A stretch of 64,000 nucleotides of DNA. It comes from Methylosinus sp. C49 (GTDB lineage: Bacteria > Pseudomonadota > Alphaproteobacteria > Rhizobiales > Beijerinckiaceae). Below the pieces are notes generated by a model that saw nothing but the letters and a program-made list of their open reading frames with translations, had not been told where the DNA came from and made no database searches. Below are positions 1 to 64,000 of the stretch, piece by piece. The position numbers and the translations under genes are program-made. The stretch is from the NCBI RefSeq assembly GCF_009936375.1, contig NZ_AP022335.1, forward strand, positions 1 through 64,000, given 5' to 3'. The stretch's first letter is position 1; the number at the start of each line of letters is the position of its first letter.

Positions 1-167
1 CGGCGGATTTGGCGAATGGCGCGCTGGTCCAGCTGGATTTGGCCGAAATGATCGTCGGCTCCGAGATGACCATGTCGGCAGTCTACCGAAAGGATTCCCC
101 GCCCGGCCCGGCCGGCCGTTGGCTCATCGAGCGTCTGAGCCGGATCGACGAGAAGGACTGCGACTGA
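1..167 (+). CDS. LysR-family transcriptional regulator, C-terminal fragment (cut by window edge)
   Basis: An open frame enters from the left edge (first full codon at 3) and stops with TGA at 165-167, giving 54 residues. It reads as the last strands and helix of a LysR substrate-binding domain: a hydrophobic strand (GALVQLDLAEM), then the typical AVYRKDSPPGPAGRWLIERL run, in which a Tyr/Arg strand end is followed by a final helix. The N-terminal helix-turn-helix is outside the window, so the target genes cannot be told. It may control a divergent or downstream gene beyond the edge. Family assignment rests on the C-terminal pattern only. Confidence 0.6.
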   Translation, partial: ADLANGALVQLDLAEMIVGSEMTMSAVYRKDSPPGPAGRWLIERLSRIDEKDCD

Positions 168-393
168 ACGGATGGCGACGGCGGAGAGACTTCTGGCCGG
201 CGCGGCGACGAAATCTTCTCGTGGGCCTACGGGAAGAGAATTTCATCCGTTTTGGCGTCACGCTCGCCTCGTCGATCGACAGCGTCCGTGCCGATCGCTT
301 CCTCCAGATCGATATAGGGGATGACGATGGCGCCAGACGTGTCTCTGTGGACGGTCGCTATTCCGCCAGCGCAGTTGGTGAGGATACCGCGCC

Positions 394-1050
394 TCAGTAA
401 GCTACGCCGATCTGCGCCCGATGGCGTGTAGGGTTTTCGATCTCGTCGAGCACGGCGCGGGCAAAATCGATTCCGCTGATCGCCGACTTGCCGTTCTCGT
501 CGAAAAGCGCAACCTCATCGCCGACACGATAATGGCCGAGATCCTCGCCCGGCGTCCAGGCCGAGAATTCCAGACCGGGAGAGACGAACAACCAGTCGAC
601 GCCGGTCGCGTCGGTGAGAAGGTTGTTCAGAACATCGAGATTCTCCTTTGCTTCGGCGACGATCTCCGCCGGAATTTCGGAAGAAAAGCTCTCGACCTCC
701 AGCATGCGCGGCGCGCCGGGCGTGCGCCGCAGACACGAGAAGCCGCCGACCAGAACGAGACGCGCGCCTGCATCGGCAACTTGCCTTGCGAGCTGACCAT
801 AGGTTTTGGCGAGAGCGCCGACGTTGGCGCCGCGCGGCGATAGCGCGCCGATGACGACATCGGCGCCGACGATCGCCGAGCCGATATCAGCCACGTTCGA
901 CGTGAAATAAGTGACGCTCTCTATCCGTTCGGCTGGCGTCGAGCGGCTGACCGAACTCACGGTATGGCCGCGCTTCGCGGCCTCGCGCGCGATGGCCGAG
1001 CCAGCATAGCCGGTGCCGCCAATGACGATGATTTTCTTCTGTGTGGTCAA
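394..1050 (-). CDS. NAD(P)H-binding oxidoreductase (NmrA/YwnB-like Rossmann protein)
   Basis: The protein has 218 residues if it starts at the TTG at 1050, which sits 7 bases after an AAAGGA ribosome site and directly before the KKIIVIGGTGYAGSAIAREA Rossmann strand. The longer in-frame extension up to 1296 would run into the divergent regulator and lacks family-like sequence. The GGTGYAGS glycine motif binds the dinucleotide. The rest follows the short atypical SDR pattern of NAD(P)-dependent epimerase-like proteins (GADVVIGALSPRG; LVLVGGFSCLRR). It is divergent from an HxlR regulator, a common pairing in which the regulator controls a quinone or aldehyde reductase. The substrate cannot be deduced. 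Confidence 0.75.
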   Translation of the reverse strand: MTTQKKIIVIGGTGYAGSAIAREAAKRGHTVSSVSRSTPAERIESVTYFTSNVADIGSAIVGADVVIGALSPRGANVGALAKTYGQLARQVADAGARLVLVGGFSCLRRTPGAPRMLEVESFSSEIPAEIVAEAKENLDVLNNLLTDATGVDWLFVSPGLEFSAWTPGEDLGHYRVGDEVALFDENGKSAISGIDFARAVLDEIENPTRHRAQIGVAY

Positions 1051-1249
1051 GCAAATATCCTTTTCTCTCGAGCCGAATCCGCCGCTCTCGCTCGGTGACA
1101 GGGCAATTTCAACGCGTGCGGGCGGAGGTCCCAACTCAGATCGTGGTCTGTATTTGTTACCTAGTCTAATAACGGGTGACAGCGCTCGCAAGGAGGCATA
1201 TTTTTCTGACCAAGTCAGGAGAATGTGATCTTCCGTGGAGAGGGCTCGG

Positions 1250-1654
1250 ATGACCGGATCGCGAGGATTGTTGCCGCCTGGCGGCGTGGATTTCAATCAG
1301 CCCTGCGTGGTGCGGGATGTGGTGGACCGAGTGGGTGACCGTTGGAGCATGCTGGTGCTGGCTCATTTGGCCGACATGCCGCAACGGTTCAATGCGCTGC
1401 ACCGCGCCATCGGCGATATCTCGAAACAGGTGCTGTCGCGGACGTTGCGACGATTGGAGGAAGACGGGTTCGTCAGCCGCACCGTGCATGACGTGACGCC
1501 CCCGCAGGTCGAATATGCGCTGACCGAAATGGGATCGTCCTTCCTGGAACCATTGCGGGCGCTGATCGGCTGGGCCGAGGCGCATCATCAGGCGATTGTC
1601 GCGGCCCGTGAGAATTTTGGAGCCGCGCAAAAGGCCGGAGCCACTCGCAGTTGA
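1250..1654 (+). CDS. HxlR-family winged-helix transcriptional regulator
   Basis: The protein has 134 residues from ATG 1250, preceded by GGAGAGGG; a GTG at 1235 is an alternative start. It shows the HxlR layout: an N-terminal Cys in the QPCVVRDVVDRVGDRWSML helix, a winged helix (FNALHRAIGDISKQVLSRTLRRLEEDGFVSR), the wing VTPPQVEYALTEMG and a C-terminal dimerisation helix. In several HxlR proteins the N-terminal Cys senses electrophiles or oxidants (family knowledge). It probably regulates the divergent oxidoreductase. The 200-bp shared intergenic region holds an imperfect dyad (GTTACC...TAATAAC) near 1157-1175 that could be its operator. Confidence 0.85.
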   Translation: MTGSRGLLPPGGVDFNQPCVVRDVVDRVGDRWSMLVLAHLADMPQRFNALHRAIGDISKQVLSRTLRRLEEDGFVSRTVHDVTPPQVEYALTEMGSSFLEPLRALIGWAEAHHQAIVAARENFGAAQKAGATRS

Positions 1655-1963
1655 GAGTTTGCTCGGCACGGGTCCGGAACTTCCTTCTCACGAAAGCACG
1701 AGCGAGCGAGTGATGCAGGGTTTCCGATCGTGGCGACAGCGACCACGCTAATGGATCGAGCCGAGCGACCGTGAATACGTCGCGGCGTCGCACCAGCGAC
1801 AGCGCCTTGGCCAGCTCCGGCTGTCACGTCGCCCTTACCTTCGCGTTTGTCATGTTTCTCGAGCGGCATGCATTTCAATACGCGAGCGTGGCGACGGCGC
1901 TCGGCACATAGGAATGGGCCGAAGGCGTCGGCGCCGACTTCTCGGTGGATTTTCGCACCGTCT
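1655..1963. other. No supported gene
   Basis: This 309-base stretch lies between the HxlR gene and the end of a decayed TonB receptor. Both strands contain short open frames only. A plus-strand frame around 1822-1910 encodes a hydrophobic peptide (ALTFAFVMFLERHAF) that stops and has no clear start. It could be debris of a membrane protein, but I could not assign it. Confidence 0.4.
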
Positions 1964-2815
1964 TCAAAAGTCGACGCTGGTCGACAGCAAAAAGCGGCGC
2001 GGCGCGCCCGAGGACAGATAGGCGCCGCCGGCCGGGGCGGCGGCCTGCCAATAGCTCCTGTCGAATGCGTTCTCCACATTGAGGCGGATAATGACCGGGA
2101 CGCCATATGATGCGAATTTGTAGCGCATGCCGAAATCGAAACGCGCCCAATCCGGGATTTGTTGAGTGTTGGCGATGTCGACATATTGGCTGCCGGTATA
2201 GATGACGCGCCCCGACAGGGTCAGGCCGGCGACGAAGGGCGTGTCCCATTCCCCGCCGAGATTGAGCTGCACATGGGGCGTCCCTGTCGCCACATTGCCA
2301 TTGTAGGCGCCTTTGGCCGTCTTGGTGAGGACGCCGTCGAGAAAAGTCAGACCGCCGAGAAGGCGGACCGCATCGGTCAATTGCCCATAGCTGTTGAGCT
2401 CGACGCCGCGATTGCGCTGCGCGCCGTCGGCGGAATAAGTGTTGGTCACGCTATTGGCCAAGCCGCTCGGCTGCGTGATCTCGAACCAGGAGACAGCGCT
2501 GATGACGCGACCCCAATCCACCTTGACGCCCAGCTCATATTGCGTCGAGATGTAAGGCGGCAAAATCTCCCCGGCGTTGACGTAATTCGACGCGACGACC
2601 GCGCCCTGCTGCAATCCCTGGATATAATTGCCGTAAAAGGAGATGTTCTGCGCGGGCTTGAGCACCAGTCCGACGGCGGGGCTGAGAGCGCTCTTCTGGT
2701 ATCGCGACGTGATCGCTCGCTATGGCGCCGTCGAAGATCAGATCGAAGCCCGTGGTGCGCGAGAAGGCGACAATGGCGCTCGACAGCGTAACCGCCGCTA
2801 GGATGCGTCGCGTTA
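1964..2815 (-). pseudogene. TonB-dependent receptor, 5'-truncated and frameshifted barrel remnant
   Basis: The long frame 1964-2665 and its upstream continuation encode the last third of a siderophore-type TonB receptor barrel: YQKSALSPAVGLVLKPAQNI, then FYGNYIQGLQQG, ELGVKVDWG, a late plug-facing strand set, and the terminal aromatic strand ending RRFLLSTSVDF. Near 2718 the frame shifts by one base; the other frame continues upstream as AFSRTTGFDLIFDGAI, which fits the preceding strand. Signal peptide, STN and plug are missing. It lies directly downstream of an intact receptor on the same strand. The C-terminal strand pattern is paralogous but clearly different from that receptor, so it is the decayed remains of a second receptor rather than a recent duplicate. 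Confidence 0.7.
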
Positions 2816-2834
2816 CCCCATTCGACGTCTCCCG

Positions 2835-2858
2835 AGAGCGAGCCTTCAGGCTCGCTCT
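2835..2858 (-). terminator. Hairpin after the TonB receptor gene
   Basis: An 11-bp perfect inverted repeat (agagcgagcct / aggctcgctct) with a 2-base centre lies 34 bases after the receptor stop at 2892. There is no U-tract on the minus strand (a short TTT follows on the plus strand), so termination is likely but not certain. Confidence 0.55.
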
Positions 2859-2891
2859 TTCCGCCCGCCGGCTCGAAAAATCGTCAGGTCG

Positions 2892-5351
2892 TCAGAACTG
2901 CACGGCAGCCGAGAATGCGACCATGCGCGGCGCGCCGAGGTAATAGGCGTTGGCCCAATACGCATTGTTGGTGACGTTGCTCGCATTCACGCGGAAAGTT
3001 ACGGGCCGCTCCATGACCGTCGTCTCATAGCGCGCGCCGAGGTCGAGTGTTGTGTAGCTGGGCAGACGATCGGTGTTGGCGGCGTTGCCCCATTGCTCGC
3101 CGGTGTGGAAGATTCCGGCGACGAAGGTCAGGCCCGGGATCGGCAGCGAATATTCGGAATAGAGCTTGGCCGTGAAATTGGCCACATTGATCGGGTCCTT
3201 GCCGTCATAGGCGCCGCCGCTGATCTTGGCGCCGAGCACGGTGAGGCCGCCATAGATCGCCAGCTCGGGGATCGGCTTGCCGCTGACGGCGAGCTCGAAG
3301 CCTTTGTGGCGCTGGAGGCCGTCCTGAGTATAGGTGTTGCTGCTATTGGTGACCTCATAGGCTTTCTCGATATCGAAGAGAGCCGTGGTCAGCAGCACGC
3401 CGCCGACTTCCGCCTTCACGCCCAGCTCCTTCTGTTTGCTGATCATGGGCGGCATGATGGCATAGGCGTTGGCCGCGGTGGAGGGCGCTCGCCCGCCCGT
3501 CTCGAGCCCTTCGATATAAGAGCCGTAGAAGGTGACCGAAGGAATGGGCTTGAACATCAAGGACGCGGACGGCGCGTTGTACGATCGCTCGTAATCCGCC
3601 TGCGTCCTCGCGCCCGAGACGTTGAAGGTCTGCGTCCTGATCGTGCTGCGATTGACGCCGAGCAGAGCCGACCATTGCGAGCCGAACTTGATCTCGTCGC
3701 CAATCAGCAAGTTCTCATTCGACGTCTTGTTGTTGTAGTATGGCGAGACATTTTCCGACACTGTGGTGAGCAGCTGGAATGCGGGCTCGGGCACGAAGGT
3801 CGGCCCCGTCATGGAATACGGACCCACATAGCCCGTGCTGGGGGAGTAAGTCGTGTTCCAGTTCGTGGTCGAATACCTGTAGTATCCGGCAGTCACCTTA
3901 TGCGTCAGCGGCCCCGTGTCGAAGCCGATGTCGGCGAGCAGTTGCTCGCCCTCGTCGCGGAACCTCGTCGCGCCGGAGCGCTGGCGCAGCTGTCTGTAGA
4001 CGCCCGCGGCGGTCACGTAATTCATCGTGTGATCCTGCACGGGACGGTCGATGTCGCTGAGCGCGCCGGCGGCGCGTAGCGTCACATTGTCGAAGGGCGT
4101 ATAGGTCAGCTTGGCGATCAGATTGGCGGACGAGAACTCGTCCTGGATCCACGTCTGCGACCAATTCTTGGACGGGTTTGGCATCACGCTGTGCGGCACG
4201 GCGTGGTACCAATAGGAATTCGGGCTGGTCGTCTTGTAATGGTTATGCACCCCATTGAACTCGAGCAGCAGTCTGTCGGCGACTTGCCAATCGAGCGCGC
4301 CGCTGACCAGGAAGCGGTCGATCTTCTGATAATCGATGGGCGTGCCGCCGTCCTGCTTGACGATGTTGAGGCGATAGCCGAGGCTTCCGGCGTCGTCGAC
4401 GCGTCCGCCGAAGTCGCCATGCACGTAATATTGATCGCCGCCATAATTGCCCAGGGTCAATTGATTGAAGCGCTCGATCGTCGGGCGCTTGTAGACGTAA
4501 TTGATCATGCCGGCCGGAGACGCGGCTCCATACATGAATCCGGCGAGGCCGCTCAGAACCTCGACACGCTCCTTGTCTTCCAGCACCTGGACGAAATTGG
4601 TCGCGCGGCGCAAGCCGTCCTCGGCGCGTTCGCTGGTGTTGAAGCCGCGGATCGTCGCCACCGGCGTCCAGCCGGCGCCTTGCGGGGCGATGGTGCGGGT
4701 GAAGGGATTGAGCTTGAAGACATCGTCAGGCGACATGGCCTGAATGTTGCGGATCAGCTCCTGCGACGTCACGGAAACCGAGAAGGGCGTATCCAGCAAA
4801 GAACGGCGGCCCAGCGCTCCGAGCGAGGAAACCGATTTGACCCGATAGCCGTCCGCGGCCTTGCCCTCGGACGCCAGAGAGTGGTTCGCCGGCGCTTCGG
4901 CGCCCACATCGATCGGATCGAGCGGCACCGCGCCATCCGGCGCTTCGGTCGCGAGCGCGAGCGGACTCGGCCGTTCTATCGTCACCGTGTCGGCCGCTGT
5001 GACATGATACGAGACGCCTGAGCCGGCGAGGATCCGCGCGAGCGCTTGCAGCGGCGTCGCCGTGCCTTTGACGCCGGGCGAATTGAGTCCGCGCAGCTCG
5101 CTCGTGCGATAGGCGATCTGCATTCCGGATTGGTCGGCGAATTGCCGTAGCGCGGTCGAGAGGGATTGCGGCGCGATGTCGAAGTCTCGCGATTGCGCGG
5201 CGGATTGGGCGACGGCCGGCGCGATGCCTGCGGCGTCGACGATTCCCGCGCTCAGCATCGTCGTCGCCAGCAGCGTCGCGGCGCGTCCTGCGCGAGCGCT
5301 TCGGCGCGTCTCTCCACGCCGTTCATTTCCTGCCGACATGATTGCCCCCAT
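2892..5351 (-). CDS. TonB-dependent outer-membrane receptor/transducer with STN domain (MbnT-like candidate)
   Basis: The protein has 819 residues; ATG 5339 (residue 5), 6 bases after GGGGG, is an equally good start. Order: signal peptide ending near AVAQS (about 45-50), STN signalling domain (about 57-110: IAPQSLSTALRQFADQSGMQ), a linker, a TonB-box/plug region (GRRSLLDTPFSVSVTSQELI; the plug consensus IRGFN), and a 22-strand-type barrel ending in a terminal Phe (AFSAAVQF). The STN domain and the adjacent FecR-like and FecI-like genes mark it as a surface-signalling receptor that both imports a metal chelate and induces transcription. In methanobactin producers this trio is named mbnI-mbnR-mbnT. 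The ligand here is unproven and could be any siderophore. Confidence 0.85.
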   Translation of the reverse strand: MGAIMSAGNERRGETRRSARAGRAATLLATTMLSAGIVDAAGIAPAVAQSAAQSRDFDIAPQSLSTALRQFADQSGMQIAYRTSELRGLNSPGVKGTATPLQALARILAGSGVSYHVTAADTVTIERPSPLALATEAPDGAVPLDPIDVGAEAPANHSLASEGKAADGYRVKSVSSLGALGRRSLLDTPFSVSVTSQELIRNIQAMSPDDVFKLNPFTRTIAPQGAGWTPVATIRGFNTSERAEDGLRRATNFVQVLEDKERVEVLSGLAGFMYGAASPAGMINYVYKRPTIERFNQLTLGNYGGDQYYVHGDFGGRVDDAGSLGYRLNIVKQDGGTPIDYQKIDRFLVSGALDWQVADRLLLEFNGVHNHYKTTSPNSYWYHAVPHSVMPNPSKNWSQTWIQDEFSSANLIAKLTYTPFDNVTLRAAGALSDIDRPVQDHTMNYVTAAGVYRQLRQRSGATRFRDEGEQLLADIGFDTGPLTHKVTAGYYRYSTTNWNTTYSPSTGYVGPYSMTGPTFVPEPAFQLLTTVSENVSPYYNNKTSNENLLIGDEIKFGSQWSALLGVNRSTIRTQTFNVSGARTQADYERSYNAPSASLMFKPIPSVTFYGSYIEGLETGGRAPSTAANAYAIMPPMISKQKELGVKAEVGGVLLTTALFDIEKAYEVTNSSNTYTQDGLQRHKGFELAVSGKPIPELAIYGGLTVLGAKISGGAYDGKDPINVANFTAKLYSEYSLPIPGLTFVAGIFHTGEQWGNAANTDRLPSYTTLDLGARYETTVMERPVTFRVNASNVTNNAYWANAYYLGAPRMVAFSAAVQF

Positions 5352-5463
5352 TGTCGTTTTTCATGCGGGCGGCTGCTTCGCGCGCCCTTCACAGGAGAGA
5401 CGCGCGAGGGGGCGCTCCACCTTAAGATAAAGCGCGCGATCTTTTCGGCAGATGAGAAGTCTT

Positions 5464-6453
5464 CTAACCGACGAGGATCATCACGCCGGGAATGCGCCGC
5501 GCCGTGAGGCCTTGCGTCCGCGCGAGCGCTGCGACGGCGGCGCCCGCCTGACGGATCGAGACGATCGCGCTGACCGGATCCTGCGCGCGGCTGCGATTGG
5601 TCAGCACGATCGGCTCGGGCACATAGCGTCCGAGCTCGGCCAGCGCGTCGGCGAAAGGCCGGCCGTCGAAAATCACCCGGCCGGATCGCCAGGCGAGTGT
5701 CTGCTCGATATCGACGACGACGGGCGGCCCAGGCGCGCGGCCGCGAACATAGCGCGTCTGCCGACCCTCTCCAATCTCGAGCGCGGAGAGTCGCGACATC
5801 GGCGGCGCATCGGCCGCGGTCGGACAGAACACCAGCGCCGTGCCGCGCGCGACGGTGACGGTCGCCGCACCGCCTAGCGCCCGCATGGAGAAAGCGGCGT
5901 CGACGGCGTCGGCGCCCCCGTCCAGAGCCGCGACGCGAAACGGCGCGTCGCCGCCCGGAACGATGTCGAACAGAGCTTCCCCTCGCAACAATTCGACGAG
6001 GCGCAGGCCCGGACGAAAGCGAAGCGCCAAAGCGCTGTCGGTGTCGAGCGTGACGCGCGTGCCGTCGGGAAGCGAAAACTCCGCCTGCTCGCCGACCGCC
6101 GTCCGATAATCCGCCGTCAGCAGCAGCTCTATTTTCGGCGCGGCAACCGCGGCGATCGATGCGGCGGCGGCGGCGCCCGTCAGCACGGCGCGCCGTCCCA
6201 AGCGTCTTTGCGCCGGCGGGGCCGGAAGGCGATCCGCGCGCGGATCGACGGCGTCGAGTTGCCGCCAGAACTCCCGCTCACGGGAAAAGGCGCGCGCATG
6301 CTCGTGGGAGGCTTCGCGCCACGCCTTGAATCGCGCCAGCTCGGCGTCGGTCATGTTTCCGGAGGCGAGACGGACGACCCAATCACGCGCATCTTTCGCA
6401 GCGCGATCGCCGACGGCCTTTTCTTTTCCGCTCTCGTCCATGATCTCGCGCAT
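5464..6453 (-). CDS. FecR-family anti-sigma regulator (MbnR-like candidate)
   Basis: The protein has 329 residues. The cytoplasmic N-terminus has the FecR anti-sigma helix pattern (DWVVRLASGNMTDAELARFKAW; HARAFSREREFW), followed by one membrane segment at about 88-105 (AVLTGAAAAASIAAVAAP). The periplasmic FecR domain has YRTAVGEQAEFSLPDGTRV and LRLVELLRGEALFDI, and the C-terminal region ends with a DUF4974/STN-like fold (FDGRPFADALAELGRY). It would pass the ligand-bound state of the TonB receptor to the ECF sigma factor. It sits between receptor and sigma on the same strand, with gaps of about 115 bases on each side. Confidence 0.88.
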   Translation of the reverse strand: MREIMDESGKEKAVGDRAAKDARDWVVRLASGNMTDAELARFKAWREASHEHARAFSREREFWRQLDAVDPRADRLPAPPAQRRLGRRAVLTGAAAAASIAAVAAPKIELLLTADYRTAVGEQAEFSLPDGTRVTLDTDSALALRFRPGLRLVELLRGEALFDIVPGGDAPFRVAALDGGADAVDAAFSMRALGGAATVTVARGTALVFCPTAADAPPMSRLSALEIGEGRQTRYVRGRAPGPPVVVDIEQTLAWRSGRVIFDGRPFADALAELGRYVPEPIVLTNRSRAQDPVSAIVSIRQAGAAVAALARTQGLTARRIPGVMILVG

Positions 6454-6570
6454 CGCAGTCGGGGGGCGATCGCAGTCGCGAGCCGAGACCGCCCATTGGA
6501 GCGTTTCTACCCTAAAGACGCGCGAGACGGCGTCCGCTCCGACCTCCGAAGAAGAATATTTTTTAAAAAA

Positions 6571-7116
6571 TCAGTCCGGCAGGTGCTGGCGCATGCCGGA
6601 CAAATGCTCGAGCGCGCGACGGATGTGATAATAGACGGTCGAGTCGGAGATGCGCAGCTCCGACGCGATCTCGCGATGCGTCTTGCCCTCGAACCGATTC
6701 ATCAGAAAGACGCGCCGCGTCTGCTCGGGCAAAGCGTCGATCGCCGCGGCGAGCATGTCGGCCGCCTCGCGTCCGATCAATATGCGCTCGGGCGAAAGCT
6801 CGTCCTCCGTATCGAACAAGAGCTCGCGAATTTCCGCGTCGATGGAGCGGCGCCGGCGATCCTTGCGCAGATAATCCAGCGCCGTGTTGCGAGCGACGCT
6901 GCGAACGAAGGCGGCCGGATCGTCGATGGCGCCCTCGGCCCCACGCTGCGCCAGCTTCAGCCAGGTGTCCTGCATGACATCTGTCGCCTCGGCGGCTTTC
7001 ATGCGGCTTTGGATGGTCGCCTCGATCCGCGACCGCTCGGCGCCGAAGACGCTCAGAAGCCGCGTGAGGGGAAGCCGCTTGACCATGACGGAAGACGCCG
7101 GACGCCGACATGCCAA
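6571..7116 (-). CDS. FecI-like ECF RNA polymerase sigma factor (MbnI-like candidate)
   Basis: The protein has 181 residues (ATG 7086 is an alternative start). Region 2 is seen as AEATDVMQDTWLKLAQR and the DPAAFVRSVARNTALDYLRKDRRR helix. Region 4 is LAAAIDALPEQTRRVFLMNRFEGKTHREIASELRISDSTV with its recognition helix and the following YYHIRRALEHL. This is the iron/copper-chelate ECF class that works with FecR and an STN-type TonB receptor. The three genes run sigma, anti-sigma, receptor. Since the sigma factor next to mbnA is broken, this intact one is a candidate activator of the methanobactin operon; that is inference. Confidence 0.88.
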   Translation of the reverse strand: MACRRPASSVMVKRLPLTRLLSVFGAERSRIEATIQSRMKAAEATDVMQDTWLKLAQRGAEGAIDDPAAFVRSVARNTALDYLRKDRRRRSIDAEIRELLFDTEDELSPERILIGREAADMLAAAIDALPEQTRRVFLMNRFEGKTHREIASELRISDSTVYYHIRRALEHLSGMRQHLPD

Positions 7117-7275
7117 CGCCTGACGCTCTCTCGCAAACCACAGGCTGACGCTTCATTTCGTATTCCCTCGCAAATCGACCGACAAGCCGTAATGATTGGA
7201 TCTCTTCCAAGGTGATCCGAATTTGTTTTTGGTCGAATGAGAAAATTAGTCGCTTCGAACGTCTCGATGTCAGGA

Positions 7276-7316
7276 GCGCTCCCGCGTTATCGCCGCAGGC
7301 GATAACGCGGGAGCGC
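7276..7316. repeat. 19-bp perfect inverted repeat between sigma gene and PepSY gene
   Basis: The arms gcgctcccgcgttatcgcc (7276-7294) and its exact complement (7298-7316) are separated by gca. A run of five T follows at 7321-7325 on the plus strand. It lies in the divergent region, 46 bases before the PepSY start. It could be a terminator/attenuator for plus-strand transcripts or a cruciform operator. A stem of this length is much longer than the other hairpins in the window. Confidence 0.7.
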
Positions 7317-7361
7317 CGGATTTTTCGTCGAGAGCGCTCGAACGCGCGCCATGAGGCCGAC

Positions 7362-8528
7362 ATGACCCTGAAGACATTGCGGTTCTGGTCCGTCACGCAC
7401 AAATGGACGAGCCTGGTCTGCACGCTTTTCCTTCTCGTCATCTGCCTGACCGGCCTGCCGCTGATCTTTCACGAGGAGATCGGCGATTGGCTTTCGGACG
7501 ATCCGCCCTATGCGATCCTGCCCGCCGATGCGCCGCGCGCGAATCTCGACACGCTGGTCGACGCCGCGCTCGCCCGTTACCGCGGCGAGATTGTCCGCTC
7601 GATGTTCGTCGACGACGATGAGCCCAAGGTCGTCGTCACGCTGGCGCCATCAATGGATGCGGAGCCGCGGGAGAATCATTGGCTGAGATTCGACGCCCGC
7701 ACCGGCGAGCTGCTGAAGGACGGCATCGCGACGCGCGACCAGCTGACCTTCATGCGGGTGATGCTGCGCTTGCACGTCGATGTCTTCGCGGGGCTTCCCG
7801 GCGGGCTGTTCCTCGGCTTCATGGGGCTGCTGTTCGTCGTCGCCCTCGTGTCGGGCATCGTGCTCTATGCGCCGTTCATGAGCAAGCTCGATTTCGGCGC
7901 GCTGCGGTGGCGACGAAATTCGCGCATCCTCTGGCTCGATCTGCACAATCTTCTCGGCGTGGCGACGCTCGCATGGGCGCTCGCGGTCGGCGCCACCGGG
8001 GTCGTCAATGAGCTGTCCCGGCCTTTGTTCCTGCTCTGGCAGGCGACCGATGTCGCGGCGATATTGGCTCCCTATCAGGGCAAGGCGCCGCCGGTCCGGC
8101 TGAGCCCCGTCCAGGCGGCCTTCGACAAGGTTCGCGAGGCCTTGCCGAACCGAATGCTCATCAGCATCATCTTTCCGACCACGCGCCTCGGCAGCCCGCA
8201 TCATTACGTGATCTGGACCAAAGGCGACACGCCTTTGACCTCGCGCCTGTTTCAGCCGGCGCTGATCGACGCCGCGAGCGGGGAGCTCACGATCGTCGCC
8301 GAGCTGCCCTGGTATCTGAAGGCGCTCGAGATCTCTCGCCCCCTGCATTTCGGCGACTACGCCGGCATGCCGCTCAAGATCATCTGGGCCATCCTCGATG
8401 TGGCGTCGGTCGTCGTCATCGGCGGCGGGCTCTATCTCTGGGCGGCGCGCCGCCGGACGCCGGTCTCCTCGCGCCTCGCCGAAGCGCAGTCGGACGCATT
8501 GGACACAGCGCCGGAGGCCGCCGAATGA
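7362..8528 (+). CDS. PepSY-associated membrane protein (siderophore/iron reductase-like)
   Basis: The protein has 388 residues from ATG 7362; the longer open frame from 7212 crosses the large hairpin and is rejected. Four membrane segments are visible: about 14-38 (TSLVCTLFLLVICLTGLPLIF), 145-170 (FLGFMGLLFVVALVSGIVLY), about 195-215 (NLLGVATLAWALAVGATGVV) and 345-365. Conserved PepSY_TM features are HKWTSLVCT and the histidines LRLHVDVFAGLPG and WLDLHNLLGV, which in this family may ligate haem. Such proteins sit beside TonB receptors and are thought to release metal from imported chelates. It is divergent from the sigma/anti-sigma/receptor set and overlaps the next gene by 4 bases. Confidence 0.85.
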   Translation: MTLKTLRFWSVTHKWTSLVCTLFLLVICLTGLPLIFHEEIGDWLSDDPPYAILPADAPRANLDTLVDAALARYRGEIVRSMFVDDDEPKVVVTLAPSMDAEPRENHWLRFDARTGELLKDGIATRDQLTFMRVMLRLHVDVFAGLPGGLFLGFMGLLFVVALVSGIVLYAPFMSKLDFGALRWRRNSRILWLDLHNLLGVATLAWALAVGATGVVNELSRPLFLLWQATDVAAILAPYQGKAPPVRLSPVQAAFDKVREALPNRMLISIIFPTTRLGSPHHYVIWTKGDTPLTSRLFQPALIDAASGELTIVAELPWYLKALEISRPLHFGDYAGMPLKIIWAILDVASVVVIGGGLYLWAARRRTPVSSRLAEAQSDALDTAPEAAE

Positions 8529-8767
8529 AATCCGCGACCCTGTTCCCGCGAGAGAAGAGCCTGCGTGAGATTTTCGCCATCCCTCTCACCCTCGCCGCGC
8601 TGACCGTCTTTGCCCTGCTCGCCGCGTTGCTCGGCGACGGCGATCTGTGGCGCTGTCTCGCCTGGGCCGCGCTCTTTGCGCCGATTGCCGTCATACTACG
8701 TCATGCGGCCTTCGGCGGCGCGCGACGAGAGCGAGCCGCTCGGAAGCGTCCGAGGGAGCGGGCATGA
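8525..8767 (+). CDS. Small two-helix membrane protein coupled to the PepSY gene
   Basis: The protein has 80 residues, and its ATG overlaps the PepSY stop (ATGA). Two hydrophobic segments (about 18-36 and 43-60) are followed by a basic tail (RRERAARKRPRERA), which places the C-terminus in the cytoplasm. Small proteins of this kind often follow PepSY_TM genes at iron-uptake loci. Its function is unknown; it is probably an accessory to the PepSY protein. Confidence 0.7.
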   Translation: MKSATLFPREKSLREIFAIPLTLAALTVFALLAALLGDGDLWRCLAWAALFAPIAVILRHAAFGGARRERAARKRPRERA

Positions 8768-9288
8768 ACTCGCAGAGCATGCCGATTGCTCGCCGAGGCG
8801 GCCGCGTGCTCAGCGTCGATCGCATGGGGCGGATCTGCGCGCAGATCCGCATCGCGGCATGGGCGCGGGCCTCGCACGGGCCTTTCGTCGAAAGTGGACT
8901 TGGAAATCGTGTTCTGCTTCTCGCCAATTTTCCGCCTTCAGCAGGCTCCCGACGGGACGATAATCGGCGATGGCGCGCTCGATTGGAAAGGCCGGCGAAG
9001 GGCGAGCTTCACGATCGAAGAGGTTGGTTGGTCGAAAACCCGGGCTTCCAGCGCCGTGAAGCCGAACAGGCTGATCAGCAACGGTAATCGGAACCCGGCG
9101 CCTCCAAGTCCGATCGATGCCTCCCGGAATTCTTACAGCCGAGACCGACGATCCGACGGGACGCGTTCTTCGTGACGGCTGTTCCTGATGACGCCGTAAT
9201 TTCAATCAGGTGCTACGGGGTCACGCTGATTGACGGGCCTTTGCCCGACCGTGATGATATAGGCAGCGATATCATTACGGATTCTCCG
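8768..9288. other. No supported gene
   Basis: This 521-base stretch follows the PepSY operon. Open frames on both strands exist (for example minus 8810-9205), but none has family-like sequence, a good ribosome site or a plausible start. A plus-strand segment at 8895-9060 looks protein-like (GTIIGDGALDWKGRRRASFT) yet begins and ends without signals. It may be gene debris. Confidence 0.4.
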
Positions 9289-9702
9289 ATGGATTCCCCG
9301 CCGATACGGCGACGATGGCGCGCTCGCGCAATTTTCGTGGGCTTGATCGCTCGTCTTTTCATAATCAGCAGCCTCGCTCATGTCGTCGCGGCTGCGTTCG
9401 GGGAAGCCGCCACCGGCGCCGGGCATGGCGCGTCATCGCTTCGAATGGTCGCCGATTGCGGGACGCCGCGCGCCGACAAGGTCCCTGCCGACGAGCGTCG
9501 AGACCATTGTGGGTGCTGTATTCTCTGTAGCGCTGGAACGCGTGACGGGGCGGCCGACTTCATCGCCGAGCCGAGAGGTTTTGCCCAGCTAGTCCCGCCT
9601 AAATCCAATGTGTCGACGATCTCCTTCGAGCCTCGTGTCGCTGACGTGCGGCGATGTGGATGGACGAGCTCCGGATCGCCGAGAGCGCCGCCGCGCGCCT
9701 AA
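9289..9702 (+). CDS. Small exported Cys-rich protein (DUF2946-like)
   Basis: The protein has 137 residues from ATG 9289; an upstream in-frame start at 9172 would add an uncharacteristic leader. It has a basic N-terminus, a single hydrophobic segment (FVGLIARLFIISSLAHVVAAAF) suited to be a signal or anchor, and then a periplasmic part with the cluster HCGCCILCSAGTRDG. The same HCCxxC-type cluster followed by a short helix occurs in two other proteins of this window (31489-31884 and 36659-37066), each just upstream of an outer-membrane protein gene. DUF2946 proteins are small, exported and often linked to copper genes. A metal-binding role is inferred; the weak ribosome site leaves the start uncertain. 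Confidence 0.5.
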   Translation: MDSPPIRRRWRARAIFVGLIARLFIISSLAHVVAAAFGEAATGAGHGASSLRMVADCGTPRADKVPADERRDHCGCCILCSAGTRDGAADFIAEPRGFAQLVPPKSNVSTISFEPRVADVRRCGWTSSGSPRAPPRA

Positions 9703-9841
9703 TTCCCGACCGTCCTCACTATTCGTGACGAGGCGCACACCGCGCTTCGAATGAATTATCGCGCCCGTTTTCGAGCCGATTGCGCAGGGCTCATCCAATT
9801 CGTTTCGGAATACGAGATTCTTACGATCGAGGCACGAGACA

Positions 9842-12058
9842 ATGAGATCGCTGATCCTTTTATCGGCGAGCGCTTCGGCGTTCGCTTTCGGAACGGCTTT
9901 GGCGGCCGATCTTCCACTGCGCGAATCCGCGCCCATTCTCCCGCTTCCGAAATGGGAAGGCTATTATGCGGGTCTCGATGCTGGAGGCATCGCGGCGAGC
10001 GCCGGCCCCATAGCCTTCACGACCGCGCCCGCAGTCACCGGAAAATATCTCACGGATCCGGCGATGTGGCCGACGCGCGCGCCGTTCTGGGCGACGCAAA
10101 ACGGCGAGCTGACCGGCGGCGGCGTCGCAGGGTTCCTCGGCGGCATTCAAATCGGCTATAATTATCGAAGCGAATATCTCGGTCCGCTCGTCGCCGGCGT
10201 CGAGGTCGATTTCCAGGGCGTCGGCGCCGGCAATCGAAATAGCAACGGCGCGACATTCGCTCGCAATATCCTCGTCAATGGCGACACTCTCTCCAATTCC
10301 GCGAGTGGAGCGTCGTCGCTGCAATATCTCGGCACGCTTCGCGGACGGCTCGGCTATCTCGTGGACCGGACCTTACTGGTCTACGCCACCGGCGGCTTTG
10401 CTTTCGGAGGGGTCGAGCACAAGATCGCGCTGTCGTCTCTCTACGCCAATGCGGTGGGCCTCCCTATACAGAATGCGATCGGCAGTCTCGCCACTCTGAC
10501 GCCGCAAACCGGCTGGACCGCCGGCGCCGGCGTCGAATGGATGTTCATGCCCGATTGGAGCCTCAAGGCGGAGTATCTCTATTTTTCCTTGGATGGCGGA
10601 AAAGTCCGCACCGCCTCGCAAGCCTATCCGCTCGCCGCGAACGCATTCGGCGGCGCCAATGGCGTGCCGGCGGACTGGACCAGCTCGGTCGTCTCGTCTC
10701 CGCGCATGAGTGGCAGCATCGCGCGCATCGGGCTCAACTATCATTTCGCTTCGAGTGTCGCCGCCGTGGGACATGGAGGCGGCGCCTCGCACGGACAGGA
10801 GGGCGGCGGCGCCGAGTCCCATGGCGGCGACGGCGACGGAATGCAGAAGGGCGGCGAGGGCCATGCGAGCGAGGGCCATGCGAGCGCGGGCGCGCGGGGA
10901 CGACATGGCGCGGGCGGGATGCATGGGGGCAAAAGCAAAGGTGCGAGCCATGTCGCCGACGCTGCGGCGGGGGGACACAAAGGGGCGGCCGGACACGAAG
11001 GAGCGGGCGGCGGGAAAGAGGGGCATGACGGGGAGCATAAAGGCAAGGTCCATACGGTCGTGCCGGCGGGCGTCTATGGCGCGCATATGGTCGGCGCCGG
11101 AGAGATGCGTTTCGCCTATACGCCGAGCTACGGCGTGATGCGGGGCAATTACATCGGGAGCTCGACGATCGCGCCCTATCAGGTGACGCAGATTCCTTGG
11201 GTTCCGAACAGCGTCTTCGCTCTGCCGAACTTCTTTGCGGCCAATCCGACGCGAACGCTGCGAAACGCTCCCGACAATATGAAAATGCAAATGCACATGT
11301 TCCATGGAATGTTCGGGGTCACGGACTGGTTCAACGTCATGGTCATGGGGTCCTTGTCCGACAAGAACATGAGCATGACCGTTTTCAAGGGGCCGAACGG
11401 ATCGACGCCGCTCGGCCCGACCAATTCCGCGACGCAGGGCTGGGGCGACACAATGCTGCAGGGGCTCGTCCGCCTCTATGAGGACGACATTCACCACCTA
11501 CATGTGAATCTCGGCCTCAGCCTGCCGACAGGAAGCATTTCCGAGGAGATCATCCACATGCATCCCTCGGGAGTGTTCTTCCAGAAGCGCGCCTATTACG
11601 GATTGCAGCTCGGAACGGGAACCTATGATGGATTGTTCGGCTTCACCTATAGGGGAAAAGTGGACGCATGGTCTTGGGGCGTCATCTATCGGGGACGCGC
11701 AGCGCTCGGAGAGAACCACTCCGGCTATCTCAGGGGATTATCGAACGAGATCTCGGCTTGGGGCGCCTATGATATCGCATCCGGTCTCGCTGCGACTGGC
11801 CGCGTGGCTGCGACGATATGGGACCGCATCTATGGTCATGACGTGCTGATCTGGGGCGCGCAGCAAGGAACGGTTCCCGATTATCAAGGCGGCGAACGCG
11901 TCAAGCTTCTCGGGGGCTTCGAATATCTTCTGAAGTCCGAAGGCATGAAGCCGGTTCGGATCGCAGTCGAGGCGGGAGCGCCTATCTATCAGCGATTGAA
12001 TGGCCCCCAGCTGGGGCAGTCTTGGGAGCTCAACACGGCGTTGAATTTCGGATTTTGA
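9842..12058 (+). CDS. Two-part outer-membrane protein: Omp25-like barrel, His/Gly-rich linker, second barrel-like domain
   Basis: The protein has 738 residues. Signal peptide: residues 1-21, cleaved before ADLPL as in Omp25/RopB porin-like proteins. Residues 35-305 form the first barrel (WEGYYAGLDAGGI; GGIQIGYNYR; GRLGYLVDRTLLVYATGGFAFG; WSLKAEYLYFSL; IGLNYHFAS). Residues about 309-400 are a low-complexity linker rich in Gly, His, Ala and Glu (GEGHASEGHASAGARGRHGA). Residues about 407-738 are a second beta-rich domain with Met/His clusters (NMKMQMHMFHGMFG; DKNMSM) and the pattern of transporter-like outer-membrane proteins. It sits 39 bases before feoAB, suggesting an entry or holding role for divalent iron or copper at the outer membrane. 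I know of no named family with this full architecture. Confidence 0.75.
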   Translation: MRSLILLSASASAFAFGTALAADLPLRESAPILPLPKWEGYYAGLDAGGIAASAGPIAFTTAPAVTGKYLTDPAMWPTRAPFWATQNGELTGGGVAGFLGGIQIGYNYRSEYLGPLVAGVEVDFQGVGAGNRNSNGATFARNILVNGDTLSNSASGASSLQYLGTLRGRLGYLVDRTLLVYATGGFAFGGVEHKIALSSLYANAVGLPIQNAIGSLATLTPQTGWTAGAGVEWMFMPDWSLKAEYLYFSLDGGKVRTASQAYPLAANAFGGANGVPADWTSSVVSSPRMSGSIARIGLNYHFASSVAAVGHGGGASHGQEGGGAESHGGDGDGMQKGGEGHASEGHASAGARGRHGAGGMHGGKSKGASHVADAAAGGHKGAAGHEGAGGGKEGHDGEHKGKVHTVVPAGVYGAHMVGAGEMRFAYTPSYGVMRGNYIGSSTIAPYQVTQIPWVPNSVFALPNFFAANPTRTLRNAPDNMKMQMHMFHGMFGVTDWFNVMVMGSLSDKNMSMTVFKGPNGSTPLGPTNSATQGWGDTMLQGLVRLYEDDIHHLHVNLGLSLPTGSISEEIIHMHPSGVFFQKRAYYGLQLGTGTYDGLFGFTYRGKVDAWSWGVIYRGRAALGENHSGYLRGLSNEISAWGAYDIASGLAATGRVAATIWDRIYGHDVLIWGAQQGTVPDYQGGERVKLLGGFEYLLKSEGMKPVRIAVEAGAPIYQRLNGPQLGQSWELNTALNFGF

Positions 12059-12097
12059 CGAAACATGACGTGAGCTCGACATCGCGAGGCGGCGACG

Positions 12098-15000
12098 ATG
12101 AGCATTGGTTTCAGCGAACTGAAAGTCGGGGATCGAGGCCGAGTCATAGGCTTCGATCGAGGAAATGCGGCTCATCGACAGAAGCTGTTGTCGATGGGCC
12201 TCACTCCGGGCGCCGAATTCACGGTGGTCCGCGTCGCCCCTCTCGGCGATCCCGTCGAAATTCGCGTGCGCGGCGCAGATTTGAGCCTGCGCAGCGACGA
12301 AGCTTCGGCGCTGATGGTCGAGCGTATCGACGCGCCGGCGACGCTCGAGCCGGAGAACGCCGTCACGATCGCGATCGTCGGCAATCCGAACTGTGGCAAA
12401 ACGACGCTGTTCAACGGCCTGACCGGCGCCCATCAGCGCGTCGGGAACTGGGGCGGCGTCACTGTCGAGAAGAAGGTCGGCGCATTCGATTTCGCGGGCC
12501 GGAGCTATCGCGTCGTCGATCTGCCGGGAATCTATTCGCTGGACGCGCATGACGAAGCATCGTCCGTCGATGAGAGCATCGCGCGCGATTACATTCTCTC
12601 CGGCGAAGCGGATATCGTCATCAATATCATCGACGCGTCCAATCTCGAGCATGGACTCTATCTGACGACGCAACTGCTGGAAATGGCCGCGCCTGTGGCC
12701 GTCGTCCTCAATGTGATGGACGACCTCGACGAGCGCGAGGCGCGCATTGATGCGGAGGCGGTGCGGCGTCGCCTCGATCGTCCCGTCGCCGCGGTCGTCG
12801 TGACGCGTCGAAAGCAATTGGACGGTCTCGAGGCCGAGATCGAGCGATGGGTCCGTGAAAGGACGCCGTCGAGCTTCTCGCTGGACTATCCCCCGGCCAT
12901 CGAGAACGCGATTGCGGAATTGGCGCGCGAGATTGGCGCGACGCAATCGAGCGGTCTCGATCCGCGATGGCTGGCGCTTCGCTTGCTCGAGGGCGACGGC
13001 TTCGCCGCGAGCAAGGTCGCGCCGCAGATCAGAGAGACACAGGCGCGTCTCGTCGAAAAAATAGAGAGCGAGACGCAGAGCGATCCCGACACGCTCATCG
13101 CGGACGCTCGCTATCGTTTTGCGCATGGCCTCGCCGAGGAGGCGCTCGCCGCACGCCCGGCGACGCGCGTCACCGCCTCCGATCTCATCGACCGCCTCGC
13201 GTTGAATCGCTTTCTCGGAATTCCGATCTTTCTCGCCGTGATGTATTGCCTGTTCTGGTTCACCATCGCGCTCGGCCGGGCGTTCCGGCCATTCTTCGTG
13301 ATGATGTCGGAAACCTTCTTCGTCGAGGGGCCGCGCTATCTTCTCGGCGAGATCGGCAGCCCGAAATGGCTGACCGCGATACAGGCCGATGGGCTCGGCA
13401 ACGGCCTGCTGCAGGTCGTGACCTTCATTCCCATCATCGGCTTTCTCTATCTCTTCGTGTCCATGCTCGAAGAGTCCGGCTACATGTCGCGCGCCAATTT
13501 CGTCATGGACCGGCTGATGAAATCTCTCGGCCTGCCGGGCAACGCCTTCATTCCCATGGTCGTCGGCTTCGGATGCAATGTTCCGGCGATCATGGCGACG
13601 CGCACGATGGAGCGCCCGCGCGACCGCATCGTGGCGGTGCTGATGAGCCCGTTCATGAGCTGCGGCGGCCGTCTCGCCGTCTATACGGTGTTCGCCGCGG
13701 CCTTCTTTCCCTTGCATGGACAGCTCGTCGTCTTCGGCATTTACCTGCTCGGCATTCTCTTCGCGATGCTCACCTCTTTGCTGATGAAATTCAGCCTATT
13801 GCCGGAAGAGCGGTCGCTGCATGTGTTGACGCTGCCGTCCTATCATTGGCCCAAGCTGCGCAACGTGCTGATCAATTCCTGGATCCGGCTGAAGATGTTC
13901 CTCTTCAAGGTCGGCAGATACATCATACCGCTGGTGTTTCTGGTGAAGATTCTGAGCGCCTGGGGAACGGACGGCTCTTTCGATCGCAGGCCGATCGAGC
14001 AGTCGATGCTCGCGGCGGGCGGCCGCGCGATCACGCCGATCCTGGCGCCGATGGGCGTCACGCAGGACAATTGGCCGGCGACCGTCGCGCTGCTGACCGG
14101 CGTGCTGCACAAGGTCGTCATCGTGAGCACGCTCAGCTCGATCTATCTGGAGCAGGCCCAGCACGCGCCTTCTGTCTCGCCAGAGCGCCCCCAAGAGACG
14201 CCCGTAGCGGCGCGCGCCGCCGCCACAAATGTGAGTCCGCCGGAAGCGAAAGCGATCGAAGCGGAGACGCCGAGCCCCGAGAGCCGGAGCGCCGAGCCGC
14301 CGAAGCGCGAGGCCGAGCGGGAAGGCGCGCTCGACGAGGCGGAGGCGAAAGCGCGCATTACGGCCTTGTGGCGCGGCGCGGCCTCGGCGCAAGCCTTCGC
14401 CGCCGCGGTGGCGGAGGCTAAATGGAGTCTCGCACGCGGCGATCGCCGGGATCTCGTCCTGATCGATCCACAAGGCGACGCGCATCCGCTCGTCGGCAGC
14501 GTCGAAGGCGTCGGCGCGAAGGACATCCGCAAGCGCATGGCCCGCTTCGATTCCAAGGTTCTGCCGAGTGTCGACGTGGCCCAGGAGAAGGCGCGCACGG
14601 CCATTGCCGAAGAACGAGCGCGAGCCGCCGCCGAGCGCGCGGCCGCGGTTCCACCTGCGCCCGCTCATGCGGCCGAGCCGAAACACGAGGCGACGGAGCA
14701 TGCGCCGCCGGTGGCGACCGAGCAGGCGCATGAGCGCCACAGGCGGCAGAGCGCCGCTCCGTCCGGCGCGGGCGCGCATCAGACGTCGCCTGTGGCGGGG
14801 AAAGGTTTCGACCTGCGAGAAAGGCTGTATCGCGCAGCAATGACCGTTCCGCGAAATCTCGTCGCGCTGGTGGGAATCGGAGAGCCGGTGCGCCTGCATG
14901 GAGCCGCGGCCGGACTCGCCCCCGCTCTGGCGACGCGGTTCGACGGCAAAGTCGGAGCGCTCGCCTACCTTGTCCTGCTGCTGTGCTATCCGTGCATCGC

Positions 15001-15247
15001 GACCACGGCCGCAACCGCTCGCGAGACGAGCCGACGATGGACGGGCTTCATGGTGTTCTGGACGCTGAGCCTCGGCTATGGCGCCGCCGTCCTCTTCTAT
15101 CAAATCGGAACATTCGTATCGCATCCCTCTTCGTCCGCGGCATGGATCATCGGCGTCCTGGCCTATTTCGTCCTTCTGGGCGCCGGGAGCTTCTATGTCG
15201 GACCACATCCGAAGACCGTCCCCTCAAATGCGCATGTCGAAGTCTGA
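12098..15247 (+). CDS. feoB: FeoA-FeoB fusion, ferrous iron transporter with long insertion
   Basis: The protein has 1049 residues; usual FeoB is about 700-800. FeoA (SH3-like): residues 5-75. FeoB G-domain: G1 GNPNCGKT at 95-102, switch GVTVEKK, G3 DLPG, G4 NVMD. The membrane part includes the Gate motifs (GYMSRANFVMDRLMKSLGLPG; GFGCNVPAIMATRTMERPRDR; SPFMSCGGRLAVYTVFAAAFF). At about residues 685-900 a charged Ala/Glu/Pro-rich insertion interrupts the family pattern. Inside it is a short folded-looking piece (LVLIDPQGDAHPLVGSVEGVG; DIRKRMARFDSK). Membrane segments then resume (ALAYLVLLLCYPCIATTAAT). It imports Fe2+ across the inner membrane. It is coupled to feoC (TGATG overlap) and preceded by the two-part outer-membrane protein. 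Confidence 0.93.
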   Translation: MSIGFSELKVGDRGRVIGFDRGNAAHRQKLLSMGLTPGAEFTVVRVAPLGDPVEIRVRGADLSLRSDEASALMVERIDAPATLEPENAVTIAIVGNPNCGKTTLFNGLTGAHQRVGNWGGVTVEKKVGAFDFAGRSYRVVDLPGIYSLDAHDEASSVDESIARDYILSGEADIVINIIDASNLEHGLYLTTQLLEMAAPVAVVLNVMDDLDEREARIDAEAVRRRLDRPVAAVVVTRRKQLDGLEAEIERWVRERTPSSFSLDYPPAIENAIAELAREIGATQSSGLDPRWLALRLLEGDGFAASKVAPQIRETQARLVEKIESETQSDPDTLIADARYRFAHGLAEEALAARPATRVTASDLIDRLALNRFLGIPIFLAVMYCLFWFTIALGRAFRPFFVMMSETFFVEGPRYLLGEIGSPKWLTAIQADGLGNGLLQVVTFIPIIGFLYLFVSMLEESGYMSRANFVMDRLMKSLGLPGNAFIPMVVGFGCNVPAIMATRTMERPRDRIVAVLMSPFMSCGGRLAVYTVFAAAFFPLHGQLVVFGIYLLGILFAMLTSLLMKFSLLPEERSLHVLTLPSYHWPKLRNVLINSWIRLKMFLFKVGRYIIPLVFLVKILSAWGTDGSFDRRPIEQSMLAAGGRAITPILAPMGVTQDNWPATVALLTGVLHKVVIVSTLSSIYLEQAQHAPSVSPERPQETPVAARAAATNVSPPEAKAIEAETPSPESRSAEPPKREAEREGALDEAEAKARITALWRGAASAQAFAAAVAEAKWSLARGDRRDLVLIDPQGDAHPLVGSVEGVGAKDIRKRMARFDSKVLPSVDVAQEKARTAIAEERARAAAERAAAVPPAPAHAAEPKHEATEHAPPVATEQAHERHRRQSAAPSGAGAHQTSPVAGKGFDLRERLYRAAMTVPRNLVALVGIGEPVRLHGAAAGLAPALATRFDGKVGALAYLVLLLCYPCIATTAATARETSRRWTGFMVFWTLSLGYGAAVLFYQIGTFVSHPSSSAAWIIGVLAYFVLLGAGSFYVGPHPKTVPSNAHVEV

Positions 15248-15558
15248 TGCTCATCGAGCTCGCAGATTTTCTGGCGTCTCGGAAAGAGGCGACGGTCAGC
15301 GACGTCGCCGCGCATTTCGACATAGCGCCGCAGACGGCGCGCGCGCTGCTCGAACATTGGGTTCGCAAGCGGAGGGCTGCGCGGATCGACCTGGAACAAT
15401 GTCGGCAATGCGCCATTCACTGCGGCAAATCCTGGCAGGCCTATCGATGGATCGAAGAACGCGCGGACCGGCCTGACGGAATTGCGACGCCAGAGTGGGA
15501 AGCCGATGAGGACCATGGTGGACGACACTCGATCTCGAAAGGGAGAAAAGATGAATAA
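15247..15558 (+). CDS. feoC: FeoC-like winged-helix protein with Cys cluster
   Basis: The protein has 103 residues; its ATG overlaps the feoB stop. The N-terminal winged helix (LIELADFLASRKEATVSDVA; HFDIAPQTARALLEHWVRK) is followed by CRQCAIHCG, three Cys in C-x2-C-x3-C spacing, placed where FeoC proteins carry the cysteines of an oxygen-sensitive Fe-S cluster. FeoC binds FeoB and modulates its stability or activity. The aromatic follow-up (SWQAYRWI) also fits FeoC. The C-terminal charged tail (EDHGGRHSISKGRKDE) is long for the family. It overlaps the next gene by 8 bases. Confidence 0.8.
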   Translation: MLIELADFLASRKEATVSDVAAHFDIAPQTARALLEHWVRKRRAARIDLEQCRQCAIHCGKSWQAYRWIEERADRPDGIATPEWEADEDHGGRHSISKGRKDE

Positions 15559-16282
15559 CGCTATTCGCGCGGCGTTCGCCGCTTTCGCGCTGATCGGCGT
15601 CGGCGCCGTCGGGCCTCTCTCGCTCGCGCAGACCACAGCGCCGATGGAGCATGGCGGCAAAGGCGACCGTCACGGCGATCATGCCGGCCCTTCTTCCGAC
15701 GGGGCGTTTCACAAACGCTTCGACGATGCGGCCAAATGGGCGAAAAAATTCGACGACCCGGAGCGCGACGCCTGGCAGAAGCCGGAGAAGGTCGTCGACG
15801 CGCTGCACCTCGATCGCGCCGCGCGCGTGGCGGATATCGGAGCCGGCACAGGCTATTTCAGCGTTCGGATCGCCAAGCGCATTCCGAACGGCAAGCTCTA
15901 TTCGGCCGATGTCGAGCCCGATATGGTGGCTTATCTCGGCGAAAGAGCCGCGCGTGAACGCCTCTCCAATCTCACGCCCGTACAGTCCAGTCCCGACAAG
16001 GCGAATCTTCCCGAGCCCGTCGACCTCGCTCTCGTCGTCGACACCTATCATCATATCGGAAATCGCACGCAATATTTCTCCGCGCTCAAATCGTCGTTGC
16101 GGCCGAAGGGACGACTGGCGATCATCGACTTCAAGGCCGACTCGCCGGATGGCCCGCCCGTGGAACACCGAATTCCGCCCGAGAAAGTGACGAAGGAGCT
16201 CGAAGCCGCCGGCTATTCTCTGGTCGAGAAGCACGACTTCCTGCCGCGGCAATATTTCCTCGTCTATCAGAAGCGCGATTGA
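15551..16282 (+). CDS. Exported class I SAM-dependent methyltransferase
   Basis: The protein has 243 residues from ATG 15551 with a GGGAGAAAAG ribosome site; the longer frame from 15482 lies inside feoC. A signal peptide (AAFAAFALIGVGAVGPLSLAQ) is followed by a His/Gly-rich stretch (MEHGGKGDRHGDHAG). The methyltransferase fold shows motif I VADIGAGTGYFSVRIA, motif II YSADVEPDMVAYL, motif III LALVVDTYHHI, and post-motif RLAIIDFK. Exported methyltransferases of this type occur in proteobacteria, but SAM is cytosolic, so substrate and site of action are unclear. Its overlap with feoC and with the next gene makes it part of the feo transcript. Confidence 0.8.
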   Translation: MNNAIRAAFAAFALIGVGAVGPLSLAQTTAPMEHGGKGDRHGDHAGPSSDGAFHKRFDDAAKWAKKFDDPERDAWQKPEKVVDALHLDRAARVADIGAGTGYFSVRIAKRIPNGKLYSADVEPDMVAYLGERAARERLSNLTPVQSSPDKANLPEPVDLALVVDTYHHIGNRTQYFSALKSSLRPKGRLAIIDFKADSPDGPPVEHRIPPEKVTKELEAAGYSLVEKHDFLPRQYFLVYQKRD

Positions 16283-17637
16283 TGGGCGCGTCTTTCGAGC
16301 CCGCCGCCGATGGCCACGCGTCCGGCGGCGAGCGGGGACCGCGCAAGGGGAAGCTTCTCGGCTTTTCCGGCGCAGTCGCGCTCGTCATCGCCAATACGAT
16401 CGGAACGGGGGTCTTCACGACCTCGGGCTTCGCTCTGGCGGATCTCGGCGAGCCGGGCTTCGTCATGCTCTCCTGGCTGATCGGCGGCCTTTATGCGCTC
16501 GCGGGCGTCGTGATCTACTCCGACCTCGCCGCCGAATTTCCAGAGTCCGGCGGCGAATATGTCTTCTTGCGAAACACTCTGCATCCTGCGTTGGGCTCCG
16601 TGGCGGGATGGATTTCTCTCGTCGCGGGATTCACCACGCCGATCGCCGTAGCGGCGCTCGGCGCGCAACTCTATCTGGCCCGCGCCGGCGGTCCCGGCGC
16701 GGCGGCGCCATGGGTCGCCACACTCATCGTGATCGGCCTCGGCCTGCTCCATGCCGGCGCGCCCGCCAAGGGCGTCGCATTCCAAAATCTCGCGGTCCTG
16801 ATCAAAATCTGCGCGATCGTCGCGTTCATCGCCTTCGGCGCGCCCGTGGCGGGCGCCGCGTTCGCCGCCGCGCCTCCGCCTTCGCTCGAAAGCTTCCCGC
16901 TCCTCGCCTTCGCCGGATCGCTGGTGTGGATATCCTATGCCTATTCGGGCTGGAACGCCGCAGTCTATGTCACGGGAGACATCGATGGCGGCGGCCGCAC
17001 GGTGGAACGGGCGCTCTATTCGGGAACGCTTCTCGTCATCGCGCTCTACCTCGGAGTGAGCGCTGTCATCCTCTATGGCGCGCCGCCGGAACAAATCCGC
17101 GGCGTCGCCGAATCCGGCGCGCTCGCCGCGCTGGCGATCGGCGGTCCGCGCGCGGAACAGGCCTTGAGCGCGCTCATCGCACTCGCGCTCGTCACCTCGG
17201 CGTCGTCCATGCTGCTGAGCGGACCGCGCGTCTATGCGAGAATGGCGAGCGACGGCGTTCTCCCCGCCGCATTCGGTCGACTGGATGGCGATTATCCGCG
17301 CTTCGCGATACTGGCGCAGGCGACATTCAGCCTCATCGTCATTTGGAGTGGAGGCCTTCGCGATCTCCTTGAGTTCGCCGGCGTCACGCTGAGCCTTTCG
17401 GCGGGCGCAGTCGTCGTCGGATGGCTTCGACAACAAATGCGCCGCATCCTAGCACGGGACAAGCTTCTCGAGATATGCGCCGCCGTCGTGTTTCTGTCGA
17501 CGACGGCAGGCATCATGATCTCCGCGCTGATCATGCGGCCGGCCTCGGCGATCGCCGCCGCCTTGCTGATCGGCGTCGGCCTTTTGGCTTACGCATTGGG
17601 CCGCCCGAGGGCGAATTCGGTAAATCGACGCGTTTAG
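16282..17637 (+). CDS. APC-family amino acid permease
   Basis: The protein has 451 residues; its ATG overlaps the stop of the methyltransferase gene, so the two are translationally coupled. About 12 membrane segments are visible. The first carries the APC substrate motif (AVALVIANTIGTGVFTTSGF), and segment 6 the second substrate motif (AFAGSLVWISYAYSGWNAAVY). This is the amino acid/polyamine/organocation superfamily; the specificity cannot be read from the sequence. Its place at the end of a feo-type transcript is unusual. No terminator was seen immediately downstream. Confidence 0.85.
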   Translation: MGASFEPAADGHASGGERGPRKGKLLGFSGAVALVIANTIGTGVFTTSGFALADLGEPGFVMLSWLIGGLYALAGVVIYSDLAAEFPESGGEYVFLRNTLHPALGSVAGWISLVAGFTTPIAVAALGAQLYLARAGGPGAAAPWVATLIVIGLGLLHAGAPAKGVAFQNLAVLIKICAIVAFIAFGAPVAGAAFAAAPPPSLESFPLLAFAGSLVWISYAYSGWNAAVYVTGDIDGGGRTVERALYSGTLLVIALYLGVSAVILYGAPPEQIRGVAESGALAALAIGGPRAEQALSALIALALVTSASSMLLSGPRVYARMASDGVLPAAFGRLDGDYPRFAILAQATFSLIVIWSGGLRDLLEFAGVTLSLSAGAVVVGWLRQQMRRILARDKLLEICAAVVFLSTTAGIMISALIMRPASAIAAALLIGVGLLAYALGRPRANSVNRRV

Positions 17638-17767
17638 AGCGTATTCGACGCCATCGGCCATTTCTGAACGTCGGGAAATCGCGATCGCCACATCGCGACG
17701 ATCCGCGATGCTTGTCGCGCAACGAATTTCGAAATCGCCGCGCCCGACGGTGAGGACCGGTTGTCGC

Positions 17768-17786
17768 ATTGGACGTTTTGTCCAAT
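17768..17786. promoter_or_regulatory. Palindromic candidate operator upstream of the bd-like oxidase operon
   Basis: Perfect 7-bp arms ATTGGAC and GTCCAAT are separated by 5 bases, centred 75 bases before the start at 17852. The 215-base gap has no other strong dyad. The sequence differs from an FNR box (TTGAT-N4-ATCAA). The regulator is unknown; RegA encoded in the same operon is one candidate. Confidence 0.45.
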
Positions 17787-17851
17787 CCCGGCTCCGCCCG
17801 GCTTTGCGATAGTCAGAGCGAACAATCCGTCATAAGCGAGAAAGCCGGACG

Positions 17852-19246
17852 ATGGACATCATCGGCGCATATCCAACATTCTACGTGCCCTATATCGGCT
17901 CTGCATGGGTGATGGGGATCATCGGGGTCATTCACGTCCTCGCCTCTCACACGTCGGTGGGAGCGGCCTTTCTATTCGCGATTCTGGAGACCAAGGCCTA
18001 TCGGGACGCCCAGCCGCAATTGCTGGACTTCATCAGGCGCTTCGGCGTTTTCCTGCTGGTTTTCTCCTATGTGATCGGCTCGATCACCGGCCCTGGCATC
18101 TGGTATGCGATCACGGTGGCGAGCCCGCGCGGCGTCAGCGGCCTCATTCACAATTTCGTCTGGGTCTGGGCGACCGAATGGATCTATTTCACGGTCGAGG
18201 TGATCGGCGTCTATGCGCTCGTCTATCTGATCGGCAAGATCGACCCGCTCACACATCTGAAATTGACATGGTCTTTCGCGCTCGCCTCCTGGGCGACGAT
18301 GCTGCTGATCGTCGGCATATTGTCATTCATGATGTGGCCGGGAAACGCGGCCTGGTACGAGACCGGGTCGACAAACGACGCCTTCTACAATCTCAATTTC
18401 TTCGCCCACCTCGGAATCCGCACCGGCTCGATGCTGGTCATGGCCGTCGTCGTCGGATTCATCGTGGCGTCGGGGATGAAGGACACAAATCTCAAAGTGT
18501 CGGTCATGCGCCTGCTGGCGCCGATCGGCGTCGTCGGCGGCTTCTTCGCCGTGATGATGTTCCTCTATTATCTACAGACGCTGCCCGGCAATGCGCTGAT
18601 CATGCTGCGCTCGCATCTTCTGCCGCGCTACGCCGACGGCATGATCGCGGTCTTCGTCGTCACGACGCTCTATCTGCTGATCGGCTGGGCGAGACCGCAG
18701 CTGGTGAAGCCGCCGCTCGCCATCGCGCTGTTCCTGCTGCTGGCGACGATAGGCGTCTGGCCGGAAGAGCGTATGCGCGAAAGCATGCGCAAGCCCTATG
18801 TCGTCGGCCAATATATCTACGGCAATCAAGTGATCTCGCGCGATGCGCCCGGCAAGGGAGTCGTCGGCGAGGTCGATGCGATCGCCGAGAAGGGCCTGCT
18901 CGCGCTTCACCCCTTCATTCCCGATCGCCTGCGCACCGTGACCGCCGACAATCGACTAGAGGTCGGCGAGCTGCTCACGAAGATCGCCTGCTCGAATTGT
19001 CATTCCCTCGAGCCGGGCGCGCCCTTGCGCAGCCTGCCCGATAAATTCCACGGCTCGGGAGACACGGATCTGATCGCAGCCTTTCTGAACGGTCCACTGA
19101 AGCACGGCGCGATCCCCTATATGCCCCGCATCGATCTGCCGCCCGATGAAACAGACGCGATCGCGAGCTATCTCACGGCCGTCGGCGGCGCACGGCGCGC
19201 CGAGCCGACGATCGCGGCGACGCCGTCCGGCTCCACGGAGAATTGA
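17852..19246 (+). CDS. Cytochrome bd-like subunit I fused to a C-terminal cytochrome c domain
   Basis: The protein has 464 residues. The N-terminal part, about residues 1-300, has eight or nine membrane helices with CydA-like features: WVMGIIGVIHVLASHTSVGA with the haem-ligand-type His residues, FGVFLLVFSYVIGSITGPGIWY, FVWVWATEWIYFTVEVIGVYA and MMWPGNAAWY. It lacks the long Q-loop of quinol oxidases. The C-terminal periplasmic domain carries one c-type haem site (CSNCH, about 381-385) with a later Met (IPYMPRI) as possible sixth ligand. Such CydA-cytochrome c fusions belong to the non-quinol (OR-C type) branch of the bd superfamily, expected to take electrons from cytochrome c. Whether it reduces O2 or another acceptor is not proven. 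Confidence 0.78.
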   Translation: MDIIGAYPTFYVPYIGSAWVMGIIGVIHVLASHTSVGAAFLFAILETKAYRDAQPQLLDFIRRFGVFLLVFSYVIGSITGPGIWYAITVASPRGVSGLIHNFVWVWATEWIYFTVEVIGVYALVYLIGKIDPLTHLKLTWSFALASWATMLLIVGILSFMMWPGNAAWYETGSTNDAFYNLNFFAHLGIRTGSMLVMAVVVGFIVASGMKDTNLKVSVMRLLAPIGVVGGFFAVMMFLYYLQTLPGNALIMLRSHLLPRYADGMIAVFVVTTLYLLIGWARPQLVKPPLAIALFLLLATIGVWPEERMRESMRKPYVVGQYIYGNQVISRDAPGKGVVGEVDAIAEKGLLALHPFIPDRLRTVTADNRLEVGELLTKIACSNCHSLEPGAPLRSLPDKFHGSGDTDLIAAFLNGPLKHGAIPYMPRIDLPPDETDAIASYLTAVGGARRAEPTIAATPSGSTEN

Positions 19247-19249
19247 ACG

Positions 19250-20473
19250 ATGACTATCGGCTCCATGATGAACGCCATGCGCGATCCCGCCGGCGTGCCG
19301 GGCGCGCCTGGATTGTTCGAGGCGCTCTTCGTCGGCACTTGGGTCTTGCACATCGCCTTCGTGCTGCTGACCCTCGGCGCCTGCGCGCTCGCCGTCGCCG
19401 GCTTTCTGCTTCGCGAAAGCGGTCCGCATTGGGCGCGGCTTTCGGCGGCGATGACGGGCGTCGCCAAGATCGGCGTCTCCTTGCTGATCGTGCTCGGCGT
19501 CGCGCCTCTTCTGTTCACGCAAGTGATCTATGACCCGCAATGGTATGCGTCGAATGTCCTGTCAGCGAGCTGGGCGATCGGCTTTATCGCGACTCTGATC
19601 GTCGGCTATTGCTCATGGTTCGCCTTCTACGCGAAGAACGAGGCTTCGGCGAAACGTGTCGTGGTCGCCTATGGCGTCGTTGCTCTGGCGATTTTTCTGC
19701 TCGACGGATTGATCATGCATGCGCTGACCTATCAGGCCCTGCTTCCCGAGCGCTGGATGGAGTGGTATGCGCCCGGCGGCGTCGTCGACACGAGCGGCGC
19801 GCGGTTGCACGCCGTTCAATGGCCGCGCTATCTCTTCATCGTCAGCCTGTCGGCGCCGGCGGTCGGCGTGTTTCTTCTCGCCTATGCCGACTATTTCGCG
19901 CCGCGCTCCGACATCGATCCTTCCTATCTCGCCTTCGCGCGCGCGGTCGGGCGAAAAACCGCAGTCTTCGCCTCGCCCCTGTCACTGGCGCTTTTTCTCT
20001 GGTGGATGACCGATCTTCCGCCGGGCGGCCAGCTCGTCATGCATCCGCTCGCCTTTCTGCTCGCCCTGTCGGTTCCCGCCCTCGCCTGGCTGGTCTGGAC
20101 CAAAAGCGCGCCGGGACGCGGCTATCTGTTTCTCTGGGCAGGCGTGGCCATGCTCATCCTATTGTCCATTTGGCGCGAACTCATTCGCGTCTCCACAATG
20201 TCGACATTCGGCTATTCGATCGACGACTACAAAGTGAATGTCGATTGGCCCTCGGCGATCCTGTTCGCGACCACTCTTCTGGGCGTCGGCGGACTCGTCG
20301 GCGGCTTCTATCTCACCTTGTGCTACCAGGCCGGCCGCGTCAGGGACGTCTATTTTCCCGGAGCCAACGTCGCTCGGCTCAGTTCCGCTGCGGTCACTGT
20401 CTTGATCGTCTGGATCGCGACCTTCTTCACCTATGGCGCCGCCGTCTGGGTCAAGAACGTCTTCCTCCCCTGA
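19250..20473 (+). CDS. Second polytopic subunit of the bd-like complex
   Basis: The protein has 407 residues and starts 3 bases after the previous stop. About nine membrane helices are visible, among them TWVLHIAFVLLTLGACALAVAG with a His, ISLLIVLGVAPLLF-type helix followed by FTQVIYDPQWY, YGVVALAIFLLDGLIMHALTY, and a C-terminal helix VTVLIVWIATFFTYGAAVW. No c-type haem motif. It is not a standard CydB; the helix pattern resembles the CydA-like partner subunits found beside CydA-cytochrome c fusions. It probably forms a heterodimer with the preceding protein. Confidence 0.6.
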   Translation: MTIGSMMNAMRDPAGVPGAPGLFEALFVGTWVLHIAFVLLTLGACALAVAGFLLRESGPHWARLSAAMTGVAKIGVSLLIVLGVAPLLFTQVIYDPQWYASNVLSASWAIGFIATLIVGYCSWFAFYAKNEASAKRVVVAYGVVALAIFLLDGLIMHALTYQALLPERWMEWYAPGGVVDTSGARLHAVQWPRYLFIVSLSAPAVGVFLLAYADYFAPRSDIDPSYLAFARAVGRKTAVFASPLSLALFLWWMTDLPPGGQLVMHPLAFLLALSVPALAWLVWTKSAPGRGYLFLWAGVAMLILLSIWRELIRVSTMSTFGYSIDDYKVNVDWPSAILFATTLLGVGGLVGGFYLTLCYQAGRVRDVYFPGANVARLSSAAVTVLIVWIATFFTYGAAVWVKNVFLP

Positions 20474-20484
20474 TTGTCTGGAGC

Positions 20485-20901
20485 ATGATGATGACGCACG
20501 AAATTTGCGTGGCGCCCCTATCGAACGTCCGCGTCCCGCGCGCGCCGCTTCCCTTGCGACGACAGAAGTTGCGATCGACCGCGCTGATCGCCTCGATGGC
20601 GCTGGCGATCCTCGCTTTCTTCTCCATCCAACCGGCCCTTGCGCAAATGCCGGATGTCGCTGCGGGACGGAAGCGGGCCGAAGTCTGCATGGCCTGCCAT
20701 GGCGAGAACGGCCGCGCCGTCGTGCCGGGCGTCCCGCATCTCGCCGGACAGGATCGCGACTATTTGGCGCAGGCGCTGAGGGACTACAGGCTCGCGCAAG
20801 AGCGGCATAATCCGACCATGACGGAAATGGCGAAGCCGCTCAGCGATGCGGACATCGACAATATCGCTGGATTCTTTCACGGCCTGCGGGCGGAAAAATG
20901 A
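20485..20901 (+). CDS. Periplasmic class I cytochrome c
   Basis: The protein has 138 residues from the first of three in-frame ATGs after CTGGAG. Signal segment: ALIASMALAILAFFSIQPALAQ. One haem site, CMACHG at about 68-73, and a distal Met in NPTMTEMAKPLSDADIDNIAGFF, typical of small cytochrome c553/c4-half proteins. It overlaps regB by 4 bases (ATGA). It probably feeds electrons to the bd-like complex encoded just upstream or acts as its third subunit. Confidence 0.88.
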   Translation: MMMTHEICVAPLSNVRVPRAPLPLRRQKLRSTALIASMALAILAFFSIQPALAQMPDVAAGRKRAEVCMACHGENGRAVVPGVPHLAGQDRDYLAQALRDYRLAQERHNPTMTEMAKPLSDADIDNIAGFFHGLRAEK

Positions 20902-22271
20902 CCTCTTCGATCAGGGTTGCGGCGCTGAGCCGGCGGGGCGTTCGATGGCCTCGGACAAAGGACTGGATAGCGCCGATTTCGATCGACGACTCGACGAACA
21001 CGAAGAATCTCCTGCTCCTCGTCGCTCTGCGCTGGGTGGCGATCTGCGGTCAGATCGCGTCGATCGCCGTCACCCATCTCTGGCTCGACATCCCTCTTCC
21101 GATTTTCGAAATGGGAGAGGTGATCGTCGTTCTCTTGTTTCTCAATCTCGTCACGCTCTATAGATGCTCGAACGACGCGCCGATCGCCGACACGGAGCTC
21201 TTCGTCCAATTGCTGCTCGATGTCGCGACGCTGACGATTCAGCTCTACCTCAGTGGCGGCGCGACAAATCCATTCATTTCGCTGTTCCTGCTGCAGGTCA
21301 TCCTCAGCGCTGTTCTTTTGCAGCCTCCGTTCACGTGGACGATCGTCGTCCTCACCGGCGGCTGCTTCATCTGGCTCACAACGCATTATCGGCAGATCGG
21401 CCTGGCCCACGCGCATGAGCACATGCGTGGCTCGTCGAAATTCTTCGACCTCCATATCCACGGCATGTTCGTCTGCTTCGCTCTGGCCGCCGTGCTCCTC
21501 GTATTTCTCGTGACCCGCATCAATCGCAATCTCCGCGACCAGGACGCGCGCCTGTCGCAAATGCGGCAACATGCCGTGGAGCAGGAACATATCGTGCGCA
21601 TGGGGCTGCTCGCCTCCGGCGCGGCGCATGAGCTGAGCACGCCGCTCGCGACGCTGACGGTGATCCTGCAAGACTGGGAGCGAATGCCTCTGCTGGCGAA
21701 CAACCCCGAGATCGGCGACGAGCTGCACGAGATGAAGACCGCGCTCGCCCGTTGCAAGGAGATCATGTCACATGTCCTGCTGAACGCGGGCGAAATTCGT
21801 GCGGAGCGCATGGAGCGGACGACGATCGTGAAATTTCTCGACGACGTGGCGCGCGAATGGCGAAGCCTTCGAACCCCTGCGCATTTCGCCTATTGCAAGC
21901 GCATCGACGTCGATAGCGCCATCGCTCCAGACGTCATCCTCAAACAAATGCTGTTCAATATACTGGACAATGCATTGGAAGCCTCTCCGAACTGGGTCGG
22001 GCTACAGGCGACGCGAGAAGGCGATGTCCTGGTGCTGACGGTGCGGGACAAAGGACCGGGCTTTCCTCCCGACATTCTCGACCGCTTCGGGAAACCCTAT
22101 CGATCGACCAAGAATCGGCCCGAGAGCGGCCTCGGGCTCTTTCTCGTCGTCAATGTCCTGCGCAAGCTCGGGGGCTCGATCGAGCCACGAAACTGCGCCA
22201 GCGGCGGCGCGATCGTCGAGTTGATGCTACCTATCGGCGCTATGTCGGTCGAGGAGCGCGATGCGTCCTGA
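20898..22271 (+). CDS. regB: RegB/PrrB-type redox sensor histidine kinase
   Basis: The protein has 457 residues and six N-terminal membrane helices. It carries the RegB ubiquinone-binding heptad GGATNPF (about 120-126). The H-box AAHELSTPLATLTVIL has the phosphorylated His at about 244, and a Cys in the conserved LARCKEIM helix (about 286) matches the redox-active RegB cysteine. The ATP-binding part shows N (MLFNILDNALEAS), G1 (RDKGPGFP) and G2 (SGLGLFLVVNVLRKLGG). RegB reads the quinone pool and disulfide state to control respiration and photosynthesis genes. It overlaps regA by 11 bases and is coupled to the cytochrome genes, so the operon carries its own redox regulator. Confidence 0.92.
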   Translation: MTSSIRVAALSRRGVRWPRTKDWIAPISIDDSTNTKNLLLLVALRWVAICGQIASIAVTHLWLDIPLPIFEMGEVIVVLLFLNLVTLYRCSNDAPIADTELFVQLLLDVATLTIQLYLSGGATNPFISLFLLQVILSAVLLQPPFTWTIVVLTGGCFIWLTTHYRQIGLAHAHEHMRGSSKFFDLHIHGMFVCFALAAVLLVFLVTRINRNLRDQDARLSQMRQHAVEQEHIVRMGLLASGAAHELSTPLATLTVILQDWERMPLLANNPEIGDELHEMKTALARCKEIMSHVLLNAGEIRAERMERTTIVKFLDDVAREWRSLRTPAHFAYCKRIDVDSAIAPDVILKQMLFNILDNALEASPNWVGLQATREGDVLVLTVRDKGPGFPPDILDRFGKPYRSTKNRPESGLGLFLVVNVLRKLGGSIEPRNCASGGAIVELMLPIGAMSVEERDAS

Positions 22272-22794
22272 TCCCCTTCTCGTGATCGTCGAGGACGATG
22301 CGTCCTTCGCGCGGGCGTTGCGGAAGTCCTTCGAGCGGCGAGGATATTGCGTCAGCGTTTGTGACGGCGCGGAAGCGCTCGACACGGCGCTCACGACCAT
22401 CAGCCCGTCCAATGCAGTCGTCGATCTCAAGCTCGCCGGTGGATCGGGACTGGAATGCGTGAAAATTCTGCATCGGCGCGACCCTTCGATGAAGATCGTC
22501 GTGCTGACCGGCTTCGCGAGCATCTCGACAGCTGTGGAAGCGATCAAGCTCGGCGCCTGTCATTATCTCGCAAAGCCATCGAGCGTCGACGACATAGAAA
22601 CGGCTTTCACCCGCCGCGAAGGTGACAGCAGCGTCGCATTGTCACAGCGTCAGAGCTCGATCAAAACCCTGGAATGGGAGCGGATCCACGAAACGCTCGC
22701 CGAAGTGAACTTCAACATTTCGGAAGCGGCGCGGCGGCTCGGCATGCATCGGCGAACCCTCGCTCGGAAGCTCGCCAAGCAGCGAATCGGCTGA
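22261..22794 (+). CDS. regA: RegA/PrrA-type response regulator
   Basis: The protein has 177 residues. Receiver domain: acidic pair VEDDASFARAL, phosphoacceptor Asp in AVVDLKLAGGSGLE (about 55), Thr/Lys in VVLTGFASISTAVEAIK and LAKPSS. A linker precedes a Fis-type helix-turn-helix (ISEAARRLGMHRRTLARKLA), almost the RegA signature. RegA activates many respiratory and C1/N2-fixation operons when phosphorylated by RegB. As the last gene of the bd-like operon it may also act on the promoter ahead of 17852. Confidence 0.92.
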   Translation: MRPDPLLVIVEDDASFARALRKSFERRGYCVSVCDGAEALDTALTTISPSNAVVDLKLAGGSGLECVKILHRRDPSMKIVVLTGFASISTAVEAIKLGACHYLAKPSSVDDIETAFTRREGDSSVALSQRQSSIKTLEWERIHETLAEVNFNISEAARRLGMHRRTLARKLAKQRIG

Positions 22795-22995
22795 TCGGCT
22801 GGCCGGTGCAGTCGATCTTCGCTGCGATCGAGGCGATCGCCGCCCATTGTGAGGCGTGATCGCCATGGTGCTCCTGCGCCATCCGAACCGCCCGTTCCCG
22901 AACCTCAGCTGAAAATCTGCTCGATGGCTTTTTCTTCGTATCATGGCTCCATCCAATCAAGAGTTGGAGCCTCCGGCAATCCCGGGGCGGTTCAG
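22795..22995 (-). mobile_element. IS3-family orfA remnant
   Basis: The minus strand encodes FSAEVRERAVRMAQEHHG and then SQWAAIASIAAKIDC, the N-terminal helix-turn-helix of IS3-type OrfA. It has lost its start and is cut after about 60 codons next to regA. The adjoining GAGTTGGAGCCTCCGG stretch (22960-22975) resembles the element end. No OrfB and no second terminus are present, so this is a dead fragment between regA and the mbn operon. Confidence 0.6.
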
Positions 22996-23076
22996 ACCGC
23001 GGGCCCGATTCGCGGCCTGACCCTTCGGCGCGGAATCGACGCCAGACCACAGGATGCGCCGACCTTCGCAGTCGTC

Positions 23077-23724
23077 TCAGTCGCCGATCCAACGGCGTAG
23101 CAGGCGCCGTCGGTCGCCGGCAAGCTCTCCGCGACCATGCAACATACGCCTGTTGTCGATGATCAACACGCTTCCCGGCCGTAACGCGATGGCGACGCCG
23201 TGTTCCCCGGGAAAGTCGCCGAGCGCCGCGAGCACACGGCTGGCAGCCGGCGAAAGCGACTCCTCGACAATCAGCCAGGGCGCATAATTGATGCGCCAAC
23301 CGCCATGTCGATCGCCTGAAAGAAGGGGCAGACTCCCGGCTTCATGCGCGCCCTCGATCGCCGGAAACCGCACCGCGACGCGATTTAAGGCGTTGATTTC
23401 CGCCGGCGTCGCGCCGTCGAAAATAGGCTTCGTGTCCTTGAGAAGCATTTCGCCGCCAATATCCTGCTGCACGAGGCATAGCCAAACGACGTAGCGGGCG
23501 AAGGGCGAGTCGGTATGATAGGCGAGAGGCGCCTCCCGTTTGAAATAACTCGTCGCTCCCGCCTCGACTCGAATTTCGCATTCGTGGATGATCGGCCCGA
23601 GCTTGTTGCAGATGTCGTCGTAATCCGCCGCGTCCACGCGATCGGGCGCGAAGAAATAACCGTGGTCGCGGATCTTTTCCCGGATCGCGTCGAGGGACGC
23701 CAGCGAAGCGGCCGCCGGAATCAT
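23077..23724 (-). CDS. mbnD: Fe(II)/2-oxoglutarate-type dioxygenase of the methanobactin operon (MbnD-like)
   Basis: The protein has 215 residues from ATG 23724, which overlaps the mbnF stop by 4 bases; the longer frame is inside mbnF. Facial triad candidates are visible: H70 and D72 in LAYHTDSPF, H196 in NRRMLHGRGE, with Arg residues near 205-210 for the co-substrate. The TauD/clavaminate-synthase-like order is kept, and ICNKLGPIIHECEI near the start matches the family. In some group II methanobactin operons a gene of this type is named mbnD. It may hydroxylate the peptide or a tailored intermediate; no product is proven. It is last in the operon. Confidence 0.72.
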   Translation of the reverse strand: MIPAAASLASLDAIREKIRDHGYFFAPDRVDAADYDDICNKLGPIIHECEIRVEAGATSYFKREAPLAYHTDSPFARYVVWLCLVQQDIGGEMLLKDTKPIFDGATPAEINALNRVAVRFPAIEGAHEAGSLPLLSGDRHGGWRINYAPWLIVEESLSPAASRVLAALGDFPGEHGVAIALRPGSVLIIDNRRMLHGRGELAGDRRRLLRRWIGD

Positions 23725-25373
23725 CGCCGATGCTCCGCGGCGAGCGCCTTTGGAGTCGCGCCGAGGGCGCCGACGGGGAGACAGCAAATGCGCGCCAGAA
23801 CATTTTCGAGGACGCGCGACGGGTCCTCGTCCTCGCTCGGCGAGCGCCAGGCGATATACCCGTCCGGCCGCGCCAATAATGCGCCGTCCGCGCCGAGCCC
23901 GACCTTATCGAGAAATGTTGCGGACGGGTCGTCGACATCGACGTCCAGGCGGAAACAGTCGAGCGGCGCGCCTCCCTCCCCCAAGCGTCGCGCGGCATCA
24001 ATCCACGCGCCGCCTCGTGGACCCGCGAACAGCACGAAGTCACGCCCGATGAGATCATGTGTGGAGACGCTAAGGCCATTTCGGCGCAGCTCGACATGCG
24101 GCAGGCGGGTACCGGGCGAGCCCGACGGCTGCAGCGGGTGTTCCGTCGCCGCGCCGTCGTCGGTCGCATCGGAGACGATGGCGGCGGAGCGATAGCGATA
24201 GCCGAGCGCGGCGCTCAGATAGTCCGCTTCATGCGCGCGCACTCTGATCTCGTCCCGATCGGGTTGCAGGCGTTCCACATAATTGGCGAGCTGGCGGGAC
24301 AGGGCGATATGGGCGACGGGAAGGCGCTCCGCTTGATAGGTGTCGAGAAGCGCCGGCCCTGCGTCGCCCTTCAGCACATAGGCGAGCTTCCAGGCGATAT
24401 CGGCGGCGTCCTGAAGCGCGGTCTGACCGCCGAGCCCGCCGACGGGTGGCATGAGGTGGGCGGCGTCTCCGGCGAGAAAGACGCGGCCCTGCGCCATGCG
24501 CGACGCGATCAGCGCCGATTTTCGCCAGAACAGAATATCGATCACTTTCACGTCGACGTCTCCAGCGCCGAGAGCGGCCCTGACGAGCGCCGCGCAGCGC
24601 GCCGCATCGAATTCGTCGGGCGACTCCGCCGCGGGATCGAAAGCGATGTTGAGCTGCCCACGATTGGGATCATCGCAGCTGACGAAGACTCCCGTGAACG
24701 CCGCATTGCGCAGATAGCAAAGCACGAAACCGGCGCCGGGAAGAATCGTCGCCAGATCGGCTTCGAAAAGAATGGACACGGAGTGCGAGATGACGCCGGG
24801 ACCCCGCATCTCGATCCCGAGTTGCTCCCGCGTCGCGCCATTCGCGCCGTCCGCCGCGATCATATAGTCGGCGCGCACCTCGATGTCGTCCTCGGCGGCC
24901 ACGTCGTGGAGACGCGCGGTGACGCCGTCCCGATCCTGAACGAATTGCGTGAGCATCGTCGAAAACCGCACGTCGGCGCCGAGCGCTCTCGCATGCTCGA
25001 GAAAAATGGGCTCGACCCGATCCTGCCCCGCCGTGCAGACCTGCGCCGGCGAAACATTGGGGCCGTCGAAATCGCTTTTGGCGATGAGCGTCCGGATTTT
25101 TGGTCCGGTGACCGTCGCCGCGATATAAGCGAGAACGTCGTTCGCCGCCGCGCGGGACACGCCGAAGAGATCTTTTTCCAGGCCCGGAACGACGCGTAGC
25201 AGTTCCATGCTGCGCCGATTGACGCCATGCGCCTTGGGATGGCGGGAGGCGGCCTCGTGGCGCTCCGCCACGAGGCAGGAGATTCCGCGCCACGCCAAGA
25301 GCATTGCCGCCGTCAGCCCCGCGTAGCCGCCTCCGCGAATGAGAACTTGCGTGCGAATGCGTTCGACGCTCAT
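23721..25373 (-). CDS. mbnF: FAD-dependent monooxygenase of the methanobactin operon (MbnF)
   Basis: The protein has 550 residues of the aromatic-hydroxylase (PHBH-like) flavoprotein family: dinucleotide motif GGGYAG at 14-19, DG motif AADGANGATRE, and GD motif RVFLAGDAAHLMPP with VGGLGGQTALQDAADIAWKL. A C-terminal thioredoxin-like domain follows (ISTHDLIGRDFVLFAGPRGG-type region). In group II producers such as Methylocystis SB2, MbnF is proposed to turn an oxazolone into a pyrazinedione ring (literature knowledge). It follows mbnM after a 64-base gap and overlaps mbnD. The genus-type genes mbnN (aminotransferase) and mbnS (sulfotransferase) are not in the window. Confidence 0.88.
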   Translation of the reverse strand: MSVERIRTQVLIRGGGYAGLTAAMLLAWRGISCLVAERHEAASRHPKAHGVNRRSMELLRVVPGLEKDLFGVSRAAANDVLAYIAATVTGPKIRTLIAKSDFDGPNVSPAQVCTAGQDRVEPIFLEHARALGADVRFSTMLTQFVQDRDGVTARLHDVAAEDDIEVRADYMIAADGANGATREQLGIEMRGPGVISHSVSILFEADLATILPGAGFVLCYLRNAAFTGVFVSCDDPNRGQLNIAFDPAAESPDEFDAARCAALVRAALGAGDVDVKVIDILFWRKSALIASRMAQGRVFLAGDAAHLMPPVGGLGGQTALQDAADIAWKLAYVLKGDAGPALLDTYQAERLPVAHIALSRQLANYVERLQPDRDEIRVRAHEADYLSAALGYRYRSAAIVSDATDDGAATEHPLQPSGSPGTRLPHVELRRNGLSVSTHDLIGRDFVLFAGPRGGAWIDAARRLGEGGAPLDCFRLDVDVDDPSATFLDKVGLGADGALLARPDGYIAWRSPSEDEDPSRVLENVLARICCLPVGALGATPKALAAEHRR

Positions 25374-25437
25374 TGCGTTTTCCTTTTCATCGTCGCGCAG
25401 TCAGCCGGCGCGACGTTGCGCGCCGCGGCCGGCTGCC

Positions 25438-26724
25438 TCAACATTGCAAAGCGGGTTGGGGCGTCGGCTCGCGTGGGTCCGAGAGGCGTCTCCAAAGAAC
25501 GGCCGCGCAAATCGCTTCCGGCGCGATCAAGGCGAGATAGGCGACCGCCGGCTCGTCGAGATGCAATCCGAGCGCGGTCAAAGGCAAGGCGACGAAACAG
25601 GCGACAAGGCCGTCGACCGTCGCGGCGTCGGCGAAGCGGCCGTCGGCATGCAAGGCCCCGCGCATGACGTTCGTCGCAAATCTGATGGGAAGCGACAAAG
25701 CGAGCGCGGCGACGAATGTCGACCACCAGCGTCCCTCCTGCTGGTATATGGCCTGTCCGATCCAACCGCTGCTCGACAGCAGGATTGTCCCCGCGGCGAC
25801 GGCGACGGGAATTCCCTGTCGCCACAAATGAACGATTTGCGACGCAATTTCCGCTCGCGGCCATTCCGAAAGACGCAAGGCGAGAAATCTAGTGAGCGCG
25901 GTGAAGGGCGTGAAAAGGAGCAGGACGAGAATTTGCCCGGCGGCGTAAGCGTCTGCGCGCGCCGTTTCGAAACGCCCGATCCACGGCGCGGCAAAAAGCG
26001 CGAGCGATGTCAGGACGAGAAGTTGAGGCGACAAAACTCTCGCCGCTTCCCATAGCGATTGCGCGAGAAACGACCGCGCGAAGGCCCAGGAGGGAAGCCG
26101 CGGAGCCGCGTCATGATCCCGCCGCGCCGCCGCGAACGTCACAGTCGCTCCGGCCGTCGCGGCGACGAAGCCCGCGATGAAACATCCCTCGAAGCCGAAA
26201 CCGAGCGGATAGACGAGCGTATAGGCGGCCGCCGCCTTGAGGACGATCTCGAAGGATTTCCAGCAAAGGGCGACGCGCCCGCGCTCGGTCGCGAACAGGA
26301 TGAACAGGCCGACGCCGGAGAGAACGCGGAATGGGATCGCGGCCAAATGCCAGCCGAGCGCGGATCGAGCGAGACGGACGGCCTCCGTCGTTCCACCGAT
26401 CAGGGTCAGCCCCGACGGATAGGTCAAGCAGCCGATCGCACCGGCGCCCCCGCCGACAACGAGCGCCACAACCCATAATTGCGCGACGATTCTCGACCTC
26501 CCGCAAGTGTCACGCTCCTTGGCGACGATGACGGAGGCGACGCCCCCCACCGCCGCGACGAGAACGGCGTCGAGGAGGGCGACGCGCGCGAGCAGGGCAT
26601 ATGCCGCCGGCGCGCCGGCGCCTAATCTCGCGATCATCGCCAAGTCGATCTGAAACGAAACCGGCGCGATGGACAGGGTCGCGAGCAAGGGACAAAATCC
26701 TCGCCAGAATCCTCTTCCGTTCAT
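25438..26724 (-). CDS. mbnM: MATE-family methanobactin exporter (MbnM)
   Basis: The protein has 428 residues from ATG 26724, overlapping the mbnC stop (ATGA); the longer open frame lies inside mbnC. About 12 membrane segments; the first holds ISIAPVSFQIDLAMIARLG-type MATE sequence (LATLSIAPVSFQIDLAMIA), and helix 7-8 regions show SLWEAARVLSPQLLVLTSLAL. It would export the mature peptide to the periplasm. Its position after mbnB and mbnC matches the mbnABCM order seen in Methylosinus and Methylocystis. Confidence 0.88.
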   Translation of the reverse strand: MNGRGFWRGFCPLLATLSIAPVSFQIDLAMIARLGAGAPAAYALLARVALLDAVLVAAVGGVASVIVAKERDTCGRSRIVAQLWVVALVVGGGAGAIGCLTYPSGLTLIGGTTEAVRLARSALGWHLAAIPFRVLSGVGLFILFATERGRVALCWKSFEIVLKAAAAYTLVYPLGFGFEGCFIAGFVAATAGATVTFAAARRDHDAAPRLPSWAFARSFLAQSLWEAARVLSPQLLVLTSLALFAAPWIGRFETARADAYAAGQILVLLLFTPFTALTRFLALRLSEWPRAEIASQIVHLWRQGIPVAVAAGTILLSSSGWIGQAIYQQEGRWWSTFVAALALSLPIRFATNVMRGALHADGRFADAATVDGLVACFVALPLTALGLHLDEPAVAYLALIAPEAICAAVLWRRLSDPREPTPQPALQC

Positions 26725-27293
26725 AGCGGGAGGCTCCGCCATCCTGGGAACTCCGCAATCTCCGAGCCGGGAATGGTGAAAAAGCCGAAAAACGCATCTC
26801 CGACGGCGATTGGCTGGTCCAGTTCCACCAATTCGACCTGACGGCCCGCGCTCAGGCTGCTGCATTTCCATCCAACGACAAAAGTCGGCGTGGCCGCGCA
26901 GCCGATAGCGAGGCCACGCGCCGCGCCGCGGTCTCTGATCGCCCAACGCGCGGCCGAGGCGCCCATGAGCGAAATCAATAGTTCGTCGCTGAGGCGGTCG
27001 CGGAAAACCGATTGCCGCAGCCATCGATACAGCCAGAGATAGTAAGACCAGGTGAAGCGAACGCCCTGCTCGCGCGCCCACTCCATGAAAGGCGCGAAAA
27101 TCGTCATGCCGTCGGGACCAGACAACTCCAGCAGTTCCGGACAGATATCGAAAGTCGAGTGCCAATAGGCGCGCAGACTGACGTCGATCCGGCCATAGGC
27201 GCGAGAATTGGGTGGATAGTCCAATATCCGCGAAGGAGATGTCAGAACGTCGAACAACTCACGATCAGTTCGCGCAAGCGATGGCTCGTTCAT
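26721..27293 (-). CDS. mbnC: MbnC, partner of the methanobactin oxazolone-forming enzyme
   Basis: The protein has 190 residues from ATG 27293, which lies inside the end of mbnB (29-base overlap). Typical MbnC features: an early DVLTSPSRILDYPP, RIDVSLRAYWHSTFDICPEL, FMEWAREQGVRFTWSYYLWLY and FRDRLSDELLISLMGASA. MbnC has no catalytic motif of its own. It forms a tight heterodimer with MbnB and helps bind the leader of MbnA (family knowledge). The overlap suggests coupled synthesis in a fixed ratio. Confidence 0.9.
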   Translation of the reverse strand: MNEPSLARTDRELFDVLTSPSRILDYPPNSRAYGRIDVSLRAYWHSTFDICPELLELSGPDGMTIFAPFMEWAREQGVRFTWSYYLWLYRWLRQSVFRDRLSDELLISLMGASAARWAIRDRGAARGLAIGCAATPTFVVGWKCSSLSAGRQVELVELDQPIAVGDAFFGFFTIPGSEIAEFPGWRSLPL

Positions 27294-28101
27294 CCTGCCG
27301 CTCCTCGGTCCCGCTGGTGAAAATTTCGCGCAAGCGCCGCAAATCGGCGATGATCGAGTCGTATTCGATATTGCCGTCGCGCTCGTAAGTGATCGTCGCG
27401 TCCGGCTTGTCGAAAATATGTCGGCGTCCGCGAAGGAAGGCGAGCGTATCTTCCGCCAACTCTTCCGCATGCGAGTCGTGAACAATATGCGGCGGGTTGA
27501 CCGCGCGGCTGTAGCCGGCGACGTGAAAGTGATTTGTGGACGCGATCACCTTGTCCCAGGCTTCGAGAGGCGCGCCGCAATTGAGATTGGCGCAGACCGA
27601 GTTCGATGCGTCGAAAAGCGCGCCTGCTCCCGTGTCCTGCATCAGCCGCTCGAAAAAGCGCGGCGCTTCCCATCCGCCTTCCATGATCGATGGATAATTC
27701 TCGATGAAAATGCGTTGGCCGAGCATTTCCTGCCAAAGATCGACCCGCACGCGCACGCGATCATAATCCCGCGCGTAATCCAGCTCTCCCAAATGAAAGA
27801 GATTCACTCCGTGATGAGTGAAGCTCGCGCCATGGTCGGAGACATAAAGCGGCTTCATGTCGCGAATGAACGGACGAAGGCGTGTTGCGAAATCCTGGAG
27901 CGCGTCGAGATCCTCGTCGATGAACTCCGAAAACATGATATGAAACCCTGTCGGGCAATCAAACGCTCGCGCCAGCTCCGCCGGCGGGACGCAAAGAAAA
28001 TTATCGATCAGCAATTCACAATAATCAATATGTCCTTCGGCGATCATGCGCCGAACCATTTCTGTCGTCTCCGTGAGTGTGAAATTGAATCCGATCCGCA
28101 T
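27265..28101 (-). CDS. mbnB: MbnB, DUF692 iron enzyme forming oxazolone/thioamide from Cys
   Basis: The protein has 278 residues from ATG 28101, 84 bases after mbnA. TIM-barrel DUF692 fold with metal-ligand candidates in the usual places: H54 (GFHIMFSEF), H90 (VSDHGASF), E134 (FIENYPS), D164 and N167 (LFDASNSV), H193 (NHFHVAGY), D209 and H211 (VHDSHAEEL), and a late Glu in TYERDGNIE. With MbnC it carries out the four-electron oxidation of Cys to an oxazolone with an adjacent thioamide, using O2 and a multi-iron centre (known for the family). The longer frame upstream covers mbnA in another frame and is rejected. Confidence 0.95.
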   Translation of the reverse strand: MRIGFNFTLTETTEMVRRMIAEGHIDYCELLIDNFLCVPPAELARAFDCPTGFHIMFSEFIDEDLDALQDFATRLRPFIRDMKPLYVSDHGASFTHHGVNLFHLGELDYARDYDRVRVRVDLWQEMLGQRIFIENYPSIMEGGWEAPRFFERLMQDTGAGALFDASNSVCANLNCGAPLEAWDKVIASTNHFHVAGYSRAVNPPHIVHDSHAEELAEDTLAFLRGRRHIFDKPDATITYERDGNIEYDSIIADLRRLREIFTSGTEERQDERAIACAN

Positions 28102-28141
28102 CGCATTCACCTGTGCCAGCGCATGAACAATGGAATGTATC

Positions 28142-28170
28142 GTGCGCCGCCCGAAGGGCGGACGGCGCAC
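28142..28170 (-). promoter_or_regulatory. Intercistronic hairpin between mbnA and mbnB
   Basis: The arms gtgcgccg (28142-28149) and cggcgcac (28163-28170) pair perfectly around an inner ccc/ggg stem. It lies 15 bases after the mbnA stop and 40 bases before mbnB, with no U-tract. Such a hairpin could partly end transcription or protect the mbnA message, so that precursor peptide outnumbers enzyme. Confidence 0.6.
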
Positions 28171-28184
28171 GACAGCTGCGATGC

Positions 28185-28268
28185 TTAGCCCCAGCAGGCG
28201 GTGCCGCAGTCGGCGCCGGTGCGGCCGTTGACGACGAGAGTGGTGCGCTTCACGATGTTGATAGCCAT
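28185..28268 (-). CDS. mbnA: MbnA, methanobactin precursor peptide (27 residues)
   Basis: A short gene read directly from the minus strand: ATG at 28268, stop TAA at 28185-28187, ribosome site AAGGAGA 5 bases before the ATG. The leader, MAINIVKRTTLVVNGRTGA, aligns residue for residue with the leader I recall for group II precursors (K-R-x-T-L-x-V-x-G-R). The predicted core is DCGTACWG, eight residues. The two Cys (21 and 25) keep the C-x3-C spacing of the SB2 type and would become the two oxazolone/thioamide (or pyrazinedione) copper ligands. Core residues W26 and G27 and the short C-terminus differ from the OB3b and SB2 cores that I know. It is followed immediately by mbnB and mbnC. Confidence 0.95.
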   Translation of the reverse strand: MAINIVKRTTLVVNGRTGADCGTACWG

Positions 28269-28286
28269 GATAGTCTCCTTGGACGA

Positions 28287-28705
28287 TCAGTCGATGTCGC
28301 CGCATCTGTCATTGGAGCGGCGGGTCGGTCGCCTGCGCGAGCCTTCCGAGAAACTGAGACGGTTCTGCATGGGAAAACCCGACACGGAATTCGAATTGTT
28401 TGCTTCTGGCGCGCGCCTCGATGCTGTCGTCGTCGACTTGCGTCCGAGCCGACCGAGTAAAAATTCGCGCGCCTTGACCAGATTGCGTTCGACGGTTCTC
28501 GTGGCGACGTCGCAGCGCGTCGCGACTTCCGATTGAATTCGTCGATGTGGTAAAGTAGGAAAATTCTTCGACAGATCGGCGGAAGCTCGGCAAGACATGC
28601 GAGCAACAAGCGCAGCTCGTTTGCGCTTTCGAGCGTGGCGTCCGCATCCGACGCATGGGCGTCCGACGCGAGAAAGAAATCGATTGCTGCGTCGTAGCCG
28701 GAATG
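28287..28705 (-). pseudogene. Frameshifted ECF sigma factor remnant upstream of mbnA
   Basis: One frame (28705 to about 28540) reads IHSGYDAAIDFFLASDAHA, then ELRLLLACLAELPPICRRIF and LLYHIDEF. After a one-base shift the next frame reads SEVATRCDVATRTVERNLVK and AREFLLGRLGRKS before stopping at 28287. Together these are the end of region 2 linker and region 4 of a FecI-type sigma factor (LPP-CRxIFLLxxIDEF; recognition helix VATRTVERNLVKA). Regions 1-2 are absent. It lies immediately upstream of mbnA in the same direction, where mbnI is usually found, so it is probably the decayed original mbn sigma gene. Confidence 0.72.
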
Positions 28706-28845
28706 GATCCGGACCTTCTGCTGGTCGCTACGACAGGATTCGGCCAGTCGAAAGACTACGAGCGTTTCGCCGAGGCGGGCATCGATTACATCTCGTGAAG
28801 CCTATCGATCTCGATTCTCTCAGGCTCATACGGAATCACCGCTCC
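28698..28845 (+). pseudogene. Response-regulator receiver domain remnant
   Basis: The plus strand reads PDLLLVATTGFGQSKDYERF and then AEAGIDYIS before TGA. One base out of frame it continues VKPIDLDSLRLI. This is the C-terminal half of a receiver domain (strand with conserved Thr, then the KP motif) as found in hybrid kinases. No start or upstream half exists. It abuts the broken sigma factor tail to tail, so this spot has collected deletions. Confidence 0.6.
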
Positions 28846-29065
28846 GCTGGTGAGCGGTTTTATCGCAAATTTTTGTTTATGAATGCGACGAGCGTGCGAG
28901 AATGACATGGCTTACGCGGCGATGGCATAGAACCAGCTGTGCTGGACGAAATTTGTCCCTGGCATCGCACACGTCCGCCAGCTCCACTGCGACCGATCAT
29001 AGCCCCAACCGACCCGCGACAAAAAAATCGCGACAGAGTCCGCGCGCGGGCATGGTTCCAAGAGG

Positions 29066-29090
29066 CGGCCGCCGCGACCCGCGGCGGCCG
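29066..29090 (-). terminator. Hairpin after the second TonB receptor gene
   Basis: An 11-bp perfect GC stem (cggccgccgcg / cgcggcggccg) with loop acc starts 6 bases after the receptor stop at 29096, reading on the minus strand, followed by CTCTT. Probable intrinsic terminator with a weak U-tract. Confidence 0.6.
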
Positions 29091-29095
29091 GAGGA

Positions 29096-31438
29096 TCAAT
29101 ATTCGACGCGCAGCGAGCCGATGACGGAGCGCGGCGCGCCGGGCGAGCCGGCGAAGCGGCCGGGGAATTGCGACGTGCCGTAGTAATAGGTGGAATTGGT
29201 GAGATTGTCGGCGTTGATCTGCGCCGTCACGAAGCTCCCCCCGAGCTGGAAGCGATAGGAGGCCATCGCCTTCAGATTCGTATAGGCGGGCGCGAGATAG
29301 GTGTTGGCGGGATCGACGAAGGCGTTGCCGACGCGCGATACGCCGATTGCTCCGCTCAAGCCGCGCAAATAACCGTCCGCCTCATATTTCACCCAGACAT
29401 TGCCCATGTTGTCAGGTACGGCGGGCAGACGCTTGCCGGCGATGGGCGCCTGCGTCGTCACATCGAAGGGGTCCGTCGCCGAAGGCGTCGAGCCCTTCGT
29501 CACATGCGTCGACATATGTGAGAAATTGGCGATGACGCTCCAATTGTCGTCGATGCGTCCGCTCACATCGAGCTCGACGCCTTCGCTGCGCGCATCGAGC
29601 AGATCGAACACATAATTGCGCAGCGCCGTCGGAGCGCTCGGCGTCGCCTGCGCGATATTATGCTTGTCGATGACGTAATAGGCCGCCGTGGCGATGAGGC
29701 GCTTATCGAAGAGCTCCGCCTTCACGCCGCCTTCCCACTGGATCGCGCGCTGTGGGCCGAGCGGCGTGTTGTTGCGCGTCACGCCATTGTTGACGCCGAA
29801 GGACTCCGTGTAATTGCCATAGAAAGCGAGCCAGGGCAGCGCTTGGACCGAGAGGCCGACGCGCGGGCTGAAGGCGTGATCGGCGACGCGCACGGCGAGA
29901 TAATTGGCGCGCATCAGCGCATTGTTCAGCACAGCGGAGGTCGAGGATTGGCCCGAGCTCACGGCACTGGCGAAATCATAGCGGCCGCCGAGCAGAAGAT
30001 GGACGCGATCGTCGAAGAAGGAGATCATGTCCTGCGCATAGAGACCCTGCCACTCCTGCGCGCGGATGAAGGCCGTGCCATTGGCTGGCGTGATGAAGCG
30101 CGAGATTCCGAGGCCGCTATAGGGCGCGATGCTCGCATTGTAATAATTGGGCGCATAGATGTTGAGCGATTGCGCCTGGTTCGACTGATAAATGTCGCCG
30201 ACCTGCGAATAGCTCATATGATCCGTGCCGATGAGCACGGAATGATGCAGGAATCCCGTGTCGAACCTGCCTTTCACATCGAGATTGCCGGTGATGGTGC
30301 GATAGCTGACCGGACCCCAATTGAGCGAGACATTGGATTGTCCGACCGGCCCTGAGGTCGGGCACCAGGCCGCAGGCGTGTTGTTGAGCTGGCCCGGCTG
30401 ATTGACGCAGACGAGGAAGAAGCTCGTCTGAATGGCGCGACTGTTGGAATAGAGAAAGCGATTGGTGACGCTCCAATCTTGGTCGAGATCATAGGTCCAA
30501 TCGAAGGCGACCTGCCGACGCATGTCGTGGCTGGGATTGTCGACGGTGATGCTGGGATCGCCGAGATAGCGGCTGATCGGAATCGGCGCGGCGTTGTAGC
30601 CGATGGCGGGAATATTCGGGTTGTTGTCGACGCCCTTCACATCGGTATATTCGGCGTCGACATTGAGCTTGAAATGCTCGCTCGGATGATAGGTGACGGT
30701 CGCCGAGCCGAACCAGCGATCATCGGTCACATAATCGATGAAAGACGGATTGTGATTGAATTCCGCCGTCACGCGATAGAGCCAGACTTTGTCCGGCGTG
30801 ATCGGCCCAGTGGCGTCGATCGTCGTGCGCGCGCCGCCGAAGGAGCTTCCCTGCTGCTGGACGGAATAATAGGGCGTCTCCAGCGGGCGCTTGATGATCG
30901 TGTCGACGAGGCCGCCGGGCTCGACGCGGCCGTAGAGCATGGCGACAGGACCTTTCACCACCTCGATCGATTGCACATTGGCGGTGCTCGGGCATTTTTG
31001 CGCGGGAAGCAGCAGGCCGTTGCGATAAGATTGCGAGAGCTGGAGATTGCCGGTCGGAAAGCCGCGGATGATGAGATTCTGGAACAATGTGCAGCCGGTC
31101 GGCATCAACGATGTGCTGCTCACCGCGCCGACGACGGCGTCATTGATGGAGATGGCCTGTTTGTCGTCCATCGTCTGGCGCGTCACCACTTGTACGGCGA
31201 TCGGCGTGTCGAGGATCGGCGCATCGAGCTTCGCCGAGGAGGCGCTCGTGGCGGCGTAGCCGGTGACGCGGTCGCCCGATCGCGCGCTGCGCGGATCATC
31301 GGCGCCGTCCGGGCGGCGCGTGGCTGCGCCGATGTCGATCGTCGGCAGCAGCTCCTGCGCCTGGGTGTGAGCGAGAAAAGCGAGGGATAGCGCCGTGCTG
31401 GCGAGGGCGCGGCGCGCCGCGCGTGAAACAATAAGCAT
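29096..31438 (-). CDS. TonB-dependent siderophore-type receptor
   Basis: The protein has 780 residues from ATG 31438, after GGAGA. A signal peptide (RRALASTALSLAFLAHTQAQ) is followed by a short TonB-box-like region (LLPTIDIGAATRR), the plug (DTPIAVQVVTRQTMDDKQAI; LIIRGFPTGNLQ; VEVVKGP-type IEVVKGPVAMLYG) and a barrel ending in Tyr (VIGSLRVEY). It has no STN domain, so it does not signal by itself. The barrel is of the FhuA/FpvA siderophore type; Cys pairs in loops (VCVNQPG...AAWC) may form disulfides. It follows a small CCxxC protein on the same strand, and a two-component system is divergently transcribed next to them. A copper-chelate or siderophore ligand is possible. Confidence 0.88.
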   Translation of the reverse strand: MLIVSRAARRALASTALSLAFLAHTQAQELLPTIDIGAATRRPDGADDPRSARSGDRVTGYAATSASSAKLDAPILDTPIAVQVVTRQTMDDKQAISINDAVVGAVSSTSLMPTGCTLFQNLIIRGFPTGNLQLSQSYRNGLLLPAQKCPSTANVQSIEVVKGPVAMLYGRVEPGGLVDTIIKRPLETPYYSVQQQGSSFGGARTTIDATGPITPDKVWLYRVTAEFNHNPSFIDYVTDDRWFGSATVTYHPSEHFKLNVDAEYTDVKGVDNNPNIPAIGYNAAPIPISRYLGDPSITVDNPSHDMRRQVAFDWTYDLDQDWSVTNRFLYSNSRAIQTSFFLVCVNQPGQLNNTPAAWCPTSGPVGQSNVSLNWGPVSYRTITGNLDVKGRFDTGFLHHSVLIGTDHMSYSQVGDIYQSNQAQSLNIYAPNYYNASIAPYSGLGISRFITPANGTAFIRAQEWQGLYAQDMISFFDDRVHLLLGGRYDFASAVSSGQSSTSAVLNNALMRANYLAVRVADHAFSPRVGLSVQALPWLAFYGNYTESFGVNNGVTRNNTPLGPQRAIQWEGGVKAELFDKRLIATAAYYVIDKHNIAQATPSAPTALRNYVFDLLDARSEGVELDVSGRIDDNWSVIANFSHMSTHVTKGSTPSATDPFDVTTQAPIAGKRLPAVPDNMGNVWVKYEADGYLRGLSGAIGVSRVGNAFVDPANTYLAPAYTNLKAMASYRFQLGGSFVTAQINADNLTNSTYYYGTSQFPGRFAGSPGAPRSVIGSLRVEY

Positions 31439-31488
31439 TGCGATGGTCTCCGGCCGCGTCTTGGAGAGACGCGCTTGAAGCGGACAGA

Positions 31489-31884
31489 TCATGCAGCTCG
31501 ACGGCTGCGCTCGATCGGCGGAGAGACGGGCGGCGGGCCGCGGGCCGAGGTGGAGCGGGCGCAGGCCAAAGGCGCGCGAGGCCCTCCGTCTTCGGCCGGG
31601 GCGGCGGAGCCGGCGGAGGCGAGCGGCTCGGGAAATGGCGCGCGACCGGTGAGAATGGCGAGCAGAATGGCCTGCTTGTCCGCGCGGTCGACCGAACAGA
31701 TCAGGCAGCAATCGGCCGGGTGCGGCCGCCCCGGCGCCGTGCGGCCCTGCCGCCGGCATTCGCCCGCGACCGCGCCGACCCGTTCCATCCCGGCCGCATC
31801 GGCGGCTGCGGCGTCGCGGCCGAAGCCCACAGCCAGGCCCTGCAGGACGAGCAGAAGCGCGAAAACCCGAACCAGACGCCGCAA
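31489..31884 (-). CDS. Small exported CCxxC protein (DUF2946-like), upstream of TonB receptor
   Basis: The protein has 131 residues if it starts at TTG 31884, 8 bases after GAGGA; the in-frame region above has no better start. The N-terminal hydrophobic segment RVFALLLVLQGLAVGFG is a signal or anchor. The periplasmic part has the cluster ADCCLICSVDRADKQAILLA, matching the DUF2946-type CCxxC pattern. The tail is rich in Pro and Ala. It ends 50 bases before the receptor start, so the two are likely cotranscribed. Confidence 0.6.
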   Translation of the reverse strand: MRRLVRVFALLLVLQGLAVGFGRDAAAADAAGMERVGAVAGECRRQGRTAPGRPHPADCCLICSVDRADKQAILLAILTGRAPFPEPLASAGSAAPAEDGGPRAPLACARSTSARGPPPVSPPIERSRRAA

Positions 31885-32053
31885 AATTGCATCCTCACGC
31901 CAGATGAAGACAATTTCTCTAACAAAAGTCGCATAACGGTAGCGTAACGAGACCCCGTTGATGGCCGGGCGGCGTGAATTCGCTGGGACCTGTTGCAAAG
32001 ATACGACACCGGCGGCTAGGCTGCTATTCGGCGGCGGGGCGCGGAAAGCAACG

Positions 32054-32731
32054 ATGCGGATTTTGATCGTCGAGGACCAGCCGGAGCTGGCGATGCTCGT
32101 CGCCGGGCGGCTCACCAAATCAGGTTATGTCGCCGACAGCGTCGCGACGCTGGCCGAGGCCGTCGAGGCGGTGGCGCAATTCGACTATCCGGTGATCCTG
32201 CTGGATCGCCGCCTGCCGGACGGCGACGGCGTGTCGATTCTGAAGCAGCTGCGAACGAGCAAGCCGGCCTCGCGCGTGCTGCTGGTGACGGCGGCGCGCT
32301 CGATCGACGACAGGATCAATGGGCTCGACGCCGGCGCCGACGATTATCTCACCAAGCCTTTCGCCGTCGACGAGCTGCTGGCGCGCATAAGAGCCGTGCT
32401 GCGACGTCCGCAGGGCGCCGCTCCGCCGCCTGTCGCGCTCGGCGAATTGACCTTCGATCTCGACCAGCGCGAGGCCTTCGTGCGCGGGAACCCCTTGGTC
32501 CTCGCCAAGCGCGAATTGCTGCTGCTCGAGGCGCTGATGCGGCGGGCCGGACGGGCCGTCAAGCATGGCACGCTGATCGGCGAAATCTACGGCCTCGACG
32601 ACAGCGTGCAGATCGACGCGCTCAAAATGTCGGTCTCGCGCCTGCGCCAGCGGCTGAAGGAATGCGAGGCCGGCGTCGAGATCCATACGCTGCGCGGCAT
32701 AGGCTATCTCATCGAGAGTTCGCGCGCGTGA
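32054..32731 (+). CDS. OmpR/PhoB-family response regulator
   Basis: The protein has 225 residues from ATG 32054 (ribosome site GGAAAG). Receiver: RILIVEDQPELAML, phospho-Asp in VILLDRRLPDGDG, VLLVTAARSIDDRINGLDAGADDY, LTKPF. C-terminal winged helix: VLAKRELLLLEALMRRAGR and VSRLRQRLKE with IHTLRGIGYLIE. It is a partner of the kinase that overlaps its end (GTGA). It is divergent from the CCxxC protein and TonB receptor and probably controls them; the signal could be copper or iron. Confidence 0.92.
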   Translation: MRILIVEDQPELAMLVAGRLTKSGYVADSVATLAEAVEAVAQFDYPVILLDRRLPDGDGVSILKQLRTSKPASRVLLVTAARSIDDRINGLDAGADDYLTKPFAVDELLARIRAVLRRPQGAAPPPVALGELTFDLDQREAFVRGNPLVLAKRELLLLEALMRRAGRAVKHGTLIGEIYGLDDSVQIDALKMSVSRLRQRLKECEAGVEIHTLRGIGYLIESSRA

Positions 32732-34110
32732 GGCTGCTTCGCTCGCTCTCCTCCCGGCTCGTCTTCAATTGGGTCGTCATCTCGCTCATCGCCTTCTTCA
32801 CCGTTCCGGCGACCGTGCTCTTGCCGCTGGCGGCGTTCGGCGTCGACGATGTCGGCTATGTGCGGCTCGAGGGTCATACGGTGAAGCGTGCGCGCGTCAT
32901 CGTCATGCACGCCGTCCGCAAGACACCAGAGGGCCGGCTTCGCATCGAGCCGACGCCGGAGCTGCGAGACTATATGGCGCGCAATCCGCGCTTCCGTTTC
33001 GCGGCCTTCGATGCGCGGACAGGCGAGGCATTCGCCGGCTCGTCGCAGGAGCTCGTCGATTATTTCAGCAGCCAGCTCGGCAAGCTCGAAATGCTCGGCG
33101 CGACCTTCCACATATTGGGCGACGACGACCCCGACTCGCGCGGCTCCGCCCGAATGGTGCGAACGCCGCTCGGCCGTTTCGGCACCATCGTCTATGGCGC
33201 GCAATTCCATTGGGACGATATGCTGTTCTGGCTCTACAACTATCCCACCACGGCCAATGTCCTCGCCTATCTCCCGCTCTGCGCGGCGCTGTCGCTGGTC
33301 GCGCTCGTCGTCGTGCGCAGGAGCCTGACGCCACTGCGCGTCAGCGCGGCCAAGCTCGCCGAGATCGACCTCGACTCGCTTGATCGGCGCGTGCCCACGG
33401 CCGACATGCCCTCCGAGGTCCTTCCTTTCGTCGAGGCGCTGAATGGCGCGCTCGAGCGCGTCGGCGCCGGCGTCGCCCGCCAGCGTCGCTTCATCGCCAA
33501 TTCGGCGCATGAGCTGCGCACGCCCATCGCCATTTTGCGCACGCGGCTCGATCAGCTCGACGACACGCCGATCAAACAGGAGCTCGAGCGCGATTCTCTG
33601 CGCATTCAGACGATCCTCGAGCAGCTCATGGTGCTGGCTCAGGTCGAGGAGCGCGCCAAGACTTGCGCGGCGCCGCAGCTCGATCTCGGCGAGGCGGTGC
33701 TGACCGTCACCGCCGATTACACGCCGATCGCGCTCCGCGCCGGCCGCCGCCTCGCGTTCGAGCCGCCGCCGACGCCGGTCGTCGCGCGCGCCTATGAATG
33801 GGCGCTCGAGAGCGTCGTCGGCAATCTCGTCGCCAACGCCCTGCGCGCCGAGCCGCCGGGCGGCGCGGTCGTCGTGCGCGTCACCGCCGACGCCGTGGTC
33901 GAGGTGGAGGATCATGGCGAGGGTGTCGAGCCCGCCTGTCGCGAGACGATTTTCGAGCCCTTCTGGCGCAAGAGCGAGGCGACGCCGGGAGCCGGCCTCG
34001 GCCTCGCCATTGCGCAAGAATTGATGGAGAAGCTCTCTGGCCGCATATGGGTGGAGGAGACGCCGGGCGGCGGCGCCACATTCAAGCTCGCTTTCGCCAA
34101 AGTGGATTAA
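32728..34110 (+). CDS. Sensor histidine kinase
   Basis: The protein has 460 residues from GTG 32728, which overlaps the regulator stop. Membrane segment 1 (NWVVISLIAFFTVPATVLLPL), a periplasmic sensor of about 150 residues, and segment 2 (VLAYLPLCAALSLVALVVV). HAMP-like RRSLTPLRVSAAKLAEIDLD, H-box FIANSAHELRTPIAILRTRL, N-box ESVVGNLVANALRAEPPG, G-boxes VEDHGEGVEP and PGAGLGLAIAQELMEKL. A typical QseC/PmrB-like kinase. The periplasmic part has few His and no clear metal motif, so the stimulus is open. Confidence 0.92.
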   Translation: MRLLRSLSSRLVFNWVVISLIAFFTVPATVLLPLAAFGVDDVGYVRLEGHTVKRARVIVMHAVRKTPEGRLRIEPTPELRDYMARNPRFRFAAFDARTGEAFAGSSQELVDYFSSQLGKLEMLGATFHILGDDDPDSRGSARMVRTPLGRFGTIVYGAQFHWDDMLFWLYNYPTTANVLAYLPLCAALSLVALVVVRRSLTPLRVSAAKLAEIDLDSLDRRVPTADMPSEVLPFVEALNGALERVGAGVARQRRFIANSAHELRTPIAILRTRLDQLDDTPIKQELERDSLRIQTILEQLMVLAQVEERAKTCAAPQLDLGEAVLTVTADYTPIALRAGRRLAFEPPPTPVVARAYEWALESVVGNLVANALRAEPPGGAVVVRVTADAVVEVEDHGEGVEPACRETIFEPFWRKSEATPGAGLGLAIAQELMEKLSGRIWVEETPGGGATFKLAFAKVD

Positions 34111-34304
34111 AGACCGCTCACCCGAGGCCGGCGAGCGCGAGACCATTCCATCCTCATTCCATCACTCGCAACGGTGTAGCCCTCTCCCCCGGTCGGTCCG
34201 TTGTCGCGAAGGACGCATAAGCGTCATTCATGGTCGCGAGGCGCGTCGGCAACGAAGCGGTTCAGAGCCCATGAGCAGACCTGAATCGCTCCGTCAATGA
34301 AAGG

Positions 34305-36584
34305 TCAGAATGCCCATTTCATCCCGGCGTAGACCGCGCGGCCATAGCCCGGATAAAAGGCCGCCGGATTCGACGCGCGCGCGTCGATGATCGTCGTCAC
34401 ATCGCTGATGTAGTGGCGATCGGTGAGATTGCGCGCATCGATATAGAAGGTGAGCCCATAGGGCAGCTTCATGCCCGCCTGAACGCCGAGCAGCACATAG
34501 CCGGGCGTCTGCAGCGTGTGCATGTAATCGACGTAAGACCCTTCTGGAACCCAATCGATCGACGGCGCGACATAGAGCCCGTCCGGCCGGCTGTAGGCGA
34601 GCGTCGTGCGCAGCACATGGCGCGGAACGCCGGCCAGCGGATTGTTTCCGTAATTGGCGTCGCCGACGAAGCGGAAGTCGCTCCATGTCCAGACTTGGCT
34701 CAGCTTCAGCACATCATCGGGCGCGGTGATGTTGCGCCACAAATCGACGCTGGCGGCGAGCTCGACGCCCTGATGCATGGTGCGCTTGGCGTTGAACGTC
34801 GTCGCCGGCACGCCCGCGCCGGGATTGGTGCTGAACTTCAGCAATTCGTCCTGCAGCTCGGTATGGTAGAAAGTCACGTCCCAGGCGAAGCGATCCCATT
34901 TGCCGCGCGAGCCGATCTCCCCCGTCCAGGCCTTTTGCGATGCGAGCGGCGTGAAGGAGGCGCCGGGCGTCGGCGGAAAGAAGCCCTGCGTCAGATCGAC
35001 GAAATCGGGAACGTCGCGGCTGCCGGTCATATCGGCGAAGAATTGAATCTCCGGGGTCGGCTGGAACATTAGTCCGACCTTGGGCACGATGCCGCGATAA
35101 TTCTTTTCCGTGTGATTGGCGAGCGGCTCATAGGGAATGCCGCCGATCACGGAATAGCGCCGATCGTCGCTGAAGATTTTTGCGCCGAACATCAGAGCGA
35201 GCTGCGGCGCGATATAGAAGCGATCCTCGAAATAGGCCTCGAGATTGAGCGCCGCCATGCGGTTGTTGCGGATCTGCGCGCTCAGCCCCGGATTGATGAA
35301 GGTTCCGCAGAAGCCGAAGCAGGAGCCCGCGGCGCCGAATTGCGCGAGGCCGTTGAAGGAATAGGGCGGGAAGGAATAGGCCGCATTGGCGAAATTGGCC
35401 GGTATCGCGCCATAGGGATTGAACTTCGCGCCATTGTAATTGGAATACCAATTATCGGTGGAGCCGCCGCCCCAGACGCGCCCGCCGACTGTCAGCTCGT
35501 TTCTGTGGCCGGCGATCTCGAATTTCGTCGTGAGCTTGGGCGCGAAGCCCCAGCTCTCGCCTTCCTGCTCGATGACGACGAAGATCGGATGATAGAGGTA
35601 ATTGTGAATGAACCAGCTGTCGACGTCGATGCGGCCTATGTCCGTTTCGAACGTCGTCTTGTTGGAGATGCGCTGATTGCGGACATTGCGCGCTTGATCG
35701 GCGCCGAAGCCATCCGCGCCGAAGCCGGCGATATAGGGCAGCGTCGCGAGCGTCGGATTGCTGCGCGCATTGTTCAGCGTCAGCGTGCCCGGCAATTGCT
35801 GATTCGTGTCATAGACGCCGAAGTAGAAGCGCGTCTCGATATTATTGGAGAATCGATAGCCGATATTGCCGTTGATCTGCACATAGTCGGATTGCGAATG
35901 GGTGCGGAACCCGTCCGAATGCGAGAAGGTTCCGTTGACGAGGAAATCGAAGTCGCCGATGACGCGCGAGATTTGCGCCTGTCCGCGAATGGAGCCGAAG
36001 CTGCCGCCGTCGATCGCGAGCATGTTGGGCGCGAGCGCCGTGCGCGCGGTGGGCGAGACGAAATTGATCGCGCCGCCCAATGTCGAGGAGCCGAAGGAGA
36101 GCGCGTTGCCGCCCTTATAGACCTCGATCGAGCGGAAATATTTGGGGTCGATCTCGTAGAAATCGCCGCCGCCGTCGGCATAGTTCATCGGTATGCCGTC
36201 CTGCAGCAGCTCGAAGCCGCGCAGATGATAATCGCGCGTGATGTTCGAGCCGCGCATGGAGAGGCGCAGCTCTTGCCCGTAGCGCGTATCGACGAAGACG
36301 CCGGGGACGTCCTTCAGCGCGTCGCGCAGATCGGCGATATGGCGCGTCTGCATTTCCGGCGCGGCGGCGTCGACGAAAGCGACCGAGCCGACAGTCTGCT
36401 CGATGCGGCGCTTTTGCTCCGCGACCGAGGGAGCGGTGAGCGAGCCAGTCTGCGGCGCCGCATTGGCGGAGCGCGCATCGGAGCCGATGTCGATCGGCGG
36501 CAGCGCTGATTGCGCAAAGGCTGCGGGAGCGGCGAGAAGAAGCGCGCCGGCGGCGACGCCGCGCGAAAGAAGGCTGCGATACAT
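34305..36584 (-). CDS. TonB-dependent receptor of the copper-uptake-type operon
   Basis: The protein has 759 residues from ATG 36584 after AGGAGA. A signal peptide (GVAAGALLLAAPAAFAQ) is followed by the plug (HIADLRDALKDVPGVFVDTR; LRLSMRGSNITRDYHLRGFE; IDPKYFRSIEVYKGGNALSFG) and a barrel ending AVYAGMKWAF. It resembles the FecA/OprC-like group without an STN domain. A Cys pair in one loop (SCFGFCGTF) may form a disulfide. It follows, on the same strand, a CCxxC protein, a hydrolase and a copper-uptake-associated protein, so copper or a copper chelate is the likely ligand (inferred from context). Confidence 0.85.
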   Translation of the reverse strand: MYRSLLSRGVAAGALLLAAPAAFAQSALPPIDIGSDARSANAAPQTGSLTAPSVAEQKRRIEQTVGSVAFVDAAAPEMQTRHIADLRDALKDVPGVFVDTRYGQELRLSMRGSNITRDYHLRGFELLQDGIPMNYADGGGDFYEIDPKYFRSIEVYKGGNALSFGSSTLGGAINFVSPTARTALAPNMLAIDGGSFGSIRGQAQISRVIGDFDFLVNGTFSHSDGFRTHSQSDYVQINGNIGYRFSNNIETRFYFGVYDTNQQLPGTLTLNNARSNPTLATLPYIAGFGADGFGADQARNVRNQRISNKTTFETDIGRIDVDSWFIHNYLYHPIFVVIEQEGESWGFAPKLTTKFEIAGHRNELTVGGRVWGGGSTDNWYSNYNGAKFNPYGAIPANFANAAYSFPPYSFNGLAQFGAAGSCFGFCGTFINPGLSAQIRNNRMAALNLEAYFEDRFYIAPQLALMFGAKIFSDDRRYSVIGGIPYEPLANHTEKNYRGIVPKVGLMFQPTPEIQFFADMTGSRDVPDFVDLTQGFFPPTPGASFTPLASQKAWTGEIGSRGKWDRFAWDVTFYHTELQDELLKFSTNPGAGVPATTFNAKRTMHQGVELAASVDLWRNITAPDDVLKLSQVWTWSDFRFVGDANYGNNPLAGVPRHVLRTTLAYSRPDGLYVAPSIDWVPEGSYVDYMHTLQTPGYVLLGVQAGMKLPYGLTFYIDARNLTDRHYISDVTTIIDARASNPAAFYPGYGRAVYAGMKWAF

Positions 36585-36658
36585 AGAGTTTCTCCTGAGA
36601 CGGCGTCGCGCCGTTCGAAGCCAAGTCGGAACGCGGCTTTCGCCGCATGGCGTTGCTG

Positions 36659-37066
36659 TCAGGAGAAAAGTGGCGGCGCGCGTGACGACCAGGATGTCGT
36701 CCAGCCGATCGGCGCAGGTCGTGGGCGATCTGCGGTCGCGCGGATCGGCGTCGCATGCGCGTCGGCGCCCAGAGCCGTGACGATGAAGGAGCCGATGACG
36801 GCGACGCCGTCGCGCAGGCTCCATTCGCAGAGCAGGCAGCAATGCGAATGCGCGCCTTCGCCAACGGGCGCCTGGCGATGGTCCTGAGTCGCGCAATCGG
36901 GCGCGGCGAGCGCGATTTCCGACCGCGCATTCGTCGCGAGGGCGAAAGGCGCCGCGGCGAACATCAATTGCAGCAGCAGCGGAAGAACGGCGAGGATCGT
37001 GGCGAGCGCGTGTGAGCGGCGCGCCGCTCCTCGGCCTGCTTCGATCATCCGCTTCGTCTCGTTCAT
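36659..37066 (-). CDS. Small exported CCxxC protein (DUF2946-like)
   Basis: The protein has 135 residues from ATG 37066 after GAGAGGCG. Signal or anchor: ALATILAVLPLLLQLMFAAAPFALA. The cluster AHSHCCLLCEWSLRDG is preceded by a His/Cys-containing stretch (PDCATQDHRQAP). Third member of this small family in the window. A TetR-type palindrome lies at 37115-37129, about 50 bases upstream of the start. It is followed after 74 bases by the TonB receptor, most likely in one transcript. Confidence 0.65.
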   Translation of the reverse strand: MNETKRMIEAGRGAARRSHALATILAVLPLLLQLMFAAAPFALATNARSEIALAAPDCATQDHRQAPVGEGAHSHCCLLCEWSLRDGVAVIGSFIVTALGADAHATPIRATADRPRPAPIGWTTSWSSRAPPLFS

Positions 37067-37114
37067 TCGCCTCTCGCGCCGCGCGAACCGTCGCTCGGTT
37101 CCGCTTTCGTTTTC

Positions 37115-37129
37115 TTGGTAACTGACCAA
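37115..37129. promoter_or_regulatory. Candidate TetR operator, copy 1
   Basis: TTGGTAACTGACCAA has outer arms TTGGT/ACCAA identical to the copy at 38606-38620; only three central bases differ. It lies 49 bases before the start of the CCxxC protein gene. The repetition of the same dyad at both promoters of one gene cluster supports a shared repressor, most simply the TetR protein encoded at 38745. Confidence 0.65.
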
Positions 37130-37208
37130 TAGTCGCGAGGCAAGCCGAAGCGACCGCCTGCGTTGCTCGCTACGGAGATTTCCGAAGGTTGTGACCTCGA
37201 GGACACAG

Positions 37209-38105
37209 TCATGCGCGTCCGAGGCGCAGGCCGGCGGCGAAGGATTCGATCGCTGCGGCGACGACGTCCGGCCGATCGACGGCGACGAAATGGCGGGCCT
37301 CGCGCAAGAGCAGGACGGAGGCTTTCGGCGCCTTGGCGAGCAGGCCGGCGTAAAAGGCCGATATCTCTTCTTCGCTGCGGCCGGCGAGGTAGGAATCGGT
37401 CGCCGCCAGAGCGAGCAGAGGCGCGTCGAGCCGCGCGAGCTCGGGCCGCAGATCGGCCGACAGCATCTCGACGACATAAGCGGCGGTCGCGGCGGGATCG
37501 CTGCGCGCGGCGCGCTCGGCGAAACGCTCGGCCTGCCGCGAATCATTCATGCGCGCGGCGAGAAAGCCGCGCAGCGTCTCTCGAAAGCGGACAGGATCGT
37601 CGGCGCCGGCGGAAAATTGCGCGGCGAGGCGCTGCGCGGCGCCTGCGCGCTCCTCGGCCGTCGCGCCGGCGAGGGCGGGGAAGACCGGGTAGCCGTCCAG
37701 AGTGACAACCCCGCCGAACAGCTCGGGATGCGCCGCTGCGGTCTGCAGCGCGATGAAGGCGCCGAGGCTATGGCCGACGAGGAGCGGCCGCTTCAGACGG
37801 CGCTCGGCCACATAGGCGGCGATGTCGGCGCAAATGCGCGGGATCATCGGCGTCTCGATCGGCGTACGGCCGTCGAAGCCCGGTAGCGTCAAAGCGTGAA
37901 TCGAAAAGCGCGGGGAAAGCCGGCGGGCGATCTCCTCCAGCGCCCAGGCGCCGCAGGCGAGGCCCGGGATCAGCACAAGAGGCTCGCCGGCCCCGCTCTG
38001 CTCTATAGAGAGAATGCCGAATTGCGTCGCGGCGCCGGCGAGAGCAGGCGCGGCGGCGAGAAGGCTCGTTCCGGCGAGCAACGCGCGTCGGCTGAGCGTG
38101 GTCAT
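37209..38105 (-). CDS. Exported alpha/beta hydrolase
   Basis: The protein has 298 residues from ATG 38105, overlapping the previous gene by 4 bases (ATGA). A Tat-like signal (LSRRALLAGTSLLAAAPALA) is followed by the hydrolase fold: oxyanion loop LVLIPGLACGAWAL, nucleophile elbow VGHSLGAFIALQ (Ser in GHSLG), acid region LLALAATDSYLAG and the catalytic His in LLREARHFVAVDRP. Possibly hydrolyses an imported metal chelate in the periplasm, as esterases do for some siderophores; inference from context only. Confidence 0.85.
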   Translation of the reverse strand: MTTLSRRALLAGTSLLAAAPALAGAATQFGILSIEQSGAGEPLVLIPGLACGAWALEEIARRLSPRFSIHALTLPGFDGRTPIETPMIPRICADIAAYVAERRLKRPLLVGHSLGAFIALQTAAAHPELFGGVVTLDGYPVFPALAGATAEERAGAAQRLAAQFSAGADDPVRFRETLRGFLAARMNDSRQAERFAERAARSDPAATAAYVVEMLSADLRPELARLDAPLLALAATDSYLAGRSEEEISAFYAGLLAKAPKASVLLLREARHFVAVDRPDVVAAAIESFAAGLRLGRA

Positions 38106-38575
38106 GGAATCGGGCGATGATGCGGGTCGAGCGGCGTATGGCCGCCGGCGGCGTCCACGGCGACCACGCCGTTGAATCGCGACATGCGCTCGAGCAGGGC
38201 GGGGGAGAGCCGGCGCTCCGCCGTCGCCAGCGAGGCGGCCAGCGACTCGGCGCGGGGCCGCGCGAGGCCGAGCTTTTCGAGCGAGGCGCTCTGCTTCAAC
38301 GCGTCGCCGGCGCAGAGCGAAATCTCCCATTTGCCGTCCTTACGGCGCAGCAGCGCGCGACCGCCTTGCTCGCCCTGCGCCCAATCCGCGATGGCGATGT
38401 CGCCGTCGACGACGATCGGCTCCACGGCGAGCGGCGAGTCGGGACGGTCGAAGGTTTGCATGAGGAGATGTTTCACGCCGGCTTCGTCATCGCCGGCCGC
38501 CGCGACGGCGACGTTCGCGCCGAGGAGCAGAGAAAAAAGCGCCGCGCCGCATCTGGCTCTCCGAAAAAAACGCAT
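38102..38575 (-). CDS. Copper-uptake-system-associated protein (exported)
   Basis: The protein has 157 residues from ATG 38575 after GGGGGCGAG. Signal peptide: CGAALFSLLLGANVAVAAA. The mature part follows a pattern that I recall for proteins annotated as copper uptake system-associated: VKHLLMQTFDRPDSPLAVEP, IAIADWAQGEQGGRALLRRK, WEISLCAGDALKQSASLEKLG and LSPALLERMSRFNGVV. Function is unknown beyond the association. First gene of the operon; the TetR-type palindrome at 38606-38620 lies 31 bases upstream. Confidence 0.75.
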   Translation of the reverse strand: MRFFRRARCGAALFSLLLGANVAVAAAGDDEAGVKHLLMQTFDRPDSPLAVEPIVVDGDIAIADWAQGEQGGRALLRRKDGKWEISLCAGDALKQSASLEKLGLARPRAESLAASLATAERRLSPALLERMSRFNGVVAVDAAGGHTPLDPHHRPIP

Positions 38576-38605
38576 CTCGCCCCCCATTTCGATCGTCGGA
38601 AAATA

Positions 38606-38620
38606 TTGGTAAGTTACCAA
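38606..38620. promoter_or_regulatory. Candidate TetR operator, copy 2
   Basis: TTGGTAAGTTACCAA is a perfect 7-bp-arm palindrome around one base, in the divergent region between the copper-uptake-associated gene (31 bases away) and the TetR gene (125 bases away). It could repress both. See the near copy at 37115-37129. Confidence 0.72.
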
Positions 38621-38744
38621 CTCGGGTTTGGCAAGCGTTCTATGACGAAAGCTCGGCCGCATGCGAAGACGAGGGCGCGCGCCGCATTGCCCAGACGAGC
38701 AGGTTTTTGGTAGGGAGCCGGCATCGGGCTCGGAAAGATCGGCA

Positions 38745-39284
38745 GTGACGGCGGAAATCAGCGTCAGACAGCGGATATTGAACGCCGCGCTCGACATCGT
38801 CGAAAAAGACGGCGTCGAGGCGCTGACCCAGCCGCGCGTCGCCAAGGCCGCGGGCGTGCGGCAGTCGCATCTCACTTATTATTTTCCGCGAAAGGCCGAT
38901 CTCTTCGTCGCTCTGCTGCAGGCCTCGCATGATCGCGCCGAGCGCGCGGGCGCCGCCGAGGAGGCCGACGAGCTTTTCGACACGCTGCGCAATCTCATGC
39001 TCGGACGCGGGCGGATGCGCTTCTTTCTCGCCATCGTTCTGGGGGCGAGCGAGGAGGATGAGCTGCGGCCGATCCTCGCCGCCCATGCGCAGGGGTTGAC
39101 GCGCCGCGTCGCCGCATATTTCGGGCGAGAGGCGGATGATCCTGCGGCTGCCGGCTTCGTCGATCGGCTGCGTGGTCTCGGCCTGCGGGCGCTGCTCGAG
39201 CCCGGCCTCGCAGAGATCGAGACGGGTGAATTGGAGCGGCTCGCAGCCGAATTCGGCCTCTGCCGCTCGAATCCCAGAGCTTGA
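38745..39284 (+). CDS. TetR-family transcriptional regulator
   Basis: The protein has 179 residues from GTG 38745; an in-frame ATG at 38661 is possible but gives a non-conserved leader. N-terminal HTH: ISVRQRILNAALDIVEKDGV, LTQPRVAKAAGVRQSHLTYY, FPRKADLFVALL. C-terminal ligand domain with helices around FDTLRNLMLGRGRMRFFLAI. Divergent from the copper-uptake-type operon, with a perfect palindrome in the shared region. Effector unknown; a copper complex or an imported ligand is possible. Confidence 0.88.
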   Translation: MTAEISVRQRILNAALDIVEKDGVEALTQPRVAKAAGVRQSHLTYYFPRKADLFVALLQASHDRAERAGAAEEADELFDTLRNLMLGRGRMRFFLAIVLGASEEDELRPILAAHAQGLTRRVAAYFGREADDPAAAGFVDRLRGLGLRALLEPGLAEIETGELERLAAEFGLCRSNPRA

Positions 39285-39289
39285 AGATT

Positions 39290-39725
39290 CGGCGTCAATT
39301 TTTCTGAAGCTCGGCTCTCGTGCTTTGGATGCGCCGAGCGCGACCATCTCTGGAGCATGGATTTGGCATGAGGGCGGCGCTTTCTTCGGTGTGCCGATCT
39401 CCAATTTTTTCGGGTGGTTCTCGACTTCGTGGCTGTTCTTTCGGGCCTATCTCTCTATCTGCGTGGACGAGAGCGGGCGCTGGATTCAGCCCGTGCGCAG
39501 AGCCCCGAGTTTCGGGTGGCCGCCGTCTTGCTTTATGTGAGCGCCGGTCTCACTCATGTGACGCCGTGGCTAATCGGAGCGGGCGGAGATACGGTCGACG
39601 GCGCCGGTCGTGTTTGGCGCATCGATGACATTCGGGAAAGCACCGTCGCCGTCATGCTATTCACGATGCTCTTCTCATCCACACTCGCGTTGCTGCGCAT
39701 CGGGCGCGAGCACGCTGGCTCCGCA
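39290..39725 (+). pseudogene. Carotenoid biosynthesis (DUF422/CruF-like) protein remnant
   Basis: Frame 1 reads SGAWIWHEGGAFFGVPISNF and then FGWFSTSWLFFRAYLS, the W-x-W...G-x-FFGVPxxNFxGW signature of DUF422. Near 39455 the frame shifts, and the other frame continues LYLRGRERALDSA, VAAVLLYVSAGLTHVTPWLI and AVMLFTMLFSSTLALLRI. The N-terminal half is missing. A 5'-truncated, frameshifted dead gene next to the inverted repeat. Confidence 0.6.
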
Positions 39726-39962
39726 AACGAGTCCTCCGCGCTTTGTGGTTTTCACCTGCGCGCCGTCGCCGCATTTGCTGACGAACTTCGCAATCAACGA
39801 GGCATTTCTCGAGAGAATTACGGCGACGGACCTTGAAAATGGCAATTCGCGCCCCCGGATTCGATAGGCGGCGGCGTGCCTGCGTTGCGCCAAAACCTCC
39901 GACGCCACGCGGGGAACCCACGCGAGTCGATTGCCCAGATTTGGTCCGACATACTCCATCCA

Positions 39963-41078
39963 TCAGATGACAGCCCACGCTCTGTATCGCCCGCGCCCGG
40001 TCAGCTCGCGAAGGTTCGACGAGAGTTCGTCGATCATCGTAGTGGCGGCTTGTTGAGAGACCCGAAGCTCCTTGGCGGCGAGAGGGACGGTGACGACCGG
40101 CGAAGCGAGACACAATTCGACGAGCTGCGGCATCTTCGAATTGGTTCTTCGGCCTTTGCATTTTCTGAGCAGGAGCTCGCGCGCGAGCGTCAATCTGTCG
40201 AGTTCCTTCGAGTCCGCCGTCGCCATCGCTTCGACCGCACAGGCGAATGCGATCAATCGAGTTTCCAAATCATCCCGGCCGACTCGACGATATTTGGCCT
40301 GTCGAAATCCAGAATGCAGCGCGGTGAGATGATGTCGAGTCTTTCCACGGGATCGGAGCAAGGCCGCGGCGAGCAAGGGGCCGAGCCAAGCGCTGCGCTG
40401 CAGCGGCTCGATCTCCTCCCAAGCATCGAGCGCGACGCTCGCCTCCATCAAAGGCGGAAGGTTCTGGCTGCGGCCTAAACGCTCGCGCCACTCGGCGAGA
40501 CGGGCCTGATCGTCCCAATCTTCGTCGTAGACCAAACCAGAGTCGTCTCGCTTCAGCGGAGCCGGCTGGATTCGCTCTATCGGGCGTGACGTTCGCGCCA
40601 GCAATTCGTCGATTTCGGCGAATTCTCCTGTAATGATCGTCTCACCGTCCTCATCATCCAGCTCTCCATCCGCCGCTTCGTTCATGGCGCCCGAACCAGC
40701 GGTTGGCTCAAACGGCGCATCATTCGACCTCCCTGCCCCACGTAGATTGGCGAGGCCCTCGGTCGTCAACGCCCAGGCCGGTTCGCGATCGGCTATGCGA
40801 CGACGCGTGAGTAGAACGGCGTGGGCCCGCACGAGCTCGTGCGTCGGCGTGCGCACGTCCATTCCGGCGTCATGAAGCACGAGGTCTTCGAGCTGCACGA
40901 ATTCGCCCGCGCGCCACAAGGCGGCGCAGGCGTCGTGGAAATGCGCGCGAAGAATGAACGCTTCGGCGACGGGACTGGAGCGAAGCCGCTCGTCGAAACG
41001 CGCGAGGGCGTCCGACGCGCTCTCAAAGGGCGCCTGCAGAGGCTCGAATGAAACCAAGCCGGGAAGAGCTAATCCCAT
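39963..41078 (-). CDS. RHE_PE00001/DUF1612-type protein with C-terminal HTH, copy 1
   Basis: The protein has 371 residues. The N-terminal part (LQAPFESASDALARFDERL) contains the conserved HFHDACAALWRAGEFVQLED and THELVRAHAVLLTRRRIAD; a central acidic region is followed by WRERLGRSQNLPPLMEAS and AFACAVEAMATADSKELDRL. The C-terminal HTH is SPVVTVPLAAKELRVSQQAA and ELTGRGRYRAWAVI. Proteins of this type occur on rhizobial repABC plasmids, often beside Fic or mobile genes; function unknown, probably DNA-binding. It is about 90% identical by eye to the copy at 52457-53572, in the opposite direction. Confidence 0.75.
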   Translation of the reverse strand: MGLALPGLVSFEPLQAPFESASDALARFDERLRSSPVAEAFILRAHFHDACAALWRAGEFVQLEDLVLHDAGMDVRTPTHELVRAHAVLLTRRRIADREPAWALTTEGLANLRGAGRSNDAPFEPTAGSGAMNEAADGELDDEDGETIITGEFAEIDELLARTSRPIERIQPAPLKRDDSGLVYDEDWDDQARLAEWRERLGRSQNLPPLMEASVALDAWEEIEPLQRSAWLGPLLAAALLRSRGKTRHHLTALHSGFRQAKYRRVGRDDLETRLIAFACAVEAMATADSKELDRLTLARELLLRKCKGRRTNSKMPQLVELCLASPVVTVPLAAKELRVSQQAATTMIDELSSNLRELTGRGRYRAWAVI

Positions 41079-41355
41079 TTTAATCCTGCACGAATCGACA
41101 CAATTATCAATTTAGTATGAATATAGCTTGAGTGATAGTAGATACCTTTGTCTGTTTCGTCGCGCTGATCGAAATGCGTCGCCGCGGCTGGCCGAAAGCA
41201 AGCCTCGGAGCGGCTCCAGAGGCGCGCTCTCGGCGCGCAAATCGGTGAAAAGGGCTATTTTGCAAGCCTTTCTTCTGCTCACGACCATGTCGCGGCGGCG
41301 AACTTCAGCCTTCGGATGCGCGTCGAAACGGTCAGTTGTGGATAGTCGTCGGTAG
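39963..41355 (-). repeat. Left arm of a 1.4-kb imperfect inverted repeat
   Basis: The arm holds copy 1 of the RHE_PE00001-type gene plus about 275 bases upstream of it (41079-41355). That upstream stretch matches the one at 52163-52456 in reverse complement, including TAGCTTGAGTGATAG, GATCGAAATGCGTCGCC and CTTCGGATGCG. The upstream part has no supported gene of its own; both copies hold a similar decayed frame. The arms bracket about 10.8 kb with the rep region. Confidence 0.75.
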
Positions 41356-41452
41356 TGTAGCGCTCGGCTTGGCGCCCATGACGCCCTGCCCTGTTTCGAT
41401 CGGCGCGCCGCTTTAACGGCGCTGCAAGCGTTCGACCGATGAGAACCGGTGC

Positions 41453-42886
41453 TCAGGCCGTGTTGGACCAGAACGAAGTCTTCTTGCCGTGCTTGCCGCG
41501 CATCCGCGCCACGAAGGCTTGGTGCGTCTCATGTTCTCCGAAGTCGGGGATATTCGCCGCCAACCCCGCGCATTCCAGCAAATGGCGCGCCGCGTGCTTG
41601 TAGCGGCTGGTTCGACTTTGATCGAGCGCGAATACGATCATGGCGCGCAACGCTAGCGTCGCGGCCAATGGATGCTTTCCGGCCAGGGATTCGGCGACCG
41701 GCGTCAAAATTTCATAGCGATCTCCGTCGAGATCCTGGGAACGCTGTAGGACAAGCTTTGCCGCCCGATCGAGCGCCGGCCATGACGCCAGGAACCACAG
41801 CGCCTGTTGGAAATTGGCGTGGCTTTCGACAATGTCGAGCGCTCTTGTTTCCACCTCGATATCTTCGAAGTCGGGAAGGCGCTTCAAATGCTCGCGTAAA
41901 TGCCGCTCTGACAGAAAGCGCTCGAAGCACGACCAGCGCGCTGATTGTGCGTCTTCGCTTCGTCTCAGCGCGTCGAGCGCATCGATTCGCGCGTCGTCCC
42001 ATTCGAATTCAGGACGGTCGGCGCGCCCCCGCTCGGCGGCCTCCACAATCTGCAGCGCCTCGTCGGCGCGGCCGGCGGAGGTGAGCCGTCGGGAAATTTC
42101 AGCCGCGATCTTCGGGAGCTTCTTCGTTCGTGCGTCATATTGCGCGATGAAGGCGTCGACGGCCCTGCGCGTCGGCGATGTCGCTCAACGCAAACCGGAT
42201 GACGCTGGCCTGATGGCGATTCTGGATATCGTCTTCATATATCGGGCCGCTCGACGACCAGCCGATTTTGCGTCTTTCGTGATAGGCGATTTTTTTCGTC
42301 GGCTCGTTGGACAGCGTGATGAGACGCTGCTTCAAATGCGCGAGACCAGCGTCGCCGAGTGAACCGCTCAACGTGGCGATGAGGTGGTCGTATTGTCCAT
42401 AGTCGTTGGCGAGCAGCGCCTGATATGTGCGGTCGGCCAACTCCACTGCGTTACAACGTGCGGTCTCGGCCAAGCGAGCGAGGTCCTTTGCTCCTTGGTG
42501 AAAAACTCCGATGATCGCGCCGCTACTGTCGTCGCAGCGCGCGAACACCGAAGCGGCGAGCGCTGTGAAGCTCCACATGAGATCGAGCGCATCTTTCGGA
42601 TCCGCCGGTCCGACGTGATCGACGATTGCGCGTCGCTGCGTTTCGAGATCGTCGACGAGGGCGCGGCGTTTCTGCCAATCGATGAAGGCGCTGGACCGGG
42701 AGATTGCGGCGAGGCGTTTGCGAATTTCTCGCGAGGCGTCGGCCGGACTCGGGCGCCGACGAGCGCAAGGCGCAAACGTCGCTTTACGGCAGCGTCGCCA
42801 CTGCTGATTTCCATCAACAGTTCGGCGAGCCGCGCGGCGCCGAGCGCTTCGAGGTTTTGAGCGTTGAGCGTGTTTTTCGACGCCAT
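41453..42886 (-). pseudogene. DUF6880-type protein, two frameshifts
   Basis: Three frames together give a protein of roughly 475 residues. Frame 1: MASKNTLNAQNLEALGAARL and AVKRRLRLALVGA. After a shift near 42752: SPADASREIRKRLAAIS, FIDWQKRRALVDDLETQRRA and DPKDALDLMWSFTALAASVF. After a second shift near 42165: AVDAFIAQYDARTKKLPKIA and onward through HLKRLPDFEDIEVETRALDI to the stop at 41453. Order and motifs match DUF6880 proteins. Either a dead gene or two sequencing errors; the amino-acid pattern is well kept, which argues for recent decay or error. Confidence 0.65.
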
Positions 42887-42987
42887 GAGGGAGTTTATAG
42901 CCGAATCGAGTTTCGCGGAGGCGCCGCAACTGTGACGGGGGCGGTCCGGTGCCGGTTAATTAAGCCGCCTTAAAACCTCAGGTCAAC

Positions 42988-43017
42988 TATTTAAGGGAGC
43001 GCCAAGTTGCTTAAATA
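42988..43017 (+). promoter_or_regulatory. AT-rich inverted repeat before the fic gene
   Basis: TATTTAAG (42988-42995) and CTTAAATA (43010-43017) form an 8-bp dyad with a 14-base spacer, 25 bases before the ATG at 43042, in an AT-rich island (with TTAATTAA just upstream) that stands out from the GC-rich surroundings. Likely promoter/operator for fic. Confidence 0.45.
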
Positions 43018-43041
43018 AGATGCCTGGGTCATGCTGCGCCC

Positions 43042-44220
43042 ATGAGCGTTCAGAATTCCCATAGCTCTCGGCTCGGTCGATACGTGGAGGCGACTGTCGG
43101 CGGCGAAGTTGTAAGCGCCTTCGTTCCCCCTCCTCTGCCGCCGAGCCCGAACATCGACCTCCTGCCCCTTCTCGGTCGCCTCAGCGCCGCGGAACGTGCG
43201 CTCGGTCGGCTCGATGGAGCAGCGGTTCTGCTGCCGCGACAGGAACTTTTTCTCTACATGTATGTCCGCAAGGAAGCCGTGCTCTCATCGCAAATCGAGG
43301 GCGCGCAGTCGACCCTCGCCGATCTCCTTCGGTTCGAGACCGAGGCGCAGTCTGGTCAGCCGATCGACGACATCCGAGAAGTCTCGAATTATGTCGATGC
43401 GATGATGTATGGCCTCGAGCGTCTCGAAGACTTCCCGCTCTCGCTTCGACTCATTCGTGAGCTCCACGCCCGCCTCCTTCAGAGCGGTCGTGGTGAGACG
43501 AAAGACCCCGGCGAATTTCGTCGCTCGCAAAATTGGATCGGCGGCACGCGGCCAGGCAACGCGTTGTTCGTGCCGCCGCCTCCGAGCGATGTCAGCGCCT
43601 GTCTCGACGCCTTCGAGAGCTTTATTCACGAAACTCGATCGCAATTGCCGCCGCTGATCAAAGCCGGCCTGCTTCACGTCCAGTTCGAGACCATTCATCC
43701 GTTTCTCGACGGCAACGGTCGCGTCGGGCGCCTTCTGGTGACGCTGTTCCTGTGCGCCAATGGCGTGCTGCGCACTCCCCTCCTCTATCTCAGCCTTTAT
43801 CTGAAGACGCATCGCGCGGACTATTATCGTCTTTTGCAAGAGGTTCGCGAGAATGGCGCTTGGGAGAGCTGGCTCGAATTTTTTCTGGAGGGCGTTGCCG
43901 AAACGGCGGATCAGGCCTTCGAAGCGGCCGTGCGGATCGCCGGTCTTTTCACGAGCGACCGTGAGCGGATAGCAGCCGAAAGCGATCGAACGGGGTCATC
44001 TCTTCGCATTCACGACTTGCTTCAACTGCATCCGTTCGTGACCGCGAACGACCTCGTTGCGCGTGCCGGGTTGAGCGCGCCGACCGTCAATGCGGCGCTG
44101 GCCGATCTCGAGCGTCTGGACATCGTCGCGGAGATCACCGGCCGTCGGCGCGGGCGCGTTTTCAGCTATCGGGCTTATCTCGATATTCTCGGCGAAGGAA
44201 CGGCTCCACTGCGAGGGTGA
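43042..44220 (+). CDS. Fic-domain protein with C-terminal winged helix
   Basis: The protein has 392 residues. N-terminal Fic_N region with an inhibitory-helix-like stretch VLSSQIEGAQSTLADLL (S/T-x3-E-G motif: SSQIEG), then LIRELHARLLQSGRG and the catalytic loop HPFLDGNGRVGRLL (consensus HPFx[D/E]GNGRxxR fully met), so it should be an active AMP-transferase kept in check by its own helix. The C-terminal domain (HPFVTANDLVARAGLSAPTV; ALADLERLDIVAEITGRRRG) is a DNA-binding winged helix. Likely self-regulated; target unknown. Fic genes are frequent next to RHE_PE00001-type genes. Confidence 0.9.
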   Translation: MSVQNSHSSRLGRYVEATVGGEVVSAFVPPPLPPSPNIDLLPLLGRLSAAERALGRLDGAAVLLPRQELFLYMYVRKEAVLSSQIEGAQSTLADLLRFETEAQSGQPIDDIREVSNYVDAMMYGLERLEDFPLSLRLIRELHARLLQSGRGETKDPGEFRRSQNWIGGTRPGNALFVPPPPSDVSACLDAFESFIHETRSQLPPLIKAGLLHVQFETIHPFLDGNGRVGRLLVTLFLCANGVLRTPLLYLSLYLKTHRADYYRLLQEVRENGAWESWLEFFLEGVAETADQAFEAAVRIAGLFTSDRERIAAESDRTGSSLRIHDLLQLHPFVTANDLVARAGLSAPTVNAALADLERLDIVAEITGRRRGRVFSYRAYLDILGEGTAPLRG

Positions 44221-44665
44221 CCTCCGTTTCTCGCCTCGGCTGTTTGCAGAGAGCGCCCCTCCCGTTCGAGGACCGTTTCCTCGACGAGGCGCATATTGAA
44301 TGGAAATCGGAAGTACATCTGTGGCGGGAATGATGGCGCTCGTACTTCACGAGCGATGGTCTGATGGCCGAAGATCGCTCCTCTCCGCTTAGCCACCCGT
44401 CGAGTGACGTCGCCCTCTTCGCGCTCCCTGCGCTCTTTTATGAACGGTTCGGGATCGACTTGGGGCCGTCTTGCGGGGCAATCCTTCCCGACGACCGCGG
44501 ACGCGATGGGGTATGACCGAGTGAGGTCGCGAGCGAGAAGGTGGGCCTCGGTCGTCGACATTCACCAAGCGAATTTTTGATCGGGCGGCTGTTGTCTCTC
44601 GACCACCCTGTCCAGCTTTGATCTCGACGCGGGCGCGCGACGGCCGGTTGACCGCTCTCCGCCGA

Positions 44666-44681
44666 GTTGCACGCGGGCAAC
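44666..44681. promoter_or_regulatory. parS-like palindrome 1 (imperfect)
   Basis: GTTGCACGCGGGCAAC differs by one base from the perfect dyad at 45073-45088. Spacing to repA is about 630 bases. Candidate RepB (ParB) binding site. Confidence 0.55.
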
Positions 44682-45070
44682 TTAGGAACGGCGTGACACG
44701 CTTTGATTCAAAACAGGCCCGATGAGTGGCTATGGACGCCTCCCGTCGAAACTTGCGGGTGATTTACGTGCAACACCACTTTGTGCCCGTGAGAGCGTCC
44801 CGCGTAGGGGCGTGGATGCGCCCAAAAAGGCTTGGTTGCAGTGAGGGGAGTGATCGTTGATTGCATCCCCGATTTGCGGCGTCGTCGAGAGCGCGATCGA
44901 TGATGTGTGAGGGGAGGCCTCATAGGGCGCATGGGAAGCAGCGGCGCTTGAAAAGCGAATAGCCCGAATCGCCACGGCATTCGGCTCTCCGCAGAGGCCC
45001 GGTCGGGTGCGAATGCTACTCCGACACTCAGCCGTATTTTTAGGTGATAGAATCTCGCTCGTATCGATTC

Positions 45071-45090
45071 GAGTTGCACGCGTGCAACTC
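45071..45090. promoter_or_regulatory. parS-like palindrome 2 (perfect)
   Basis: GAGTTGCACGCGTGCAACTC is a perfect 20-base palindrome 220 bases before repA. Outer GTT...AAC and central GC match the general repABC parS shape (GTTnnC-n-GC-n-GnnAAC), although the inner bases differ from the rhizobial consensus. Best candidate for the RepB centromere site. Confidence 0.65.
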
Positions 45091-45139
45091 TGGAGTGGGC
45101 GCAACTGTCGGCCGAAGCCGCCGCGATCGAAGTAGCCGA

Positions 45140-45155
45140 GTTGTCCGCGTGCAAC
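45140..45155. promoter_or_regulatory. parS-like palindrome 3 (imperfect)
   Basis: GTTGTCCGCGTGCAAC keeps the right half of the perfect site and two changes in the left half. It lies 67 bases from site 2. Candidate RepB site. Confidence 0.55.
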
Positions 45156-45312
45156 TGGGGAATAGGGCCGTCTGACGGCGAAGGCGTTGGAAGCGGCGGT
45201 AACCTCTCGTTAAATAAAAACTCCTTGCGATGTGGAGCGAATCGGCCCTTATTCTTCGATCAGCGCATTTCAGGGCCAACAGCTGAAATTTCCGCAGATC
45301 TAGGGAAGTCAA

Positions 45313-46518
45313 ATGCCGACATCGATCATAAGCCAGCAGCGGGGTCCCGACGACCTGCGGTCGCTGATCAATGCCGACGCCGCCGAGCTGTCGATGCGCC
45401 TGCGCGCGCAGCAGATCAGGGATTTCCCGCCGGCCGCGCAGAAGACCATTCGGCGATTTTCCCCTGCGGAGGCCGCACGCTTCATCGGGATACACGAGGG
45501 CTATTTGCGACAGCTCGTCGCGGAAGGGAAGGGGCCTCCGGCCCAGCCGAACAATCGGCGGACCTATTCGATCGAGGACATCGACGGTCTCCGCGCCGAA
45601 CTCGACCGCAATGGCAAAGGGGCGCGCCGCTATGTGCCGCATCGCAGGGACGGCGAGCCTCTTCAAATCGTCTCGGTGATGAACTTCAAGGGCGGAAGCG
45701 GCAAAACCACGACTGCTGCGCATCTCGCGCAATTTCTGGCGTTTCGGGGATATCGCGTGCTGGCGGTCGATCTCGATCCGCAGGCCAGCCTCTCGACCTT
45801 TTTCGGCCATCAGCCGGAGCTCGACGTCGGCGAAGGCGAGACGATCTACGGAGCCATTCGCTATGACGCGCAGCGACGCGACATGGCGGAGATCGTCCGC
45901 GCCACGTACATACCAAATTTGCATGTGGTTCCCGGGCAATTGGAGCTCATGGAATTCGAGCATGAGACGCCCAAGGCGCTCATGGGGCGGCAGGGAAACA
46001 GCTCACTGTTTTTCGCGCGCGTCGGAGAGGCGCTCTCGCAGGTGAGCTTCGCTTATGACATCGTCGTGATCGACTGTCCGCCGCAGCTCGGCTTTCTGAC
46101 CCTTTCCGCGCTCTGCGCCGCGACCGCGGTCTTGATCACCGTGCATCCGCAAATGCTCGATGTGATGTCCATGTCGCAGTTCTTGAACATGACGGGTAGC
46201 CTGCTCGACGTCGTCGCAAACGCAGGCGGCGAAACGCAATATGATTGGATGCGATATTTGGTAACGCGCTACGAGCCGAGCGACGGCCCGCAAACGACGA
46301 TGGTGGGTCTGCTGCGATCGATCTTCGGCTCGCGCGTGCTCACGCATCCGATGGTGAAGAGCACGGCGATCGCCGACGCCGGACTGACGAAGCAGACGCT
46401 CTATGAGGTCGAGCGGCAACAGTTCACGCGGGGAACCTATGACCGCGCGGTCGAGGCGCTGGATCTCGTCAATGGTGAGATCGAAGGTCTCATCCGTGGC
46501 GTTTGGGGGAGGAGCTGA
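45313..46518 (+). CDS. repA: RepA, ParA-type partition ATPase of repABC
   Basis: The protein has 401 residues. The N-terminal extension has a MerR-like HTH (RRFSPAEAARFIGIHEGYLR) used for autorepression in RepA proteins. Deviant Walker A: NFKGGSGKTTTAAHLAQF (about 125-142), Walker A' VLAVDLDPQASLSTFFG, Walker B VVIDCPPQLGFLTLSALC. C-terminal KSTAIADAGLTKQTLYEVER is typical for RepA of repABC plasmids. It segregates the replicon with RepB. First gene of repA-repB-repC; repB follows after 2 bases. Confidence 0.95.
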   Translation: MPTSIISQQRGPDDLRSLINADAAELSMRLRAQQIRDFPPAAQKTIRRFSPAEAARFIGIHEGYLRQLVAEGKGPPAQPNNRRTYSIEDIDGLRAELDRNGKGARRYVPHRRDGEPLQIVSVMNFKGGSGKTTTAAHLAQFLAFRGYRVLAVDLDPQASLSTFFGHQPELDVGEGETIYGAIRYDAQRRDMAEIVRATYIPNLHVVPGQLELMEFEHETPKALMGRQGNSSLFFARVGEALSQVSFAYDIVVIDCPPQLGFLTLSALCAATAVLITVHPQMLDVMSMSQFLNMTGSLLDVVANAGGETQYDWMRYLVTRYEPSDGPQTTMVGLLRSIFGSRVLTHPMVKSTAIADAGLTKQTLYEVERQQFTRGTYDRAVEALDLVNGEIEGLIRGVWGRS

Positions 46519-46520
46519 CG

Positions 46521-47537
46521 ATGGCGCGTAAAATCAGCTTCGACGCGCCTTTGGAGGAGACACAGCCTCAGGAGGCGCCGACGCGCGCGGCGGCGGCGCA
46601 TCCGGCCCGTCCGCTTCTCGGTCTCGATCGCCCGATCAAGCAATCGAGCGCTCTCGGCGCCATATCGCAATCCTTGGGTGACATTTCCGAGCGTGTGAAG
46701 CGGGCCGAGCAGATCGAGCAAAAGCTGGTCGCAGGCCAAACCGTCGTCGAGATCGATCCCGATCTCATCGACGCCTCCTTCGTGCCCGATCGCATGGACG
46801 CGACGCCGGAGCAGAATGCGGCGTTTCGCGAGATGATCCGCGAGCATGGGCAGAACGTTCCAATTCTCGTCCGCCCCAAGACGCCGGAGCGTTTCGAGGT
46901 CGCCTTCGGCCATCGCAGATTGCGTGCCGCGCGCGAGCTCGGCATCAAAGTCCGCGCCGTCGTGCGCGATTTGACCGATGAGCAGCTCGTCATTGCGCAG
47001 GGGCAGGAGAATAGCGGCCGGACCGATCTGACCTTTATCGAGCGCGCCCGCTTCGCGGCGCGGCTCGAGGATCGGAAATTCTCGCGCGAGATCATCATGG
47101 CGTCTCTCAATGTCGACAAGGCCGCGCTGTCGCGCCTCATCGCCATCGCGACGCGCGTTCCCGGCGCGTTGATCGATGCGATCGGCCCTGCGCCAGGATT
47201 TGGCCGAGTGCGCTGGCAGGAGCTGACCGAGCTTCTCGATGTGGATGACAATCGCGCACGGGCGCGCGCCATTGTGGCGGAGCCCTCGTTCGGAGATTTG
47301 GACACCGATAAAAGGTTCCAGACCCTCTATGATCGGTTGCGCGTTCGCGAAGCCCGCCTTCGCCCCGAGACCTGGAATGCAGAGGATGGGACGCGGGTCG
47401 CCCGCATCATGCGCACCGGTAAAAAGCTGACGCTCACATTCGACGATCGTGTGGTCCCGCAATTTGGCGACTTCGTCGCCGAAAGGCTGCAGCTTCTCTA
47501 TGAGGAGTACAAGGCCAACGGAGATCGTGGGAGCTGA
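46521..47537 (+). CDS. repB: RepB, ParB-type partition protein
   Basis: The protein has 338 residues from ATG 46521 behind GGAGGAG. N-terminal RepA-interaction stretch, then the ParB nuclease-like box (DATPEQNAAFREMIREHGQN; VPILVRPKTPERFEVAFGHR with GHRRLRAARELG), ENSGRTDLTFIERARFAARL and the central HTH (SREIIMASLNVDKAALSRLI). C-terminal RepB domain with LTLTFDDRVVPQFGDFVAER. It binds parS-like palindromes, candidates of which lie upstream of repA. Confidence 0.95.
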   Translation: MARKISFDAPLEETQPQEAPTRAAAAHPARPLLGLDRPIKQSSALGAISQSLGDISERVKRAEQIEQKLVAGQTVVEIDPDLIDASFVPDRMDATPEQNAAFREMIREHGQNVPILVRPKTPERFEVAFGHRRLRAARELGIKVRAVVRDLTDEQLVIAQGQENSGRTDLTFIERARFAARLEDRKFSREIIMASLNVDKAALSRLIAIATRVPGALIDAIGPAPGFGRVRWQELTELLDVDDNRARARAIVAEPSFGDLDTDKRFQTLYDRLRVREARLRPETWNAEDGTRVARIMRTGKKLTLTFDDRVVPQFGDFVAERLQLLYEEYKANGDRGS

Positions 47538-47599
47538 CGCTCCTTTCGCGCCGCGTATTTGGCGCTGTTGGAGCGTTCAGGAAACCAACGGAGATTTAT

Positions 47600-47700
47600 C
47601 GCAAAAGAAAAAGGCCCCCGTCACGTCGCCGTTCCGGAAGCCCCTTCTTTGTGTTGGCGCTCAAAGAATCCCACTTCCGCGAATCACTGTCAAGAGTCGG
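47600..47700 (-). ncRNA. Candidate counter-transcribed RNA (inc-alpha type) between repB and repC
   Basis: The 200-base repB-repC gap holds, on the minus strand, a hairpin with arms AAAGAAGGGGC and GGCCTTTTTCTTT (about 47605-47650), ending in a U-rich tract. In repABC plasmids a small antisense RNA from this position ends at such a terminator and controls repC translation and incompatibility. The start of the RNA cannot be fixed from the sequence; bounds are approximate. Confidence 0.5.
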
Positions 47701-47748
47701 CGCCGTTTCGGCGAGCGGATTTCTTTTGCCTGAATGAGGCAAAGGAAC

Positions 47749-49062
47749 ATGCAGACACGTCCAACGACGCCCTTCGGGCGGCGGCCGTTGTCGCTCGCCA
47801 TGGTGGCGAGCCAGACCGCGACCGAAAATTTCGCCGCAAAGCCGGGCGCATCCGAGACCGTCGTCCACAAATGGCGGCTGTTTCGCGCGCTCACCGAAGC
47901 CAAGGAGCCGCTCGGCGTCACCGACCGCGCGCTATCCGTATTGCACGCGCTGCTGAGCTTCCACCAGGAGACAGCGCTCAGCCTGCCGGAGAAAAATTCG
48001 AAGCCGGCCGAAGCGGGTTCCGCCGGCGGCGGCATCGTCGTGTTTCCCTCGAACAAGGAACTTTCGATCCGCGCTCATGGCATGGCGCCGGCGACGTTGC
48101 GGCGACATCTCGCCTGCCTCGTCGACGCCGGACTGATCATTCGCCGCGATTCTCCGAATGGCAAACGCTTCGCCAGAAAAGGGCAGGGGGGGACCATAGA
48201 GGACGCTTTCGGCTTCGACCTCGCGCCGCTCGTCGCGCGCTCGAGCGAAATCGAGAACCTCGCCGAGGAGGTGCGGGCCGAGAACCGCGCGATCGCGCTG
48301 CTGCGCGAAAAGATCACGCTCACTCGGCGCGACATCGTCAAAATGATCGAGACCGCATTGGAGGAGGGCGTCGCGGGCGACTGGGACAACGCGCACCAAC
48401 AATATGCGATGCTCTCGGGGCGCTACGGTCGAAGGCTTTGCCGCGCCGATCTGGAGGTTTTGGCCAGCGAGCTCGTCGCGCTGGCGGCCGAAATCCACAA
48501 GACGCTGGAAACGCACATAAAAGCTCAAAATATGAGCGGCAATGAGTCTCAAACTGAGCGTCACATACAGAATCAAACCACAAACTTTTCTGATCTTGAA
48601 CCTAGCCTTCAAGAAGGCAGGGCTCGGCCATCCCAGCCAAATCTCGAAGAGGGCAGGGGGCCTTCCTCGGATCGCTCTCGGACTGCCGATCCAAAGCCGG
48701 CGCTTCGAGCCTATCCGCTCGGAATGGTGCTGGAGGCCTGTCCTGATATCCTCGATTACGGTCCGGTTGGCGAAATCTCCTCGTGGCGAGACTTGGCTGC
48801 TGCGGCGGCGACAGTGCGCTCGGCGCTCGGCGTTTCGCCAGACGCCTGGTCGCAGGCCCTGGACGTCTTGGGCGAGCATGACGCCGCGATCGTCATCGCC
48901 GCGATCCTGCAACGCGGCGATGAGATCAAGAGCGCCGGCGGTTATCTCCGCGTCCTGACCGAAAAGGCGAGGGCAGGGGAGTTCTCGCTCGGGCCCGTGC
49001 TGATGGCCCTGTTGCGCGGCAAGGCTGGGAAAGCGGCGCGAGAGCGCAAGAGGACGGGGTGA
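47749..49062 (+). CDS. repC: RepC replication initiator
   Basis: The protein has 437 residues from ATG 47749, 4 bases after AAAGGA; an ATG at 47734 would add five residues. It starts like RepC proteins (TRPTTPFGRRPLSLAMVASQ), then WRLFRALTEAKEPLGVTDRA, LALLSFHQE-type helix LHALLSFHQETAL and the winged-helix part VFPSNKELSIRAHGMAPATL with RRHLACLVDAGLIIRRDSPN. The C-terminal part is LRSALGVSPDAWSQALDVLG-like and ends KAGKAARERKRTG. It opens the origin, which lies inside repC in this family. Completes the repABC cassette. Confidence 0.93.
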   Translation: MQTRPTTPFGRRPLSLAMVASQTATENFAAKPGASETVVHKWRLFRALTEAKEPLGVTDRALSVLHALLSFHQETALSLPEKNSKPAEAGSAGGGIVVFPSNKELSIRAHGMAPATLRRHLACLVDAGLIIRRDSPNGKRFARKGQGGTIEDAFGFDLAPLVARSSEIENLAEEVRAENRAIALLREKITLTRRDIVKMIETALEEGVAGDWDNAHQQYAMLSGRYGRRLCRADLEVLASELVALAAEIHKTLETHIKAQNMSGNESQTERHIQNQTTNFSDLEPSLQEGRARPSQPNLEEGRGPSSDRSRTADPKPALRAYPLGMVLEACPDILDYGPVGEISSWRDLAAAAATVRSALGVSPDAWSQALDVLGEHDAAIVIAAILQRGDEIKSAGGYLRVLTEKARAGEFSLGPVLMALLRGKAGKAARERKRTG

Positions 49063-49104
49063 CGTGGCGGCGCATTTTTCGGACGCCCTCGGCGGTCCGC
49101 TCGC

Positions 49105-49366
49105 TCACAGCGTTTCGGCGTCGAGCAACCGGAGCTTTTCGGCGCGGTCGAGCAGGCTTTTGACGGAGGAGGGCGCCCAGCGGGCTCCTCCGCGCGGCGT
49201 GCGCTCATACATGGCTTCGAGCTGCGCGCCGATCTGCGCGAGCGTCAGATCGGGATTGGCCCGCTTGATCCCGGCGACGAGCGTGACCAGGCGCTCGCTG
49301 CTGACTTTTCGGCTGGCGGCCTGATGAAGGAGGCGGGGCTCGATCAAGCCCTCGGCGACGAAGCAT
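49105..49366 (-). pseudogene. Serine resolvase, C-terminal part cut off by IS110 insertion
   Basis: The frame reads CFVAEGLIEPRLLHQAASRK, then LVTLVAGIKRANPDLTLAQI and PSSVKSLLDRAEKLRLL. This is the distal part of a long site-specific recombinase. Fused to the frame 50747-51402 without the insertion it gives one protein of about 304 residues. See the IS110 entry. Confidence 0.7.
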
Positions 49367-50746
49367 GTATGGATGCCCCCGTTCGCGCAAGGAGTTTTAG
49401 CGGTTTGATCGCGTGATCGGGTGCGGTCATGTATCAGGCCTTCAGATGCAGCCTGACGTGGCCGCTGGCCGGTATGGAGATGCGCGGACCTGGCGCAGAT
49501 CATTTGAGCGGGCTGCAAGCCCTTTGCTTACGTCGTGCGTTTCCGGGTCCGGATCTGACCGATCATTTGACCTTACCGTTCGTCGAACTCCTCACACGCC
49601 TGACGTTTCTCGAGTCACTGCGTCCAATCGTCGATCAGGACGCCGCAACCACAGGAACTCGAAAATCTTCTCTTTTCACAAGCATGGCCCAGATCGACCT
49701 CGCCATCTTATTGGCGAGCGCGATCGCCACCAGCATCCGTGGCTTGTGCGCCAGCATGCGCTGTAGCCAGCTTTCCTCCGGCGCGCCCTTTCTCAAAGCC
49801 GAGCGAACGACGGCCATGGCGCCAATGATCAGCAGACGCCGGATGTCGCGCTGCCCCATCTTGGAGACTTTCCCGAGAATCTGTTTGCCCCCGGTTGAAT
49901 GTTGCCGGGGCACTACCCCCAGCCAGGCGGAAAAATCGCGCCCGCGTTTAAAGACATCCATTGGCGGCGCAAAGGTCTCAATGGCCAGGGCCGTGATGGG
50001 ACCCACGCCTGGCATAGTTTGCAAACGCCGTGTCGTTTCTCCGGATGCCGCTTCGTGAGCCGACACTTTCTCGAGTCCAGAGATCCTTTCCGAAAGCCCC
50101 TCGATCTGATCGAGGAAGACGCGCGCCAGCTCCACGACAAGAAGGGGAAGCGAGGTTCCTGGATCCCCGACCGCCTCTTCAAGAACTTTCACATTCGCCG
50201 GCCCCTGCGCGGCCACGACGCCATGCTCCGACAAATGACCGCGGAGGGCGTTGATCAGTTGCGTGCGCTGCCGGACCAAAATATCGCGCGTGCGGAAAAG
50301 CATCGCGCGTGCCTGCTGTTCCTCGGTTTTGACCGCGACAAAGCGCATCGTGGGTCGACTTGCGGCCTCGACGATCGCTTGCGCATCGGCCGCGTCGTTC
50401 TTTTGACGCTTGACAAAGGGTTTAACGTAGGCAGGTGGGATCAAGCGAACCTCGTGGCCAAGATCATGGATGGCCCGACCCCAGTGGTGCGCGCTCCCGC
50501 AGGCCTCCATGGCGACGACGCAGCGCGGCTGCTCGGCAAAGAAAGCGAGAACTTTCTCTCGGGAAAGCTTCTTGCGGAAAGCCACGGCGCCGTCGGCGAG
50601 GGCGCCATGTGCCTGGAACGATCGCTTTGCCAGGTCGAGACCGATGATGCTAACATTTTCCATGGATGCCCGCTCCGTTCGTGGGATGCGAAAACATCGC
50701 CACCTTGGCACATCTCGATGCCGTCAGGAGGGGGCATCCACTCCAT
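49367..50746 (-). mobile_element. IS110-family insertion sequence
   Basis: Boundaries come from the split resolvase: CAT at 49364-49366 and at 50747-49 flank the element as a 3-base direct repeat, and removing the DNA between them restores the resolvase frame (codons AAA TGC TTC). Inverted repeats TGGATGCCCCC lie at 49370-49380 and, reversed, at 50730-50740. Length about 1380 bases with one transposase gene. One copy only is visible in this window. Confidence 0.75.
49635..50663 (-). CDS. IS110-family transposase (DEDD type)
   Basis: The protein has 342 residues from ATG 50663 (MENVSIIGLDLAKRSFQAHG). N-terminal RuvC-like DEDD domain: D in IIGLDLAKRSF, E in VVAMEACGSAHHWG, D in RQKNDAADAQAIVEAA. 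C-terminal Tnp_20 domain with TMPGVGPITALAIETFA, FSAWLGVVPRQHSTGGKQIL and the conserved Ser-type SKMGQRDIRRLLIIGAM region. Uses bridge-RNA-type ends in this family (recent general knowledge); the flank beyond 49367-49634 is a place to look for it. Confidence 0.93.
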   Translation of the reverse strand: MENVSIIGLDLAKRSFQAHGALADGAVAFRKKLSREKVLAFFAEQPRCVVAMEACGSAHHWGRAIHDLGHEVRLIPPAYVKPFVKRQKNDAADAQAIVEAASRPTMRFVAVKTEEQQARAMLFRTRDILVRQRTQLINALRGHLSEHGVVAAQGPANVKVLEEAVGDPGTSLPLLVVELARVFLDQIEGLSERISGLEKVSAHEAASGETTRRLQTMPGVGPITALAIETFAPPMDVFKRGRDFSAWLGVVPRQHSTGGKQILGKVSKMGQRDIRRLLIIGAMAVVRSALRKGAPEESWLQRMLAHKPRMLVAIALANKMARSIWAMLVKREDFRVPVVAAS

Positions 50747-51402
50747 CATTTGACGGCGCGCTTCAGGCGCTCGACGGTCCATTGGGGCAGGGGAGCGCCG
50801 GTGGCGCCATCGCGCTTGGCGTTGAGCACGCGCACGACATCCTGCCAGCGGTGATCCGGGCGCATTTGCCGGACGACGGGCAGCCAATGTTCGGCCGATC
50901 GATTGACGCGCTCGAAATAATTCGCCGCCTTGGCGTCGACGATGCGCTGGATGGCGTCGCGGTCGCCGGCGCGCAGTTTTGGATTGCCGCCGGTGCGGCC
51001 GCGCTTCTTGGCGGCGCGCAGGCCGTCCTTGGTGCGCTCCCGGATCAGAGCGCGCTCCAGCTCGGCCACAGCGCCGAGAACCTGCAGGGCGAAACGACCT
51101 TGCGGCGTCGTGGTGTCGATGGGATCGGCGAGCGATTTGAAATGCGCGCCCTTGGCGTCGAGCTCGGCGATCACGGCGAGGAGATGAGACAGCGAGCGGG
51201 CCAAGCGGTCGAGCCGCGCGACGACCAGCACGTCGCCGCGGCGCACCCGCGCTAGCGCCTTGGCCAGTTCCGGCCGCGAGGCCTTCGCCCCGGACATATG
51301 CTCGCGAAAAATCTCGACGCAGCCGGCGGCCTTCAGCACATCGGTCTGAGCGTCCGTGACCTGATCCTCGGTCGAGACGCGGGCGTAGCCGATCAGGGGC
51401 AT
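50746..51402 (-). pseudogene. Serine recombinase (resolvase), N-terminal part, interrupted by IS110
   Basis: 218 residues: catalytic domain IGYARVSTEDQVTDAQTDVL with nucleophile Ser, ADLAKALARVRRGDVLVVAR-type region (LVVARLDRLARS), and PQGRFALQVLGAVAELERAL, then RTGGNPKLRAGDR and PQWTVERLKRAVK. The stop at 50746-50748 is made by the inserted IS. The frame may still give a protein with the full catalytic domain, but it has lost about 86 residues. Plasmid multimer resolution is a likely role near repABC. Confidence 0.75.
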
Positions 51403-51449
51403 GGGTCAGGGGACCGGCTTGGAGATCGGCGAAGGAGGCGTCTTCACGA

Positions 51450-51710
51450 CTAAACCCAATCAGGAGGCAACTCGTCGCCGGGATCTGGCGCGCGGTTGGG
51501 CGCTTGCCGAAGAATTTCCGACAAACCGGAGCCGCTCGCGCTTCCAGCGCGACGCTTCAGGAACTCAGCCGTCGTTTCGACGACGCCGATTTTCTGAGCG
51601 ACTGCTGTCGCAATCCATTGATTCAATGAAACGCCGTCCTGTTTCGCGAGTCTGGCCGCTTCCTTTTTGAGGGAAGTGGGCAGCTTTAGGGGATATGTCG
51701 CTTTGCTCAT
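51450..51710 (-). CDS. HicB/CopG-like antitoxin of a PIN toxin pair
   Basis: The protein has 86 residues; its ATG overlaps the toxin stop by 4 bases. Ribbon-helix-helix pattern: ATYPLKLPTSLKKEAARLAK followed by VSLNQWIATAVAQKIG, as in HicB/CopG-type antitoxins. The tail (AGSASGSGLSEILRQAPNRA) would contact the toxin. Order is toxin first, antitoxin second. Confidence 0.75.
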   Translation of the reverse strand: MSKATYPLKLPTSLKKEAARLAKQDGVSLNQWIATAVAQKIGVVETTAEFLKRRAGSASGSGLSEILRQAPNRAPDPGDELPPDWV

Positions 51711-52132
51711 TTTCCGATCCTTTCCAGCAAGGCTCCTGGCGTCAAAACCGGAATCCCGAATTTCGGGACCGCTTGATGGAAGTCGCGCACATTATGCGTC
51801 ACGATACCGTCGGCTCTTTCGTTCAACGCGACCTCCAGAACCATTTCGTCGGCCGGGTCCGACAGTTGTGGACGCCAGCTGAAATGAGGCTCCACGGGTT
51901 CACACAGCGCCGCCAGCTCCCTGAGAGCTTTCGAGACAGCGTTCGGATCGAGCCCATGCGCATCCCGCTGCTCTGGTCTCTGCAGAACGTCCTCATATTC
52001 GAGGAACAAGGCCGTCGAGACGAGTGGGACGAGGCGTCGTTTGGCCACGAGGCTCAAAATTACGAAACTCGCGCCACGCGAGCTGCGGAATGCGGAGACG
52101 ATGACCGAGGTATCGAGAACGAGGCGCTTCAT
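51707..52132 (-). CDS. PIN-domain toxin (putative toxin-antitoxin ribonuclease)
   Basis: The protein has 141 residues. Four acidic PIN residues are present: D7 in LVLDTSVIVSAFRS, E in ALFLEYEDVLQR, D in DPADEMVLEVAL and D in VTHNVRDFHQ. This is the COG1569-type plasmid PIN toxin. It would cleave RNA when free of the antitoxin encoded just downstream. Plasmid location near repABC suggests a stabilisation role. Confidence 0.85.
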   Translation of the reverse strand: MKRLVLDTSVIVSAFRSSRGASFVILSLVAKRRLVPLVSTALFLEYEDVLQRPEQRDAHGLDPNAVSKALRELAALCEPVEPHFSWRPQLSDPADEMVLEVALNERADGIVTHNVRDFHQAVPKFGIPVLTPGALLERIGK

Positions 52133-52145
52133 AGCTTGATATAAT

Positions 52146-52161
52146 ACATCCTATGGGATGT
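52146..52161. promoter_or_regulatory. Palindromic operator candidate for the PIN toxin pair
   Basis: ACATCC-TATG-GGATGT, 6-bp arms, lies 14 bases before the toxin ATG (52132). A TATTAT-like -10 element overlaps its edge on the minus strand. Likely bound by the antitoxin for autorepression. Confidence 0.55.
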
Positions 52162-52162
52162 G

Positions 52163-53572
52163 TCACTGGATAGAATTCCAAAATTGTAAGTTATCACAAA
52201 CCGGTCGTTTGAAATCGCATCCGAAGGCCGAAATCCGCGGCCGCCACGTAGGCGCGAGCAGGAGAAGGGCCTGAAAAACAGGCTTTTTCGTCGATTTGCG
52301 GGCCGAAAGCTCGCCTCCAGAGCCGTACCGAGGCTTGCTTTTGGCCAGCCGTGGCGACGCATTTCGATCCGGGCGACGAACAGACAAATGCATCTTCTAT
52401 CACTCAAGCTAAATTTGAGATAAATTGATAATAATCTTGATTCCCATAGGATTAAAATGGGATTTTCATTTCCCGCCTCGTTCTCATTCGAGCGCCTGCA
52501 AGCGCCCTTCGAGAGCGCGTCGGACGCTCTCGCGCGTTTCGACGAGCGGCTTCGTTCCAGTCCCGTTGGCGAGGCGTTCGTCCTTCGCGCGCATTTCCAC
52601 GACGCCTGCGCCGCCTTGTGGCGCGCGGGCGAATTCGTGCCGATCGAAGACCTCGTGCTTCACGACGCGGGAGCGGATGTGCGCACGCCGACGCACGAGC
52701 TCGTGCGAGCCCATGCCGTTCTGGTGACGCGCCGTCGCATTGCCGATCGCGAGCCGGGATGGGCGCTGATGACCGACGGCCTCGCCAGTCTGCGTGGCGC
52801 AGAGAGACCCAACGGCGTTGGGTGCGAGCCGACCACTGGTTCACTCGTCATGGTCGAAGCGGCGGATCGGGAGCTGGATGACGAGGACGATGAGACGATC
52901 CTTACAGGAGAATTCGCCGAAATCGACGAATTGCTGGCGCGTACGTCACGCCCGATAGAGCGAATCGAGCCGGCTCCGCCGAAGCGAGACGACTCTGGTT
53001 TGGTCTACGACGAAGATTGGGACGAGGAGGCGCGTCTCGCGGAGTGGCGCGAGCGTCTGGGCCGCAGCCAGAACCTCCCGCCCTTGATGGCGACGAGCGT
53101 CGCGCTCGACGCTTGGGAGGAGATCGAGCCGTTGCAGCGTAGCGCTTGGCTCGGTCCCTTGCTCGCCGCGGCCTCGCTGCGTTCCAGAGGAAAGACCCGG
53201 CATTGTCTCACAGCGTTGCATTCGGGATTTCGACAGGCCAAATATCGCCGAGCTGGACGGGATGATTTCGAAGCTCGAATGGTCGCTTTCGCCTGTGCGA
53301 TCGAAACGATGGCGAAGGCGGACGCGAAGGAGCTCGACAGATTGACGCTCGCGCGCGAGCTCCTGCTCAGAAAATGCATGGGCCGAAGGGCGAATTCGAG
53401 GCTGTCGCAGCTCGTCGATCTGTGTCTGGCTTCGCCGGTCGTCACCGTCCCTCTCGCCGCCAAGGAGCTTCGGGTCTCTCAACAAGCCGCCACTACGATG
53501 ATCGACGAACTCTCGTCGAACCTTCGCGAGCTGACCGGACGCGGGCGATACAGGGCCTGGGCTGTTATATGA
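52163..53572 (+). repeat. Right arm of the 1.4-kb imperfect inverted repeat
   Basis: It contains copy 2 of the RHE_PE00001-type gene and about 290 bases upstream that match 41079-41355 in reverse complement. The upstream stretch 52163-52456 carries no supported gene. Differences between arms are spread evenly, so the duplication is not recent. Confidence 0.75.
52457..53572 (+). CDS. RHE_PE00001/DUF1612-type protein with C-terminal HTH, copy 2
   Basis: The protein has 371 residues, the same length as copy 1 (39963-41078). Conserved blocks are the same: FRDACAALWRAGEF-type HFHDACAALWRAGEFVPIED, THELVRAHAVLVTRRRIADR, WRERLGRSQNLPPLMATS, HSGFRQAKYRRAGRDDFEAR and the HTH SPVVTVPLAAKELRVSQQAA. Most differences sit in the acidic middle. 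Both copies appear intact, so both may be expressed. Unknown function; possibly a regulator of plasmid genes. Confidence 0.75.
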   Translation: MGFSFPASFSFERLQAPFESASDALARFDERLRSSPVGEAFVLRAHFHDACAALWRAGEFVPIEDLVLHDAGADVRTPTHELVRAHAVLVTRRRIADREPGWALMTDGLASLRGAERPNGVGCEPTTGSLVMVEAADRELDDEDDETILTGEFAEIDELLARTSRPIERIEPAPPKRDDSGLVYDEDWDEEARLAEWRERLGRSQNLPPLMATSVALDAWEEIEPLQRSAWLGPLLAAASLRSRGKTRHCLTALHSGFRQAKYRRAGRDDFEARMVAFACAIETMAKADAKELDRLTLARELLLRKCMGRRANSRLSQLVDLCLASPVVTVPLAAKELRVSQQAATTMIDELSSNLRELTGRGRYRAWAVI

Positions 53573-53816
53573 GGGAAGGGATGGTTATCATCAGGAGTCA
53601 TGTGTGACGTTTAGTCAGTGTATGAATCGACGAGGGGGCTCGACACCGATCAGCGTTTTAAACCGTTGAAATTTTGCGCTCCACGAAACGGACGAAACCG
53701 TAGGCGCCGTGCGTATCGAATTTTGTCGACCCCCGCTTGTCGTAGCAGCATTGTCACGGAGCGCGATTTGTCGCCAAAGTCGAGTATTTGGCGGAGAGCT
53801 GGAGGTCGAGCCGACG

Positions 53817-55607
53817 ATGACGAAGGACGCGTCCACACGACCCGGACCGGTCGCGGAGCCAGGATGGATCTCTCGCGAGTTCGCGCGTGAGGCGCTGACT
53901 CTCGGACAGGTCCTCTGGGGCTCGCCGGAGCGCGGCGTTCTGATCGGCATATGGGCCGCGCTCATCGTCGTCATCGGCGCGACGGCCTACGGCCAGATCG
54001 CGCTCAACGCCTGGAATCAGCCTTTCTATGACGCGCTCGCCCGGCGCGACTCGGAAGGCTTCGCGCATCAGCTCGGAGTCTTCGCGGTCATCGCCGGCGC
54101 GTTGCTCGTTCTCAACGTCGCTCAGACATGGCTCAATCAAATGTCGCGCGTCGAATTGCGGAGGAGATTGACGCGGGATCTCTTCTCTCAATGGCTGGCG
54201 CCCAAGCGCGCCTTTCTGCTCGCCGGCGCCGGCGACATCGGCGTCAATCCCGATCAGCGCGTTCACGAGGACGCACGCCATCTCAGTGAGCTCACCACCG
54301 ATCTCGGCGTCGGCCTTTTGCAGGCGGCGCTGCTGCTCGTCTGTTTCATCGGCGTGCTGTGGGGCCTCTCGAAGGGCGTGACGCTCCATTTTTGGGACAA
54401 GAGCGTCGTCATCCCCGGCTATATGGTATGGAGCGCTCTGTTCTACGCGGGCGCTGCCTCGCTCGCGAGCTGGCTCGTCGGCCGCCCGCTCGTCGGTCTC
54501 AACGCCGAACATTACGCTCGCGAGTCCGACATGCGTTTCGCGCTCGTGCACGTCAACGAGCATAGCGAGGGCGTCGCCGTCTATCGGGGCGAAGCCGAGG
54601 AAGAACAGAAGCTCGGCCGGACCTTCGACCGCCTGCTCGTCGTGCTGCGCGACCTCGTGCGCGCGACCACCAATCTGAGCTGGGTGACGGCGGGCTATGG
54701 CTGGTTCACGATCGTCGCGCCCATCGTCGTCGCGGCGCCCGCCTTCTTCAGTGGAGATCTCACCCTCGGCGGCCTGCTGATGAGCGCAGGCGCCTTCACT
54801 CAGGTCCAGCAGTCGCTACGCTGGTTCGTCGACAACGCCGGCGCGATCGCGGATTGGCGCGCGACATTGCATCGCGTCGGCGCCTTCCGTCTCGCCCTGC
54901 TCGAAGTCGACAAGATCGGCGAGACCACGAGCCGAATCGAATTCGGCGAAGCGGCGAGCGAACGATTGGTTCTCGACGAATTGCAAGTGTCGCTTCCCAC
55001 GGGAAGCGTCCGATTGAGCGAAAGGCATGTGGAGGCCCCGCGCGGCGCGCGCATATTGATCGTCGGCGCGGCGCGCTCGGGCAAGACCTGCCTGTTTCGC
55101 GCTATCGCGGGTCTTTGGCCTTGGGGCTCGGGCCGCATCGAGCTTCCTTTGCCCGCGCGGGTCATGTTCATGCCCAAGCGTCCCTTCATTCCGGACGGCG
55201 ACCTGCGTCAGATCCTCGCTTACCCTGGGCCGCCGGACGCCTTTCAGGATGAGCAGCTGCTCGCCGCGCTGACGCGGCTCGGTCTCGGCTATCTCGGTCC
55301 CGATCTTCATCGATCGGCGCGCTGGGACCAGGAGCTCACGCATGAGGAGCAGCTCGGCCTCGCCTTTGCACGGCTGCTTCTGCACAAGCCCGATTGGGTG
55401 GTCGTGGACGAAGCGATCGAGGCAATCTCGCCGGAGAGGCGGGATTTGATCTTCGAGGCGCTAGCTGACGAGCTCCCGTCGACGTCGCTGATCGCCATCG
55501 GCGGCCCGCACGCCGATGCCTCGCATTACAATCGAATCTTGCGGCTCGTCTTCGACCCGAAGGGACCACGTCTCGCGTCGATCGGCGAAAAGCCGGGGGC
55601 GAAGTGA
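53817..55607 (+). CDS. SbmA/YddA-type ABC transporter (fused permease and ATPase)
   Basis: The protein has 596 residues from ATG 53817, 9 bases after GGAGG; the frame above it is not conserved. ABC_membrane_2 domain (about 25-340): RGVLIGIWAALIVVIGATAY, NAWNQPFYDALARRD, GDIGVNPDQRVHEDARHLSE (the NPDQRI signature) and YRGEAEEEQKL. ATPase domain: Walker A GAARSGKTCL, Walker B WVVVDEAIEAI. The usual LSGGQ-like motif is replaced by LTHEEQLGLAFARLLL. This group (YddA/Rv1819c/BacA-related) moves peptides, vitamins or lipid-like substrates; direction and substrate are unknown. Confidence 0.88.
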   Translation: MTKDASTRPGPVAEPGWISREFAREALTLGQVLWGSPERGVLIGIWAALIVVIGATAYGQIALNAWNQPFYDALARRDSEGFAHQLGVFAVIAGALLVLNVAQTWLNQMSRVELRRRLTRDLFSQWLAPKRAFLLAGAGDIGVNPDQRVHEDARHLSELTTDLGVGLLQAALLLVCFIGVLWGLSKGVTLHFWDKSVVIPGYMVWSALFYAGAASLASWLVGRPLVGLNAEHYARESDMRFALVHVNEHSEGVAVYRGEAEEEQKLGRTFDRLLVVLRDLVRATTNLSWVTAGYGWFTIVAPIVVAAPAFFSGDLTLGGLLMSAGAFTQVQQSLRWFVDNAGAIADWRATLHRVGAFRLALLEVDKIGETTSRIEFGEAASERLVLDELQVSLPTGSVRLSERHVEAPRGARILIVGAARSGKTCLFRAIAGLWPWGSGRIELPLPARVMFMPKRPFIPDGDLRQILAYPGPPDAFQDEQLLAALTRLGLGYLGPDLHRSARWDQELTHEEQLGLAFARLLLHKPDWVVVDEAIEAISPERRDLIFEALADELPSTSLIAIGGPHADASHYNRILRLVFDPKGPRLASIGEKPGAK

Positions 55608-55655
55608 GAGGCGCCCGATGACATTCGAAAGCGCGCAGGCCTCGGAGGCTGGAGA

Positions 55656-57134
55656 ATGAGCAACGACGACCAAGGTCTCCTCGAATGGACGATGGAACAG
55701 AATCGCTTCTGCGCCACCGCGATGTCGCGCGCCGTTTCCGCGACGAATCTCGTGAAACATCGCCCTGCGCTGGGGCAGACGATCCGTCCTGCGCTCGGCT
55801 CGATCGTGGCGTCGACAGAGATGGCGGCGTATGATCCAGACCCGGACTATTTCTTTCACTGGCTGCGCGACTCCGCCCTCGTCGCCGACGCGCTGCGGGA
55901 CGCCATCGAAGACGGAACGCTCGAACCATCCGCAATCGAGCATCTCACGAATTTCGTGGCCTTCAGCCTCGATCTCTGTCATTTGGACGGCCCGTCCTTT
56001 CTGCGGCGCGGCTTCTATCCAGAAGCGGTGGAGCCGTCCTTCCGGCAACATCTGCGCTCACGTGAGGAGATCGCTGAGATCGCCGGCGACAAAGCGCTCG
56101 GCGAAACGCGCTACAACGCCGATGGAAGCATCGACCTCATGAAATGGGCGCGGCCGCAGAGTGACGGACTCGCATTGCGAGCGCTCACAGTCATGCGCTG
56201 CTTCGCCTTGGACGGTTTTCGCGAGCGGGCGGGCGAAACAGCCTCGGCGTTGCTGCGCTACGATCTCGATTACACGCTATCGCATTGGCGGGGGCCTTGC
56301 TACGATCTCTGGGAGGAAAATCTCGGCTTCCACTATCACACGCGCCTCGTCCAGCAGGCGGCGCTCGCCGCAGCCGCCGAGTTTTTGGCGGCGGAGGGCG
56401 ATGCGAAGCGCGCGGCCGCCTGCGCTGACGCAGCGCGTGCGCTACTCGTCGAGCTCGACGCGCATTTCGATCCGCATGACGGCGTCTATCGTGGCCGTCT
56501 CCCCGATGCAGGCCCGTCGCTGGACGCGACGCCGCCGCGGCGCCTAGACATAGCCGTGGTTCTCGGGGCGATCCAGGCGGGCCGGCGCGCAGGGCCGCAC
56601 AGCGTCGTCGATCCGAGAATGCTCGGGACTTTGGCTGAACTCGAGCATCTGTTCGAGCAGGACTATCCGATCAACCGGATGCGTCCCGCCGATTGCGCGC
56701 CGGCGCTCGGCCGCTATGCCGGCGACAGCTATTTCACGGGCGGCGCCTATTTCTTCTCGACACTGGGCGCGGCCCAATATTGCTTTCTTCTCGCGCAGGC
56801 CGCCGCGGAGGGGGAGGCGGTCGTCGTCGCCGACGAGAGTCGCGGGCCACTGGCCGAGCTGCTGCGGACGCCGGCGGAATCGCTCCCTTCGGGCGCGCTC
56901 GCGCCGCCGCTTCGAGAACGGCTTGCCGAAGCGGCGCTTCGACGCGGCGATATGTATCTCGCAATGGTGCGACGACATACGCCGGCGTCGCGCGAGATGG
57001 CGGAACAGTTCAGCCGATACGACGGCGCGCCGACATCTTCGCGCAATCTTACCTGGAGCTACGCCTGCTTCATCTCGGCGGTCGCGGCGCGCCGACGCGC
57101 CGTTCACGCGATGGGGGAAGCGCGCGTCGGCTGA
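55656..57134 (+). CDS. GH15-type glucoamylase-like glycoside hydrolase
   Basis: The protein has 492 residues without a signal peptide. The (alpha/alpha)6 toroid pattern of GH15 is seen: DPDYFFHWLRDSALVADALR, WARPQSDGLALRALTVMRCF, GPCYDLWEENLGFHYHTRLV (Glu pair as catalytic acid region), LDIAVVLGAIQAG, NRMRPADCAPALGRYAGDSY and SRNLTWSYACFISAV. It should release glucose from alpha-glucans or trehalose-like substrates in the cytosol. It follows the ABC transporter gene by 48 bases. Confidence 0.85.
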   Translation: MSNDDQGLLEWTMEQNRFCATAMSRAVSATNLVKHRPALGQTIRPALGSIVASTEMAAYDPDPDYFFHWLRDSALVADALRDAIEDGTLEPSAIEHLTNFVAFSLDLCHLDGPSFLRRGFYPEAVEPSFRQHLRSREEIAEIAGDKALGETRYNADGSIDLMKWARPQSDGLALRALTVMRCFALDGFRERAGETASALLRYDLDYTLSHWRGPCYDLWEENLGFHYHTRLVQQAALAAAAEFLAAEGDAKRAAACADAARALLVELDAHFDPHDGVYRGRLPDAGPSLDATPPRRLDIAVVLGAIQAGRRAGPHSVVDPRMLGTLAELEHLFEQDYPINRMRPADCAPALGRYAGDSYFTGGAYFFSTLGAAQYCFLLAQAAAEGEAVVVADESRGPLAELLRTPAESLPSGALAPPLRERLAEAALRRGDMYLAMVRRHTPASREMAEQFSRYDGAPTSSRNLTWSYACFISAVAARRRAVHAMGEARVG

Positions 57135-57170
57135 GCCGGGTTCGGTGGCGCGCCATTCTCTCTTTCGTGC

Positions 57171-60100
57171 TCAGCCGAGCCTGACAGACAGGCGGTTCAC
57201 GCCATCGTCGATGATCCGATTCAGCACAGCTTCGATCGCGATTTCCGCGGCGCCGACGCGATAAGGATTCTCGCGGCGAAGAAAAGGCAGGTCGACGCCG
57301 TTCAGATTCGTCCCGACGGGACCACAGCCGACTTTGTCGACCGCATAGGTCACTTCGAAATCATGACCGAACAGCGCGATCTCGACACGCAAGCCGTTCA
57401 GGCTCGGAGGGATCGCCGGGTCGAGCACGAGCGCCGATTTTTCCTGCGTCAATCCGAGGAAGCAGCAGACGATCAAACGGACCGCGACCCCCGGTCCGCT
57501 GGAATAGATCCTCCAACCGCCTTCGGTCTGGATCGTTCCACGCATGACGCGATCGTAATTGTCGTACGCCTCATAGCGATCGGCGAAGTCGGCGTCCGAG
57601 CTGGTGTAGTAGCAATTCGACTGGCGTAGCGCTGCGGAGGGCGTGAGGTCACGAATGCCGATGGGGTTCGCGAGGCAAAGGGCGTGAAAGAACCCATCGA
57701 CGTCGCCGAAACGCCACAAGGCCTCCGCATAGCGCAAATGCGCATGGGTGTACATCAGCCCGACCTCGCGGCCGAAGAAGGCGGCGCTCTCGGCCCGCTG
57801 AAAGCATTTTTGCGCGCCGCCCCGATATTCGATCGGCCGATCGAAAAGCCTGGCGCCATCTGGCGCCAGCAGATGGCGCTCGATGACGGCGAGATGCTCG
57901 CGCGCTTGCGCGGGCGTGAAAAGGCCGGCGATGATCGCATGAATCATCGGAATGAGGCTGTAGGAGACGCCCGTCGCCGCATCGCGTGGATGCAGCAGAT
58001 AATCGACGTGATCGGCTCCACGGCGATCTGTTCCATGGAATGAGGCCAGTCCGGCGACCACGCCGTCGACGACCAAGAGGCGTTGGAAGTCCTCCCTCAC
58101 ATGCTCCGCTCGGGCGCGGATATCCGCCGCCCTCGCGGCCGAGCCTTCGCGAAGATAAGCGTCTGCGATCGTGACATAGGTCTGGTAATGCAGCGTCACG
58201 GTCCAGGCGCTGCAATAAGTGTCGCGCATGCTTGCGTCGGCGGGCTGCAGCGTGTCGTTCCAGTCGCCGCGGCCATAGGCGGCGAGGCGCGTTCCGCGGA
58301 TCACGCGCCGGTCGATGAGATCGAGCGCTCGCTCGACATGCTTTTCGATCGTCGCAGGCTCCGCCGAATTGTCTCGTTCCGCGAAGAAAGGGATGCGCTC
58401 GGCGAGGATCGAACGGTCGTGCGACGCGCAAAGATATCTCGCCAGCGCCAGCAAGGGCCAAAAGATGATGTCGCCATGGGAATCATCGGCTCGATCGTAT
58501 CTCTCCCGCTCGAAGACGCCGAAGAATTGCGGCCAGTCGCCGTCGGGATTCTGCTGCGCGAACACGCGCCGCAGAATGTCGCGTAGCGCGTCGAAGCGGC
58601 CGAGAGCGAGAAGCATTTCGACGGGACCCTGCGCGACATCGCGGACGCCCCAGCTGCCGCCGGAAAATTGCTCGAGGCCCCTCGGCGCGAGATAATGGAC
58701 GAGCGCATTCTGCGCGAACCAGGACAGAATTTCGCCGATCCGCGCTGCGTCCTGCGCCAGAGGCGCGTTCGCGGGCGCGCGCATTCGCAAGCCCAGGGAC
58801 ATGTCGCGCCAATAGCGATCGGCCGGAGCGCCTGTCGGCGGCGGCGCCGGCAGCAGACGGCCGAGGATGCGAAAGCCGATCGATCGCGCGGGCGAAGCGA
58901 TCAGGCAGAGGAAAGGCTGGCGCCGCGATACGCCGTCGGGAAAGAGAGCTTCATCCCCTGCGACGCTTTCGATGCTCGCGCCGGGCAGCGGATCGATGCG
59001 GAAGCCGCCGCCGGGAAAGCGCCTCCCGATTTCGCTGTCCGGAGCCGCTCGAACGAACACGCCCTCAGCGTCGCGAACATAGCTCGGCCGCGCCTCGTCG
59101 GCGCCATCGAGGGCGATATGGCTCGACAGAAGGCAGCGCATCGCCGAGCCGGAGAGAAACTCGACAGATAGTCTCAGCTCGTGGCTCTCTGTCTGCGCCC
59201 GGCTCTCGACCCGTATCAGTCCGGCCTCGTGCTTATAGAGCCAGCGACAGGCGTCCGGCGTCATCTCGAAAGCCGATGGCGCGTCGAGCAGCCGCCAGCC
59301 GCTCCCATCGTCGACGAATAGACGCTGTCCGTGCGAGCGGAAAAGGCCGAGGTAGCCGCGGCTCCCGGATAGGAGCCGATCGACGCCGACATGGCCTTGC
59401 GTCAGCTGCGAATGAAATACGCCGGACATCCAGACCGTCGAGGCGAGCGCCTCCTCCTGCGGAATCGAGCCGTCGCCTGTGCGCAGGATTTGGCCATGAG
59501 GACGTAGCGTTCGCAGCTCCTTCGATTTCAACGCCACATGGCTTCGTTCGCCGTAGAAGAAGGACAGAAACCGCCCATTCTCCCACTCCCCATGCCGAAG
59601 ATTCTCGCCGAAGAGCTTCGAAATTTCGCCTTCGGTCAGCTCCAGCGCCTCGAGGAGCGGCGCCGAGCAGAACAGGCTCGGCGGATGCGCAACCGCGCGC
59701 TCGCTTCCGAGAGGCAGCCATGCGGAGCGCGCTTCGGGCTGCGCCGAGGCTCGATCGACGAAAGCCAAGTCTGTTGCCGACGTCGGCGCCGAATGGTCTG
59801 GCTCGAACCAGCCGAAAAAACCGCGCTCGTTTCGTTCTCCCGGCGCGAGTTGGAACGGCGCATCTTGTATGGCGGCCAGCGAATGCTCGTGCTGGAGACG
59901 CTCGCTCGGGAGGCCTCGCGTCATCGCTTCCGGGGACCCGCCCGCCCGCGTGGAAAGACCATTGACCTGCAAGGCGTCGGTGGCGAAACCGATCCCTTGC
60001 GCGAGCGATCCGATGATGCACCACGGATGGCGCCCGTCGACGGGCTGGTTCTGGCGGGAGGCGACGACGACGCCGCGCTCTGGGTGAGACAGCGGCGCGT

Positions 60101-60557
60101 GATCGACATATTGGCTGACATAATATTCGTTGGATCGCGCCGCTCCATAATCGGTCAGGCCCAGGTCCTGCACATGGATCAAATCCAGTCGCTGGGCTTT
60201 GTCGCCACGATTTTCCAGCGCCAGCCGCCAGAACCATGCGGCGGCGGAGCGAGCGAGAACGAGCGTCAGGGAAAAGCGAATGTCTCGCCATGCGCCCTCG
60301 ACGGTCATGCCTCGATCGTCGAACTGCGCGGCCTCGCCGCTGCGCGGTCCGAGCAAGCCGATCGCATCACCTCCATCGTCGTGGCGGCGCAAGTAGATAT
60401 TGGCGGGTCCGCCCTCGACCTCATTGCCGAGGAACAGGTTGAGCAGAACCCCATTGCGTCGCATGCGTCGGATCGAGCCATTGGCGTTGGCTTCCACGGT
60501 CAGACCCGATTCGCTCGTCAGCAGGCGAGGGCTTGTCGGAGCGGGGCTCGCTTTCAT
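57171..60557 (-). CDS. GH94-type glycoside phosphorylase-like protein
   Basis: The protein has 1128 residues. N-terminal beta-sandwich (LTVEANANGSIRRMRRNGVL; LEVEGGPANIYLRR-type region), a glycosyltransferase-36-like middle, and the catalytic toroid with GLEQFSGGSWGVRDVAQGPV, GDIIFWPLLALARYL, AYGRGDWNDTLQPADASM (DWND carries the catalytic Asp in GH94 enzymes) and PIGIRDLTPSAALRQSNCYY. The family includes cellobiose/chitobiose phosphorylases and the phosphorylase half of cyclic beta-1,2-glucan synthase. The exact substrate cannot be told. Convergent with the GH15 gene; divergent from the next gene. Confidence 0.82.
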   Translation of the reverse strand: MKASPAPTSPRLLTSESGLTVEANANGSIRRMRRNGVLLNLFLGNEVEGGPANIYLRRHDDGGDAIGLLGPRSGEAAQFDDRGMTVEGAWRDIRFSLTLVLARSAAAWFWRLALENRGDKAQRLDLIHVQDLGLTDYGAARSNEYYVSQYVDHAPLSHPERGVVVASRQNQPVDGRHPWCIIGSLAQGIGFATDALQVNGLSTRAGGSPEAMTRGLPSERLQHEHSLAAIQDAPFQLAPGERNERGFFGWFEPDHSAPTSATDLAFVDRASAQPEARSAWLPLGSERAVAHPPSLFCSAPLLEALELTEGEISKLFGENLRHGEWENGRFLSFFYGERSHVALKSKELRTLRPHGQILRTGDGSIPQEEALASTVWMSGVFHSQLTQGHVGVDRLLSGSRGYLGLFRSHGQRLFVDDGSGWRLLDAPSAFEMTPDACRWLYKHEAGLIRVESRAQTESHELRLSVEFLSGSAMRCLLSSHIALDGADEARPSYVRDAEGVFVRAAPDSEIGRRFPGGGFRIDPLPGASIESVAGDEALFPDGVSRRQPFLCLIASPARSIGFRILGRLLPAPPPTGAPADRYWRDMSLGLRMRAPANAPLAQDAARIGEILSWFAQNALVHYLAPRGLEQFSGGSWGVRDVAQGPVEMLLALGRFDALRDILRRVFAQQNPDGDWPQFFGVFERERYDRADDSHGDIIFWPLLALARYLCASHDRSILAERIPFFAERDNSAEPATIEKHVERALDLIDRRVIRGTRLAAYGRGDWNDTLQPADASMRDTYCSAWTVTLHYQTYVTIADAYLREGSAARAADIRARAEHVREDFQRLLVVDGVVAGLASFHGTDRRGADHVDYLLHPRDAATGVSYSLIPMIHAIIAGLFTPAQAREHLAVIERHLLAPDGARLFDRPIEYRGGAQKCFQRAESAAFFGREVGLMYTHAHLRYAEALWRFGDVDGFFHALCLANPIGIRDLTPSAALRQSNCYYTSSDADFADRYEAYDNYDRVMRGTIQTEGGWRIYSSGPGVAVRLIVCCFLGLTQEKSALVLDPAIPPSLNGLRVEIALFGHDFEVTYAVDKVGCGPVGTNLNGVDLPFLRRENPYRVGAAEIAIEAVLNRIIDDGVNRLSVRLG

Positions 60558-60755
60558 GCGGTTTTATCCTCGTCTCCGCGGCGCGTGCTGCGTCCGCTCG
60601 AGACAGAATATGCTTCGTCGGCCACCCGTTCCAAGCGCCTACGCCAGATCGGTCGGCGCGCGAAGGAGAGGCTGCCGAAGGCGGGGCTTGCCTCCGGCTC
60701 GGCGTCGGGAGTTAATCGGTGACGGGACGCGCATGTCGTCCGTCGGAGGCGAGAG

Positions 60756-63629
60756 ATGAACGTCCCGCCGAAAGCCCTATGGAAGGCGACCGCGAGCAGC
60801 GGCGATCCGCGCCATGCGATCGACGATCGCTATTCCACCGCATGGTCGGCCGAACCGGCCGAAAGGTCGTCGCTCGCGATCGATCTCGGCGAGGCGGCCC
60901 TGCTCGGCGGGCTGGAAATCTACTGGGGGCGGCGCGCGTCGAGCGCATATTGCTTCGAGGGCTCGCAGGATGGACTGCGATGGATGCGCCTCTGCGGCTC
61001 CCGACACGGCGAAGGCGGCCAGGAGATTTTCGCCTTTCCGCCGACGCCGGCTCGTTTCCTGCGCTGGAGCGCCGAGAATCCGGAGCGCCGGCCGGGTCCC
61101 GACATCGTCGAAATCAATCTCTACGGCCCCGCCGACGCCGCGACCACGCTGGAGGCGGGACGCATCGCCGCGCTCGGCCATGCGCCGGTCTTTCTTCGCA
61201 GGGGCGAAAGCATCACCGTCGACTTCCGTTTCGCCAGATCCGTGGTCGGCGCGCTCGTCGAATGGGGAGACAGCTATGGACTGGATTTCTCGGCCTATCT
61301 CTCCGACGATGGCGAAAATTTCCGCGAGCTCGGCCGCATTACGGCCGGCGGAGGGGGAAATGGCAGCTTCTGGTGGCCGTGCGCGAGCAGCCGGTTTCTC
61401 CGCCTGACGCTGCACGAGGCGAGCGCGCCGGAAGGCGCCGTCGTCGACGAGCTCAAGCTCCGCATCCTCGACAGCGACCGCATGCCCATCGGCCAGCTAG
61501 AGCGGGCCGCGCGCGCCGGGCGCGGCGAGCTCTACCCGCAAGCGCTGCTCGGCCGTCAAGTCTATTGGACCGTGCTGGGGGAATTCGATCGAGAAGGAGA
61601 GGCGCTTTTCGACGAATATGGCGGTCTCGAACCCCGCCGCGGGTCGCCGCAGATCACGCCGCTGCTGCGAGCAGGCGAGAGATTGCATGGAGCGTCGGCG
61701 AGCGCGTGCATCCGCCATTCCCTCGTCGGCGAATCATTGCCGATCCCAAGCGTTACATGGTCCGTAGATGGACTGGAAATTTGCGCGACGGCGCTCGCTC
61801 ACGCCGGGCAGGCGCTGGTGCAGTATCGGATCGTCAACACATCTCGCGCGCCGCGAAAAGGAGCGCTCGTGCTGGCGGTGCGGCCAGCGCAGATCAATCC
61901 CTATTGGCAGCACGGCGGTCATGCGCCGATCGACGCCATCGCCGTCATCGGTCGCGAGGCGCGAATCGACGATCGAATTTATGCCGCGTTTTCGCGCGAG
62001 CCGGACGCGGTGACGGTCGCCGACTTCGACGACGGAGACGTCGTGAGGCTGATCGAGGGCGGCGCGAGCGGGACGGATCGTCGCCTTTGCTCCGACTCGG
62101 GGCTGCTCAGCGCGGCTGTCGAATTCGCTTTTTCGCTGCCGCCGGCGGCGAGGGACGTCATCGTCGTCGCTGCGCCTTTGCGAGACGGCGTCACACCGGA
62201 CGCCGACGTGACCTTCTCCGCCGTGCGAAAAATCGTCGCGCGTCGCTGGCGAAAAAAGATCGGCCCCCGGAGGATAACGGTCGGCGACCCACGCGTCACC
62301 GAGACGGTCGAGGCGCAAATTTCCTTGATTCTCGTCAATGCGACGCGACCCGCTTTCAAGCCCGGCCCCAGGAACTACGACCGCATTTGGATACGAGATG
62401 GTTCCGCTCAGGCGCTCGCCTTGCTATGGGCCGGCTTGGCCGAAGAGGCCGAGGACTTCGTGCTCTGGTATTCGCAGCGTCTCTATCCCAACGGCATGGT
62501 CCCGCCCATTCTCGACGAGAATGGCGCGATAAATCGGGGTTACGGAAGCGATATCGAATATGACGCGCAGGGAGAGTTCGTCTGCGTCGCGGCAGAGGCG
62601 TATCGGATCACGAGAAGCCGCGCATTTCTGACCGCAGTCCTCGAGCCCGTGGTCCGAGCGACGCGATTCATCGAGGAGCTTTGCGCCCGAACCAATGCGC
62701 AGCATGGCCCTACGTCCCGTTTCCACGGTCTCTTGCCGCCTTCCCTCAGCCATGAGGGCTATAGCGAGCCGAGCTACAGCTATTGGGACGATTTCTTCGC
62801 ATTGAGCGCCTTTCGGGGCTGCGCCTTTCTCGCCGATGCGGCGGGCGAAAGAGAAACAGCGGCGTGGGCGCGAGCGAAAGCGAAGGGGTTCGCCGAAGAT
62901 CTCACTCGCTCGATCCGCATGACCTCCGAACTCATGGGCGAGGGGATGATCGCGGGCTCGGCCGATCGCGAGGACGTCGATCCCACCTCGACCTCCATCG
63001 CCTTCGGGCCTTGCCGCGTGGAGGACGTTCTTCCGCCCGAGCTGCTGGCTGCGACCTACGACCTTTGCGCCGCGCAAATAAAATCGCTCGGCGCTCCGGA
63101 TTTTGCGGGAAGCTTCACCCCCTATGTCATTCGCAATCTGAACGCCTTCGTGTCCCTCGGCCGGCTCGAGGACGCATTCGGTCTGCTCGAGCTGCTTCTT
63201 TCCTGCCGGCGCCCCGAGAATTGGCGGCACTGGGCCGAGGTGGTCTGGAGCCCGCCGCGCGCGCCGCAATATATCGGCGACATGCCGCACACTTGGATCG
63301 GGGCGGAGTTTGTCACTGCCATACGAAGTATGCTGCTGCGCGAAAACGGCGACGCCTTGGAGCTGTTCCGCGGCGCGCCGGACCATTGGTGGGACGGCGA
63401 GGGGATCACTCTGCGGAATCTACCGACGGCTTTCGGCGTCGTCGATCTGCTGGCCTGCCGGACGAAATCCAGAGCGACGATCGAGCTGGCCTCGGCCGGG
63501 CCGCCGCCCGAGCGCGTCACGATACGCTTCCCCGGGGCCACGCGCGCATGTGCGGACGGACAATCCTGCGTTATCGATGGCGATGTGATCACCTCGGCGA
63601 ATTTCAGCCGGATGGTCATCGATTTTTGA
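60756..63629 (+). CDS. Discoidin-domain protein with six-hairpin glycosidase-like catalytic domain
   Basis: The protein has 957 residues. N-terminal F5/8-type C (discoidin) domain at about 6-130 (WKATASSGDPRHAIDDRYST; WSAEPAERSSLAIDLGEAAL; RFLRWSAENPERRPGPDIVE). A second beta-rich module at about 140-500. C-terminal (alpha/alpha)6 toroid: NYDRIWIRDGSAQALALLWA, NGMVPPILDENGAINRGYGS, WDDFFALSAFRGCAFLADAA and HTWIGAEFVTAIRSMLLREN. No signal peptide, so a cytosolic enzyme with a carbohydrate-binding-like front. Divergent from the GH94-type gene by 200 bases. The family of the toroid was not recognised with certainty. Confidence 0.72.
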   Translation: MNVPPKALWKATASSGDPRHAIDDRYSTAWSAEPAERSSLAIDLGEAALLGGLEIYWGRRASSAYCFEGSQDGLRWMRLCGSRHGEGGQEIFAFPPTPARFLRWSAENPERRPGPDIVEINLYGPADAATTLEAGRIAALGHAPVFLRRGESITVDFRFARSVVGALVEWGDSYGLDFSAYLSDDGENFRELGRITAGGGGNGSFWWPCASSRFLRLTLHEASAPEGAVVDELKLRILDSDRMPIGQLERAARAGRGELYPQALLGRQVYWTVLGEFDREGEALFDEYGGLEPRRGSPQITPLLRAGERLHGASASACIRHSLVGESLPIPSVTWSVDGLEICATALAHAGQALVQYRIVNTSRAPRKGALVLAVRPAQINPYWQHGGHAPIDAIAVIGREARIDDRIYAAFSREPDAVTVADFDDGDVVRLIEGGASGTDRRLCSDSGLLSAAVEFAFSLPPAARDVIVVAAPLRDGVTPDADVTFSAVRKIVARRWRKKIGPRRITVGDPRVTETVEAQISLILVNATRPAFKPGPRNYDRIWIRDGSAQALALLWAGLAEEAEDFVLWYSQRLYPNGMVPPILDENGAINRGYGSDIEYDAQGEFVCVAAEAYRITRSRAFLTAVLEPVVRATRFIEELCARTNAQHGPTSRFHGLLPPSLSHEGYSEPSYSYWDDFFALSAFRGCAFLADAAGERETAAWARAKAKGFAEDLTRSIRMTSELMGEGMIAGSADREDVDPTSTSIAFGPCRVEDVLPPELLAATYDLCAAQIKSLGAPDFAGSFTPYVIRNLNAFVSLGRLEDAFGLLELLLSCRRPENWRHWAEVVWSPPRAPQYIGDMPHTWIGAEFVTAIRSMLLRENGDALELFRGAPDHWWDGEGITLRNLPTAFGVVDLLACRTKSRATIELASAGPPPERVTIRFPGATRACADGQSCVIDGDVITSANFSRMVIDF

Positions 63630-63644
63630 GCGGGTCGCGCTCGA

Positions 63645-64000
63645 TCAACTCTCAGCGGCCGCCACATGCTGCTTCACGACGACAAAGCTGTCGGGCGTCA
63701 CCGACACGGAATCGATCCCGCATTCGACCAGGAATTCGGCGAAATCGGGATGGTCGCTCGGCGCTTGCCCGCACAGCCCGACCTTGGCCCCCGTATCGCG
63801 CGCGGCGTCGATGACAGTGTGGATCATCCATTTCACCGCCTCGTCCCTCTCGTCGAACAGATCGGAGAGCTCCGCGGAATCTCGGTCGACGCCGAGAGTG
63901 AGCTGCGTGAGATCATTGCTGCCGATCGAGAAACCGTCGAAGCGCTCCGCAAAGGCGCGGGCGAGAATGACATTCGAGGGAATCTCGCACATGACATAGA
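63645..64000 (-). CDS. ppsA: Phosphoenolpyruvate synthase, C-terminal fragment (cut by window edge)
   Basis: 118 residues at the C-terminus of a PEP synthase/PPDK-type protein. The PEP-binding barrel end carries MCEIPSNVILARAFAERFDG, then FSIGSNDLTQLTLGVDRDS (the GSNDLTQ signature), VGLCGQAPSDHPDFAEFLVE (active-site CGQxPSD) and CGIDSVSVTPDSF. It makes PEP from pyruvate and ATP for gluconeogenesis. The rest lies beyond the right edge. Convergent with the discoidin-domain gene. Confidence 0.9.
   Translation of the reverse strand, partial: YVMCEIPSNVILARAFAERFDGFSIGSNDLTQLTLGVDRDSAELSDLFDERDEAVKWMIHTVIDAARDTGAKVGLCGQAPSDHPDFAEFLVECGIDSVSVTPDSFVVVKQHVAAAES

Follow-up and report, generated by a model that had tools for sequence, protein, structure and literature searches.

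Described methanobactin systems

Methanobactin operons whose precursor carries tryptophan directly after the second cysteine are presented, in passages of PMC3621798 (2013), as a subfamily of Group II that occurs in Methylosinus sp. LW3, in Methylocystis parvus OBBP and in a bioreactor metagenome. The same passages give LW3 and OBBP two mbnA genes each, place the small second LW3 operon amid transposon elements with no TBDT nearby, and locate the LW3 MbnP/MbnH pair at a distance from the operon, beside homologues of MbnT, MbnI and MbnR. Strains predicted to produce both forms are listed in an excerpt of PMC8262016, and mbnN is stated to be lacking in both OBBP operons in an excerpt of PMC8788703. 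With regard to the product, a passage of PMC10167746 links MbnF to the imidazolone or pyrazinedione ring, and the methanobactin of Methylosinus sporium NR3K is given pyrazinediol and oxazolone rings and a disulfide in a passage of PMC5947558 that mentions no sulfate. As far as these excerpts go, then, Cys-Trp precursors, two-operon strains and a pyrazinediol ring that is unsulfated as reported are already known. MbnD figures among the enzymes suggested to be important for methanobactin biosynthesis in part of PMC8888699 (2022), and is named among the biosynthesis proteins, citing Dassama 2017, in part of PMC12997803; because these passages do not define the protein, the gene name mbnD is used here as in the sequence-only reading of this DNA that preceded our analysis. 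The word dioxygenase is absent from the main text of PMC3621798, and literature searches returned no report of MbnD activity and no paper on GTACWG with methanobactin.

A Cys-Trp-type operon in Methylosinus sp. C49

The genome of Methylosinus sp. C49 comprises 4.70 Mb in 5 contigs (completeness 100), and the window analysed here is the initial 64 kb (64,000 nucleotides) of contig C4, which has 178,244 bases and which we guess to be a plasmid. Between positions 23077 and 28268, all on the minus strand, lie mbnA-B-C-M-F and a short TauD-type dioxygenase gene, mbnD (Table 1). Six genes in one direction in the order mbnABCMFD had been proposed from the letters alone, and profile searches bear this out, through NCBIfam for five of them and PF02668 for mbnD. 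Since five of the six proteins (MbnA, MbnB, MbnC, MbnM and MbnF) score above the curated NCBIfam thresholds, the arrangement is not a product of chance. The overlaps claimed at the same time were exact when the coordinates were rechecked, with 29 bases shared by mbnB and mbnC (27265-27293), 4 by mbnC and mbnM (26721-26724) and 4 by mbnF and mbnD (23721-23724); mbnM and mbnF are separated by 64 bases.

Table 1. Positions of the methanobactin genes and flanking features, numbered from the first base of the window
Feature	Position	Strand	Description
mbnD	23077-23724	-	215-aa TauD-type Fe(II)/2-oxoglutarate dioxygenase; PF02668 52.9 bits (cut-off 27)
mbnF	23721-25373	-	FAD monooxygenase; NF045577 912.5 bits (cut-off 800)
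mbnM	25438-26724	-	MATE exporter; NF045578 481 bits (cut-off 285)
mbnC	26721-27293	-	MbnB partner; TIGR04160 264.1 bits (cut-off 185)
mbnB	27265-28101	-	MNIO-type maturase; TIGR04159 440.6 bits (cut-off 325), scanned stretch 27286-28101
RNA hairpin, mbnA-mbnB gap	28102-28184	-	-39.9 kcal/mol, z -3.26
mbnA	28185-28268	-	27-aa precursor MAINIVKRTTLVVNGRTGADCGTACWG; TIGR04071 53.1 bits (cut-off 24), PF25751 52.9 bits (cut-off 27)
ECF sigma factor remnant (probable)	~28422-28648	-	tblastn pieces, C-terminal part, two frames
mbnT-like TonB-dependent receptor	29096-31759	-	open frame with probable start at 31438; has plug and barrel
IS3-like remnant	22803-22999		adjoins 3' end of mbnD; 75-78% DNA identity to sites in plasmid records

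The core of MbnA ends in DCGTACWG, with Trp directly after the second Cys and without the CASTCA motif, as the definition of the Group II Cys-Trp subfamily in PMC3621798 has it. MbnA stands with MbnB and MbnC over their curated cut-offs, as expected of a biosynthesis operon, and is accompanied by the exporter MbnM (481 bits) and by a TonB receptor that resembles the ones at mbn loci; the alternative of an operon without an export or uptake gene was rejected, both mbnM and an mbnT-like gene being present. The window operon is a real second methanobactin operon and, going by its precursor, one of the already described Cys-Trp subfamily. The hairpin in the gap between mbnA and mbnB, which 2 of 200 shuffles matched or bettered in folding and which shows no T-run, is a possible attenuator.

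Comparison was made with 15 other mbn loci, eight of them retrieved with MbnB (L007-L014, of which six are titled Methylocystis and two are MAGs titled Methylocystaceae and Alphaproteobacteria) and seven from the genus (L064-L069 and the chromosomal operon of the same genome, L048). MbnC exceeds its cut-off in seven of ten genomes of the genus, this one included, and this genome is the only one of the ten with MbnD; it is also the only one above the cut-off of the MbnB model among 119 genomes of the family. The comparison of operon order that had been suggested for Methylosinus and Methylocystis finds mbnA-B-C-M-F recurring, with mbnF in 12 of the 15 loci, but mbnD in none, bearing in mind that L066 spans just 117 bases past mbnF and L012 926. 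A Cys-Trp MbnA is likewise found in 0/15, so that the two features coincide in the window and in none of the other mbn loci; an Asp before the first Cys was rejected as a residue tracking mbnD, as L007 and L013 have the Asp and no mbnD. The Methylocystis operons (L007-L014; M. rosea SV97, SB2) share the mbnA-B-C-M-F order of the window but have no MbnD in the DNA examined, possess CASTC-type or DCxxxC cores without Cys-Trp, and are reported in part of PMC3621798 to include a sulfotransferase, for which the window genome has no counterpart. An unrooted MbnB-C-M tree, which sampled Methylocystis-type and genus loci and included no named member of the Cys-Trp subfamily, sets the window between these two sets, on the genus side with support 1.0 against the Methylocystis-type loci, and outside L066 and the remaining genus loci with support 0.81; judged by its precursor, the operon would belong to the Cys-Trp subfamily. 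In one genus relative an in-frame stop lies inside mbnB (L068 ~11219-12112, G123), either a real loss or a sequencing error of the draft assembly.

A second operon and the accessory genes

A profile search detected a second MbnB (433.5 bits) and MbnC (255.5 bits) on the 3.9-Mb contig C1, in an operon of the order mbnI-R-T-P-A-B-C-M-F that encodes a sigma factor, FecR, a receptor with STN, MbnP (273.5 bits), the precursor MAIKIAKKEVLPVVGRLGAMCSSCPMCGPLCP (55.8 bits), MbnM (470.7 bits) and MbnF (947.2 bits). This chromosomal operon is Group I-like. It and its relative L065 have mbnA-B-C-M-F in common with the window operon, and differ from it in the mbnI-R-T-P genes upstream, in a four-Cys core, in the lack of MbnD and in an MbnB that is 58% identical to that of the window. 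For LW3, Park reportedly described in 2021 a product whose backbone has 13 residues and which contains a pyrazinedione ring; the chromosomal core MCSSCPMCGPLCP would be consistent with such a product.

A separate I-R-T-P-H cluster lies at 3.506-3.513 Mb of C1, with MbnP at 282.6 bits and MbnH at 483.6 bits (cut-off 362.85), and searches of the C49 genome placed the MbnP and MbnH matches on C1 only, the window being on C4. The sequence-only reading had listed mbnN, mbnS, mbnP and mbnH as absent from the window and advised a search of the genome; that search upholds the absence of mbnS and of a close mbnN throughout the genome but not that of mbnP and mbnH. As the latter two are encoded elsewhere, their lack in the window is uninformative about the cell, and the idea of a producer missing both was rejected. 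The sulfotransferase MbnS (PF00685), the mark of the sulfated Methylocystis type, has 0 matches in the whole genome. For the aminotransferase MbnN, that of the transaminated OB3b type, the L069 protein as query found no close relative in the genome and three distant matches, all on C1, the best at 32% and 87.6 bits against 50-51% among the aminotransferases of L069, L064 and L067, which are called MbnN by position and score HisC-like. Given the empty PF00685 search and the absence of any near relative of mbnN, neither sulfation nor N-terminal transamination is expected. The earlier prediction of a product without sulfate therefore stands, given 0 PF00685 matches, whereas the novelty that it saw in this chemistry against the OB3b and SB2 products does not hold for the ring, a pyrazinediol-type first ring without reported sulfate being already on record for M. 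sporium NR3K in the passage of PMC5947558. The precursor type, the two mbnA genes and the MbnP/MbnH pair away from the operon all match LW3 as described in passages of PMC3621798; the second operon described there has no TBDT nearby, unlike that of the window with its neighbouring mbnT-like receptor.

The flanks of the operon

The mbnT-like receptor and the sigma remnant upstream of mbnA had both been omitted from the first description. Aligned with seven receptors from loci of the genus, it is 43-48% identical across 756-782 aa, the L069 receptor giving 48% across 756 aa; the MbnA of L069 is identical to the sequence that PMC3621798 prints for Methylosinus trichosporium OB3b. Two receptors encoded by the C49 genome itself (L047 and L070) give 44-45% identity. 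Two other window receptors, used as controls with the same three queries, gave 23-31%, one of them at 25% across 849-861 aa. The mbnT-like receptor shows no resemblance to the receptor beside L066 (20% across 296 aa) or to those in L007 and L009. The L047 and L070 receptors carry STN, whereas Pfam gave no STN match in that of the window, which may therefore not require a sigma/anti-sigma pair. With three MbnT-like receptors and two operons seen in one cell, the question of why one methanotroph makes two copper peptides becomes testable.

Between mbnA and the receptor there is probably a broken ECF sigma factor. The matches are short, the best tblastn piece having 50% identity across 36 aa (E 1.4e-7, target of 1.1 kb), and Pfam gave none in the one frame scanned, so that the assignment is probable rather than proven. 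In Methylocystis rosea L009 the sigma factor and mbnA occupy one open frame, as in PMC3621798, in place of the probable remnant beside mbnA seen here. On the other side of the operon, three of the five best plasmid-record matches to the IS3-like remnant are annotated as IS3 family transposase, and Pfam gave no match in the overlapping frame. Two mbn operons of the genus have transposase OrfA-like stretches in their neighbourhood, alike by eye, at 22712-23299 of the window and at 7886-8149 of L067.

The probable broken sigma factor upstream, the IS3-like remnant downstream and the second complete operon in the genome together raise the alternative that the window operon, silent or in decay, is a remnant carried by a mobile replicon and that the intact Group I-like operon of C1 carries out the copper work. 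We consider this unlikely, as the six genes and the receptor retain open frames and intact family matches, the catalytic residues of MbnD are kept, and a receptor without an STN match may need no sigma/anti-sigma pair.

MbnD and its relatives

MbnD stays far short of every NCBIfam cut-off, scoring at best 28.6 bits where 400 are required. His70, Asp72, His196 and Arg207 are invariant in an alignment of four short sequences; MbnD thus keeps the HxD...H motif and the Arg of TauD-type dioxygenases, which we take to be the iron ligands and the 2-oxoglutarate residue, respectively. Structure prediction of the protein alone reached a mean pLDDT of 33.7, too poor for a fold, and the solved structures include only distant enzymes, such as TmpA (E 1.2e-4). 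MbnD is rare in the genomes searched, with matches in 3 of 396 further genomes from the order (E <= 1e-6) and in 7 of 384 further ones from the class (E <= 1e-5), samples that share genomes; six of the seven lie in open frames of at least 377 aa. Plasmid records, from which near records may have been left out of the search, gave no match at E 1e-4.

The nearest relatives are a pair from one genus (E 1.9e-21 and 4.0e-21, 28-29% identity), which therefore count as one event only. Both belong to a cluster (L076 5119-15246; L077 1051-11914) in which, as in the window, a TauD-type protein is found with an MNIO enzyme and Cys-Trp precursors, and which differs from the window in its radical SAM enzyme, its ABC transporter and its precursors of 100-120 aa with terminal WRNCW (NCW) repeats, one in L076 and three in L077. 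A GAF protein and a cyclase-domain protein are also encoded there. The MNIO enzymes are closer to HvfB/BufB than to MbnB, and that of L076, the copy scanned, scores 205.9 bits with PF05114. A literature search for WRNCW gave no paper on such a cluster and one unrelated imaging paper; passages of PMC12636437 and PMC13060819 describe MNIO enzymes and HExxH-type 2-oxoglutarate oxygenases in one cluster. The third-nearest relative, L089 (E 1e-14, 29%), lies next to a GRDP-like gene, and a Cys-Trp precursor was not seen there; the third match in the order, L090 (E 5e-8, 409-aa frame), has by eye no MNIO/radical-SAM-type cluster. Because the nearest relatives of MbnD sit with an MNIO enzyme and Asn-Cys-Trp precursors, this thin evidence suggests that MbnD oxidises a peptide near Cys-Trp; the Cys-Trp common to the window and to L076 and L077 is a lead rather than a test.

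A proposed pathway

The reading that we favour, with moderate confidence, is that of a second, Cys-Trp-type operon in which MbnBC, MbnF, MbnM and the receptor act as in their families and MbnD is a peptide-directed oxygenase working near Cys-Trp. Going by these families, MbnBC would convert each X-Cys unit of the core (Asp-Cys and Ala-Cys) to a heterocycle and thioamide, MbnF would turn the first ring into one of the pyrazinedione/imidazolone type, MbnM would export the product and the adjacent TonB receptor would re-import the copper complex. MbnD would be an extra Fe(II)/2-oxoglutarate oxygenase directed at the peptide, probably hydroxylating a side chain of the core, most likely at or next to Cys-Trp, an assignment of substrate that is speculative; the product would carry neither sulfate nor an N-terminal transamination. 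The translational coupling of mbnD to mbnF through their 4-base overlap counts for this pathway. Against it count the coincidence of Cys-Trp and mbnD in just one mbn locus, the L089 relative with no Cys-Trp precursor seen, the low NCBIfam scores and pLDDT of MbnD, the short DNA past mbnF in L066 and L012, and the sigma and IS3-like remnants, which would suit a silent operon too.

Rather than modifying a finished peptide, MbnD might be required for finishing the second heterocycle when the second Cys has a Trp after it. According to a passage of PMC3621798, precursors of the Cys-Trp kind are without the C(G/A/S) motif tied to cyclisation and thioamide formation, and mbnD accompanies a Cys-Trp precursor here and in none of the 15 other loci. 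This is a single locus only, and one MbnBC is active on MbnAs of five groups according to part of PMC8888699, where a Cys-Trp MbnA is not named; we regard such a role as quite improbable. That MbnD is a hitchhiking small-molecule dioxygenase unrelated to the peptide, as the mostly small-molecule substrates of TauD proteins and its distant matches to enzymes such as TmpA might suggest, is very improbable in view of the 4-base overlap with mbnF and of the location of its nearest relatives in a different MNIO peptide cluster.

Returning to MbnD as a peptide-directed oxygenase of a Cys-Trp-type operon, a broader and rather doubtful extension is that it represents a small family of 2-oxoglutarate oxygenases acting at Cys-Trp beside MNIO enzymes, giving here an unsulfated methanobactin with an oxidised Cys-Trp and acting likewise, through its relative, on the WRNCW repeats of an MNIO/radical-SAM peptide cluster from a different family within the order. 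The window operon, which combines a single dioxygenase with a Cys-Trp precursor in a genome without a sulfotransferase, is a clean system for assigning MbnD.

Two further gene sets of the window deserve mention. A sensor kinase similar to ActS/RegB and a regulator similar to ActR/RegA (20898-22794), with scores of 213 of 350 and 156 of 250 bits that are below cut-off, end beside the operon. At 12098-15247, FeoA and FeoB domains are joined in a single open frame of 1049 aa, and iron uptake genes thus share the contig with the operon.
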